Assembly (NCBI GenBank): GCA_021822485.1 | Contig: JAKAQP010000015.1 | Coordinates: 1-35,540, forward strand | Reading direction: 5' to 3' | Length of the DNA: 35,540 nt | From: a bacterium | GTDB taxonomy: Bacteria; SZUA-79; Acidulodesulfobacterales; Acidulodesulfobacteraceae | Part shown: one piece after another, positions 1 through 35,540 of the stretch | Position numbering within the stretch: the stretch's first letter is position 1 | Layout: each line of letters starts with the position of its first letter | Notes under the pieces: model-generated | What the model was told of the DNA's origin: nothing | Database searches by the model: none | Seen by the model: the letters and a program-made list of their open reading frames with translations, nothing else | Position numbers and translations under genes: made by a program

Positions 1-686
1 CAGGAGGCGGTTTTATTACCGTTAAAGGCAGGCATGCCGGAGGTTTAAACCCTTTTGAATTCAGGATACCCGGAGATTTCAGCAGCGCCGCATTTTTTAT
101 AGCTCTCGGCATATTAAATAAAAATTCGGAAATTACTATCAAAAACATCATAATAAACGAAAAAAGGACCGGACTTCTCAAGGCTTTAAAAATGATGGGC
201 GCAGACGTAGATACGGTTATTAAAGATGTATCTCCGGAAACGGCGGGCGATATAAAGGTAAAATATTCAGATAATATAAAAGGAATAACGCTTCCTCAGG
301 AATTAGTTTCGGATATGATAGACGAATTTCCGGTATTTGCGGTAATAGCTTCCTTTGCGGAAGGCAAGACGGCGGTTACAGGAGCTAAAGAATTAAGGGT
401 TAAGGAAAGCGACAGGATTAAGGCTATAGTTTATAACTTAAACGCTATAGGTATAGATATTAAAGAACTGGAAGACGGATTTGAAATAAACGGCAATCCG
501 GACTTAAAATGCGCCGGAAAAGGTTTATTAAAGAAGTTAAATTCTTTCGGCGACCACAGGATAGCAATGTCTATGGTAATTGCCGGACTTATTTTAAAAA
601 ACGCTAAATTGGAAATAAAGGATATAAACTGCATAAATACTTCGTTCCCAGAATTTTTCGATACCGTAAATTCGATAATAAAATAA
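1..686 (+). CDS. aroA: 3-phosphoshikimate 1-carboxyvinyltransferase (EPSP synthase), C-terminal part
   Basis: EPSP synthase joins shikimate-3-phosphate and phosphoenolpyruvate in the shikimate pathway. The gene enters from outside the window; the open frame runs from base 3 with no stop, so the methionine at 192 is internal and not the start. Family signatures are visible in order: IPGDFSSAAFF (bases about 69-101), DEFPVFAVIA, RVKESDRI and GDHRIAMS. These belong to the second half of the enzyme, including substrate-binding and catalytic residues, so roughly the first half (about 200 residues) is missing. The end at a TAA stop looks natural. ispH follows after 38 bases on the same strand, so the two are probably cotranscribed. 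The identification is secure; the N-terminus cannot be assessed. Confidence 0.95.
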   Translation, partial: GGGFITVKGRHAGGLNPFEFRIPGDFSSAAFFIALGILNKNSEITIKNIIINEKRTGLLKALKMMGADVDTVIKDVSPETAGDIKVKYSDNIKGITLPQELVSDMIDEFPVFAVIASFAEGKTAVTGAKELRVKESDRIKAIVYNLNAIGIDIKELEDGFEINGNPDLKCAGKGLLKKLNSFGDHRIAMSMVIAGLILKNAKLEIKDINCINTSFPEFFDTVNSIIK

Positions 687-724
687 TAAAACTGCAGCGA
701 AATTAAAATTATAATGGATTAATT

Positions 725-1591
725 ATGAAAATTATAGTAGCGCCTTCGGCAGGATTCTGTTTCGGAGTTAAAAGGGCGGTAAATATGGCGTTAGAGGCTG
801 CGGAACAGTGTGAACCGTCCGAAATATTAAATACTCTGGGGCCTATTATACACAATCCCCAAGTCGTTAAATCTTTAGAAGATAAAGGCGTATTTTCGAT
901 AGACGACATAGAAAATGGGCGTTTAGAAACGATATTGATACGCTCTCACGGAGTCAAAGCCGAAACTATGGAAACATTGAAATCTAAGGGGGTAAAAATA
1001 ATAGACGCTACCTGTCCTTTTGTTAAAAAAGCGCAAAATTATATAAATACGGCTGCTTTAAAAGGTTATTTTGTAATAATGGTCGGGGATAAAAACCATC
1101 CTGAAGTGCAGAGCGTAATAAGTTTTGCCCAAAAAGACAGATTTCTCGTAATTAATAAAGTCGAAGATTTAAAAAACGTTCCGCTGTCGGAAAAAATAGC
1201 GGTAATTTCACAGACTACCCAGGACGTAAATTTTTATAAAAATATAGTCGAAGAAATCAAAAAAATAGCCGAAAAAGACGTGGTGGTTTTTGAAACAATC
1301 TGCGATGCGACCATAGACAAGCAGGAAGAATCAAAGGTTTTAGCTTCAAACGTGGACGTTATGATAGTTGTCGGCGGTTATAACAGCGCAAATACGAATA
1401 AACTTCAAAATATATGCAAAGAAATTCAGCCTAATACTCATCACGTAGAAACCGAAAACGAGCTTAAAACAGAATGGTTCGTCAACGCAAAAAGCGTAGG
1501 GATAACAGCCGGAGCTTCCACTCCGGACTGGATAATCGAAAAAGTTTTAAAAAAAATTCAGATAATCGATGAAAATTTGTCTAAGTCGTGA
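725..1591 (+). CDS. ispH: 4-hydroxy-3-methylbut-2-enyl diphosphate reductase
   Basis: IspH makes the isoprenoid precursors IPP and DMAPP in the last step of the MEP pathway, using a [4Fe-4S] cluster. The 288-residue length is normal for the short bacterial form. The three cluster cysteines are visible: C12 in GFCFGVKRAV, C97 in DATCPFV and C193 in TICDATIDKQ, with spacing close to that of E. coli IspH (12/96/197). Other family motifs are IRSHG, KNHPEV, SQTTQ and GGYNSANTNKL, and the C-terminal TAGASTPDWII. The start is the first ATG after aroA; only a weak GGA stands upstream. ispD and ispF of the same pathway lie at 26942-28254, not linked to it. A perfect palindrome follows the gene. Confidence 0.97.
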   Translation: MKIIVAPSAGFCFGVKRAVNMALEAAEQCEPSEILNTLGPIIHNPQVVKSLEDKGVFSIDDIENGRLETILIRSHGVKAETMETLKSKGVKIIDATCPFVKKAQNYINTAALKGYFVIMVGDKNHPEVQSVISFAQKDRFLVINKVEDLKNVPLSEKIAVISQTTQDVNFYKNIVEEIKKIAEKDVVVFETICDATIDKQEESKVLASNVDVMIVVGGYNSANTNKLQNICKEIQPNTHHVETENELKTEWFVNAKSVGITAGASTPDWIIEKVLKKIQIIDENLSKS

Positions 1592-1616
1592 CGTTAAGGA
1601 AATGTATAATTAGTGA

Positions 1617-1643
1617 CGGCGACAGAATTAAATTCTGTCGCCG
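1617..1643. other. Perfect 27-nt palindrome after ispH
   Basis: Arms at 1617-1629 and 1631-1643 are exact reverse complements around a single central A. The hairpin would be very stable, but no T-run follows it on either strand (the + side reads CAATAAAAAATTTG), so it does not meet the usual intrinsic terminator pattern. It lies between ispH and rpsA. It could be an atypical terminator, an RNA-processing or stability element, or a protein-binding site. Confidence 0.6.
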
Positions 1644-1718
1644 CAATAAAAAATTTGCTTAATTTGCTTAAATGTGTTAGATTATACTTATAAAATTTAG
1701 GAGGTAGTAATTAATATT

Positions 1719-3335
1719 ATGTCAAAAAAAAATTTCAATCAGTTTGAAAGCAAAGAAAATCCCACGGAATTCGAGATATTGCTCGGGTCTTACGAAAACA
1801 TGAACAGCAGAGGGCTTGTAAGGCAGGGCAAAATTTTGAATATCGACCAGGATTATATTTATGTCGATATAGGCGACAAATCTGACGGAATAATTACTAT
1901 CGAGGAAATCTTGTCGGGCGGAAATATTGATATTACCGGTATTAGCGTTGGCGATTCTATAGAAGTTTTCGTCGGAAGCTACGACGATAAATTAGGCTAT
2001 CTTATATGTTCGCGCGAAAAGGCTAAAAATGTATACGCGCTGGACGATATAGAAAAAGTCTGCAGCGACAACGAAACTATAAAAGGCGTCGTAACGGCAA
2101 AAACTAAAGGCGGACTTATATTAGATTTAAACGGGATAACCGCGTTTCTTCCGGGTTCACAGATAGACGTTAAGCTCACCAGAGATTTCGACGTATTTCT
2201 CGGCAAAATATTGGATTTAAAAGTTATAAGCGTCGATAAAAAGAACTGCAACGTCATAGTGTCCAGAAGAAAGGTCATTGAGGACGAAATAAAAAAATTA
2301 AAAGAAAACGTTTTAACGGATATAAAAGAGGGCGACGTTTTAGAGGGAATAGTTAAAAATATTACCGATTACGGCGTTTTTATCGACCTCGGCGGCATGG
2401 ACGGACTCATTTATATTACCGATATTTCATGGAAAAGAATATCGCATCCGAGCGAAGTTTTAAGCCTTGGACAAAAAATCAACGTAAAGGTAATTAAGTA
2501 CGACGAAGAGAAGCACAGGGTATCGCTTGGATATAAACAGCTTTTCGACGATCCGTGGCAGAATATTACGGAAAGGCATAAGCCCGGAGATATTATCGAA
2601 GGAGTTATAATAAATATAACGGAATACGGTGCATTCGTCGAGCTGGACGACGATGTAGAAGGGCTTATACATTTATCCGAAATGTCATGGGACAAAAAAC
2701 AGACCGACCCGAAAACTTTTCTGACGAAAGGGCAGAGAGTTAAGACTTATATATTAAGCATAGAGCCTGATGCCAGAAAATTGTCTTTAAGCATAAAAAG
2801 GCTGACCGAAAGCCCATGGAATTTATTGAAAGAAAAATATACCGTGGGCACGGTAGTCGACGGCACGATTAAAAATATTTATGAATTCGGCGTTTCCGTA
2901 GAATTAGAGCCTAATTTAGAGGGATATATAAAACAGAACGATTTCTCATGGACTAAAAGAACGAAGCATCCCCACGAACTGTTTAAGCAGGGCGACCCGG
3001 TTAAAGCAGTCGTTTTAAGCATAGACGAAGACAAGCAGAGAATTTATCTCGGAATAAAACAGCTTACGGAAAGTCCCTGGTCGCAAATTAAAGAAAAATA
3101 TTCCGTAGGTTCCGTAATAGCGGGAACCGTTTCAAACATAACGGAATTCGGTATATTCGTCCAGATAGAAGACGGCATAGAAGGGCTTATACACAATTCA
3201 AAAATTCCGGAAAATTTTATAACGGATAACAATATAACTAAAGGTTCTAAAATAAACGCAGAGATAATTATGCTGGACGTAAACGAACAAAAAATCGGAT
3301 TGTCTCTTATCAACGTATCGCAGGATAATAAATAA
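1719..3335 (+). CDS. rpsA: 30S ribosomal protein S1
   Basis: S1 binds mRNA on the 30S subunit and helps initiation on structured or weakly SD-led messages. The 538-residue protein contains six S1 OB-fold repeats, at about residues 31-100, 116-185, 204-272, 289-358, 374-445 and 460-530. Repeats 3-6 show the clearest signature, for example EGIVKNITDYGVFIDLGG and EGVIINITEYGAFVELDD, and each closes with a segment such as VSLGYKQL or LSLSIKRL. Six repeats match the full-length proteobacterial form; many Firmicutes have fewer. The start has a perfect AGGAGGT at 1699-1705, 13 bases before ATG, one of the best ribosome-binding sites in the window, as expected for a highly expressed gene. sppA follows after two bases. 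Confidence 0.95.
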   Translation: MSKKNFNQFESKENPTEFEILLGSYENMNSRGLVRQGKILNIDQDYIYVDIGDKSDGIITIEEILSGGNIDITGISVGDSIEVFVGSYDDKLGYLICSREKAKNVYALDDIEKVCSDNETIKGVVTAKTKGGLILDLNGITAFLPGSQIDVKLTRDFDVFLGKILDLKVISVDKKNCNVIVSRRKVIEDEIKKLKENVLTDIKEGDVLEGIVKNITDYGVFIDLGGMDGLIYITDISWKRISHPSEVLSLGQKINVKVIKYDEEKHRVSLGYKQLFDDPWQNITERHKPGDIIEGVIINITEYGAFVELDDDVEGLIHLSEMSWDKKQTDPKTFLTKGQRVKTYILSIEPDARKLSLSIKRLTESPWNLLKEKYTVGTVVDGTIKNIYEFGVSVELEPNLEGYIKQNDFSWTKRTKHPHELFKQGDPVKAVVLSIDEDKQRIYLGIKQLTESPWSQIKEKYSVGSVIAGTVSNITEFGIFVQIEDGIEGLIHNSKIPENFITDNNITKGSKINAEIIMLDVNEQKIGLSLINVSQDNK

Positions 3336-3337
3336 CT

Positions 3338-4264
3338 ATGAGTGTAAATAAACATCCTTTTTTAAGCGGATTATTTTTCTTGGCTGTATTCGTGGGAATA
3401 TTCGCTATATTTATTTATTTTATACTTTTTAAGTTTAACGCTAAGTCAAACTATAACGTTGTCAGGGGCTCCTCCAATAACGCAATAGGAATAATTAATT
3501 TAACCGGTACTATTACAAGCTCGTCAGGTTTTATCAGACTGCTGGAGCATTACAAGAATGACCCCGACGTTAAAGCCGTTATAATAAGAGTCAATTCTCC
3601 GGGCGGAGAGGTTGCGCCGTCGCAGGCTATTTACGAACAGCTTATGAAATTCAGAAAGCAAAAAAAGGTCGTCGTATCTATGAGTTCGGTGGCGGCTTCA
3701 GGAGCTTACTATATTTCTTCTGCCGCTAATGAAATAATTGCCGAACCCGGAACGCTCACAGGTTCGATAGGCGTTATAATGGAAATGCCAAATTTTTATA
3801 AACTGATGAAAAAAGTGGGAGTGTCTTATAACTACATAGTAAGCGGACCTTATAAAGATATAGGGACGCCGTTTAAAGAGATGACCCCTATGCAGAGAAA
3901 AAAATTGCAAGGCGTCGTTATGAACGTTTACGGACAGTTTGTATCGGCTGTTGCAAAAGGCAGAAATCTTAAAGTATCTTACGTTAAAAAATTAGCGAAC
4001 GGTATGGTTTATTCGGGGCAGCAGGCCCTTAAATATCATCTTATAGATAAACTCGGGGATTTTCAGGATGCGGTTAAAACGGCGCAGAAACTAGCCGGAA
4101 TAAAAGGCAGTGCGACGTTAATATATCCGGTTAAGAAACAGCCTAATTTGTTTCAGTCTTTTATAAAAAGAGCAGTAAAGTCATTTGTAGGCAGTATAGG
4201 AGGCTCTTCTTTTTTTAAGAATCCGGCTTTTGTATCGTACGGCGACATGAAGTTAGACTTTTAA
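3338..4264 (+). CDS. sppA: Signal peptide peptidase SppA (S49 family)
   Basis: This is a membrane-anchored serine protease that degrades leftover signal peptides. At 308 residues it is the short, single-domain form. One N-terminal membrane segment (about residues 10-32) precedes the S49 core. RVNSPGGEVAPSQAIYEQL and VVVSMSSVAASGAYYISSAA are conserved family blocks. The likely nucleophile is S121 in AASGAYY and the general base K173 in SGPYKDIG; the 52-residue separation equals that of the B. subtilis SppA pair (S147/K199). GTLTGSIGVIMEMP follows the nucleophile as in the family. It starts two bases after the rpsA stop, so the genes are probably translationally linked. Confidence 0.93.
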   Translation: MSVNKHPFLSGLFFLAVFVGIFAIFIYFILFKFNAKSNYNVVRGSSNNAIGIINLTGTITSSSGFIRLLEHYKNDPDVKAVIIRVNSPGGEVAPSQAIYEQLMKFRKQKKVVVSMSSVAASGAYYISSAANEIIAEPGTLTGSIGVIMEMPNFYKLMKKVGVSYNYIVSGPYKDIGTPFKEMTPMQRKKLQGVVMNVYGQFVSAVAKGRNLKVSYVKKLANGMVYSGQQALKYHLIDKLGDFQDAVKTAQKLAGIKGSATLIYPVKKQPNLFQSFIKRAVKSFVGSIGGSSFFKNPAFVSYGDMKLDF

Positions 4265-4290
4265 TATAAAATAATATTTTTATTTTTTTT

Positions 4291-4776
4291 ATGGAAATTA
4301 TTTATGCCCCCTGGCGGATGGATTATTTAGTTAAAGATAAATCAAAAGACGAATGCGTTTTCTGTATCGATAGCAAATGTTTCGATGATAGGTACGTTCT
4401 CTTTAAAGGAAACTATTCCTACGTAAAACTTAACACTTTCCCATATAACTGCGGACATCTGCTGGTTATTCCCTATGTTCACACAAAAGAGCTTAACGGA
4501 CTTTCTTTTGAAGCGGGGGCGGAAATAATGAAGCTTTTGTCTTTAAGTTGCGATATACTTAAAAAAGTTTACAAATGCGATGCTCTAAACGTCGGTTTAA
4601 ATATCGGCAAAGCCGCCGGCGCCGGCATAGAACAGCATCTTCATTTTCATATAATACCGAGATGGGAAGGAGACGTCAGCTTTTATACCGTTTGTTCGGA
4701 ACTGAGAGTGGTTTCGGAAATACTAGACGATACTTATAATAAGCTTATCGGCGATTTCAAGAGCATTAAACTCTAA
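4291..4776 (+). CDS. HIT-family nucleotide hydrolase/transferase
   Basis: HIT proteins act on the alpha-phosphate of nucleotide conjugates such as diadenosine polyphosphates or AMP-lysine. The histidine triad is HLHFH, with H116, H118 and H120, inside QHLHFHIIPRW. A CVFC pair (C22, C25) near the N-terminus, after IYAPWRMDYL, matches the zinc-binding CxxC found in a subset of bacterial HIT proteins related to Ap4A phosphorylase. HLLVIPYVHTKEL is the conserved central strand. Length (161 aa) is normal for that subgroup. No clear Shine-Dalgarno stands before the ATG; the leader is a T-rich tract. The exact substrate cannot be told from sequence. Confidence 0.88.
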   Translation: MEIIYAPWRMDYLVKDKSKDECVFCIDSKCFDDRYVLFKGNYSYVKLNTFPYNCGHLLVIPYVHTKELNGLSFEAGAEIMKLLSLSCDILKKVYKCDALNVGLNIGKAAGAGIEQHLHFHIIPRWEGDVSFYTVCSELRVVSEILDDTYNKLIGDFKSIKL

Positions 4777-4795
4777 ACGGAGGTATCGATTTCAA

Positions 4796-5041
4796 ATGGC
4801 AAAAATTGTAAATATCGTTCTATTGCTAGTTTTTGTGACATTAGTTCTTGATTTTACCATACAGAACCATATACGCGTCAGCGTAAAACTTTTTGAATTT
4901 CAGTCTATTAAACTTCCTATTTCCGTTATAGTTTATATCGCAATATTAATAGGGATTTTAATTGCCCTTATATATCATTTTTATTCGGTATATAAAATAA
5001 AAAAAGATTTTAAAAAAGCGGATAAAAATGAACGGATATGA
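4796..5041 (+). CDS. LapA-domain (DUF1049) small inner-membrane protein
   Basis: This 81-residue protein has two membrane helices (about residues 5-21 and 40-62) and a lysine-rich cytoplasmic tail. The segment DFTIQNHIRVSVKLF followed by a hydrophobic second helix is the LapA/DUF1049 pattern. In E. coli LapA works with LapB in lipopolysaccharide assembly control; no lapB is visible here, so that role is only possible. The start is supported by a GGAGG about 10 bases upstream. Its TGA stop overlaps the next gene's ATG (ATGA at 5038-5041), indicating coupled translation with the nucleotidyltransferase. Confidence 0.75.
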   Translation: MAKIVNIVLLLVFVTLVLDFTIQNHIRVSVKLFEFQSIKLPISVIVYIAILIGILIALIYHFYSVYKIKKDFKKADKNERI

Positions 5042-6504
5042 CGATACCGGACTTTTTTGGAAAATATAGCTTAGAAAAGTCTATAAATAAAATTTTTCAT
5101 GATTACGGATACGGAGTTTCGGCGCTTAATTTAATTGAAAGCATAGGTGCGTTATCCGAAAAATTCGGATTTAAATCATTTCTTATAGGCGGTTTTCCAA
5201 GAGACGTTTTGATATATATATTAAGGTCGAATGCGGAAACCGCCGAATATTATAAATTTTCCAAAGTTTTTAACGATTATTCCGGCTTTTTAGATTTAGA
5301 CGTTGCCGTAGAAGGCGGTTCGGCAAAGCTTGTATCGTCGGTTAAAAACGACAAAAATTTAAAATCCCTCCTTCATTCTTTAAATATACACGAAAGGTTT
5401 GGAACGGCGCTTGCGGAATTTTACGTAAGCGGGAAACCTTTAAAAATAGATTTTGCTTCTTTAAGGACCGAAATTTACATAAAATCCGGAATGCTCCCTA
5501 AAGTCGATATTTCGTCCGCAACCCTCGAAAAAGACATCCTCAGGAGAGATTTTACCGTTAATACCGTTGCTTTTTCGATTAACGGGTCAAATTTTCTTGA
5601 AATAAAAAGTTATTCTTCGGGGATAGAAGATATTTTAAATAAAAAAATTAAAATCCTACACGATTTAAGTTTTATAGACGACCCTACGAGAATTTTCAGA
5701 GCCGTCAGATTTGAAAAAAGACTCGATTTTCGTATAGACCGCGGAACGTTAAAATTTTTAAAAAATGCCTTAGCGCAAAAAGTTATAGATAATGTTTCGG
5801 GTAAAAGGATAACCGCCGAATTATATATTTTGTTTAAAGAAAAAAATCCGGAAATATATTTTGAAAGATTGCATAAACTGTCAGTTTTAAGTTCGATTAA
5901 TCCAAGTTTAAGATTTTTAAAAAAGAATAAAATTATTATTAAAAAAATAAACCGTTATTTTAGCGAAACAAAAAATTTTAAAATTTTAAACGAAATTTTT
6001 AAAAACGTAAAGGAAGGCAAAAGGTTATTTTATCTTGCGGGAATTTTTTACGGTTTGAACGGAATCGAATTGAAAGAAGTTTCGGAAAGATTAAAGTTAG
6101 GAAATACCGTTGAAGAATTTTTAAAAAAGTTATTATTCTCAGATAGGGATAAAATAGATAATTTAAAAAATAGTTATAAAGGGGATAACGCCGTCGGACT
6201 GTATAAAAATTTAAACAAGATAGACGGTAAAAGTCTTCTGTTTTATTTATTCGAAAACGAAGACGAAAAAAATGCCGATTTGATTTTCAGGAAAATTGTA
6301 GTAAGATATTTAGAAAAGTCCGTTTTAGAAAAACCGTTTTTGAACGGCGGCGACATTAAAGCTATGGGTATTTGCGAAGGACCTGTTTGCGGAAGAATTC
6401 TTAACGAAATAAAATCTTTGAAAACAGCCGGCAAACTTAAGAATAAAACCGATGAAATTAAATACGTCGAATCGCGATATTTAAAAAACATAAAAAAAAA
6501 TTAA
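5038..6504 (+). CDS. Class II tRNA nucleotidyltransferase / poly(A) polymerase
   Basis: Enzymes of this family add CCA to tRNA 3' ends or poly(A) to RNA. The N-terminal catalytic head is clear: FLIGGFPRDVLI (the GG-RD nucleotide-binding motif), then LDLDVAVEGG carrying the DxD metal ligands, then IDFASLRTEIY, KDILRRDFTVNTVAFSI and DDPTRIFRAVRFEKRLDF, the standard order for class II enzymes. The C-terminal half (after about residue 260) is lysine-rich and helical with no recognisable HD, CBS or DHH domain. An unusual 20-residue insertion lies between the GG-RD and DxD motifs. Whether it acts as a CCA-adding enzyme, an A-adding enzyme or a poly(A) polymerase cannot be decided. Its start overlaps the LapA-like stop. 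Confidence 0.88.
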   Translation: MTIPDFFGKYSLEKSINKIFHDYGYGVSALNLIESIGALSEKFGFKSFLIGGFPRDVLIYILRSNAETAEYYKFSKVFNDYSGFLDLDVAVEGGSAKLVSSVKNDKNLKSLLHSLNIHERFGTALAEFYVSGKPLKIDFASLRTEIYIKSGMLPKVDISSATLEKDILRRDFTVNTVAFSINGSNFLEIKSYSSGIEDILNKKIKILHDLSFIDDPTRIFRAVRFEKRLDFRIDRGTLKFLKNALAQKVIDNVSGKRITAELYILFKEKNPEIYFERLHKLSVLSSINPSLRFLKKNKIIIKKINRYFSETKNFKILNEIFKNVKEGKRLFYLAGIFYGLNGIELKEVSERLKLGNTVEEFLKKLLFSDRDKIDNLKNSYKGDNAVGLYKNLNKIDGKSLLFYLFENEDEKNADLIFRKIVVRYLEKSVLEKPFLNGGDIKAMGICEGPVCGRILNEIKSLKTAGKLKNKTDEIKYVESRYLKNIKKN

Positions 6505-6528
6505 TAAATGCAAAAATGGAGGGTAAAG

Positions 6529-7884
6529 ATGATAGAGTTTAATTTTAAAAATGTTTTAAATTCGGTGATAGAGGAAAACGGTATCGAAGAATCCGCCGTC
6601 AGGTCGCTCGAGAATGAACTTGTCGAAGCGAGAAGAAGGCTTAACGAACTTAGGCGCAACGGTGAAATAGGATTTTACGACGAAATATCTAATATGGGCA
6701 TGGTAAATAAAATTAAAGCCGCAACCGAAAGTTTTTTTTCTAAAAATTTTAAAACTTTATACGTATTCGGCATGGGCGGTTCATCCCTCGGAGCTATATT
6801 TTTAAAAGAAGCAATGTACGGCATGTTTAAAAACCGAAAAGACGGCGGCGCCGAAGTTATTTTTTCGGAAAATATAGACCCTTCTTATTTAAAAAAAAAT
6901 TTAGATGCTATAGATTTTAAAAAAACTTTGTTCTGTTTCGTTTCTAAATCCGCGGATACGATAGAAGTAGTTTCCCAGTTTTTTATCGTAAAAGAAATAT
7001 TGGAAAAAACCGTAGAAAATTATAAAGAAAATTTAATTTTTATTACCGATAAAAAGAGCGGTTTTTTAAGAAAATACGCCGACGAAAACGGGATTGCGGT
7101 TTTAGATATCGCTAAAAACGTTGGAGGAAGATATTCTATAGTCACCGCAGGCACTCTTTTTCCCGCATGCGTCATGGGGTTAGATATAGAAAAATTTCTG
7201 CACGGTTCTTTGACATACAGAGACAATATTCTCAATAAAGGAGTTTTTGAAAATAATCCGGTATATGCCATGGCGGCGGTTATATATCTTTTTTATGAAA
7301 AAAAGAAAAGAAACATATTCGTTCCTTTTGTTTACGGCGACTATTTGAGAGAGTTTTCAAGATGGTTCAGACAGCTTTTTGCGGAAAGTCTCGGAAAGGA
7401 TTTAACTTCTCCTACTCCGGTACCGGCGGTCGGGGCTACGGACCAGCATTCGCAGCTTCAGCTTTATATGCAGGGTCCGCAGGATAAATTGATAGGATTT
7501 TTCTGCCTTAAAAATTTCGGCGCGGATTATAATGTCAATTCGTCGGGATTTAATGAATTCGATTATTTAAACGGCAAAAAACTTTCCGACGTTTTAATGA
7601 ACGAATTAAAAGGCGTCGAGCTGGCTCTGGCTATAAATAAAAGACCTTCTTTCAGGGTTACTTTAGATAAAATAGACGAATTTAATGTCGGCGAACTTTC
7701 TTTTATGTGCATGGAAGCCGTCGCGGTTCTTGGAATGTTATTAAAAATAAATCCTTTCGATCAGCCGGGCGTCGAAAAAGGAAAGAAATTTGCCTATCTT
7801 CTTATGGGAAGAAAGGACGATTCTTTATTGAAAGAATCCGAAGAATTAAAAAGACTAAACGCAATTCCGGATATGCTTTATTAA
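6529..7884 (+). CDS. pgi: Glucose-6-phosphate isomerase
   Basis: Pgi interconverts glucose-6-phosphate and fructose-6-phosphate in glycolysis and gluconeogenesis. SIS-fold motifs are visible: FGMGGSSLGAIF, FVSKSADTIEVV, GGRYSIVTAGTLFP, then the signature stretch SPTPVPAVGATDQHSQLQLY and a C-terminal DQPGVEKGKKFAYLL. I place the start at the ATG at 6529, not the upstream in-frame ATG at 6508. A GGAGGG at 6518-6523 lies five bases before 6529 and inside the longer reading, which would itself lack a ribosome-binding site. That gives 451 residues, within the range of the shorter bacterial Pgi group. It follows the nucleotidyltransferase by 24 bases and is probably in the same transcript. Confidence 0.94.
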   Translation: MIEFNFKNVLNSVIEENGIEESAVRSLENELVEARRRLNELRRNGEIGFYDEISNMGMVNKIKAATESFFSKNFKTLYVFGMGGSSLGAIFLKEAMYGMFKNRKDGGAEVIFSENIDPSYLKKNLDAIDFKKTLFCFVSKSADTIEVVSQFFIVKEILEKTVENYKENLIFITDKKSGFLRKYADENGIAVLDIAKNVGGRYSIVTAGTLFPACVMGLDIEKFLHGSLTYRDNILNKGVFENNPVYAMAAVIYLFYEKKKRNIFVPFVYGDYLREFSRWFRQLFAESLGKDLTSPTPVPAVGATDQHSQLQLYMQGPQDKLIGFFCLKNFGADYNVNSSGFNEFDYLNGKKLSDVLMNELKGVELALAINKRPSFRVTLDKIDEFNVGELSFMCMEAVAVLGMLLKINPFDQPGVEKGKKFAYLLMGRKDDSLLKESEELKRLNAIPDMLY

Positions 7885-7912
7885 ATAATTAATATACTTT
7901 TTCGCCGGATTT

Positions 7913-8845
7913 ATGCTTAAAAAAATAATAGTAATAGGAGGTCCGACATGTTCGGGAAAAACGGAATTTTCTATAGAACTGGCTGAACGTTTCGGCGCAG
8001 AGATAATAAATTTCGATTCAATGTGCTTTTATAAATATTTCGATATAGGAACTGCAAAACCGGACGCCGAGGCAAGAAGCAGGGTAAAGCATTATCTCGT
8101 AGATATAAAATATCCTGATGAAGAATATAACGCGAGGACGTTTTCCGATGACGCCGAAAAATTAATAGAAGATATGGCTTCACGCGGAAAAATTCCCGTT
8201 TTTACGGGCGGAACGGGCCTTTACATTAAAGCTTTAATTTACGGACTTTCGCCTATTCCGGAGACAGACAAATCGGTTTTTCGAGAAAAAGCTTCGGAAT
8301 TAATAAAAGAAAAAGGACTTATATTTTTATACGAAACGGTGAAACGAATAGACCCCAGATATGCTTCTAAAATATCGTCTTCCGATACGCAGAGAATTAC
8401 AAGGGCTTATGAAGTATATTGCGCTACCGGCAAACCTTTATCTTTTTATCTTGATAAGAATCCTTTCGGACGGCAGAGATACGATTTTTTATGTTTTAAC
8501 TTATATCCTCAGAAAGATTATTTAAAATCGTGCATAATGAAAAGAACTTCGGCTATTATTAAAAAAGGTTTGGTCGAAGAAACAAAAAAAATATTGAGCA
8601 TGGGATATAAAACCGATTTAAAGCCTTTTAAAGGAATAGGCTACAGGGAGTCGCTGATGTATTTAAACAAAGAATTGCCTGCGGAAAAAGATTTATACGA
8701 TAAAATTGTTTCTTCTACTTTAAAATACGCAAAAAGGCAGTTTACTTTTTTTAAAAAATTTGAAAACGTTTTGCCGGTTTATTTTACCGATTTAAATGCA
8801 AAGATAGAATTTTCGTCAAAATATATCGAAAGGTTTTTAAAATGA
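7913..8845 (+). CDS. miaA: tRNA dimethylallyltransferase
   Basis: MiaA transfers dimethylallyl from DMAPP to A37 of tRNAs that read UNN codons. The P-loop GPTCSGKT is at residues 9-16, followed by FDSMCFYKYFDIGTAKP, the family's substrate-channel motif. FTGGTGLYIKALIYGL, QRITRAYEVY and KPFKGIGYRE are further conserved blocks; length (310 aa) is normal. Its substrate comes from the MEP pathway, represented here by ispH, ispD and ispF. The stop overlaps the hflX start by ATGA. miaA next to hflX is a familiar proteobacterial arrangement (miaA-hfq-hflX in E. coli), here without hfq between them. Confidence 0.96.
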   Translation: MLKKIIVIGGPTCSGKTEFSIELAERFGAEIINFDSMCFYKYFDIGTAKPDAEARSRVKHYLVDIKYPDEEYNARTFSDDAEKLIEDMASRGKIPVFTGGTGLYIKALIYGLSPIPETDKSVFREKASELIKEKGLIFLYETVKRIDPRYASKISSSDTQRITRAYEVYCATGKPLSFYLDKNPFGRQRYDFLCFNLYPQKDYLKSCIMKRTSAIIKKGLVEETKKILSMGYKTDLKPFKGIGYRESLMYLNKELPAEKDLYDKIVSSTLKYAKRQFTFFKKFENVLPVYFTDLNAKIEFSSKYIERFLK

Positions 8846-9936
8846 CTCAGAAAGCTTTGCTTGTCGGAATAAATACAGATTCGGATATAGAAAAAAGCAA
8901 GGATTCGTTGGAAGAACTTAAAATGCTTTCCGAAACCGCCGGCGCAAAAAATGTTTTCAGCGTTTTAAAAAACATAAAAAAAATAGACCCCGCTTATTAT
9001 CTTTCAAAGGGCATGCTTGAAGATATAAAAGATAAAACGGTTTCGGAAAATGCAGATATAGTCATAATCGATGCCTCTTTAAGTCCTGCGCAGGAGCGCA
9101 ATCTTTCCGAGTATTTCAATTTAAACGTAATAGACAGGACGAGACTTATTCTTGACATATTCGCCGTTAACGCAAGGACGGCGGAAAGCAGATATCAGGT
9201 CGAACTTGCTATGATGAATTATATACTGCCCAGACTTAAAGGCGCAGGAATAATGCTTTCCAGAACCGGCGCCGGCATAGGAACGAGGGGTCCCGGCGAA
9301 ACTAAATTGGAAACCGACAGAAGAAAAATAAGGCTTAAAATTACTCATATAAAGGAAAGGCTGAAACTTTCCGAAAAAACAAGAACGCTTCACAGGTCTA
9401 AGAGAAACAGGCAGGGTTTTTTGACCGCGGCTATTGCAGGATACACTAATTCAGGCAAAACGACGCTTATGAAAAGTTTGACCGGCAAAGGAGAAAAAGG
9501 AGAAAATAAGCTTTTTGCGACGCTTGGGACGAAAACGGCATCAATTTACGACGATGCAAGAAAGAAAAAAGTTTTAATATCCGATACTGTAGGTTTTATT
9601 CAAAATCTTCCGCTTTTTTTAGTCGATTCTTTTAAAGCTACGCTTGAGGAAACGGTTCAGGCGGATTTATTAATACATGTAATAGACCCCGTACAAAATT
9701 CGATAATAGATAAGTCTGGCGAAGTTATTAAAATATTAAACGAGATAGGAGTTAAAGATAAAACAATTCTTACGGTTATAAATAAAACAGACCTTATAGG
9801 CGAAGAACAGGCGGATTTTTTGAAAAATAAGTTCGAAACGCTTACCGGCAGTCCCGTTATAGCCGTTTCAGCTAAGACCGGAAAAAATATAGATTTATTA
9901 AAAGAAAAAATATTCTATTTATTAAATATGGAGTAA
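8842..9936 (+). CDS. hflX: Ribosome-associated GTPase HflX
   Basis: HflX is a GTPase that splits stalled 70S ribosomes after stress. The glycine-rich linker TRGPGETKLETDRRKIR, diagnostic for the family, lies near residues 148-164. It is followed by the GTPase motifs: G1 GYTNSGKTT (about residues 200-208), G2 LFATLGTKT, G3 DTVGFIQNLP, G4 NKTD and G5 VSAKTGKNI. Length (364 aa) fits the shorter bacterial form without a long C-terminal extension. It overlaps miaA by four bases, and its last codons (ATGGAG) provide the likely Shine-Dalgarno for the next gene. Confidence 0.96.
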   Translation: MTQKALLVGINTDSDIEKSKDSLEELKMLSETAGAKNVFSVLKNIKKIDPAYYLSKGMLEDIKDKTVSENADIVIIDASLSPAQERNLSEYFNLNVIDRTRLILDIFAVNARTAESRYQVELAMMNYILPRLKGAGIMLSRTGAGIGTRGPGETKLETDRRKIRLKITHIKERLKLSEKTRTLHRSKRNRQGFLTAAIAGYTNSGKTTLMKSLTGKGEKGENKLFATLGTKTASIYDDARKKKVLISDTVGFIQNLPLFLVDSFKATLEETVQADLLIHVIDPVQNSIIDKSGEVIKILNEIGVKDKTILTVINKTDLIGEEQADFLKNKFETLTGSPVIAVSAKTGKNIDLLKEKIFYLLNME

Positions 9937-9940
9937 TATA

Positions 9941-10675
9941 ATGGTAAATAAGTTTATACGCGTTATATTTTTTTTAGCGATTTTATGTATTTCATCCCTT
10001 ATTTTTTCGGTTAACGTTTTCGGCATGAGCGTTAACGTCAAAACTTATGTCGTAATTCCTAAAAGCGAAGCGGCATCGGGACATGCCGCGGACCTTCAGC
10101 AAACCGCAATAAAACGCGCGATAACGCTGTCCGTGAAAACTGCCGTAAAACGTCTTATAGGTAAAAAAATTTTTTTGAAAAAACAAACCGGCATTATTCT
10201 TAAAAAAAATATCTACTCAAACGGACGGAAATATATATACTCGTTTAAGGTTTTAAAGGCGGGAGAATATCTTAATCTTTATTATATAAACATAAAGACG
10301 CATATAAGAGCCGGCGGTTTAATAAATGCCCTTAAAACACTCGGATTTCATATACTTAAAACAAAACATTCGGGCAAAAAAGCCGTTTACGGCGTTTATT
10401 ATATAAAATTTACCGGCAACTTTAATAACGGCGATTCAAATCTTTTTCAGAAACTCATGATTAAATATTCGCATCACATTAAAAATCTTTATATATCATC
10501 ATTTTCGGAAAATTACGACGAAATAAAAGTTCTTTACTACGGAAGTATCGTTCGGTTGTTAAAAAGAGTGGATTTTATAGTAAAGTCTTATCTTAACGCA
10601 AAAATAACTACGGCAAAAAATAATGCCGTAACGATAAACGTAATCGCTCATAAAGCAGAGAAAAAAACGCCTTAA
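9941..10675 (+). CDS. Unrecognised secreted basic protein
   Basis: I do not recognise this gene with confidence. The N-terminus is a clear signal peptide or anchor: one lysine and one arginine, then a hydrophobic run (about residues 7-28) ending near NVFG. The mature part is unusually rich in lysine and tyrosine and contains an alanine/lysine helix (TAIKRAITLSVKTAVKRLIG, about residues 56-75). It is followed by a strand-like stretch (YIYSFKVLKAGEYLNLYYI) and HIRAGGLINALKTLGF. That order loosely recalls the N-terminal domain of FlgT-type periplasmic proteins, but the resemblance is only a pattern match. It begins four bases after hflX using the GGAG at the hflX end, so it is probably cotranscribed. 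It ends three bases from the convergent gene. Confidence 0.8.
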   Translation: MVNKFIRVIFFLAILCISSLIFSVNVFGMSVNVKTYVVIPKSEAASGHAADLQQTAIKRAITLSVKTAVKRLIGKKIFLKKQTGIILKKNIYSNGRKYIYSFKVLKAGEYLNLYYINIKTHIRAGGLINALKTLGFHILKTKHSGKKAVYGVYYIKFTGNFNNGDSNLFQKLMIKYSHHIKNLYISSFSENYDEIKVLYYGSIVRLLKRVDFIVKSYLNAKITTAKNNAVTINVIAHKAEKKTP

Positions 10676-10678
10676 AAT

Positions 10679-11149
10679 TCAGAATAATCTGAATATGTTT
10701 TTCAGCGAAGTTATAGCCATAGAGTTTATATAAAAGTTGAAAATTGCATAAAGAAAGATACTGACGAACATAGGTATAAAGAAATAAGCATAAATATTTT
10801 TATTTTTTTCGTATAAAACGCCGAGCGCAAGCGATACAGGCGGAGCGCCGATGAACATCTGCCCTATAAACAGCCCTATTATCGGTCCGTATTTTTCAAT
10901 GTAATTATGCGCCTTTTTTCCTTTTTTAGAAGAAATCATCCTGTCTATAAATTTAATGGATTTTAGCTTTAAACCAGCGTAAAACAGTGCCGAACATAAA
11001 ATAGTTTCCGAAAGAGTTATTAAAAAGATGCTTGTGTACGGGTTTAATTTATAATAAACGGCGTATGCCGTCGACATGTACTTTCCGCCTATTAACGGGG
11101 TCATATTAATGGCGGTCATTATAATATATTTTAAATATAAAGGTTTCAT
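10679..11149 (-). CDS. Small polytopic membrane protein, possibly small multidrug export / DedA-like
   Basis: The 156-residue protein has four or so hydrophobic segments: residues about 8-30, 37-58, 90-110 and 118-140. Features such as INMTPLIGGKYMSTAYAV, a proline-containing re-entrant-looking segment (GQMFIGAPPVSLALGVLY) and EKYGPIIGLF recall the Sm_multidrug_ex (PF06695) and DedA-like membrane families; I offer this only as a resemblance. A transport role is not shown. It is divergent from hsp20 (116-base intergenic region) and convergent with the secreted protein before it. Its stop lies inside a short inverted repeat (10677-10694) that could act on both transcripts. Confidence 0.7.
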   Translation of the reverse strand: MKPLYLKYIIMTAINMTPLIGGKYMSTAYAVYYKLNPYTSIFLITLSETILCSALFYAGLKLKSIKFIDRMISSKKGKKAHNYIEKYGPIIGLFIGQMFIGAPPVSLALGVLYEKNKNIYAYFFIPMFVSIFLYAIFNFYINSMAITSLKNIFRLF

Positions 11150-11184
11150 ACATATTTAGTCAATGTTTTAAACATACCCTATTT

Positions 11185-11238
11185 TTGTTTTTTATGCATT
11201 AATCTGATATAATTATAACTATAAATCATATAATTATA
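11185..11238 (+). promoter_or_regulatory. hsp20 promoter with tandem TATAATTATA sites
   Basis: A -35 TTGTTT (11185-11190), 17-base spacer and extended -10 TGATATAAT (TATAAT at 11208-11213) precede hsp20 by about 50 bases. The 10-bp palindrome TATAATTATA occurs twice, at 11208-11217 (covering the -10) and 11229-11238, with starts 21 bases apart, about two helical turns. A repressor could bind here, but AT richness makes chance occurrence possible. Confidence 0.6.
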
Positions 11239-11265
11239 AAGTATAAAATTTATCGGAATAAAGAA

Positions 11266-11607
11266 ATGTACTATTTTGCACCGGTATCCGACATGTTCGA
11301 AACTTCGGATTATATAGCTGTATATATAGAACTTGCCGGAGTCAGAAAAGAAGATATAAATATAGAAATCGGGGGAGGAATACTTGAAATCAGGGGTATT
11401 AAACGCCGTTTTGGAACTAATAAAGAATGTAATTTTCAAAGAATGGAGAGACCTTTCGGCTTATTCAAAAGAAGATTTAGTCTGCCTTCTTCCGCAAACT
11501 ATGACGGCGTTAAGGCGTCTTTCGAGGAAGGTCTGCTTGAAATAATTATACCTAAAAAAAAGATAAGCGGGGGATTTAAAATTTCCTGCATTGAAATTAA
11601 CGATTGA
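11266..11607 (+). CDS. Small heat-shock protein (Hsp20/alpha-crystallin)
   Basis: Hsp20 proteins are ATP-independent holdases that keep unfolding proteins soluble for later refolding by ClpB/DnaK. The 113 residues are almost entirely alpha-crystallin domain: VYIELAGVRKEDINIEI, GGILEIRGIKRR, the ERPFGLFKRRFSLP block, and ASFEEGLLEIIIPKK. The usual N-terminal oligomerisation arm is nearly absent; only about ten residues precede the domain. No strong Shine-Dalgarno is seen before this ATG, so an alternative start is possible, but no better ATG exists upstream in frame. clpA begins 45 bases downstream, suggesting an hsp20-clpA transcript. Confidence 0.9.
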   Translation: MYYFAPVSDMFETSDYIAVYIELAGVRKEDINIEIGGGILEIRGIKRRFGTNKECNFQRMERPFGLFKRRFSLPSSANYDGVKASFEEGLLEIIIPKKKISGGFKISCIEIND

Positions 11608-11652
11608 AAAACAAATAATGCAAAAATACTATTAAGGACGGTAAACAAACTT

Positions 11653-13986
11653 ATGTTTAATTTAGACTATTACGAGGACAAACTTTCGGAAAGCGGATAT
11701 AGGGTTTTAACAATTTCCATAGAGGAATCGAAAAGAAGAAAACATTTTTATCTTGGACCGGAGCATATTTTTTATGCTCTGACTTTAGTGGACGAGGATC
11801 TTTTAAATGAAATTTTTTTGGAGTTAAGAATCGACAAAAGAAAGATAATGAAACTTTTGAACGATTATATGATGTCGTCCGACCAGTATGTCGGTGAAGG
11901 AATGAAAATTCCGCTTCAAACAAGAAATTTATTTAAAAGCGCTTACGATTACGCCCAAAGCGCCGGCAGAAACCTTATAGAATCTACGGATTTTTTAATG
12001 GTAATGTTCCAGGAGCCGAGTTCCGCTCCAAACAAAGTCTTTAAAGCGCTTGGCGTGGATTCGGTAGTGCTTGCCGATAAGATTTTTCAGAAAATGAGGG
12101 AAAGAAGGAGCAGAAGCGACGAAAACAGAAGAAAATACGACCTGCCTTATACGCTCAGACAGCATGCCGTAAATTTAAGCAAACTTGCAATTATGGATAA
12201 ACTGCCTTTAGTATTCGGAAGGGAAGAAGAAATTACCAGACTTATGGAAATACTCTGCCATATAGACAGACCTAATTCCGCTATAATAGTAGGAGAGCCC
12301 GGCGTAGGAAAGACGGCGGTAGTAGAAGGTCTTGCAAGAAAAATAGAACTTGAACCATACAGCGTTCCGGCAAGGCTCAGAAATAAAATTATAGTAAACC
12401 TGCAGATGAATTCTTTAGTTGCAGGAACGGTTTTCAGGGGCATGTTCGAAGACAGGATGGAAAAGATAATAAACGAACTGAAGTCCAGAAAAAATATAAT
12501 TTTATTCGTCGATGAAGTGCATACCATTATCGGCGCCGGTTCCGCAATTGCAGTTCCCAGCGATGCGGCAAATATATTAAAATCCTCCCTTGCAAGAGGC
12601 GAAGTGCAGATGATTGGAGCTACGACGCTTTCGGAATATAAGGAGTTTATTTCCGAAGACGAAGCCCTTGCCCGCAGATTCAGATTAGTCAACATTAACG
12701 AGCCTAATACGGAAGATACCAAAAGAATACTCTACGGTCTTAAAAGAAGATTCGAAGATACATACGGCGTAGAGATAGAAGATTCCGCTCTTGACGAGTC
12801 GCTTAAACTGTCGTCCCGTTATTCCAAATCTTTAAGGCTTCCGGACAAAGCTATCGGATGGGTGGATTCCGGATGCGTAAAGGCCGAAATATACAACGAC
12901 GATAAAATAGTTAAAAAGGAAAATATCTATCAGGTAATCGCCCAGGAAACAGGTATGCCTATAGATTTGATTAAAAGAGACGTCTTAGAAAGATTTCAGG
13001 ATATGGAGGAATTTTTCTCAAAAAGGATAGTCGGACAGAAAGACGCCGTTAATTCTTTAGCAAAACATTTAAGGCTAAATAAAGGACCATTGAAAGGAAA
13101 TTTTAACAGACCCGATGCGGTGCTTCTTTTTTTAGGCCCTACGGGAGTCGGAAAAACGGAAACCGCAAAGGCCATGGCGGAGTACCTGTTCGGTTCCGAA
13201 AGAAATATAATCAGGATAGATATGTCGGAATATAAAGACGGCTCGATAGCAGTGGATAAACTAATAGGTATGCCGAGAGGCATAGTAGGTTCTTCGAGAG
13301 GCGGAACTTTAACCAATCAGGTAAAAGATAACCCTTATTCCGTAATTCTTTTGGACGAAATAGAAAAAGCCAGCGATCTCGTATTTAATCTTTTCCTTCA
13401 GGTTTTCGACGAAGGTTTTTTAACCGACGGAAGAGGCAAAAGAGTTTATTTTTCTGATTCCGTAATTATTATGACGTCGAATCTTGGTTCGCATGAATTT
13501 TCAAAATTTACGAAACCGCTTGGTTTTATAGAATCAAACGATATAGTAAAGTCTATTAAAGGAACGATAAATAAAGAAATAGAAAACTTTTTTTCTCCGG
13601 AATTTATAAACAGAATAGACGATATCGTTATTTTTTCGCCGCTTACGAAAGAAGAAGTTAAAAAAATCGCATTGATGCATATTGAAACTATAAATAAAAC
13701 GATGTCTGAACATGACAAAGAAATTATCGTTACCGGCGCCGCTTTAGAAAAATTAGTCGAGACCGGCTACAGTTCAAAATTCGGAGCGAGATTTTTAAAG
13801 CGTACCATCGACGACATTATTAAGGTTCCGCTGACGCTTAAATGGAAAGAGGGCGATATATTTACCGCCGAACTTAAAGACGGCGAAATATCCATTGTTT
13901 CGGATAAAAATCCCAAAGACGGCGACATCGCAAAAAAAGTTAAAAACGGAAAAGAAAAATATAAGGAGGAGCCTGATTATGTCTGA
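11653..13986 (+). CDS. clpA: ClpA-type AAA+ unfoldase (ClpP partner)
   Basis: ClpA unfolds substrates and feeds them to the ClpP protease. The protein has a Clp N-domain (about residues 1-140), a first AAA+ module (Walker A GEPGVGKTAV near 215, Walker B ILFVDEVHTI) and a second (Walker [13 protein letters not shown] near 495, Walker B VILLDEIEKAS). There is no long coiled-coil middle domain, unlike the ClpB downstream. The tripeptide L623-G624-F625 in KPLGFIES sits just after MTSNLGS, where E. coli ClpA carries its IGL loop for docking ClpP; this argues for a true ClpP partner. No clpS or clpP is in the window. The charged C-terminus ends by overlapping the DUF1844 gene by eight bases. Confidence 0.92.
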   Translation: MFNLDYYEDKLSESGYRVLTISIEESKRRKHFYLGPEHIFYALTLVDEDLLNEIFLELRIDKRKIMKLLNDYMMSSDQYVGEGMKIPLQTRNLFKSAYDYAQSAGRNLIESTDFLMVMFQEPSSAPNKVFKALGVDSVVLADKIFQKMRERRSRSDENRRKYDLPYTLRQHAVNLSKLAIMDKLPLVFGREEEITRLMEILCHIDRPNSAIIVGEPGVGKTAVVEGLARKIELEPYSVPARLRNKIIVNLQMNSLVAGTVFRGMFEDRMEKIINELKSRKNIILFVDEVHTIIGAGSAIAVPSDAANILKSSLARGEVQMIGATTLSEYKEFISEDEALARRFRLVNINEPNTEDTKRILYGLKRRFEDTYGVEIEDSALDESLKLSSRYSKSLRLPDKAIGWVDSGCVKAEIYNDDKIVKKENIYQVIAQETGMPIDLIKRDVLERFQDMEEFFSKRIVGQKDAVNSLAKHLRLNKGPLKGNFNRPDAVLLFLGPTGVGKTETAKAMAEYLFGSERNIIRIDMSEYKDGSIAVDKLIGMPRGIVGSSRGGTLTNQVKDNPYSVILLDEIEKASDLVFNLFLQVFDEGFLTDGRGKRVYFSDSVIIMTSNLGSHEFSKFTKPLGFIESNDIVKSIKGTINKEIENFFSPEFINRIDDIVIFSPLTKEEVKKIALMHIETINKTMSEHDKEIIVTGAALEKLVETGYSSKFGARFLKRTIDDIIKVPLTLKWKEGDIFTAELKDGEISIVSDKNPKDGDIAKKVKNGKEKYKEEPDYV

Positions 13987-14410
13987 TAAGGAAGGCGAAA
14001 AATCTTTCAAAGTAATAGATAAAAGGAAAACATCGGAAGCTGAAGAAATAGAAGAAGCAAAAAACGCCGAAGAAGCTAAACCGGCGGAAAAAGTCAATGA
14101 AAATACGGCAAGAACCGCCGATTCCGAAAAAAAAGCCGCGGACGAAACCGCCGCCGATATGCCGGATTTTGAAGCGGATTTTGCCGCGTTCGTCTATTCG
14201 CTTAATACGCAGGCGCTTCTTTTTATGGGAAAGATACCGAATCCCATATCCAAGAAATACGAGAAAGACTTGGGAACGGCTAAATACTTGATAGATACTA
14301 TAGACATGCTTTCTAAAAAAACTAAAGGAAATCTTGACGAAAATGAAGCCAAACTTATAGAAAATATTTTATACGACCTTAGGATGGCTTATATTTCGGA
14401 AAAAAAATAA
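13979..14410 (+). CDS. DUF1844 protein
   Basis: The function is unknown. The conserved DUF1844 core is at the C-terminus (about residues 60-143): FAAFVYSLNTQALLFMGKIP, an aspartate-led helix, then TKGNLDENEAKLIENILYDL. The N-terminal 60 residues are charged and low-complexity (Glu/Lys/Ala rich) and probably disordered. I choose the ATG at 13979 because AAGGAGGA lies ten bases upstream; the open frame runs further back to 13895, but that part duplicates clpA coding sequence. The start overlaps the clpA stop by eight bases, so translation is probably coupled. Its position between two Hsp100 genes hints at, but does not prove, a link to protein quality control. Confidence 0.82.
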   Translation: MSDKEGEKSFKVIDKRKTSEAEEIEEAKNAEEAKPAEKVNENTARTADSEKKAADETAADMPDFEADFAAFVYSLNTQALLFMGKIPNPISKKYEKDLGTAKYLIDTIDMLSKKTKGNLDENEAKLIENILYDLRMAYISEKK

Positions 14411-14485
14411 ACCGTTAGTTTGGTTGCGGCAGTGCTGTAATTTAATTCCGGCACTTTATTAAAAGAAAAAGAGGTAATATATTTT

Positions 14486-17098
14486 ATGAATCTTAACAAT
14501 TTTACTATAAAATCCCAGGAATTAATAGAGCTTACGATAAATACGGCTAAAGAAGCTAAAAATCCGGAAATATCGGATTTGCATTTATTATATGCCCTGC
14601 TTAATTACGACGATAACAGTATAGCTTTATCGATTTTTAAAAAAATTGGCATAGACTTGAAATCTTTTAACGAACAATTAAAAACGGCGCTGTCTAAACT
14701 TGCCGTCGTAGAAGGAGGAATGGAACCTGCTTTTTCTTCGTCGATGAAGCGTATTTTAGACGCCGCGGAAAAGAATAAAAATTTTATGAAAGACGATTTC
14801 GTGTCGGTCGAGCATTTCGTTCTTGCAATGTTTGACGTCAAAGATACAAAATCGTACGAAATATTAACGAAATTCGGATTAACCAAAGACGGCATACTTA
14901 AAGTTCTTACTGATATAAGAGGGAATACTAAAGTTACCGACCAGAATCCGGAAGATAAATACCAGGCGTTAGAAAAATATACCGTAAATTTAACTCAGCT
15001 TGCAAAATCCGGAAAAATAGATCCTGTTATAGGCAGAGACGGCGAAATAAGAAGAATTATGGAGGTGCTGTCCAGACGGACTAAAAACAATCCTGTTTTG
15101 ATAGGCGATCCTGGCGTAGGCAAGACTGCGATAGTAGAAGGGCTTGCCAAAAGAATCGCCGACGGAGACGTCCCCGAAATTCTTAAAGAAAAAACAGTTC
15201 TTTCGTTAGACCTGGGTTCTCTAATAGCGGGAGCTAAATACAGAGGCGAATTCGAGGATAGGCTTAAAGCAGTAGTAAAAGAGATAAAGTCGTCGGAAGG
15301 CAGGATAATAATATTTATAGACGAATTGCACAATCTTGTCGGCGCGGGAAAATCCGAAGGAGCAATGGATGCATCCAATCTTCTGAAGCCGGCTCTTGCA
15401 AGAGGGGAGTTAAGGGCTATAGGAGCGACGACGCTTGACGAATACAGAAAATATATAGAAAAAGACGCCGCGCTGGAAAGAAGATTTCAGCCGGTTTTCG
15501 TGGATGAGCCGTCCGTAGAAGATACTATTTCTATACTCAGGGGGCTGAAAGAAAGATACGAAGCATATCACGGCATAAGAATAAAAGATTCGGCTTTAAT
15601 CGCGGCGGCTACGCTGTCGCACAGATATATTACAGACAGATTTTTGCCTGATAAGGCTATAGACCTCATGGATGAGGCTTCGGCAAAATTAAGAATAGAA
15701 ATCGATTCTCTTCCCGCCGCTCTCGACGAAGTCCAGAGGAATATTATCAGAATTAAGATAGAGCAGGAGGCGCTAAAAAAAGAAAAAGACGAACAATCCA
15801 AAAAAAGATTGAAAGAACTTGACGAAGAACTTGCGAATCTGGAAGAAGATTTTAATCAGAAGAAGGCAAAATGGCATAACGAAAAAGAGTATATCCAAAA
15901 AATAGGCGAAATTAAAAAAGAAATAGATTCTCTGAGAATTGAGGAACAGAGATACGAAAGAGAAGGGAAATACGATAAAGTGGCGGAAATAAGATACGGC
16001 AAATTAAACGAACTGGAAAAGAAACTTGAAGATTTAAATAAATCTCTCATTGCAATGCAGGAAAACGGAAGCTTTTTAAAAGAAGAAGTGGATTCAGAAG
16101 ACATTGCTAGAGTAGTGGCTAAATGGACGGGAATACCCGTTTCCAAACTTATGGAGGGAGAAAAAGAGAAACTTCTTCAAATAGAAGAACACCTTCACAA
16201 TAGGGTAATATCTCAGAATGAAGCAATTAACAGCGTGGCCAATACTATCAGGCGTTCCCGCGCCGGTTTATCGGACGTAAATAAACCGATAGGTTCTTTT
16301 ATGTTTCTCGGACCTACCGGCGTCGGGAAGACGGAACTGGCAAAAGCCCTCGCCGAATTTTTATTTGACGACGAAAACAATATAGTAAGAATAGATATGT
16401 CCGAGTATATGGAAAAGCATGCAGTATCGAGACTTATAGGTGCTCCTCCGGGTTATGTCGGGTACGAAGAGGGCGGACAGCTTACGGAAGCGGTAAGAAG
16501 GCGTCCTTACAGCGTAGTTTTGTTCGACGAAGTAGAGAAAGCCCATCAGGACGTGTTTAACGTAATGCTCCAACTTCTTGACGACGGAAGACTTACCGAC
16601 GGACAGGGAAGAACGGTCGACTTTAAAAATACGATTGTCATTATGACATCCAACATAGGTTCCGATATTATTCAAAGTTACAGCGGCAAGCGGTATGAAG
16701 AAATGAAAAACAGCGTTAACGGAATTTTAAAAAATTATTTCAGGCCCGAGTTTTTAAACAGATTGGACGATATAATAATATTCCACGCTTTAAGCGAAAA
16801 CGATATAATGAAAATCGTCGAAATACAGCTGAAAAAACTCATTAACGTACTTAAGGAAAGAGGCATAGACGCTGAATATACGGATTCTTTGCTGAAGTTT
16901 ATAGCAATGGAAGGTTACGATCCGATTTACGGAGCAAGACCGTTAAAGAGAGCGGTTAAGTCATTCATACAGGATAAAATTGCCGTCGATTTATTGTCCG
17001 GCGCAATCGTTTCCGGCGATTCAATAGTTATAAACTATAAGGAGGAATCGGGGGTAATAGTCGAAAAGGTTACTGTAGTTACCGCCGAACCTGCCTAA
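14486..17098 (+). CDS. clpB: ClpB protein disaggregase
   Basis: ClpB pulls proteins out of aggregates together with DnaK and small heat-shock proteins. The 870-residue length is standard. It has a Clp N-domain (about 1-145), AAA-1 with Walker [11 protein letters not shown] (from residue 207) and Walker [15 protein letters not shown], and a long coiled-coil middle domain (about 405-530, Lys/Glu rich). AAA-2 carries Walker [13 protein letters not shown] (from about 609) and Walker [12 protein letters not shown], and the [17 protein letters not shown] block follows its Walker A. After MTSNIGS there is no hydrophobic-Gly-hydrophobic ClpP loop, unlike the ClpA two genes upstream, consistent with a disaggregase. 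A GAGGT lies about ten bases before the ATG. Confidence 0.97.
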
Positions 17099-17101
17099 GA
17101 C

Positions 17102-17144
17102 TTTTTGCCGTTTTGACAATAATAAATTGTCAAAACGGCAAAAA
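17102..17144. other. Perfect 19-bp inverted repeat after clpB
   Basis: Arms at 17102-17120 and 17126-17144 pair exactly around a five-base loop AATAA. The outer ends are T on the left and A on the right, so neither strand has the 3' T-run of a classical terminator, although its place just behind clpB would suit one. It separates clpB from the sigma-54 promoter of degP and may be an atypical terminator or an operator. Confidence 0.6.
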
Positions 17145-17239
17145 AATTAAAAATTTAAAAGAATTTAAAGGTGTCAGATTTATTTATTTTTTTATTGCCG
17201 ACAGGGTTTATAGGCAATTCATTACTTTAACTTTTAATA

Positions 17240-17255
17240 TGGCACGATTTTTGCA
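17240..17255 (+). promoter_or_regulatory. Sigma-54 (-24/-12) promoter for degP
   Basis: TGGCACG-N4-TTGCA matches the RpoN consensus fully, with GG (17241) and GC (17253) exactly 12 bases apart. Transcription should start near 17267, some 33 bases before the degP ATG. An enhancer-binding activator would be required; no activator gene is visible nearby. Confidence 0.85.
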
Positions 17256-17299
17256 TTAATTAAATTAAACAATAAAAATTAAGCGAGGGTTTTTAGACT

Positions 17300-18793
17300 A
17301 TGAAATTGAGATTTAAGTCAGATTCAAAAATTATAGGCGCAGGAGTAGCCGTTCTTATCGGTATAATAGCGGGGGTTATAATAACCGCCAATTTGCATCT
17401 TTTTAAAAAATCTATGGCGGAAGGAACCGCTCCGGTAATTTACACTGCTACAAATTCTACGATGCCGGCGCAGAATGGGCCAAGCAATTTCATTGCATTA
17501 ATAAAAAAAGATAAACCTTTCGTCGTAAATATAAGGACGACTCAAAAAGTTAAGAGCGGTCCTTTTCAGATGTATGAAAGTCCATTCGGCACGCAGCCTA
17601 ACCCGTTCGGTAATTTTTTTAAAAATTTTTTTAATAATGCACCGCAGTCGACATATACCGAAGAAAGTTTAGGTTCGGGAGTAATTATAAGTAAAAACGG
17701 ATACATAATTACTAATAACCATGTCATAAAAGGAGCGACTAAAATATACGTAAAACTTTCTACAGGCAAAACATTCAGGGCGAGGGTTATAGGCAAAGAC
17801 CCGCAGGTAGATCTTGCCCTGCTTAAAATAAATGACGGCAACAATCTTCCGGCGGCGGTATTAGGCGATTCCGCGAAATCTCAAATAGGCGAATGGGTTC
17901 TTGCAATAGGAAATCCATTCGGTTTAGGCTGGACGGTAACGAATGGAATTATAAGCGCAAAAGGCAGAGCTATAGGAGGACCTTACGAAGACTTTATTCA
18001 AACAAATGCCGCAATTAATCCGGGAAACAGCGGCGGTCCGCTGATAAACATGAAAGGTCAGGTAATAGGCATTAATACGGCAATTATAAAAGGAGCTCAA
18101 GGAATAGGCTTTTCTATACCGGTAAACGTCGTAAAGGAAGTTCTTCCGGAGCTTGAAACAGGCAAAATAACAAGAGGCTGGCTTGGAATAGAAATTCAGG
18201 AAATCACTCCGTCTCTTAAAAAAGCATTTAATCTTCAAACTACCCGCGGAGCGCTTGTTTCCTCTGTAGTTCCGGGAGGGCCGGCAGCAAAAGCAGGCTT
18301 AAGAAGCGGAGAAGTCATAATAAAATACAACGGTATAAAAGTAAAAGAAATGTCTCAGCTTCCGTGGTTAGTCGGCAATACTAAACCTGGAGCAACAGTT
18401 CCTGTAGAAGTAATAAGGAACGGAAAAAAGATAGTTTTATCTATAACGGTCGGCAACTGGAACAGCAAAAGCAATGTTTTTAACAAAAAAGCGCAGAAAA
18501 TTTCGGCAAAAAAATTAGGAATAACCGTTATTCCCCTTACTCCTCAAAATATGCAGAGTTACGGGATACAAAACGTTCATCACGGAGTTATAGTTTCAAA
18601 AGTTATACCAGGCGGCGCAGGCCAAAGAATGGGTATAATGCCAGGGGACGTTATTGAGTCGATTAACCATCATATCGTCAATAATATTTCTGAGTATGTC
18701 AGCGATATAGACAGGGCGGAAAAATCAAAACAGTTCCTGTTTTATATAAGACGCGGCAATATGAAGCTTTATCTGGCATATTCTATAAAATAA
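17300..18793 (+). CDS. DegP/HtrA-family periplasmic serine protease
   Basis: HtrA proteases degrade or hold misfolded envelope proteins. An N-terminal membrane segment (about residues 11-30) acts as signal or anchor. The trypsin-like triad is H141 (TNNHVIKG), D171 (VDLALLKI) and S244 (NPGNSGGPLI). Two PDZ domains follow, about residues 290-385 and 405-490, the first with RGALVSSVVPGGPAAKAGLR and the second with GVIVSKVIPGGAGQRMG. Length (497 aa) suits DegP/DegQ. GAGGG stands about 12 bases before the ATG. It is set apart from clpB by an inverted repeat and has its own sigma-54 promoter and an intrinsic terminator, so it is a single-gene unit with separate control. Confidence 0.95.
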   Translation: MKLRFKSDSKIIGAGVAVLIGIIAGVIITANLHLFKKSMAEGTAPVIYTATNSTMPAQNGPSNFIALIKKDKPFVVNIRTTQKVKSGPFQMYESPFGTQPNPFGNFFKNFFNNAPQSTYTEESLGSGVIISKNGYIITNNHVIKGATKIYVKLSTGKTFRARVIGKDPQVDLALLKINDGNNLPAAVLGDSAKSQIGEWVLAIGNPFGLGWTVTNGIISAKGRAIGGPYEDFIQTNAAINPGNSGGPLINMKGQVIGINTAIIKGAQGIGFSIPVNVVKEVLPELETGKITRGWLGIEIQEITPSLKKAFNLQTTRGALVSSVVPGGPAAKAGLRSGEVIIKYNGIKVKEMSQLPWLVGNTKPGATVPVEVIRNGKKIVLSITVGNWNSKSNVFNKKAQKISAKKLGITVIPLTPQNMQSYGIQNVHHGVIVSKVIPGGAGQRMGIMPGDVIESINHHIVNNISEYVSDIDRAEKSKQFLFYIRRGNMKLYLAYSIK

Positions 18794-18875
18794 ATTATAT
18801 ATATCAGTAATATAATAAAAAGTTTTCTCGAAACCAAGACAAACTGTAAGCTTTCCATCACTCCTCCTAAAGGTG

Positions 18876-18911
18876 GCCCGGTTCCGTAAAAAGAGCCGGG
18901 CTATTTTTTTT
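18876..18911 (+). terminator. Intrinsic terminator after degP
   Basis: A nine-base-pair GC-rich stem (18876-18884 with 18893-18901, one G-U pair) with an eight-base loop is followed by TATTTTTTTT. This is the clearest Rho-independent terminator in the window and ends the degP transcript 80 bases after its stop. Confidence 0.88.
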
Positions 18912-18941
18912 AAAACTCCCGTATGATAAAATATTACTTCT

Positions 18942-20900
18942 ATGAATAATAATTTTATACTCGGAACCGCCGGTCATATAGACCACGGAAAATCTTCCCT
19001 TATTAAAGCTTTAACCGGCATAGAGACCGACAGATTAGAAGAAGAAAGAAAGCGGGGTATAAGCATCGTTTTGGGTTATGCCGATATGCGCTTTGCTTCC
19101 GGTATTTCCGCAGGTATAGTCGATGTTCCCGGTCACGCTAAATTTATTAAAACTATGGTTTCCGGTTCAACCGGTATGGACGGAGTTTTGCTAGTAATTG
19201 CGGCAGACGACGGAATAATGGCGCAGACCAAAGAGCATCTGCTCATTTTAAAACTTCTGGGAATAAGGCTTGTAATTCCGGTAATAACGAAAATCGATTC
19301 GGTTTCTTCCGAAATACTCGTAAAAAGAGAATTTGAAGTAAAGCAATTTTTAAAAGCATACGGTTATGAAAAATATTCGTCGAATATCTTTGAAGTATCG
19401 ACAAAATCAGGCAAGGGTATCGAAGAATTAAAAAAAAATATAGAAAAAATTTTTCAGGAATATAATTCTCAGAGGCAATATAATAAAATTTATAATCCCA
19501 CCAAAGTTTTTTTGCCTATAGACAGAATTATTTCTTCAAAAGGTTTCGGGACGATTTTAGCAGGCACCTTAAAGTACGGAACTTTTAAGGTAAACGACGA
19601 AATCCAGATAATGCCGCAGGGTATAACGGCAAGGGTAAAAAGCATAGAATCCCATAATAAACCGGTAGATACGGCTTTTAAATCCATGAGAATATCGGTT
19701 AACGTCCCTTCGTTGAAAAAAGAAAACGTAAAGTTTGGAGACGTTATCTCCGAAAAAGATTCTTTAACGGCGTCAAATGCCGTTTTAGCCAAAACTTTTT
19801 ACGACTTTGAAAATAAAAAAGACCTTAAAAGCCATATTAACTTGATGTTTATGACAGGAACGTCATCCGTTACGGCTAAAATAATAGTTTTTAATAATGA
19901 TAAGAAAATTAAACCCGGAGAATTTTCGTATGCTTTGTTTAAATTAAACGGCGAAATAGCTTCTATGACCGGCGAAAAATTTATTATAAGGGATATAGGA
20001 GCCGGAAAAACTATCGGCGGCGGTACTATTATAGATTCTTCGGCGGATTTCGAATACTCGGAAATATTTAACGAATTATACGAAAATATTATTTCCGATA
20101 ACGCAAACGATGCAGTTTGCGATTTTATTAAAATATTCCAAGCCGTTAATTTAGAAAGTATTTATAAAAAATTTAATTTAAATTTATCCGATTTTTTTGA
20201 AATTATAGAGCGGTTAAAAAAAGACGGAAAAATAATAACCGGCAATAAAAACAAGTATGCGTTTACTGCGGATTTTTACAATAAAGGGAAAAAAGTATTA
20301 AAGGATATTGTAGAAAATGATAAAAAAATTTACGGCAAAACTGAGCTTTTTAACGTTTTTGCCGAAAGGCTAAACGCCGAAAATGCTTATAAAGCGCCTT
20401 ATAAAGCGGCTGATATTGTTTTCGATATTTTGATAAACGACTTGTTAAGCGAAAAGTATTTATTTTACGACAGCATAGGAAATATAATTCCTAAAGGATT
20501 TAAAGCTGTTAAAGAAGCTAGTACGGATATTCCTCCGGAATACGCAGGCGCGGCAAAAAAAATTGAAGATTTATTGATTTCTAACGGAAACAGCGTTCCG
20601 GATTACGGTGAGATAGAAAGAAAAATAGCCATGCCCAGAAAAACATTAAATTATATATTGAGTTTAATGCTTAAATCGTCCAAAATCGTAAAAGTCAAAC
20701 ATGATATGTATTATTTAAAAGAACAGATAGACGCCGTAAAATTAAAATTAGACGTTTTTTTCGAAAAAAATGAAAAATTGGAGCCTAAGGATATAAAAGA
20801 AATTGCCGGAGTTTCCAGAAAATATGCGATACCGTTGTTGGAATATTTCGACGTTATCGGATACACGGTAAAAAAAGGAGAATACAGAATTAAAAAATAA
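18942..20900 (+). CDS. selB: Selenocysteine-specific translation elongation factor SelB
   Basis: SelB brings selenocysteinyl-tRNA to UGA codons marked by a SECIS hairpin. The N-terminus is an EF-Tu-like GTPase: GTAGHIDHGKSSLIKAL (G1), RGISIVLGYADMRF (the SelB form of the effector region), DVPGHAKFIKTMVSG (G3) and TKID (G4). OB-type domains follow (GFGTILAGTLKYG), and the long C-terminal half (after about residue 380) is lysine-rich with winged-helix-like segments ending near KEIAGVSRKYAIPLLEYF, the usual SECIS-binding end. Length (652 aa) is normal. The gene implies that the organism makes selenoproteins, but selA, selD, selC and any convincing in-frame UGA gene are absent from this window. 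Confidence 0.94.
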   Translation: MNNNFILGTAGHIDHGKSSLIKALTGIETDRLEEERKRGISIVLGYADMRFASGISAGIVDVPGHAKFIKTMVSGSTGMDGVLLVIAADDGIMAQTKEHLLILKLLGIRLVIPVITKIDSVSSEILVKREFEVKQFLKAYGYEKYSSNIFEVSTKSGKGIEELKKNIEKIFQEYNSQRQYNKIYNPTKVFLPIDRIISSKGFGTILAGTLKYGTFKVNDEIQIMPQGITARVKSIESHNKPVDTAFKSMRISVNVPSLKKENVKFGDVISEKDSLTASNAVLAKTFYDFENKKDLKSHINLMFMTGTSSVTAKIIVFNNDKKIKPGEFSYALFKLNGEIASMTGEKFIIRDIGAGKTIGGGTIIDSSADFEYSEIFNELYENIISDNANDAVCDFIKIFQAVNLESIYKKFNLNLSDFFEIIERLKKDGKIITGNKNKYAFTADFYNKGKKVLKDIVENDKKIYGKTELFNVFAERLNAENAYKAPYKAADIVFDILINDLLSEKYLFYDSIGNIIPKGFKAVKEASTDIPPEYAGAAKKIEDLLISNGNSVPDYGEIERKIAMPRKTLNYILSLMLKSSKIVKVKHDMYYLKEQIDAVKLKLDVFFEKNEKLEPKDIKEIAGVSRKYAIPLLEYFDVIGYTVKKGEYRIKK

Positions 20901-20924
20901 AATATCCCATTTTTTCCGATTTTT

Positions 20925-20933
20925 TGCTATAAT
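20925..20933 (+). promoter_or_regulatory. Candidate extended -10 promoter for the menaquinone cluster
   Basis: TGCTATAAT is a perfect extended -10 element 65 bases before ubiD. No good -35 stands 16-18 bases upstream (the region reads CCCATTTTTTCC), so the call rests on the -10 alone. Confidence 0.45.
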
Positions 20934-20998
20934 AGAAGACGTAATAAACTTTAACCTGATTTCCTAAAATTTAATTTATAATATTTATAATAAACGAT

Positions 20999-22450
20999 AT
21001 GCCTTATAAAGACCTGCACGAATTTATCGGAGTTTTAGAAAAAGACGGTAATTTAAAAAGGGTTAGCGCTCCGGTCGACAGGATTTTGGAAATAGCCGAG
21101 ATTGCGGACAGGACGGTAAAGAAAGAGGGTCCGGCTCTTTTATTCGAAAACGTTAAAGGATATAATTTTCCCGTTTTAATAAATATTTTCGGTTCCAACA
21201 AGAGAATATTGAAAGCTTTTGAAGTCGAAAACTTAGACGACGTCGCCAAAAGAATAGAGGAAATTATCGACCCAGACATTCCGACAAATTTTTTTGAAAA
21301 GATAAAATCGCTTTCAAAGCTTAAAAAACTTGCCGACTATATGCCCAAGATAGTAAAAAACGCAAAATGCAAAGAGGTTATAATAGATAAACCGCCACTT
21401 TTAGACATTCTGCCCGTTTTAAAAACATGGCCGGAAGACGGCGGTCCCTTTATTACTCTTCCGCTTGTTTTTACTAAAGATCCGGAAAAAGGCTCTACGA
21501 ACGTAGGTATGTACAGGATGCAGGTTTACGACGATACGACCTGCGGGATGCATTGGCATATACATAAAGACGGCGCAAGGCATTTCAGAAAATATAAAGA
21601 GCTTGGTCAAAGAATACCGGTTTCCGTAGTTATAGGTTCAGATCCGTCCGTTATTTATTCGGCAACCGCTCCGCTGCCTCCCGATATCGAAGAGATGATG
21701 TTCGCCGGTTTTTTAAGAGGCGAAGCCGTAGAACTAATTAAATGCGAGACCAACGATATATATGTTCCGGCTAATGCCGAATTCGTGCTTGAAGGATACA
21801 TAGACCCAGGCGAGGATTTAAGGGTGGAAGGTCCTTTCGGCGATCATACCGGATATTATTCGTTGGAAGATTTTTATCCTGTTTTTCACGTAACTTTGAT
21901 AACGCACAGGAAAGATGCCGTATATCCGGCTACAATAGTAGGCAAGCCTCCTATGGAAGACTGCTATATAGGAAAAGCTACGGAAAGATTTTTCCTTCCT
22001 GCCATAAAAAAGATTTTTCCGGAAATAATAGATATAAACCTTCCTTTTGAGGGAATATTTCATGACCTTGCTTTCGTAAGCATTAAAAAAAGTTATCCGG
22101 GGCATGCAAAGAAGATTATGCACGGCATATGGGGATTAGGTTTAATGATGTTTACCAAAATTATAGTAATACTTGACGAAGACGTAAATGTTCAGGACAG
22201 AAGCGAGGTTATCTGGAGGATTTGCAACAATATAGACCCTAAAAGAGACATAACTTTTGTCGAAGGACCGATAGACGTTTTGGAACATGCTTCCGATATT
22301 CCTAATTACGGTTCAAAAATGGGCATCGACGCTACTAAAAAATGGGCATCTGAAGGCTATAAGAGAAAATGGCCCGACGATATCGTTATGTCCGAAGAAA
22401 TAAAAAAACTTGTCGATGCAAAATGGAAAGAATACGGTATCGATGCTTAA
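20999..22450 (+). CDS. UbiD-family decarboxylase, probably MqnL of the futalosine menaquinone pathway
   Basis: UbiD enzymes decarboxylate aromatic acids using prenylated FMN supplied by UbiX. The 483 residues align in pattern with the family: DLHEFIGVLEKDGNLKRV at the N-terminus, ALLFENVKGYNFPVLINIFG, the core EGPFGDHTGYYSLEDFYPVF with catalytic acidic residues, and KPPMEDCYIGKATERFFLP. The next three genes encode a UbiA prenyltransferase, UbiX and MqnE. That set matches the late futalosine pathway, where a UbiD-like enzyme decarboxylates the prenylated or unprenylated dihydroxynaphthoate ring. I therefore infer the MqnL role from context; UbiD proper (ubiquinone) is the alternative. The end overlaps the ubiA start by eight bases. 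Confidence 0.88.
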   Translation: MPYKDLHEFIGVLEKDGNLKRVSAPVDRILEIAEIADRTVKKEGPALLFENVKGYNFPVLINIFGSNKRILKAFEVENLDDVAKRIEEIIDPDIPTNFFEKIKSLSKLKKLADYMPKIVKNAKCKEVIIDKPPLLDILPVLKTWPEDGGPFITLPLVFTKDPEKGSTNVGMYRMQVYDDTTCGMHWHIHKDGARHFRKYKELGQRIPVSVVIGSDPSVIYSATAPLPPDIEEMMFAGFLRGEAVELIKCETNDIYVPANAEFVLEGYIDPGEDLRVEGPFGDHTGYYSLEDFYPVFHVTLITHRKDAVYPATIVGKPPMEDCYIGKATERFFLPAIKKIFPEIIDINLPFEGIFHDLAFVSIKKSYPGHAKKIMHGIWGLGLMMFTKIIVILDEDVNVQDRSEVIWRICNNIDPKRDITFVEGPIDVLEHASDIPNYGSKMGIDATKKWASEGYKRKWPDDIVMSEEIKKLVDAKWKEYGIDA

Positions 22451-23330
22451 AAAAATTAAAAACACTTTAGAGTTAGTAAAATTTTCACATACTATTTTCG
22501 TTCTGCCTTTTGCGCTGAGCGCTTTTTTTCTTGCTTTTTACGATAAATATCCCGGTTCTTTCGGCACGCCTTTTTTTTACTATAAAATAATATGGATTAT
22601 TATCGCTATGGCATCCGGACGAAGCGGAGCTATGGCGTTCAACAGAGTAATAGACAGAAAAATAGACGCTAAAAACAAAAGGACTATGTCGAGAACGCTT
22701 CCAAAGGGCGAGCTGTCGGTTTTATACAGCGTTATTTTTGGAATACTGTCATACGCGGTTCTTATCATAGCGGCGTACGAACTTAATTTTACCTGTTTCG
22801 TACTTGCTCCTTTAGTGATAGCTTTTGTAACTTTTTATTCTTTTACTAAAAGATTCACTTTTTTTTCCCATCTCGTGCTTGGAATAAGCATGGCGTTAGG
22901 ACCTATAGGAACATGGCTTGCCGTAACAGGCAGTTTGGATTATAAAATTTTCATTCTCGGTCTTGCGGTAGTTTTCTGGGGAGCAGGATTCGATATACTT
23001 TATGCCGTAATGGATTACGATTTCGATATTGCAAACGGACTTTTTTCGGTGCCGGCTAAATTCGGAGTAAAAAATGCCGTAATAACTGCAAGATTACTGC
23101 ATTTATTTGCCCTGCTCTGCCTGGTTTATTTATATTTTTTATTTAACCTTAATTTTTTATATATTATCGGTATAGTTCTTGTAGTCGGATTTTTTGCGTA
23201 TGAGCATATTTTGGTTTTTAAAAGTTTGGATAATATCGATATGGCGTTTTTTACCATGAACGGTTATATATCTATCACTTTTTTCGTTTTTATATCGTTA
23301 AACATAGCATATTATTATAAATTATTATAA
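22443..23330 (+). CDS. UbiA-family prenyltransferase, probably menaquinone-specific (MqnP-like)
   Basis: UbiA enzymes attach a polyprenyl chain to an aromatic ring in the membrane. The first aspartate-rich motif is NRVIDRKIDAKNKRT, and the second is DYDFDIANGLFSVPAKFG; between them lie several hydrophobic helices (seven to nine in all). I take the ATG at 22443, giving 295 residues and an eight-base overlap with ubiD; the open frame continues upstream to 22410, but that part is ubiD coding sequence. The neighbourhood points to the futalosine route, so the aromatic acceptor is probably 1,4-dihydroxy-6-naphthoate. ubiX starts immediately after its stop. Confidence 0.9.
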   Translation: MLKKIKNTLELVKFSHTIFVLPFALSAFFLAFYDKYPGSFGTPFFYYKIIWIIIAMASGRSGAMAFNRVIDRKIDAKNKRTMSRTLPKGELSVLYSVIFGILSYAVLIIAAYELNFTCFVLAPLVIAFVTFYSFTKRFTFFSHLVLGISMALGPIGTWLAVTGSLDYKIFILGLAVVFWGAGFDILYAVMDYDFDIANGLFSVPAKFGVKNAVITARLLHLFALLCLVYLYFLFNLNFLYIIGIVLVVGFFAYEHILVFKSLDNIDMAFFTMNGYISITFFVFISLNIAYYYKLL

Positions 23331-24065
23331 ATGACTAAAAAATATTCATATATTCTTGCCATAACCGGCGCGTCCGGCGCAATATACGGGCTGAGCCTTC
23401 TTAAAGCTTTAATCGAACATTCTTATTTCGTTCATCTTATCGTTTCGGAGCCAGGTTTTACGGTAATGAAAGAAGAACTGGACATTTTTAAAGGCGGTTA
23501 TAATTATAAAGATAAAGCAAAAATTAGTAATAACGTTAATCCCGAAATTTCTAATTTCGATGCAAAACAAGAAATACTAAACGCGATAAAACTTAATTTA
23601 ACGTTCAATTCTAATATTGCCTCGGACGCAGCTTTTAATTCTTATTTCGAAATGTTTGAACTTTTAGACGAAAAATTTTTGGAGTCTAAAATTGCGAGCG
23701 GTTCGGCAAAAGAGGTGAAAGGTATGGCGGTAGTTCCGTGTTCTATGGGTTCGCTTGCAAGGATAGCTTGCGGAATTTCCGGAAATCTAATTGAACGTGC
23801 GGCGGACGTAGTTTTAAAAGAAAAAAAAAGACTTGTAGTATGCCCTAGAGAAACTCCGCTCAACGATATACATCTTAAAAACATGCTGTCGCTATATTCA
23901 TCCGGCGCGGTAATACTTCCGCTGATTCCGGGTTTTTATAATAAGCCTAAAACGATAAGCGATATAGTCGATTTTATCACCGGCAGAATTTTAGACAGCC
24001 TTTCTATAGAGAACGATATATATGAAAGATGGGAAGGTTATAACGGAAAATATAATGAAAAATAA
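23331..24065 (+). CDS. ubiX: UbiX-family flavin prenyltransferase with a long insertion
   Basis: UbiX prenylates FMN to make the prFMN cofactor needed by the UbiD enzyme two genes upstream. Motifs: AITGASGAIYGLSLLKAL (FMN-binding, residues about 10-27), VVPCSMGSLARIACGISGNL, RAADVVLKEKKRLVVCPRE and the aromatic-rich PGFYNKPKTISDIVDF. At 244 residues it is some 45-50 longer than typical UbiX. The extra sequence lies at about residues 55-115, a Lys/Asn-rich stretch between the N-terminal half and the IASGSAKEVKGMAVVPC block, with no stop or frameshift. It starts directly at the ubiA stop and overlaps mqnE by 11 bases. Confidence 0.9.
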   Translation: MTKKYSYILAITGASGAIYGLSLLKALIEHSYFVHLIVSEPGFTVMKEELDIFKGGYNYKDKAKISNNVNPEISNFDAKQEILNAIKLNLTFNSNIASDAAFNSYFEMFELLDEKFLESKIASGSAKEVKGMAVVPCSMGSLARIACGISGNLIERAADVVLKEKKRLVVCPRETPLNDIHLKNMLSLYSSGAVILPLIPGFYNKPKTISDIVDFITGRILDSLSIENDIYERWEGYNGKYNEK

Positions 24066-25137
24066 AAGTTTTGATTTAATTAAGGAAAAAGTTTATAATA
24101 ATATAAGGCTTACGGTTGAAGACGCCCTGTTTTTATTCGAATCTAAAGACCTGCTTTCTATAGGAGAGCTTGCGAACTATAAAAACAATAAAATTAACGG
24201 AAACAGTGTTTATTATATAGTCAATATTCATGTTAACTATACCAATATATGTATAAACAGGTGTGCATTTTGCGCCTTTTACAGGACGGGGAAAGAAAGC
24301 GACGCATATTCAATGAGTATAGACGAAATAATAGAATATATAGGAAAACATCATAAATTGAATAATTTTAAAGAGGTCCATATAGTCGGAGGTCTTCATC
24401 CATCCTTGCCTTACAAATTTTATTTAGACATGATTCGCAGAATAAAGAAAGAATTTCCTTCCCTTATGATTCAGGCGTTTACCGCCGTAGAAATAGACTA
24501 TTTGTCTAAGATTTCCGGTTTATCCGTGGAAGCTGTACTATACGATTTAAAAGAAAGGGGTTTAAATAGTCTTCCCGGAGGCGGCGCCGAAATTTTTAAT
24601 CCCGCCGTAAGAAATAAACTTTGTCCAAATAAAATCAGCGGCGAGAGATGGATTTATATTCATAAAGCGGCGCATAGAACAGGAATCGGTTCAAACGCAT
24701 CAATGCTTTATGGAGTAAAAGAAAGCTTCGCCGACAGGGTAAACCACTTAAACGATATAAGAAACGCACAGGACGAAGCAGGGGGATTTAAATCTTTCAT
24801 CCCGTTTGCATTCCAGCCGAAAAACACAGCGGTAAAAAATTCATCGCTTACTTCAGGGTACGACGACCTTAAAGTTATTGCTACTGCCCGCCTTTTTTTA
24901 GATAATTTTAAACATATAAAAACTTTTTTCGTAAATCTCGGCATTAATCTTGCGCAGGTATCTCTTTCATTCGGCGCCGACGACTTCGACGGAACATTGA
25001 TAGAGGAAAAAATATCTCATAACGCCGGTTCTTCTCAGCCCTCCGGCCTCAGCGTCAAAAACTTAAAAAAAATAATTAACGAAACGGGCAAGATACCCGT
25101 GGAAAGAGATACGGCTTATAATATAGCTTATAATTAA
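24055..25137 (+). CDS. mqnE: Aminofutalosine synthase (radical SAM)
   Basis: MqnE joins a chorismate-derived enolpyruvate to SAM to make aminofutalosine in menaquinone synthesis. The radical-SAM cluster motif CINRCAFC (CxxxCxxC, C66/C70/C73 from my start) is followed by HIVGGLHPSLPYKFYLDMI, QAFTAVEIDYLSKISGLSVE, SLPGGGAEIF, NASMLYGVKES and GFKSFIPFAFQPKNT. The C-terminal part carries FGADDFDGTLIEEKISHNAG. These blocks distinguish MqnE from the related MqnC. The frame opens at 24022, but I prefer the ATG at 24055 because its N-terminus (a lysine-led helix then LTVEDALFLFES) fits the family and the overlap with ubiX is shorter. Other pathway genes (mqnA, mqnC, mqnD) are not in the window. Confidence 0.92.
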   Translation: MKNKSFDLIKEKVYNNIRLTVEDALFLFESKDLLSIGELANYKNNKINGNSVYYIVNIHVNYTNICINRCAFCAFYRTGKESDAYSMSIDEIIEYIGKHHKLNNFKEVHIVGGLHPSLPYKFYLDMIRRIKKEFPSLMIQAFTAVEIDYLSKISGLSVEAVLYDLKERGLNSLPGGGAEIFNPAVRNKLCPNKISGERWIYIHKAAHRTGIGSNASMLYGVKESFADRVNHLNDIRNAQDEAGGFKSFIPFAFQPKNTAVKNSSLTSGYDDLKVIATARLFLDNFKHIKTFFVNLGINLAQVSLSFGADDFDGTLIEEKISHNAGSSQPSGLSVKNLKKIINETGKIPVERDTAYNIAYN

Positions 25138-25191
25138 CGGAATAACTAATATACTTAAATTAATTTTTTAAAAAGTTTAAGGAGGCTAAAA

Positions 25192-25719
25192 ATGTTTAAC
25201 TTAAACGAATTTGTATTTTATCCTGGGTATGGAGTCTGTATCGTAGAATCTATTTCTAAAAAAACGATAGGTTCCGTGGAAATTTCTTTTTACAATATCA
25301 GGGTTTTAGAAAACAACGCTAAAATTTTGGTACCGGTAAAAAACGAGACTGAAGTCGGATTGCGTCTTTTAATTAAAGAAAACGAGATACAGAAGGTTTT
25401 CGACGTGCTCGAAGAGAAATGCGAAAAAAGATCTTTTGCAAAAAAAGAATCATGGAACAAAAGATTTAACGGATATAATGTAAAATTATGCTCCTCCTGC
25501 CCTTTTGAAGTTGCCGAAGTTCTGAGAGATTTATATACGTTAAAATGCGAAAAGGAATTGTCTTTCGCAGAAAAGAAAATGTTTGAAAAAGCAAAACATT
25601 TAATAATAAAAGAAATTTCTACAGTTATGAACAGGTCCGAAACGTTTGTAGAAGAGAAAATAAAAAAAATATTTATAAAAAAGACCGAAGCAACTCAAAG
25701 TTTAAAATTAGATGCATAA
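25192..25719 (+). CDS. CarD/CdnL-family transcription regulator
   Basis: CarD-type proteins bind RNA polymerase beta and stabilise the open complex, often at rRNA promoters. The N-terminal RNA-polymerase interaction domain is recognisable: NLNEFVFYPGYGVCIVESI, then YNIRVLENNAKILVPVKN (about residues 1-60). The C-terminal helical DNA-binding part includes EVLRDLYTLKCEKELSFAEK. Length (175 aa) is normal. A strong AAGGAGG precedes the ATG. CarD followed by a PIN-TRAM protein and then ispDF is a recurring order in several phyla; here the first two are kept in line and ispFD is inverted. Confidence 0.92.
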   Translation: MFNLNEFVFYPGYGVCIVESISKKTIGSVEISFYNIRVLENNAKILVPVKNETEVGLRLLIKENEIQKVFDVLEEKCEKRSFAKKESWNKRFNGYNVKLCSSCPFEVAEVLRDLYTLKCEKELSFAEKKMFEKAKHLIIKEISTVMNRSETFVEEKIKKIFIKKTEATQSLKLDA

Positions 25720-25767
25720 ATTTTAATTTAAACGTATATTTATAATATATATCATTTTATCATATAA

Positions 25768-26874
25768 ATGAAAATTTTTAATAAAAAACCTATTCTTTTT
25801 ATAAGGATATCGCTTGTTCTTATTTCGGCCGTTCTTGGTTTTTTAATCGGTAAAGAATACTGGCATAACGATTTTTTATCTTATGTAGGATTGCTGTTCG
25901 GTTTTACTATAGGCTTTATAGTTATATCAGTCGAAAAAAGCATGGAATCTATTTCGACCAAAAAAATACTAACCGGAGGAATCGGGCTTTTTATCGGGCT
26001 CTTTATAATCAATTATATTACGTACCAGCTTTTTAAATCCTTCTTTACCGGTTCGGATCTTGGTTATATTACATATGCTTTTGTAAATTTCGTCGCGGGT
26101 TATCTGGGATTAATTATAGGACTTAGGGTTAGCGACGATTTTTCCGTCGGTATAAGAATGCAGGACGGAACAACCTCAAACGAGGGACAGAATCAGTTTA
26201 GGCAAGAAACAAACTCAACTAATTTTTCCGGAGTAAAAGCCGAGGATTCCGAACAGTGCGGCAATTATAAAGTCATAGATACAAGTTCTTTAATAGACGG
26301 AAGAATATTAGACGTATCGAAGACCGGTTTTATAGACGGAACTTTCCTTATTCCCTCTTTTGTTTTACACGAACTTCAACATATAGCCGATTCCCAGGAT
26401 CCGCTGAAAAGAGTTAAGGGCAGGAGAGGATTGGACATACTTAAAGAACTCAGAGAAGATAAAAATATAAACATAAAGTTTACCGACGTAGATTACCAGA
26501 ATATCAAAGAAGTAGACGCAAAATTAATCGCTTTTGCAAAAGAAAATAACGGCAAAATTATTACGACGGATTTTAACCTTAATAAAGTTGCGCAGGTCAG
26601 GAATATAAAGGTCTTAAATATAAACGATTTAGTTAAGGCTTTGAGACCTATTCTTTTGCCGGGCGAAACTATGACTGTTTTGATTACAAAAGAGGGCAGG
26701 GAAAAAAATCAAGGCATAGCATATATGGACGACGGAACTATGGTAGTGGTAGAAGATGCCATGAAATTAGTCGGCTCGGAGTTAGAGGTTATCGTGACGA
26801 GCGTGTTTCAGACTTCCAGCGGCAGAATGATATTTGCAAAAATAAACAGCGAAAAAGAGCAAGCAGTTATATAA
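25768..26874 (+). CDS. PIN-TRAM membrane protein, YacL family
   Basis: The N-terminal 130 residues hold four membrane helices. A PIN nuclease domain follows (about residues 168-290): VIDTSSLIDGRILD with the first acidic residue, then FLIPSFVLHELQHIADS, RGRRGLDIL-like basic segment (VKGRRGLDIL) and IITTDFNLNKVAQ with a late aspartate. A C-terminal TRAM domain (about 295-360) begins LPGETMTVLITKEGRE and ends with SSGRMIFAKI. This domain order is that of B. subtilis YacL. The PIN acidic residues appear intact, so nuclease activity is possible, but the substrate is unknown. It starts 48 bases after carD and is convergent with ispD. Confidence 0.9.
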   Translation: MKIFNKKPILFIRISLVLISAVLGFLIGKEYWHNDFLSYVGLLFGFTIGFIVISVEKSMESISTKKILTGGIGLFIGLFIINYITYQLFKSFFTGSDLGYITYAFVNFVAGYLGLIIGLRVSDDFSVGIRMQDGTTSNEGQNQFRQETNSTNFSGVKAEDSEQCGNYKVIDTSSLIDGRILDVSKTGFIDGTFLIPSFVLHELQHIADSQDPLKRVKGRRGLDILKELREDKNINIKFTDVDYQNIKEVDAKLIAFAKENNGKIITTDFNLNKVAQVRNIKVLNINDLVKALRPILLPGETMTVLITKEGREKNQGIAYMDDGTMVVVEDAMKLVGSELEVIVTSVFQTSSGRMIFAKINSEKEQAVI

Positions 26875-26941
26875 CAACGGAGGACGGAATTGCCTTTTCG
26901 ATTAAATTTCGCCTGCGTTTGCGGTTTAGCCTCGTAAAAAT

Positions 26942-27733
26942 TTAAGACGATTTATGGAATTTTTTTAAAAACAGTTCGGCTATTTCAAAGTCCAAGGCAG
27001 ATGTTATTTTTATATTTAAATCTGTAGATTTTACGGGAAACACGGTCAAACCTAAGTTTTCGACTAAAGATACGTCGTCGGTGGATATAAAATTTTCTTC
27101 GGCAGCTTTATAAACTGCTTTTTTGATAACTTCAAATTTGAATGTCTGCGGAGTTTTAGCGGATATAAGGCTGTCCCTCAAAAGAGTTTTAAGTTTAACC
27201 GCGTCTGCTTTGTTTTTCGATTTTTCCGCGCTTGCGCCGTTATTTCCGCCGTGAATTTCTTTTATGGTTTCAGTAACGCCTGAACATAAGAACGCCGCGC
27301 CGTATTCTGCCGTTTTATCCAATAACAAACTTAATTCGTTCTCGGTTACGAAAGGTCTTGCGGAATCGTGGATAAATACGAAGGTATTTTCCGAGTTTAC
27401 ACGGTATGCTTTTGTTTTTATATAGGTATTTTCTATAAATTTTATAGCATTATATACGGATTCCTGCCGCGACTTTCCGCCGGTTACTATTTTTAATTTT
27501 TCTATTTTTTCTTTCGAAATATTGCTGCCGAAAAAAGCGTCCCAGTTAAAATTAAAAATTTGCGGCGGAGGAATAGTTATTATAATTGCATCGAAATTAA
27601 TTTTGGAATTTAAAAAAATATCGAGACTGTGCAGAATAATTTCTTTATTTTTTATTTTTACAAGCTGTTTAGGAATGGAGAAACCGGAGCGCGAACCTAT
27701 TCCTGCGGCAAGCAATACCGCGTATATTTTCAT
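26942..27733 (-). CDS. ispD: 2-C-methyl-D-erythritol 4-phosphate cytidylyltransferase
   Basis: IspD activates MEP with CTP in the third step of the MEP pathway. The N-terminal nucleotide-binding loop AVLLAAGIGSRSGFSIPKQ carries the glycine-rich motif and the basic residue before PKQ. Further blocks are FIHDSARPFV, KTPQTFKFEVIKKA, FISTDDVSLVE and the C-terminal NIKITSALDFEIAE. The 263 residues are about 30 more than usual, partly from a low-complexity Asn/Lys/Ala insertion at about residues 167-185 just after GVTETIKEI. The start overlaps the ispF stop (ATGA), so ispF-ispD is a two-gene unit on the - strand. Confidence 0.95.
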   Translation of the reverse strand: MKIYAVLLAAGIGSRSGFSIPKQLVKIKNKEIILHSLDIFLNSKINFDAIIITIPPPQIFNFNWDAFFGSNISKEKIEKLKIVTGGKSRQESVYNAIKFIENTYIKTKAYRVNSENTFVFIHDSARPFVTENELSLLLDKTAEYGAAFLCSGVTETIKEIHGGNNGASAEKSKNKADAVKLKTLLRDSLISAKTPQTFKFEVIKKAVYKAAEENFISTDDVSLVENLGLTVFPVKSTDLNIKITSALDFEIAELFLKKFHKSS

Positions 27734-28254
27734 TTTAATACCTTAGATAAAAGACAGACGCTGAAACATTCTATGGCTTTCTGTTTGCCGACGGAATCAA
27801 GCCCTTCTTTAGTCTTGCCTTTAATATTTATACGGGATTTGTCTACGTTTAAGGCGGAAGATACGGAACTTATCATCTGTTCTTTATAAGATGAAATTTT
27901 AGGGGTTTGCGTGACTATAGTAATATCCGCGTTAACTAAATTGTAGCCTTTTTCTTTAACCAATCCGTATGCGTAATTTATTATTTCTACGCTGCTTATT
28001 CCTTTTGTTGATTTTAGATTATCCGGATATAAAACGCCGATATCCGGAAGAGATAAAGCTCCAAGCAGGGCATCGGTAAGCGAATGAAGCACGACGTCGC
28101 CGTCGGAATGAGCTTCGACCCCGACATGTTCTTCTATAGGCACCCCGCCGAGATATAATTTTTTTGCGGCATTTTCAAAAAGCGTAAATTCTAAAAACTT
28201 ATGTATATCGTAACCGCTTCCTATTCTAAAACTATCATCTACCATAAAAACCAT
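27730..28254 (-). CDS. ispF: 2-C-methyl-D-erythritol 2,4-cyclodiphosphate synthase
   Basis: IspF closes the cyclodiphosphate ring, two steps after IspD. Metal ligands D16 and H18 lie in GYDIHKF, and H57 in HSDGDVVLHSLTDALLGA; these match E. coli D8/H10/H42. PDIGVLYPDN and NADITIVTQTPKI are further family motifs. The usual C-terminal threonine-glutamate motif appears as KTKEGLDSVGKQKAIECF. At 174 residues it has a few extra N-terminal residues; a start at the fifth codon (28242) is also possible. It leads the ispF-ispD pair, the reverse of the more frequent ispD-ispF order. Confidence 0.95.
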   Translation of the reverse strand: MVFMVDDSFRIGSGYDIHKFLEFTLFENAAKKLYLGGVPIEEHVGVEAHSDGDVVLHSLTDALLGALSLPDIGVLYPDNLKSTKGISSVEIINYAYGLVKEKGYNLVNADITIVTQTPKISSYKEQMISSVSSALNVDKSRINIKGKTKEGLDSVGKQKAIECFSVCLLSKVLK

Positions 28255-28310
28255 TATAGCACGACATCTTATTTAACGGAATATTTTTTTGGCTATGAGG
28301 GCGTTTGATG

Positions 28311-28319
28311 TGGTATAAT
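28311..28319 (+). promoter_or_regulatory. Candidate extended -10 promoter upstream of the flavin oxidoreductase
   Basis: TGGTATAAT is a perfect extended -10 box 226 bases before the reductase start. No -35 of good quality lies at the right distance. The long leader (about 28326-28544) has no recognisable riboswitch; it holds a short REP-like segment at 28371-28393. Confidence 0.4.
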
Positions 28320-28370
28320 ATGAGTAAGAAGAGAAGAATAATAACAATTCACCATTCCACGCACAGCATA

Positions 28371-28393
28371 GTTATTCCTGCGAAAGCGGATAT
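28371..28393. repeat. REP-like fragment
   Basis: GTTATTCCTGCGAAAGCGGA resembles the widespread intergenic repeat whose translated form reads VIPAKAG and which forms a TCCNGC-GAAA-GCNGGA hairpin. The left and right arms pair only partly here, and only one copy was found in the window, so it would be a decayed copy. Confidence 0.35.
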
Positions 28394-28544
28394 ATAAATG
28401 CATGACGTTAGTTTATGCTGATAAAAAATTTCTAAAAACGGATTAAGTTTAAGTTTAAGTTAAATTAAATTAAAGATAACTATAAAATAAATAACGATAA
28501 CAGATAATAATTTAAACAAATAAGATAAGGGAGGGGGAATTATT

Positions 28545-29612
28545 ATGAGAATGCTTTTTGAACCGATAGAGATAGGCGGAATAAAAATTAAAAACAGAAT
28601 AATGATGGCGCCAATGTGTATGTACTCGGCGGTTGACGGCGTAATAGGTTCTTTTCATACCGCCCATTTAGGGGCAAGAGCGGTAGGCGGCGTCGGACTT
28701 ATCATGGTTGAAGCTACCGGCGTCAGCCCTGAAGGAAGAATCAGTCCCTACGATGCCGGAATATGGAACGAAAAGCAAGTAGAGGCTTTTAAGCCCGTTA
28801 TAGAATTTTGTAAATCCTGCGGGTCGGTAATGGGAATACAGCTGGCGCATGCCGGAAGAAAAGCGTCGACGAATGCTCCGTGGCTTGGAGAAAACCCTTT
28901 AAAACAGAGCGAAGGCGGCTGGCAGGTTCTTGGTCCCAGCCCCGTTCCTTTCGATGAAGGTTATCCAGTTCCTAAAGAGATGGATGTAAACGATATTAAA
29001 AAGGTTATAAATGATTTCGCAAACGGAGCAAAAAATGCCGATAAGGCGGGATTCGACGTATTGGAAATACATGCCGCCCACGGTTATTTGATAAACGAAT
29101 TTTTATCGCCTATATCCAATAAAAGAACCGATAAATACGGCGGCAGTCTCGAAAACAGGGCAAGGCTCCTGCTGGAAATTATAAGCGCAATAAAATCAGA
29201 AAGCCGGCTGAAAAATAAACCTGTATTAGTAAGAATTTCCGCAGTAGATTGGGTAGAGGGCGGTTTTGATATAGAATCGTCCATAGCTTTAGCGAAAATG
29301 TTAAAAAAAGCGGGGGTATCTTTAATAGACTGTTCTTCAGGCGGAACGTCTCCGAAAGCAAAAATGAATATATATTTTGGCTATCAGCTCGGCTTCGCAA
29401 AAGAGATAAGGGAAAAAGCCGGTATAGCCGTTTCGGGCGTGGGACTTATTACGAAACCGGAATTTGCCGATTTCATATTAAGTTCCGGAACTGCCGATAT
29501 GGTAGCTCTCGGCAGGGAACTGCTCCGCAATCCTTATTGGCCTCTTACGGCGGCACGCAAACTTGGCGTAGATATCGAATGGCCTAAACAATATCTAAGG
29601 GCTAAACTTTGA
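28545..29612 (+). CDS. NADH:flavin oxidoreductase / Old Yellow Enzyme family (YqjM-like)
   Basis: These FMN enzymes reduce activated C=C bonds using NAD(P)H. The protein (355 aa) shows the thermophilic-like/YqjM subgroup pattern: MAPMCMYSA with C25 in the position of the YqjM regulatory cysteine. QLAHAGRKAS follows, then the substrate-binding pair in EIHAAHGYLINEFLSP, NKRTDKYGGSLENRARLLLE and the C-terminal phosphate site ALGRELLRNPYWPL. Length is normal and the start has GGGAGGGGG about eight bases upstream. It stands alone between ispF (divergent, 290-base gap) and the tRNA-linked island. The natural substrate is unknown; a stress or xenobiotic role is common in the family. Confidence 0.92.
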   Translation: MRMLFEPIEIGGIKIKNRIMMAPMCMYSAVDGVIGSFHTAHLGARAVGGVGLIMVEATGVSPEGRISPYDAGIWNEKQVEAFKPVIEFCKSCGSVMGIQLAHAGRKASTNAPWLGENPLKQSEGGWQVLGPSPVPFDEGYPVPKEMDVNDIKKVINDFANGAKNADKAGFDVLEIHAAHGYLINEFLSPISNKRTDKYGGSLENRARLLLEIISAIKSESRLKNKPVLVRISAVDWVEGGFDIESSIALAKMLKKAGVSLIDCSSGGTSPKAKMNIYFGYQLGFAKEIREKAGIAVSGVGLITKPEFADFILSSGTADMVALGRELLRNPYWPLTAARKLGVDIEWPKQYLRAKL

Positions 29613-29735
29613 TTTAAATTAAAAATATCGTCGCCTCTTCTTTTTTTATCGGTCTTTTTAGGATAAAGTCTTAGGGTTTCTTTTACCGCGAATAATACGC
29701 TTCAAGTTGTGTTAATTTATCGGGACGTTATAATT

Positions 29736-29797
29736 TGGTGCCGAAGGGGGGGAATCGAACCCCCATGGGATTGCTCCCGCCGGATTTTGAGTCCGGT
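29736..29797 (-). repeat. Left attachment-site copy: 3' fragment of tRNA-Leu
   Basis: This is a copy of the tRNA-Leu 3' portion from the anticodon stem through CCA. It differs from the intact gene only by seven instead of six consecutive G. It lacks the 5' acceptor strand and D arm, so it is not a functional tRNA. It marks the far end of the island. Confidence 0.9.
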
Positions 29798-29853
29798 TAT
29801 GATTTTTTATAAGTTATTAATTTTAAAGAGTATTTATGCTTATGAAAAATATG

Positions 29854-29874
29854 CCTATGTGAAAATCCGGCCAT
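29854..29874 (+). repeat. 21-nt repeat, left copy
   Basis: CCTATGTGAAAATC followed two bases later by GCCAT; the same motif occurs at 34331-34351, 19 of 21 bases identical and in the same orientation. Each copy lies 57-84 bases inside a tRNA-derived repeat. It may be an integrase or excisionase arm site. Confidence 0.6.
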
Positions 29875-29941
29875 CATTCAGCATACTCGCTATTTTTAAT
29901 TTTGTATAAAATGTCACGTCTGCCATTTTTTTATAGGCAAT

Positions 29942-30274
29942 TCATCTTCGTATGATTTCAACTATGCTTTCTATAATTTGATTGACCTTATTTTTCGTAA
30001 GATTACCGATTTTATAAAGGATAATATTGCCGTCGGCTGTAAATATTCTATTAGGTCTTATGTTGCTCGATTGTTTTAAATCTCCCGATTCAAAATCGCT
30101 TTTATTGATTGGAATGGCATAATTGTCTTTAACGGTTTGACTTGTTATTTGACAAAGGATTAAATCGTCACCGTCTAATTTTGAAATAACTAAGGCAGGT
30201 CGTCTTTTAGCCTGGCTTAAATCGGAAAAAGGAAAAGGAACTACAACGACATCTCCCTTTACAAATTCTGCCAT
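29942..30274 (-). CDS. MazF/PemK-family toxin
   Basis: PemK/MazF toxins are sequence-specific mRNA interferases. The 110-residue protein shows the fold's opening pattern VKGDVVVVPFPFSDLSQAKRRPALVIS (given here as VKGDVVVVPFPF and KRRPALVIS), then ILCQITSQ and the later SNIRPNRIFTADGN, where the arginine is usually catalytic or RNA-binding. Length is normal and the frame is intact. Its start overlaps the end of the antitoxin gene by 16 bases, the usual coupled order with antitoxin first. It lies just inside the left repeat of the island, close to the attachment site. RNA target cannot be predicted. Confidence 0.85.
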   Translation of the reverse strand: MAEFVKGDVVVVPFPFSDLSQAKRRPALVISKLDGDDLILCQITSQTVKDNYAIPINKSDFESGDLKQSSNIRPNRIFTADGNIILYKIGNLTKNKVNQIIESIVEIIRR

Positions 30275-30453
30275 GCTTTATCTTCCTCAGGCTTAAGCCA
30301 GTCTTTTTTAAGAGAGGATTCGCTTATAACGGTAATCGCAAGTCTTTCCTGAATAGATTTTGTTTTTAAAAAATTCATAAAATCTAAAACCTCGTTAAGA
30401 AAAGGCTCCGGGCAATGTTCTATTTCATTTAAAAGTAATTCTTTAGTACTCAT
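30259..30453 (-). CDS. Antitoxin for the MazF-like toxin (DUF2281-like)
   Basis: This 64-residue acidic protein has an N-terminal helical segment (NEIEHCPEPFLNEVLDFMNF) of the kind seen in DUF2281 antitoxins, and a C-terminus rich in charged residues (DWLKPEEDKAWQNL) that probably wraps the toxin. It begins after AAGGCG and ends inside the toxin start. The pairing with MazF rests on adjacency and overlap. A related fragment occurs at 33588-33755. Confidence 0.75.
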   Translation of the reverse strand: MSTKELLLNEIEHCPEPFLNEVLDFMNFLKTKSIQERLAITVISESSLKKDWLKPEEDKAWQNL

Positions 30454-30598
30454 AATTCGCCTTTTATCAAGTCGTCGAATATTGAATATATTTAATATAT
30501 TTTATAATACGTAAATATAAAAATCAAAACATAAATTAAATAACATAAATTACATATTTCGGTTTAAACGGACATTAATTCAAGTTAGTCGGCGACTT

Positions 30599-30697
30599 CT
30601 AACGTCCAAGATTATTTTTCGAGTTTTCTAATATGTTTTTTGTAGAAACGTTTCCTTTGAAGAATTCTATCATTACATCGGTATCGCATAATACCAC
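30599..30697 (-). pseudogene. Truncated VapC PIN-domain toxin
   Basis: A 32-codon frame starting at GTG reads VVLCDTDVMIEFFKGN, the classic N-terminus of a VapC PIN ribonuclease with its first catalytic aspartate, then stops at TAG. A normal VapC has about 130 residues, so the later acidic residues and the fold are missing; the DNA beyond (30454-30598) shows no continuation in another frame that I can recognise. It starts two bases after the VapB stop, the standard vapBC arrangement. It is therefore a dead toxin with its antitoxin left in place. Confidence 0.75.
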
Positions 30698-30698
30698 T

Positions 30699-30902
30699 TT
30701 AATAACCCCACGCCTTTTCCCTGATTTCTTCTTTTGTAAAAGTTCTTTTTTTCCATAATCCGAACATTTGGTTCATATCGAATGTTTTTTTCTTTTTCTC
30801 TATATTTTCGATATCTTTAATTTTTATATAGGGATTCTGGTTTAAAAAGTTTATGACGGTTTTTGCTTTTTCGATATCTTTTATTTCCAATACTATCTTC
30901 AT
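30699..30902 (-). CDS. VapB-type antitoxin (orphaned)
   Basis: The 67-residue protein has a basic, helical N-terminal half and the characteristic C-terminal end MFGLWKKRTFTKEEIREKAW, found in antitoxins that precede VapC toxins. AGGAG lies before the ATG, so translation is likely. The toxin partner downstream is truncated, leaving this as an orphan. It might still bind related toxins or its own promoter. Confidence 0.75.
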   Translation of the reverse strand: MKIVLEIKDIEKAKTVINFLNQNPYIKIKDIENIEKKKKTFDMNQMFGLWKKRTFTKEEIREKAWGY

Positions 30903-31059
30903 TATTTAAATCTCCTGTTTGTATTTATAATTCTCTAATTCTTTTTATATCTTATATTAAAAATTATGTGTATTATATTATTATTTTATCAGCTTTTTAA
31001 ATAAATTCCAAACTATAGAAAATTTTATAGAAAATTTTTTAAAGGATATGCTAAATACC

Positions 31060-31285
31060 TTATGCCTTGCTTGGTTTCTTAATCCCGAACTTTTTTGCCA
31101 GGAAGCTGATAAACTGTTTCGTATTTCCGATAGTCTTAGCCGCCCTCGTCATATTATAATCGTTCTCCTTAAGAATTTCTTCTACGCGCTCTTTATCAAT
31201 TCTGTCTTTTTGCCGGGTTTTGAAGCCTTATAGATGTCGTTCAAGTTTTTAACGAATAGGTAGGGTTCTTTTGGATTGTCGTTTC
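31060..31285 (-). pseudogene. Remnant of a Fis-type helix-turn-helix protein
   Basis: On the - strand, a stretch without a start codon reads ERVEEILKENDYNMTRAAKT and ends KKFGIKKPSKA then TAA (31060). This is the pattern of the Fis-like HTH at the C-terminus of NtrC-family and related regulators. An upstream piece in another frame (YLFVKNLNDIYKASKPGKK, up to about 31285) joins it if a one-base shift is made near 31200, so the gene appears both truncated and frameshifted. The + strand frame over the same bases (31048-31233) has no protein-like character. Confidence 0.5.
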
Positions 31286-31385
31286 TTCAAAAATGATAAA
31301 AATATATTAAAAACTTACTTTGAATCAAATAAATTTGATTTAATTTACGCGTTTGTTTTTTTTATTCCTTATTTTATATATTTTA

Positions 31386-31532
31386 GAACAAGCATTAGGC
31401 GATAGATATCCTAATGACGATGGCAGTATTGCTGATTATAGCGAGGACTCCATTCTTGCTAAAAAATATTGTGAAATTACCGGAGGCGTTAAAAAAACTA
31501 TTAATAATATTGGAGAGTTTATTATATTATAA
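31386..31532 (+). pseudogene. C-terminal fragment of an unknown gene
   Basis: An open stretch with no start codon reads EQALGDRYPNDDGSIADYSE, continues with AKKYCEITGGVKKTINNIGE, and ends at TAA. It has protein-like composition in surroundings that are otherwise AT-rich and empty, so I read it as the tail of a lost gene. No family is recognised. Confidence 0.35.
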
Positions 31533-31559
31533 GTTATAAATCTTTAGATATTTAATTTT

Positions 31560-31589
31560 TTGCAATTAAATCACAAAAAGTGGTATAAT
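31560..31589 (+). promoter_or_regulatory. rloA promoter
   Basis: TTGCAA at 31560-31565, an 18-base spacer, and TATAAT at 31584-31589 preceded by TG (extended -10) form a good sigma-70 promoter about 67 bases before the ATPase gene. Confidence 0.7.
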
Positions 31590-31656
31590 TAAATATATTT
31601 TTAATTATATTAAATTAAATTGAAGTTAATTAAATATTCAGTAAGAGATTAAATTT

Positions 31657-32904
31657 ATGTTAGTAGAATTTAAAGTTTCTAATTATCTTTCTATAAGCGA
31701 AGAACAGACTCTAAGCATGGTTGCGAACAATGCCGACAAAACATTGCTGAATCATATTAAAGAGTTTGATAAATACAAGATTAAAGTTCTAAGAACGGCT
31801 GGAATATTTGGACCGAATGCTTCCGGTAAAACCAATATGCTTAAAGCTATAGATTTTATGAAAAAATTAGTATTGTATTCTTCGCAAAATCTTCCCATTG
31901 CTCCGACAGGTGTTGTTCCGTTTAAATTTTTAAAGGGAAAAGATAATCGTTTATCAAAATTCGAAACGACTTTCATTCTTGACGATGGCGTTTTGTATTC
32001 ATACGGTTTCGAGTTGAGCGAAAAAGAAATATACAATGAATGGTTGCATTATTATCCAAAAAATCAGAAAAGAAATCTTTTCCAAAGAAGCAAAACTGAC
32101 GGATACAAATTTGGAAGCGATATGAAGGGGCGGAATAAATCTATAGCCGATATGACAAAAGAGAATTCATTATTTTTATCGGTTGCGGCGACGATGAACG
32201 AGGAGAAAGCGAAAAATATTTATGCTTTTTTTAATAACATTTCTCCTGTGCTTAATCAAATAGATTTATTAAGCAGTATAATTTTTATGAACAATATCGT
32301 TGAGTATTATAAGAATAAAGGCAAGGATAAGTTAATAAGTTTTTTACAAAAAGCGGATTTAGGGATTACCGATTTAGAAATTAAAACTAAAAATATAAGT
32401 AAAGGAGTTGAGGTTTTGACAAAAATCCTGCAAGATAAAGGTATTGAAATTAAAAGTTCAAATAAAGAATTAGATATGGATAATCTTATAGGCGATGAAA
32501 TCAATTTTACGCATGAATATGACGGTATTTCTGGTAAATTAACAATAAACGAGGAGTCAAGCGGAACGCAGAAACTATTCTATTTTTTGCCGTTTTTTAT
32601 CGAAAATAAAGGTATTATTTTAATCGATGAGTTAGAATCGTCAATGCATCCTCATTTAATAAATCTTTTATTAGATTTTTATTATGATATTTATCCCGAC
32701 TCGCAGCTTATTTTTAGCTCTCATAATTCCGATCTGTTAGATACGGAAAAGTTCCGCAGGGATGAAATCTGGTTTACGGAAAAAGAAAAAAACGGAAGTA
32801 CGGCCCTTTTTTCGTTAGATGATATAAAACCTAAGCCGAGATTAGAGGATGATATTAAAATACGCTACCTTTATGGTCAATATGGCGCAGTTCCTAATAT
32901 ATAA
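31657..32904 (+). CDS. RloA/AbiLi-type AAA ATPase, defence system
   Basis: This is an SMC/ABC-like ATPase (AAA_15/AAA_21) of the kind encoded beside RloB. Walker A is FGPNASGKTNMLKA (residues about 51-64), an ABC-type signature-like block is EESSGTQKLFYFLPF, Walker B is IILIDELESSMHP (about 319-331) and the late switch is LIFSSHNSDLLD. The N-terminus MLVEFKVSNYLSISEEQ is typical of the group. At 415 residues it is full length and undamaged. It has its own promoter and is followed after 33 bases by a RloB gene. Such pairs (RloAB, AbiL) are found in restriction loci and phage-resistance islands; abortive infection is the likely mode, inferred from family knowledge. Confidence 0.85.
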   Translation: MLVEFKVSNYLSISEEQTLSMVANNADKTLLNHIKEFDKYKIKVLRTAGIFGPNASGKTNMLKAIDFMKKLVLYSSQNLPIAPTGVVPFKFLKGKDNRLSKFETTFILDDGVLYSYGFELSEKEIYNEWLHYYPKNQKRNLFQRSKTDGYKFGSDMKGRNKSIADMTKENSLFLSVAATMNEEKAKNIYAFFNNISPVLNQIDLLSSIIFMNNIVEYYKNKGKDKLISFLQKADLGITDLEIKTKNISKGVEVLTKILQDKGIEIKSSNKELDMDNLIGDEINFTHEYDGISGKLTINEESSGTQKLFYFLPFFIENKGIILIDELESSMHPHLINLLLDFYYDIYPDSQLIFSSHNSDLLDTEKFRRDEIWFTEKEKNGSTALFSLDDIKPKPRLEDDIKIRYLYGQYGAVPNI

Positions 32905-32937
32905 ATATATGGCTAATTAATGGCATGAGAGCTAAAA

Positions 32938-33474
32938 ATGGTTAAATTTAAAAGATCAAGAAAAATACGGGAAAGCCATAGAATATTTTTAATAGTAACG
33001 GAGGGTAATATTGATGAAATATATTTTAAGCAATATAGAAAGCACAGAAATAATAGCGAATCAAAGGTTTATATAAACGTTAAAACTGCAGGACATGCTA
33101 CAGATCCTTATAATATAGTAAGATACGCCGTAAAAGAAAAAAACAAAATTAAAGACAATAATAACGTATTGGGCGGCATATTCTGTGTCTTTGATATTGA
33201 TATAGTCGTAAAAACAAAAGAAAAAACAGTAAAGGAAAATCTTTCTAAAGCTGAAAATTTAGGTAAGCGAAATAACATTAGTTTAATAACCTCGTTTCCC
33301 TGTTTCGAATTATGGCTTCTTTTGTATTTTGAAGACTATAACAAGCCCGGATTTGAATGTGAAACAGTTATAAAAGAATTACAAAAATTTTTATCATCTT
33401 ATTCTAAAAATAAAAAAGAATTTGACAAAATTAATTTTTTTGATAAATATTCGGATAAATTTGGTGATGATTAA
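32938..33474 (+). CDS. RloB/AbiLii-like protein, C-terminus lost by frameshift
   Basis: RloB proteins accompany RloA-type ATPases and have a Toprim-like core. Visible family features are RIFLIVTEGNIDEIYFKQY near the N-terminus (acidic E after VT), GIFCVFDIDIV with the paired aspartates, and SFPCFELWLLLYFEDY, the strongest RloB signature. The frame stops at 33474 after KFGDD. Reading on one frame back gives LNRAKKLKF and then YPYTKIYEIFEAIK, stopping at 33569, which looks like the normal RloB ending (alpha-helix plus an NPxT-like turn). One missing T in GATTA would explain this. The protein as encoded lacks about 30 residues; activity is uncertain. Confidence 0.8.
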   Translation: MVKFKRSRKIRESHRIFLIVTEGNIDEIYFKQYRKHRNNSESKVYINVKTAGHATDPYNIVRYAVKEKNKIKDNNNVLGGIFCVFDIDIVVKTKEKTVKENLSKAENLGKRNNISLITSFPCFELWLLLYFEDYNKPGFECETVIKELQKFLSSYSKNKKEFDKINFFDKYSDKFGDD

Positions 33475-33587
33475 ATCGTGCTAAAAAACTTAAATTCAAA
33501 AATAATTCAGATAATTTATTGAATTACCCCTATACCAAAATTTATGAAATATTTGAAGCAATTAAATAAATTATAGCAATTTATAAT

Positions 33588-33755
33588 GTATCATTAGGTT
33601 TTAAAAGAACGCCAATATTTTTAAAGACTAAATTAGATACGAATTTATCCGTCAAAATAATCAAAACCGTTAAAGCGCTTCCGGAAGACAAGCAGTTCGA
33701 GGTTCTCGACTTTATTATAAAAAAGGTATGCGATTTATTTTTTAATACTTTATGA
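33588..33755 (+). pseudogene. Antitoxin-like fragment
   Basis: A 55-codon open stretch without a start codon reads VKIIKTVKALPEDKQFEVLD, then FIIKK and a stop. The ALPEDKQFEVLDFI core is typical of DUF2281-type antitoxins, and resembles the antitoxin at 30259-30453. No toxin follows. Its stop overlaps the ATG of the phzF fragment. Confidence 0.5.
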
Positions 33756-33865
33756 AAATCAAACAATTTCAAATAGATGCATTTACAGGCCGTGTTTTCG
33801 GCGGCAATCCCGCCGCAGTCTGTCCTCTTAAGGGTTGGCCGAAAGACAACCTTCTTCAATATTAA
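33752..33865 (+). pseudogene. N-terminal fragment of a PhzF-family gene
   Basis: 37 codons from an ATG read QIDAFTGRVFGGNPAAVCPL and then KGWPKDNLLQ, the unmistakable N-terminus of PhzF-family epimerase/isomerase proteins (usually about 260-300 residues). The frame stops at 33865, exactly where the integrase fragment of the opposite strand begins. The rest of the gene is absent. This is a deletion remnant, not a functional gene. Confidence 0.8.
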
Positions 33866-34277
33866 TCGAGCGAAAATTTATCTCCGATTCTTTTTTTCCG
33901 CCGTTTTTAGGGTCGTTTAATATCTCCAACTTTCTTTCCGTCTGGTAATTTTTTATATCGAGGGTGGATATATCGTATAATTTTTTATTTTCTAAAAATG
34001 GAAGGAAATGCAAACTTGCTACGATTTTTCTCTCGATAGTTTTTTTAGTGTTGCTTCCGGCAATACTTTTCATGTAATTTTCCCATGCGGTTTTAAATAA
34101 AAGATTTTTATTTCTGGCGGTAGGCAGGCTGTAATTGTTTTTTATTACGTCGTTTTTGACCGATATTTCTATCTGTTCGGCAAGTTTTTTATCGGCAGTT
34201 CTGCAACTTTTCCGGTATCTTTTTCCCTCATGGACGAAGTCGTAGAAGTAATATTTGCCGTTTTTCACGATTGACAT
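33828..34277 (-). pseudogene. Truncated tyrosine integrase (N-terminal part)
   Basis: The protein starts MSIVKNGKYYFYDFVHEGKR, a short arm-type DNA-binding domain (residues about 1-50), followed by the SAM-like core-binding domain of phage integrases (about 60-130: LLFKTAWENYMKSI, LHFLPFLENKKLYDISTLDI). It ends around INFRSINIE, where integrases normally continue into the catalytic domain; the last dozen residues come from the antisense of the phzF fragment. The catalytic R, HxxR and Y residues are all missing. GAGGA precedes the ATG. Its position next to the tRNA-Leu and its direction into the island mark it as the element's own integrase. Confidence 0.85.
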
Positions 34278-34330
34278 GTCTTAAATCCTCATTTTCACCA
34301 GCGTTTTATTGACTTATATGTATTATATCA

Positions 34331-34351
34331 CCTATGTGAAAATCTCGCCAT
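34331..34351 (+). repeat. 21-nt repeat, right copy
   Basis: This is the partner of 29854-29874, 19 of 21 bases the same, in direct orientation. It sits between the integrase start and the tRNA, where arm-type or excisionase sites of integrative elements are often found. Confidence 0.6.
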
Positions 34352-34397
34352 AAAAAAGACAAAAATGGGTAAAAAATGGTCTTATTTGATTAAATAT

Positions 34398-34424
34398 GAA
34401 AAAGGTTTGGAACCGGAGAACCTT
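34398..34424 (-). terminator. Possible terminator of tRNA-Leu
   Basis: On the - strand a six-base-pair stem (AAGGTT/AACCTT, loop of 11) is followed by a short T-run, 11 bases after the tRNA CCA end. The stem is weak, so this is tentative. Confidence 0.3.
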
Positions 34425-34434
34425 ATAAAATATG

Positions 34435-34521
34435 TGGTGCCGAAGGGGGGAATCGAACCCCCATGGGATTGCTCCCGCCGGATTTTGAGTCCGGTGCGTC
34501 TACCAATTCCACCACTTCGGC
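34435..34521 (-). tRNA. tRNA-Leu (anticodon CAA)
   Basis: The - strand gives a complete class II tRNA: acceptor GCCGAAG/CTTCGGC, a D arm with GGTAGAC, an anticodon stem CCGGA/TCCGG with loop CTCAAAA (anticodon CAA, reading UUG). It also has a long variable arm (GGGA-gcaa-TCCC), a T arm GGGGG-TTCGATT-CCCCC, and an encoded CCA at 34435-34437. The long variable arm and anticodon agree on leucine. It is the only intact tRNA in the window. Its 3' end is the target of the island, and the second, incomplete copy lies at 29736-29797. Confidence 0.96.
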
Positions 34522-34750
34522 TTATATATGCTAAAAAAATATTTTATTGCGGTTGGTCTATAATGCAACTTGGCTGAATTTATTTTTTCATTATACAAAA
34601 TTATTAATACAATGACAATTAAAAAAAGTTAAAAAAAAGTTAATTTAAAAAGACTATTTTTAAACGCCTGTTGATAAATCGAAAACCCGTATAAAATGCT
34701 ATAATTTTTTGCTATTTTCAGCTGAAATAATTATGTTCACCATGCTTCTA

Positions 34751-34785
34751 TTGACAAAATGCCAACTAAGTTGGCATTTTGTCAA
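34751..34785. other. Perfect 17-bp palindrome with a tandem AACTAAGTT site
   Basis: Arms 34751-34767 and 34769-34785 pair exactly around one central A. CAACTAAGTT occurs at the centre (34763-34772) and again at 34783-34792, 20 bases later. No T-run follows. The rest of the 34522-34912 stretch is AT-rich with no gene I can support. The site may be a terminator-like hairpin or an operator upstream of the receptor gene. Confidence 0.6.
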
Positions 34786-34912
34786 CTAAGTTATAAATTG
34801 TTTTTAATAATAAGTTGCAATTTAATATATTACTGCAATTATTAAAGATAATATCTATATAAAAAGGCTAATTAAAGTATATATTTCTTTTAATTTATAT
34901 TGATGTTATCAA

Positions 34913-34928
34913 TGGCATAATAATTGCA
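34913..34928 (+). promoter_or_regulatory. Sigma-54 (-24/-12) promoter for the receptor gene
   Basis: TGGCATA-N4-TTGCA fits the RpoN consensus with the GG (34914) and GC (34926) 12 bases apart. The start of transcription would be near 34940, about 60 bases before the ATG at 34999. Confidence 0.75.
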
Positions 34929-34998
34929 TTATATTAATCTAAATACTAAATATTTATTTATAAAAATATATAAAAATATTTAAAATGGAGATGCAATC

Positions 34999-35540
34999 AT
35001 GGCATTCAAGAAAATTTCTTACGATATAGCGGCTAAGTTCGCCGCCGTATATTTATTTACGCTAATTATATTTGCCGTGCCGTTTTTTTTCTTTCCGCGT
35101 CATTTTTCTCCAGAATCAGCATCCGTTATAATTATAGCCGGTATTATAATCTCCGCCGTTTATATATATTATTTTTTGATTAAACCTATTGAAAGGCTTC
35201 AAATTATTATAGAAAGCATAGATAAAGGCAATTTTTCCGGCGGAAACTTAAAAACTGGCGTTTTTACAAAAAACGGTATTAATGAAATTATCGGCAAATT
35301 ATATAAGATATCCGGCGAAATAAATATGTTCGTCGGTTCGTTAAATTCATGCGCGAAATTGATGACAAGCAGGAATTTAAGCTTTGAAGACATAAACAAA
35401 GCGGGCCGCTTGGCCGGCGGCGATAAAGCCTTAATAACCGCAGGCCTTTATTCGGAATCTAATTCCGCACTAACGGAAGCTATGGGAATTGTGGCTCAGG
35501 ATATAGCCGAAACAAAGAAAGAACTGATAAATGTATCGGT
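34999..35540 (+). CDS. Two-helix HAMP membrane signalling protein (probable chemoreceptor), 5' part
   Basis: The frame opens at ATG 34999 (GGAG nine bases before it) and runs off the window after about 180 codons. Two membrane helices are close together (about residues 15-33 and 42-60) with almost no periplasmic loop, so no external ligand domain. A HAMP-like segment follows (LIKPIERLQIIIESIDKGNF), then a polar helical region (ALTEAMGIVAQDIAETKKEL). This is the build of methyl-accepting chemotaxis proteins or related sensors, but the defining signalling domain is beyond the window end. Sigma-54 control would agree with flagellar or chemotaxis regulation. A histidine kinase or cyclase is the alternative. 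Confidence 0.65.
   Translation, partial: MAFKKISYDIAAKFAAVYLFTLIIFAVPFFFFPRHFSPESASVIIIAGIIISAVYIYYFLIKPIERLQIIIESIDKGNFSGGNLKTGVFTKNGINEIIGKLYKISGEINMFVGSLNSCAKLMTSRNLSFEDINKAGRLAGGDKALITAGLYSESNSALTEAMGIVAQDIAETKKELINVS

Follow-up and report, generated by a model that had tools for sequence, protein, structure and literature searches.

Islands whose attP is centred on the anticodon form class A of the Islander compilation, in which 2083 of them are listed (PMC4383910). Accretion of islands at one RNA gene, with integrase-less islands among them, has been described for ssrA of Dehalococcoides (PMC3146451), and antiviral systems are carried by P4-like and other phage satellites (PMC9122126, PMC8628076). 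The window analysed here, a stretch of 35,540 bases that is one whole contig of a 1.6 Mb draft genome, contains a 4.7 kb segment that is very probably what decay has left of an integrative element, which entered at the anticodon loop of tRNA-Leu(CAA), probably atop an earlier element. A displaced 3' tRNA fragment, a target gene regenerated by the element and a tyrosine integrase gene adjoining the target are features that it has in common with class A of Islander; in contrast to that class, its integrase is truncated, and the island forms just the most recent layer of what are probably two. Repeated integration, direct-repeat markers, integrase-less segments and accretion are shared with the Dehalococcoides islands, which differ in their target (ssrA), in their integration module and in their cargo of respiratory genes.

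The only tRNA gene found in the window by ARAGORN is an intact tRNA-Leu(CAA), the target gene (34435-34521, minus strand). Its last 61 nt, which reach from the CCA end to the anticodon stem and include the 5' edge of that stem (tRNA-Leu positions 27-87; 34435-34495 in the window), recur in direct orientation 4.7 kb away as a displaced 3' part of 62 nt on the attR side (29736-29797, minus strand), the sole difference being one extra G within a G run. A match of this length inside 4.7 kb is far above chance, and the insert is bracketed by the tRNA gene and the displaced fragment.

Forty relatives were searched for the tRNA and its surroundings, the genus was searched for the OYE gene found beside the displaced copy, and the loci were compared; every genome compared is a draft metagenome assembly. 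In five genomes a lone tRNA-Leu(CAA) stands roughly 50-190 nt beyond OYE, and no second copy is present. Four of these (G003, G006, G010 and G002) belong to the same genus and one (G016) to another genus of the same family. The first-pass annotation had claimed a direct repeat of the tRNA-Leu(CAA) 3' end and had pointed to OYE joined to tRNA-Leu without an insert as the arrangement to look for; such sites exist in two genera, relatives that lack the segment have one copy and not both, and the genes between the two copies are missing or different in relatives instead of being conserved. The spacers of G010 and G002 contain no arm or element trace and are clean empty sites. Those of G003, G006 and G016 hold 20-30 nt similar to the island's tRNA-side arm (shuffle p <= 0.0005), and because this trace is kept, these seemingly empty sites are probably scars. 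In G001, G004, G011, G020 and G021 a displaced tRNA copy like that of the window is followed by a similar arm region, in G005, G007, G014 and G022 the tRNA-side arm is present, and other genomes hold different inserts at the same point of tRNA-Leu(CAA). The coexistence of empty, arm-bearing and differently occupied sites among relatives makes the tRNA-Leu(CAA) site a hotspot.

Between islands of unlike content, about 80 bp at the end next to the displaced copy and about 100 bp at the tRNA end are conserved. The attR-side region (29798-29877, plus strand), which ends in CCTATGTGAAAATCCGGCCAT (29854-29874), recurs beside displaced tRNA copies elsewhere with 74-93% identity. The attL-side region (34330-34434, plus strand), which occupies the gap between integrase and tRNA and starts with CCTATGTGAAAATCTCGCCAT (34331-34351), reappears upstream of the related integrases found at tRNA-His, tRNA-Lys and tRNA-Leu(TAA). 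The regions at both ends share CCTATGTGAAAATC(C/T)(C/G)GCCAT, a motif that is present, exactly or nearly so, just upstream of these integrases: the 17-nt arm motif stands there at tRNA-His and tRNA-Lys, and a near-identical one at tRNA-Leu(TAA). Because they recur in islands at these three other tRNAs, we read the conserved end segments as probable arm regions of the integrase. The 21-nt direct repeat at 29854 and 34331 was also considered as the ends of an insertion sequence, an idea that was rejected because the repeat recurs at fixed spots next to tRNA cores and ahead of integrase genes.

The duplicated core spans the anticodon stem-loop at tRNA-His as well as at tRNA-Leu: displaced copies of tRNA-His likewise begin at the anticodon stem (positions 28-76), and at both tRNAs island-specific sequence begins where the anticodon stem ends. 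At two hybrid junctions, in G004 and G009, the arm region is joined to non-tRNA DNA and only CGGATTTTGAGTCCGG remains of the core. The suggestion of the first-pass annotation that strands were exchanged at or near the anticodon loop is supported by the start of the island at the stem end and by the two hybrid junctions, and a crossover in or near the loop would agree with the anticodon-centred class of Islander. The two hybrid junctions are possible secondary-site integrations. That in G004 (L077, 11683-11785) lies upstream of a histidine kinase gene, and its insert-free counterpart in G010 reads AACGGAT up to the junction; that in G009 (L083, 2740-2836) lies inside an AbrB-like antitoxin gene, and its counterpart in G003 diverges beyond the junction. 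In each, the core consists of the anticodon stem-loop only. An integron-like cassette site, an idea raised by these hybrid copies, was discarded, as no array of sites was found and the units are att arms plus half a core.

Variable arms differ between the tRNA and the displaced copy of G020, as expected if the 3' part of the tRNA was swapped. The displaced copy of G021 has the same unusual variable arm as the tRNA of that genome. The island that G021 has at tRNA-Leu(CAA) is minimal, 0.8 kb long, and contains a ParE-type toxin-antitoxin pair and no integrase (L086, 8480-9500). The tRNA-side end of this small island (GGCTTATTTACTG) resembles a different arm type, which suggests a second element family at the site.

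At the tRNA end of the window island, where the first-pass annotation had placed an integrase fragment, there is an N-terminal fragment of a tyrosine integrase (33828-34277, minus strand; PF14659, E 7e-5), which matches residues 1-139 of a 344-aa relative. The entire catalytic domain is missing, which makes the window island a decayed member of its family, presumably no longer mobile by its own integrase. A phage-type replisome organiser, about 200 aa long when complete, is represented by a C-terminal remnant (30943-31288, minus strand) of a family met again in the islands of several genomes, including islands at other tRNAs. The truncated integrase, the replisome gene reduced to its end and the broken frame of RloB (discussed below) agree with the earlier description of the island as decaying.

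An intact sister element (L193, in G011:C3) occupies 16.3 kb (162-16464) from tRNA-His (162-237) to an exact displaced copy of 49 nt (16416-16464). Its integrase of 344 aa is full-length, with R, HxxR, H and Y motifs, its replication genes encode a replisome organiser (PF09681), a DUF3987 protein and a CHC2/Toprim primase, and its cargo includes Type III restriction-modification, AAA ATPase, HEPN and PIN-like genes. From this combination of integrase and phage-type replication module, the window keeps, for replication, only the replisome-organiser remnant. No recognised structural gene is present among the ORFs scanned, and by its gene content the sister is satellite-like. It resembles P4-like and other phage satellites that bear antiviral systems (PMC9122126, PMC8628076) in its tRNA integrase, phage-type replication and defence cargo, but differs from them in that it has no recognised capsid-hijacking, packaging or regulatory gene, and no helper was identified. 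The complete relatives with intact integrase that the first-pass annotation had proposed to look for are thus present at tRNA-His, but at tRNA-Leu(CAA) itself no intact integrase of this family was found in the genomes compared, and we therefore infer the parent element from the tRNA-His sister. No phage or plasmid relative of the integrase was found above 60% identity, and the named records of the element family are draft metagenome genomes, some of which are labelled Deltaproteobacteria.

The anticodon loop of tRNA-Leu(CAA) would have been the place where a tyrosine integrase recombined, so that the 3' part of the tRNA was swapped for the element's own copy and the original fragment was pushed 4.7 kb away. 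The element family combines an integrase beside the tRNA and a conserved arm at each end with a phage-type replication module, and its cargo consists of defence and toxin-antitoxin genes that are exchangeable. Later deletions, and the pasting in of a 2.3 kb block of RloA, RloB and phzF, may have removed the catalytic domain of the integrase and most of the replication gene.

This block (31537-33860, plus strand) is 97% identical to loci of two relatives: 97.3% to G002:C43, and 97.5% over the first 2.0 kb to G009:C74. It contains an intact RloA/AbiLi-like AAA ATPase of 415 aa (31657-32904, plus strand), which was found in three of 26 genomes, and an RloB/AbiLii-like gene (32938-33474, plus strand), the frame of which is broken near its end, leaving 178 aa versus 210 aa at the closely similar loci of the two relatives. 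A phzF-like 5' stub (33752-33860, plus strand) is joined to the integrase remnant, and the right end of the block cuts the integrase; in G002 phzF is complete. Both genes of the RloA/RloB pair named in the first-pass annotation are therefore present, with RloA intact, but the pair as a whole is not intact. The order of an AAA_21 ATPase followed by an RloB-family protein, and the presence of a restriction-modification gene before the pair in relatives, are as in RloA/RloB systems (AbiLi/AbiLii of PADLOC), from which the window differs by its broken RloB. In G002 and G009 the pair sits downstream of a Type ISP restriction-modification gene, the product of which has 1559 aa in G009; in G002 only a contig-cut end of it is present. 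Defence modules such as RloA-RloB are seen in these comparisons to move between loci as blocks. The G009 defence locus (L175, 1-9452; G009:C74) encodes a HerA-like ATPase, a 443-aa protein without a known family and the Type ISP protein, then RloA and RloB. The Type ISP protein of 1559 aa has an S24-peptidase-like C-terminus, and such a domain is, to our knowledge, unusual for an enzyme of this type.

The bounds of the island had been described as exact to the base. As a border with the ancestral chromosome they do not hold, because the C-terminal remnant of a ParE-like toxin (29613-29698, minus strand) lies outside the displaced copy, within the approximately 124 bp that separate the copy from OYE. 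The OYE-ParE junction is common to G014 (94% over 145 nt), and therefore the repeat marks the latest layer only. In G014 ParE is intact, the displaced copy is absent and the tRNA-side arm is present. The simplest reading is that an older island lost its OYE-side end before a second integration at the tRNA; an earlier element would already have been at the site, with the ParE-toxin stub beside OYE as its remainder. Two insertion layers are thus probable, the older being read from one shared junction. The other way to read this end of the island, as a single layer in which the original attR is represented by the displaced copy and an unrelated insertion later brought in the ParE stub, gains something from the weak resemblance to arm sequence just outside the copy (20 nt, shuffle p 0.04), but it is improbable given that G014 has the same junction with a tRNA-side arm and without a displaced copy, and that in G009 and G021 ParE lies directly inside the arm, as if the OYE-side end of the older island had been lost. 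It is also at odds with the layering that occurs in the element family, as indicated by clear arm sequence outside the displaced copies of G001 and G004 and by a tRNA-His core copy with an arm on both sides in G002:C22 (L129, 3800-4100). This arm-core-arm copy and a second tRNA-His core copy, in G015:C99 (L130, 6200-6600), are both away from a complete tRNA and, by their arrangement, are tandem island junctions.

Instead of being a spent remnant, the segment could be a unit of cargo that has no working integrase but has kept both att ends and can be moved, as a cis-mobilisable element, by a related integrase elsewhere in the cell, as has been discussed for the Dehalococcoides ssrA islands (PMC3146451). 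The segment still has its two arm regions and its two core copies, and the same genome has at tRNA-His (G000:C16) an integrase that is 73% identical and has the same 17-nt arm motif. That gene, however, runs off its contig, tRNA-His and tRNA-Leu have different core sequences, and the displaced core contains an extra G, so that we regard mobilisation of this kind as unlikely. Least credible by far is a relic of a tandem tRNA cluster or tRNA gene duplication with ordinary resident genes in between, for although a decayed tandem tRNA would leave a second partial copy, this idea is refuted by empty sites in two genera that hold one copy and keep the OYE-tRNA order, by intervening genes that are absent or different in relatives, by a copy that stops exactly at the anticodon stem and continues into an element arm in six genomes and at other tRNAs, and by the integrase fragment at the opposite end.

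With the segment taken as the remnant of an integrative element, we consider it possible, without favouring the idea, that the window preserves a relic of an undescribed satellite-like family in one uncultured bacterial group. Closely related integrases with near-identical arm sites would have changed targets among at least four tRNAs (Leu-CAA, Leu-TAA, His and Lys), apparently always at the anticodon stem-loop and with occasional joining to non-tRNA sites, while shuttling interchangeable defence and toxin-antitoxin modules. The kind of element is well known, and the family itself may be undescribed. Its members provide, for one tRNA gene, a clean record across several genomes of how insertion and decay were repeated, in which empty, scarred and occupied sites and an intact sister are all represented, and a change of integrase target becomes testable with close integrases that have the same arm sites and different tRNAs.

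The remaining cargo of the window island is related to toxin-antitoxin systems, of which the first-pass annotation had counted two loci. One of them, by its gene content, looks intact: a PemK/MazF-like toxin of 110 aa (29942-30274, minus strand; E 4e-12) is accompanied by a probable partner antitoxin of 64 aa (30259-30453, minus strand), DUF2281/VapB-like by a weak match below curated cut-offs; an NCBIfam scan gave no matches above the curated cut-off. The other is reduced to an antitoxin-like frame of 67 aa (30699-30902, minus strand) and, beside it, a PIN-toxin-like stub that looks like the start of a toxin (about 30600-30705, assigned by eye). The island also holds what remains of the N-terminal part of a ParE-like toxin (30578-30623, minus strand).

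What the first reader, a model, noticed from the sequence alone, without database searches (positions are those of the whole stretch)
31657..33569. RloA/RloB (AbiL-like) defence pair with a one-base frameshift in RloB
The ATPase is complete with its own promoter, but RloB stops at 33474. The missing tail (RAKKLKF then YPYTKIYEIFEAIK) is readable one frame back to 33569. A single lost T restores it. Either the system has just died, the short form works, or the base is a sequencing error.
Basis: partly seen in the sequence, partly recalled or inferred. Interest (0 to 1): 0.6.

Follow-up and report, generated by a model that had tools for sequence, protein, structure and literature searches.

The report
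Frameshift-broken RloAB/AbiL phage-defence pair
This is an ordinary two-gene bacterial anti-phage (AbiL-type) system whose toxic effector gene has very recently lost its conserved tail through a small frame-shifting change, inside a crumbling genomic island; related bacteria still carry the complete version.

Summary
RloA (31657-32904, 415 aa) is intact. RloB (32938-33474) stops after 178 aa and its tail continues in the -1 frame to 33569. Two same-genus MAGs carry the same block at 97% DNA identity with a 210-aa RloB. At the break they read GATGCTTTAAATCG, the window GATGATTAAATCG: a substitution plus a one-base loss, not simply a lost T. All 28 other aligned homologues run on through the C-terminal region and none ends where the window's does. 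No usable slippery site and no second copy exist. About 19 kb of core genes in the window show no other private frameshift. 'Naturally short' and 'programmed frameshift' are essentially excluded; base-call error is unlikely but cannot be ruled out without reads.

In relatives the pair follows a Type ISP restriction enzyme (in one also HerA and a methylase). Here it sits, with its promoter, in a tRNA-Leu(CAA) island beside truncated phzF and integrase genes, and was transferred between species. Best reading: recent inactivation of the TOPRIM-like toxic effector, its ATPase partner still intact. A probably dead member of a known system; low interest.

The parts
31560..31589 (+). candidate sigma-70-type promoter of rloAB (TTGCAA-18-TATAAT, TG before -10)
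   Evidence: lies in the block shared with G002/G009, where -10 reads TACAAT; count of such sites not above shuffles
31657..32904 (+). rloA (AbiLi-like AAA_21/ABC-type ATPase, 415 aa), intact; Walker A GPNASGKT, signature-like ESSGTQK, Walker B IILIDE and H-loop SSHN read directly from the sequence
   Evidence: PF13304 7e-36; AbiLi 1e-82; dN/dS 0.21-0.26 versus relatives
32938..33474 (+). frameshifted rloB (AbiLii-like), 178 aa instead of 210; keeps TEG..E, DxD and FELW motifs
   Evidence: (PF13707 positions 1-148 of 195)
33468..33474 (+). site of the frame-shifting change (CT in relatives, A here; net minus one base) and the premature stop TAA 33472-33474
33471..33569 (+). severed rloB tail (32 codons + stop), now in the -1 frame; identical to relatives
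33754..33860 (+). 5' fragment of a phzF gene, cut at the junction with the integrase
   Evidence: full 263-aa PhzF in L006; PF02567 positions 1-29 only
33828..34277 (-). phage-type integrase fragment: N-terminal part only, catalytic domain missing; homologous part 33856-34277
   Evidence: PF14659; a longer copy, itself frameshifted, in G005
34435..34521 (-). tRNA-Leu(CAA), integration site of the island
34432..34495 (+). tRNA-side copy of the flanking direct repeat (3' end of tRNA-Leu)
   Evidence: 51 nt 100%, extended to about 64 nt by an overlapping 19-nt family with one mismatch
29733..29797 (+). far copy of the direct repeat (other end of the island)

Best explanation
An AbiL-type (RloA/RloB) abortive-infection pair, spread horizontally between congeneric species, in which the effector gene rloB has been inactivated by a very recent small indel. 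In the intact pair, the RloA ATPase is inferred to hold the RloB TOPRIM-like nuclease in check and to release it on phage infection; RloB then stops growth by cutting nucleic acid, possibly RNA as AriB of PARIS does. In the window the loss of 32 conserved C-terminal residues most likely destroys RloB folding or activity, so the system no longer defends. Losing the toxic partner first is the safe order. Shown: the truncation, full-length relatives, tail conservation, the transfer and the decayed island. Inferred: loss of function, regulator/toxin roles in this organism, nuclease target.
For: Full-length 210-aa RloB, 95-96% identical, in two same-genus MAGs. The only difference from G002 in about 221 nt around the site is the frame-shifting change, and the 99-nt tail is unmutated, so the event is young. 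In 386 genomes nearly every RloB runs to profile position 194-195; exceptions are the window, two remnants (G084, G021), one divergent copy with its own tail (G313) and weak or split hits. dN/dS 0.17-0.26 shows the pair was under selection until recently. No second rloB or rloA in the genome. Core genes over about 19 kb show no uncompensated frameshift versus G014. Island context is decayed: truncated integrase and phzF. RloB homologues are toxic effectors: C. algidicarnis RloB-type:AAA pair validated as toxin-antitoxin (PMC10440598); F. nucleatum AbiLii toxic in E. coli (PMC3985639).
Against: The catalytic-looking residues (E22/E27, D86/D88, E124) all remain in the 178-aa product. No assay or structure shows the tail is essential; the structure model was useless (pLDDT 39). 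Read support cannot be inspected. For F. nucleatum AbiL the ATPase did not neutralise the toxin (PMC3985639), so the regulator role of RloA is not general.
Confidence: 0.74

Rival explanations
1. Base-call or assembly error: the real gene is full length and the system is intact.
For: The genome is a 95-contig draft; relatives' contigs with the block have low coverage (3.3 and 7.8 in their titles), typical of this kind of data; the tail is perfectly preserved.
Against: The change is compound (a substitution next to a one-base loss), which a single indel error would not give; no uncompensated private frameshift in about 19 kb of core genes versus G014.
Confidence: 0.14
2. The short RloB is functional, perhaps weaker, so the pair still works.
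For: TOPRIM-like acidic residues and the FELW motif are retained; RloA and its promoter are intact.
Against: None of 28 aligned homologues lacks the C-terminal region; profile positions 149-195 are missing; the change is too recent for selection on the short form to be seen.
Confidence: 0.1
3. Programmed -1 frameshifting makes both a short and a full-length form.
For: The T_TTT_TTT heptamer at 33435-33441 is slippery in principle and the tail lies in the -1 frame.
Against: The -1 frame has stops at 33441, 33444, 33456, 33465 and 33468, so a slip could only occur on the last codon before TAA, where GAT has no usable re-pairing; relatives with the same heptamer have one continuous frame.
Confidence: 0.01

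Closest known systems
AbiL (AbiLi/AbiLii) of Lactococcus lactis
   Same: Two adjacent genes, AAA_21-type ATPase then RloB-domain protein; PADLOC AbiLi 1e-82 and AbiLii 1e-15.
   Different: Here RloB lacks its last 32 residues; context is a chromosomal tRNA island, not a plasmid.
RloA/RloB linked to restriction-modification loci
   Same: In relatives the pair follows a Type ISP restriction enzyme, and in G009 also HerA, an unidentified ORF and an adenine methylase.
   Different: In the window the pair has been separated from all of these and keeps only its promoter and a phzF scrap.
AAA(D29):RloB(D44) toxin-antitoxin pair of Clostridium algidicarnis (PMC10440598)
   Same: Same two domains; there RloB is the toxin and the ATPase neutralises it.
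   Different: Toxin broken here; no neutralisation tested.
PARIS (AriA/AriB)
   Same: ABC-type ATPase plus separate TOPRIM-type effector; RloA matches AriA models (4e-36).
   Different: RloB belongs to PF13707; no AriB model was matched.

Membership tests
AbiL / RloAB | AAA_21-type ATPase (AbiLi/RloA) | tested here: met
   PF13304 7.3e-36; PADLOC AbiLi 1.1e-82
AbiL / RloAB | RloB-domain partner directly downstream | tested here: met
   PF13707 8.3e-28; 33-nt gap, same strand
AbiL / RloAB | complete RloB domain | tested here: not met
   profile positions 1-148 of 195 in the window; 1-195 in relatives. It is therefore filed as a broken member, not a working one
AbiL / RloAB | abortive infection / phage resistance | not testable with these tools
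   no experiment possible; predicted absent
PARIS (AriAB) | AriB-type TOPRIM effector | tested here: not met
   RloB hits only AbiLii in PADLOC
Functional toxin-antitoxin pair | toxin neutralised by its neighbour | not testable with these tools
   shown only for a C. algidicarnis homologue in PMC10440598

The most novel reading that the evidence does not exclude
RloA is retained as a stand-alone guardian: with its own toxin gone, the intact ATPase protects the cell from RloB delivered by incoming restriction/RloAB islands of related species, like an anti-addiction antitoxin.
Probability: 0.05. Interest if true: 0.5.

Novelty: new member of a known kind. Interest (0 to 1): 0.2.

Why it matters
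It is a clean snapshot of how an abortive-infection system dies: effector first, ATPase still intact, only one change in about 221 nt around the site. It gives a natural truncation that could test whether the conserved RloB C-terminal motif (NPST-V-LV-L) is needed for toxicity. It also warns that profile-based calls would count this locus as an AbiL system although its effector is broken. No principle is overturned.

Tried and rejected
Profile search of solved structures: no RloB structure (one hit at E 0.59). AlphaFold model of the full-length relative with 3 sequences: pLDDT 39, not used and not fold-searched. Programmed frameshift: rejected by stops in the -1 frame. Naturally short homologue: G313 looked like one (148 of 195 positions) but has its own C-terminal TNVSELDLIL tail. 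A nearby template for the changed bases: an 11-nt direct match GATTAAATCGT exists at 30158 but is too weak to argue gene conversion. Type I RM neighbourhood recalled for Rlo genes: in relatives the neighbour is Type ISP instead.

Full report
What is there. RloA (31657-32904) and RloB (32938-33474) are adjacent on the + strand. RloA is a 415-aa AAA_21-type ATPase (PF13304 7.3e-36; PADLOC AbiLi 1.1e-82). RloB matches PF13707 only from position 1 to 148 of 195 and stops after KFGDD. Read one base back, the sequence continues LNRAKKLKFKNNSDNLLNYPYTKIYEIFEAIK and stops at 33569.

Comparison with relatives. Of 61 genomes searched first, two others of the same genus, G002 (JAJYDX010000055.1) and G009 (JAJZJD010000014.1), carry rloB at 95-96% identity with a continuous 210-aa frame covering PF13707 1-195. 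The whole block 31537-33860 is 97.3% identical to G002. At the break the relatives read GATGCTTTAAATCG and the window GATGATTAAATCG: one substitution and one base fewer. The 114 nt before and 107 nt after are identical to G002, and the 17 other substitutions in rloB all lie further upstream. The lesion is thus young. dN/dS is 0.21-0.26 for RloA and 0.17-0.22 for the first 176 codons of RloB, so the pair was selected as protein until recently.

Is the tail needed? A search of 386 genomes found PF13707 in 38; nearly all copies reach profile position 194-195. The exceptions over the cut-off are the window, G084 (internal stops), G021 (remnant) and G313 (divergent, own tail); G216 is split into two pieces, the second reaching 195. 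In an alignment of 29 sequences every other protein extends through this region, and nearly all carry A..A..L followed by an NPST-V-LV-L-like motif. Acidic residues expected of a TOPRIM-like site lie in the part that remains. Loss of function is therefore likely but inferred.

Error, or real? Over about 19 kb of core genes aligned to G014 there is no uncompensated frameshift, and against G009, G011 and G004 non-triplet gaps are clustered so that they mostly compensate, or lie at gene ends. A compound change is not the usual single-indel error. Reads are not available, so about 14% is left for error. Programmed frameshifting is ruled out in practice by five stops in the -1 frame between 33441 and 33468.

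Context. The pair lies in a 4.7-kb island between direct repeats of about 64 nt, one being the 3' end of tRNA-Leu(CAA) at 34435-34521. Next to the tRNA is an integrase truncated at about 33856, fused to a phzF truncated at 33860; G002 has the complete 263-aa PhzF directly after rloB. A deletion joining the two genes would explain this (inference). In G002 and G009 rloAB follows the end of a Type ISP restriction enzyme (PF18135 in G009); in G009, whose contig is longer, an unidentified ORF, HerA and an adenine methylase precede it. Core genes of the window's genome are only about 71-78% identical to G002, against 97% for rloAB: horizontal transfer, direction not determined. The pair is present in only 3 of 16 genomes of the genus and once in this genome.

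Mechanism. In L. lactis AbiL, AbiLii is described as the TOPRIM_OLD toxic effector; the RloB-type toxin of C. algidicarnis is neutralised by its AAA partner, and HHpred relates RloB to OLD_TOPRIM domains (PMC10440598). F. nucleatum AbiLii was toxic in E. coli but was not neutralised by AbiLi (PMC3985639). In PARIS the separate TOPRIM effector AriB cleaves tRNA (PMC12409363, title and abstract). By analogy the intact pair is a phage-triggered growth-arrest system. With RloB broken, the window's copy is most likely inert.

Verdict. It is a recent pseudogenisation of a known defence system and of modest interest.

Noticed in passing
window 29733-34495: 4.7-kb tRNA-Leu(CAA) island made largely of scraps: a PemK/DUF2281 toxin-antitoxin pair (29942-30453) looks intact; integrase and phzF fragments and a Fis-type HTH scrap (31063-31227 -) do not.
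   Followed up: partly
window 30602-30905 (-): Short antitoxin-like ORF followed by CDTDVMIEFFKGN, which looks like the start of a PIN (VapC) toxin that is cut short; no Pfam hit, so by eye only.
   Followed up: partly
L007 3388-12315 and L006 2-1126: In relatives rloAB sits downstream of a 1559-aa Type ISP restriction enzyme with a fused Peptidase_S24-like C-terminus; in L007 a HerA ATPase, an unidentified 443-aa ORF and an adenine methylase precede it.
   Followed up: partly
L011 1747-2780 (G005): The longer copy of the same island integrase in G005 is itself split by a frameshift.
   Followed up: no
G009 contigs C22 and C81: This MAG holds two versions of the same core region (91% and 77% identical to the window), so it probably mixes two species.
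   Followed up: partly
window 31537-33860 versus L006: Substitutions are unevenly spread: 14 in 300 nt around the start of rloB, none in 32137-32436 and only one in about 220 nt around the break, suggesting mosaic ancestry.
   Followed up: partly
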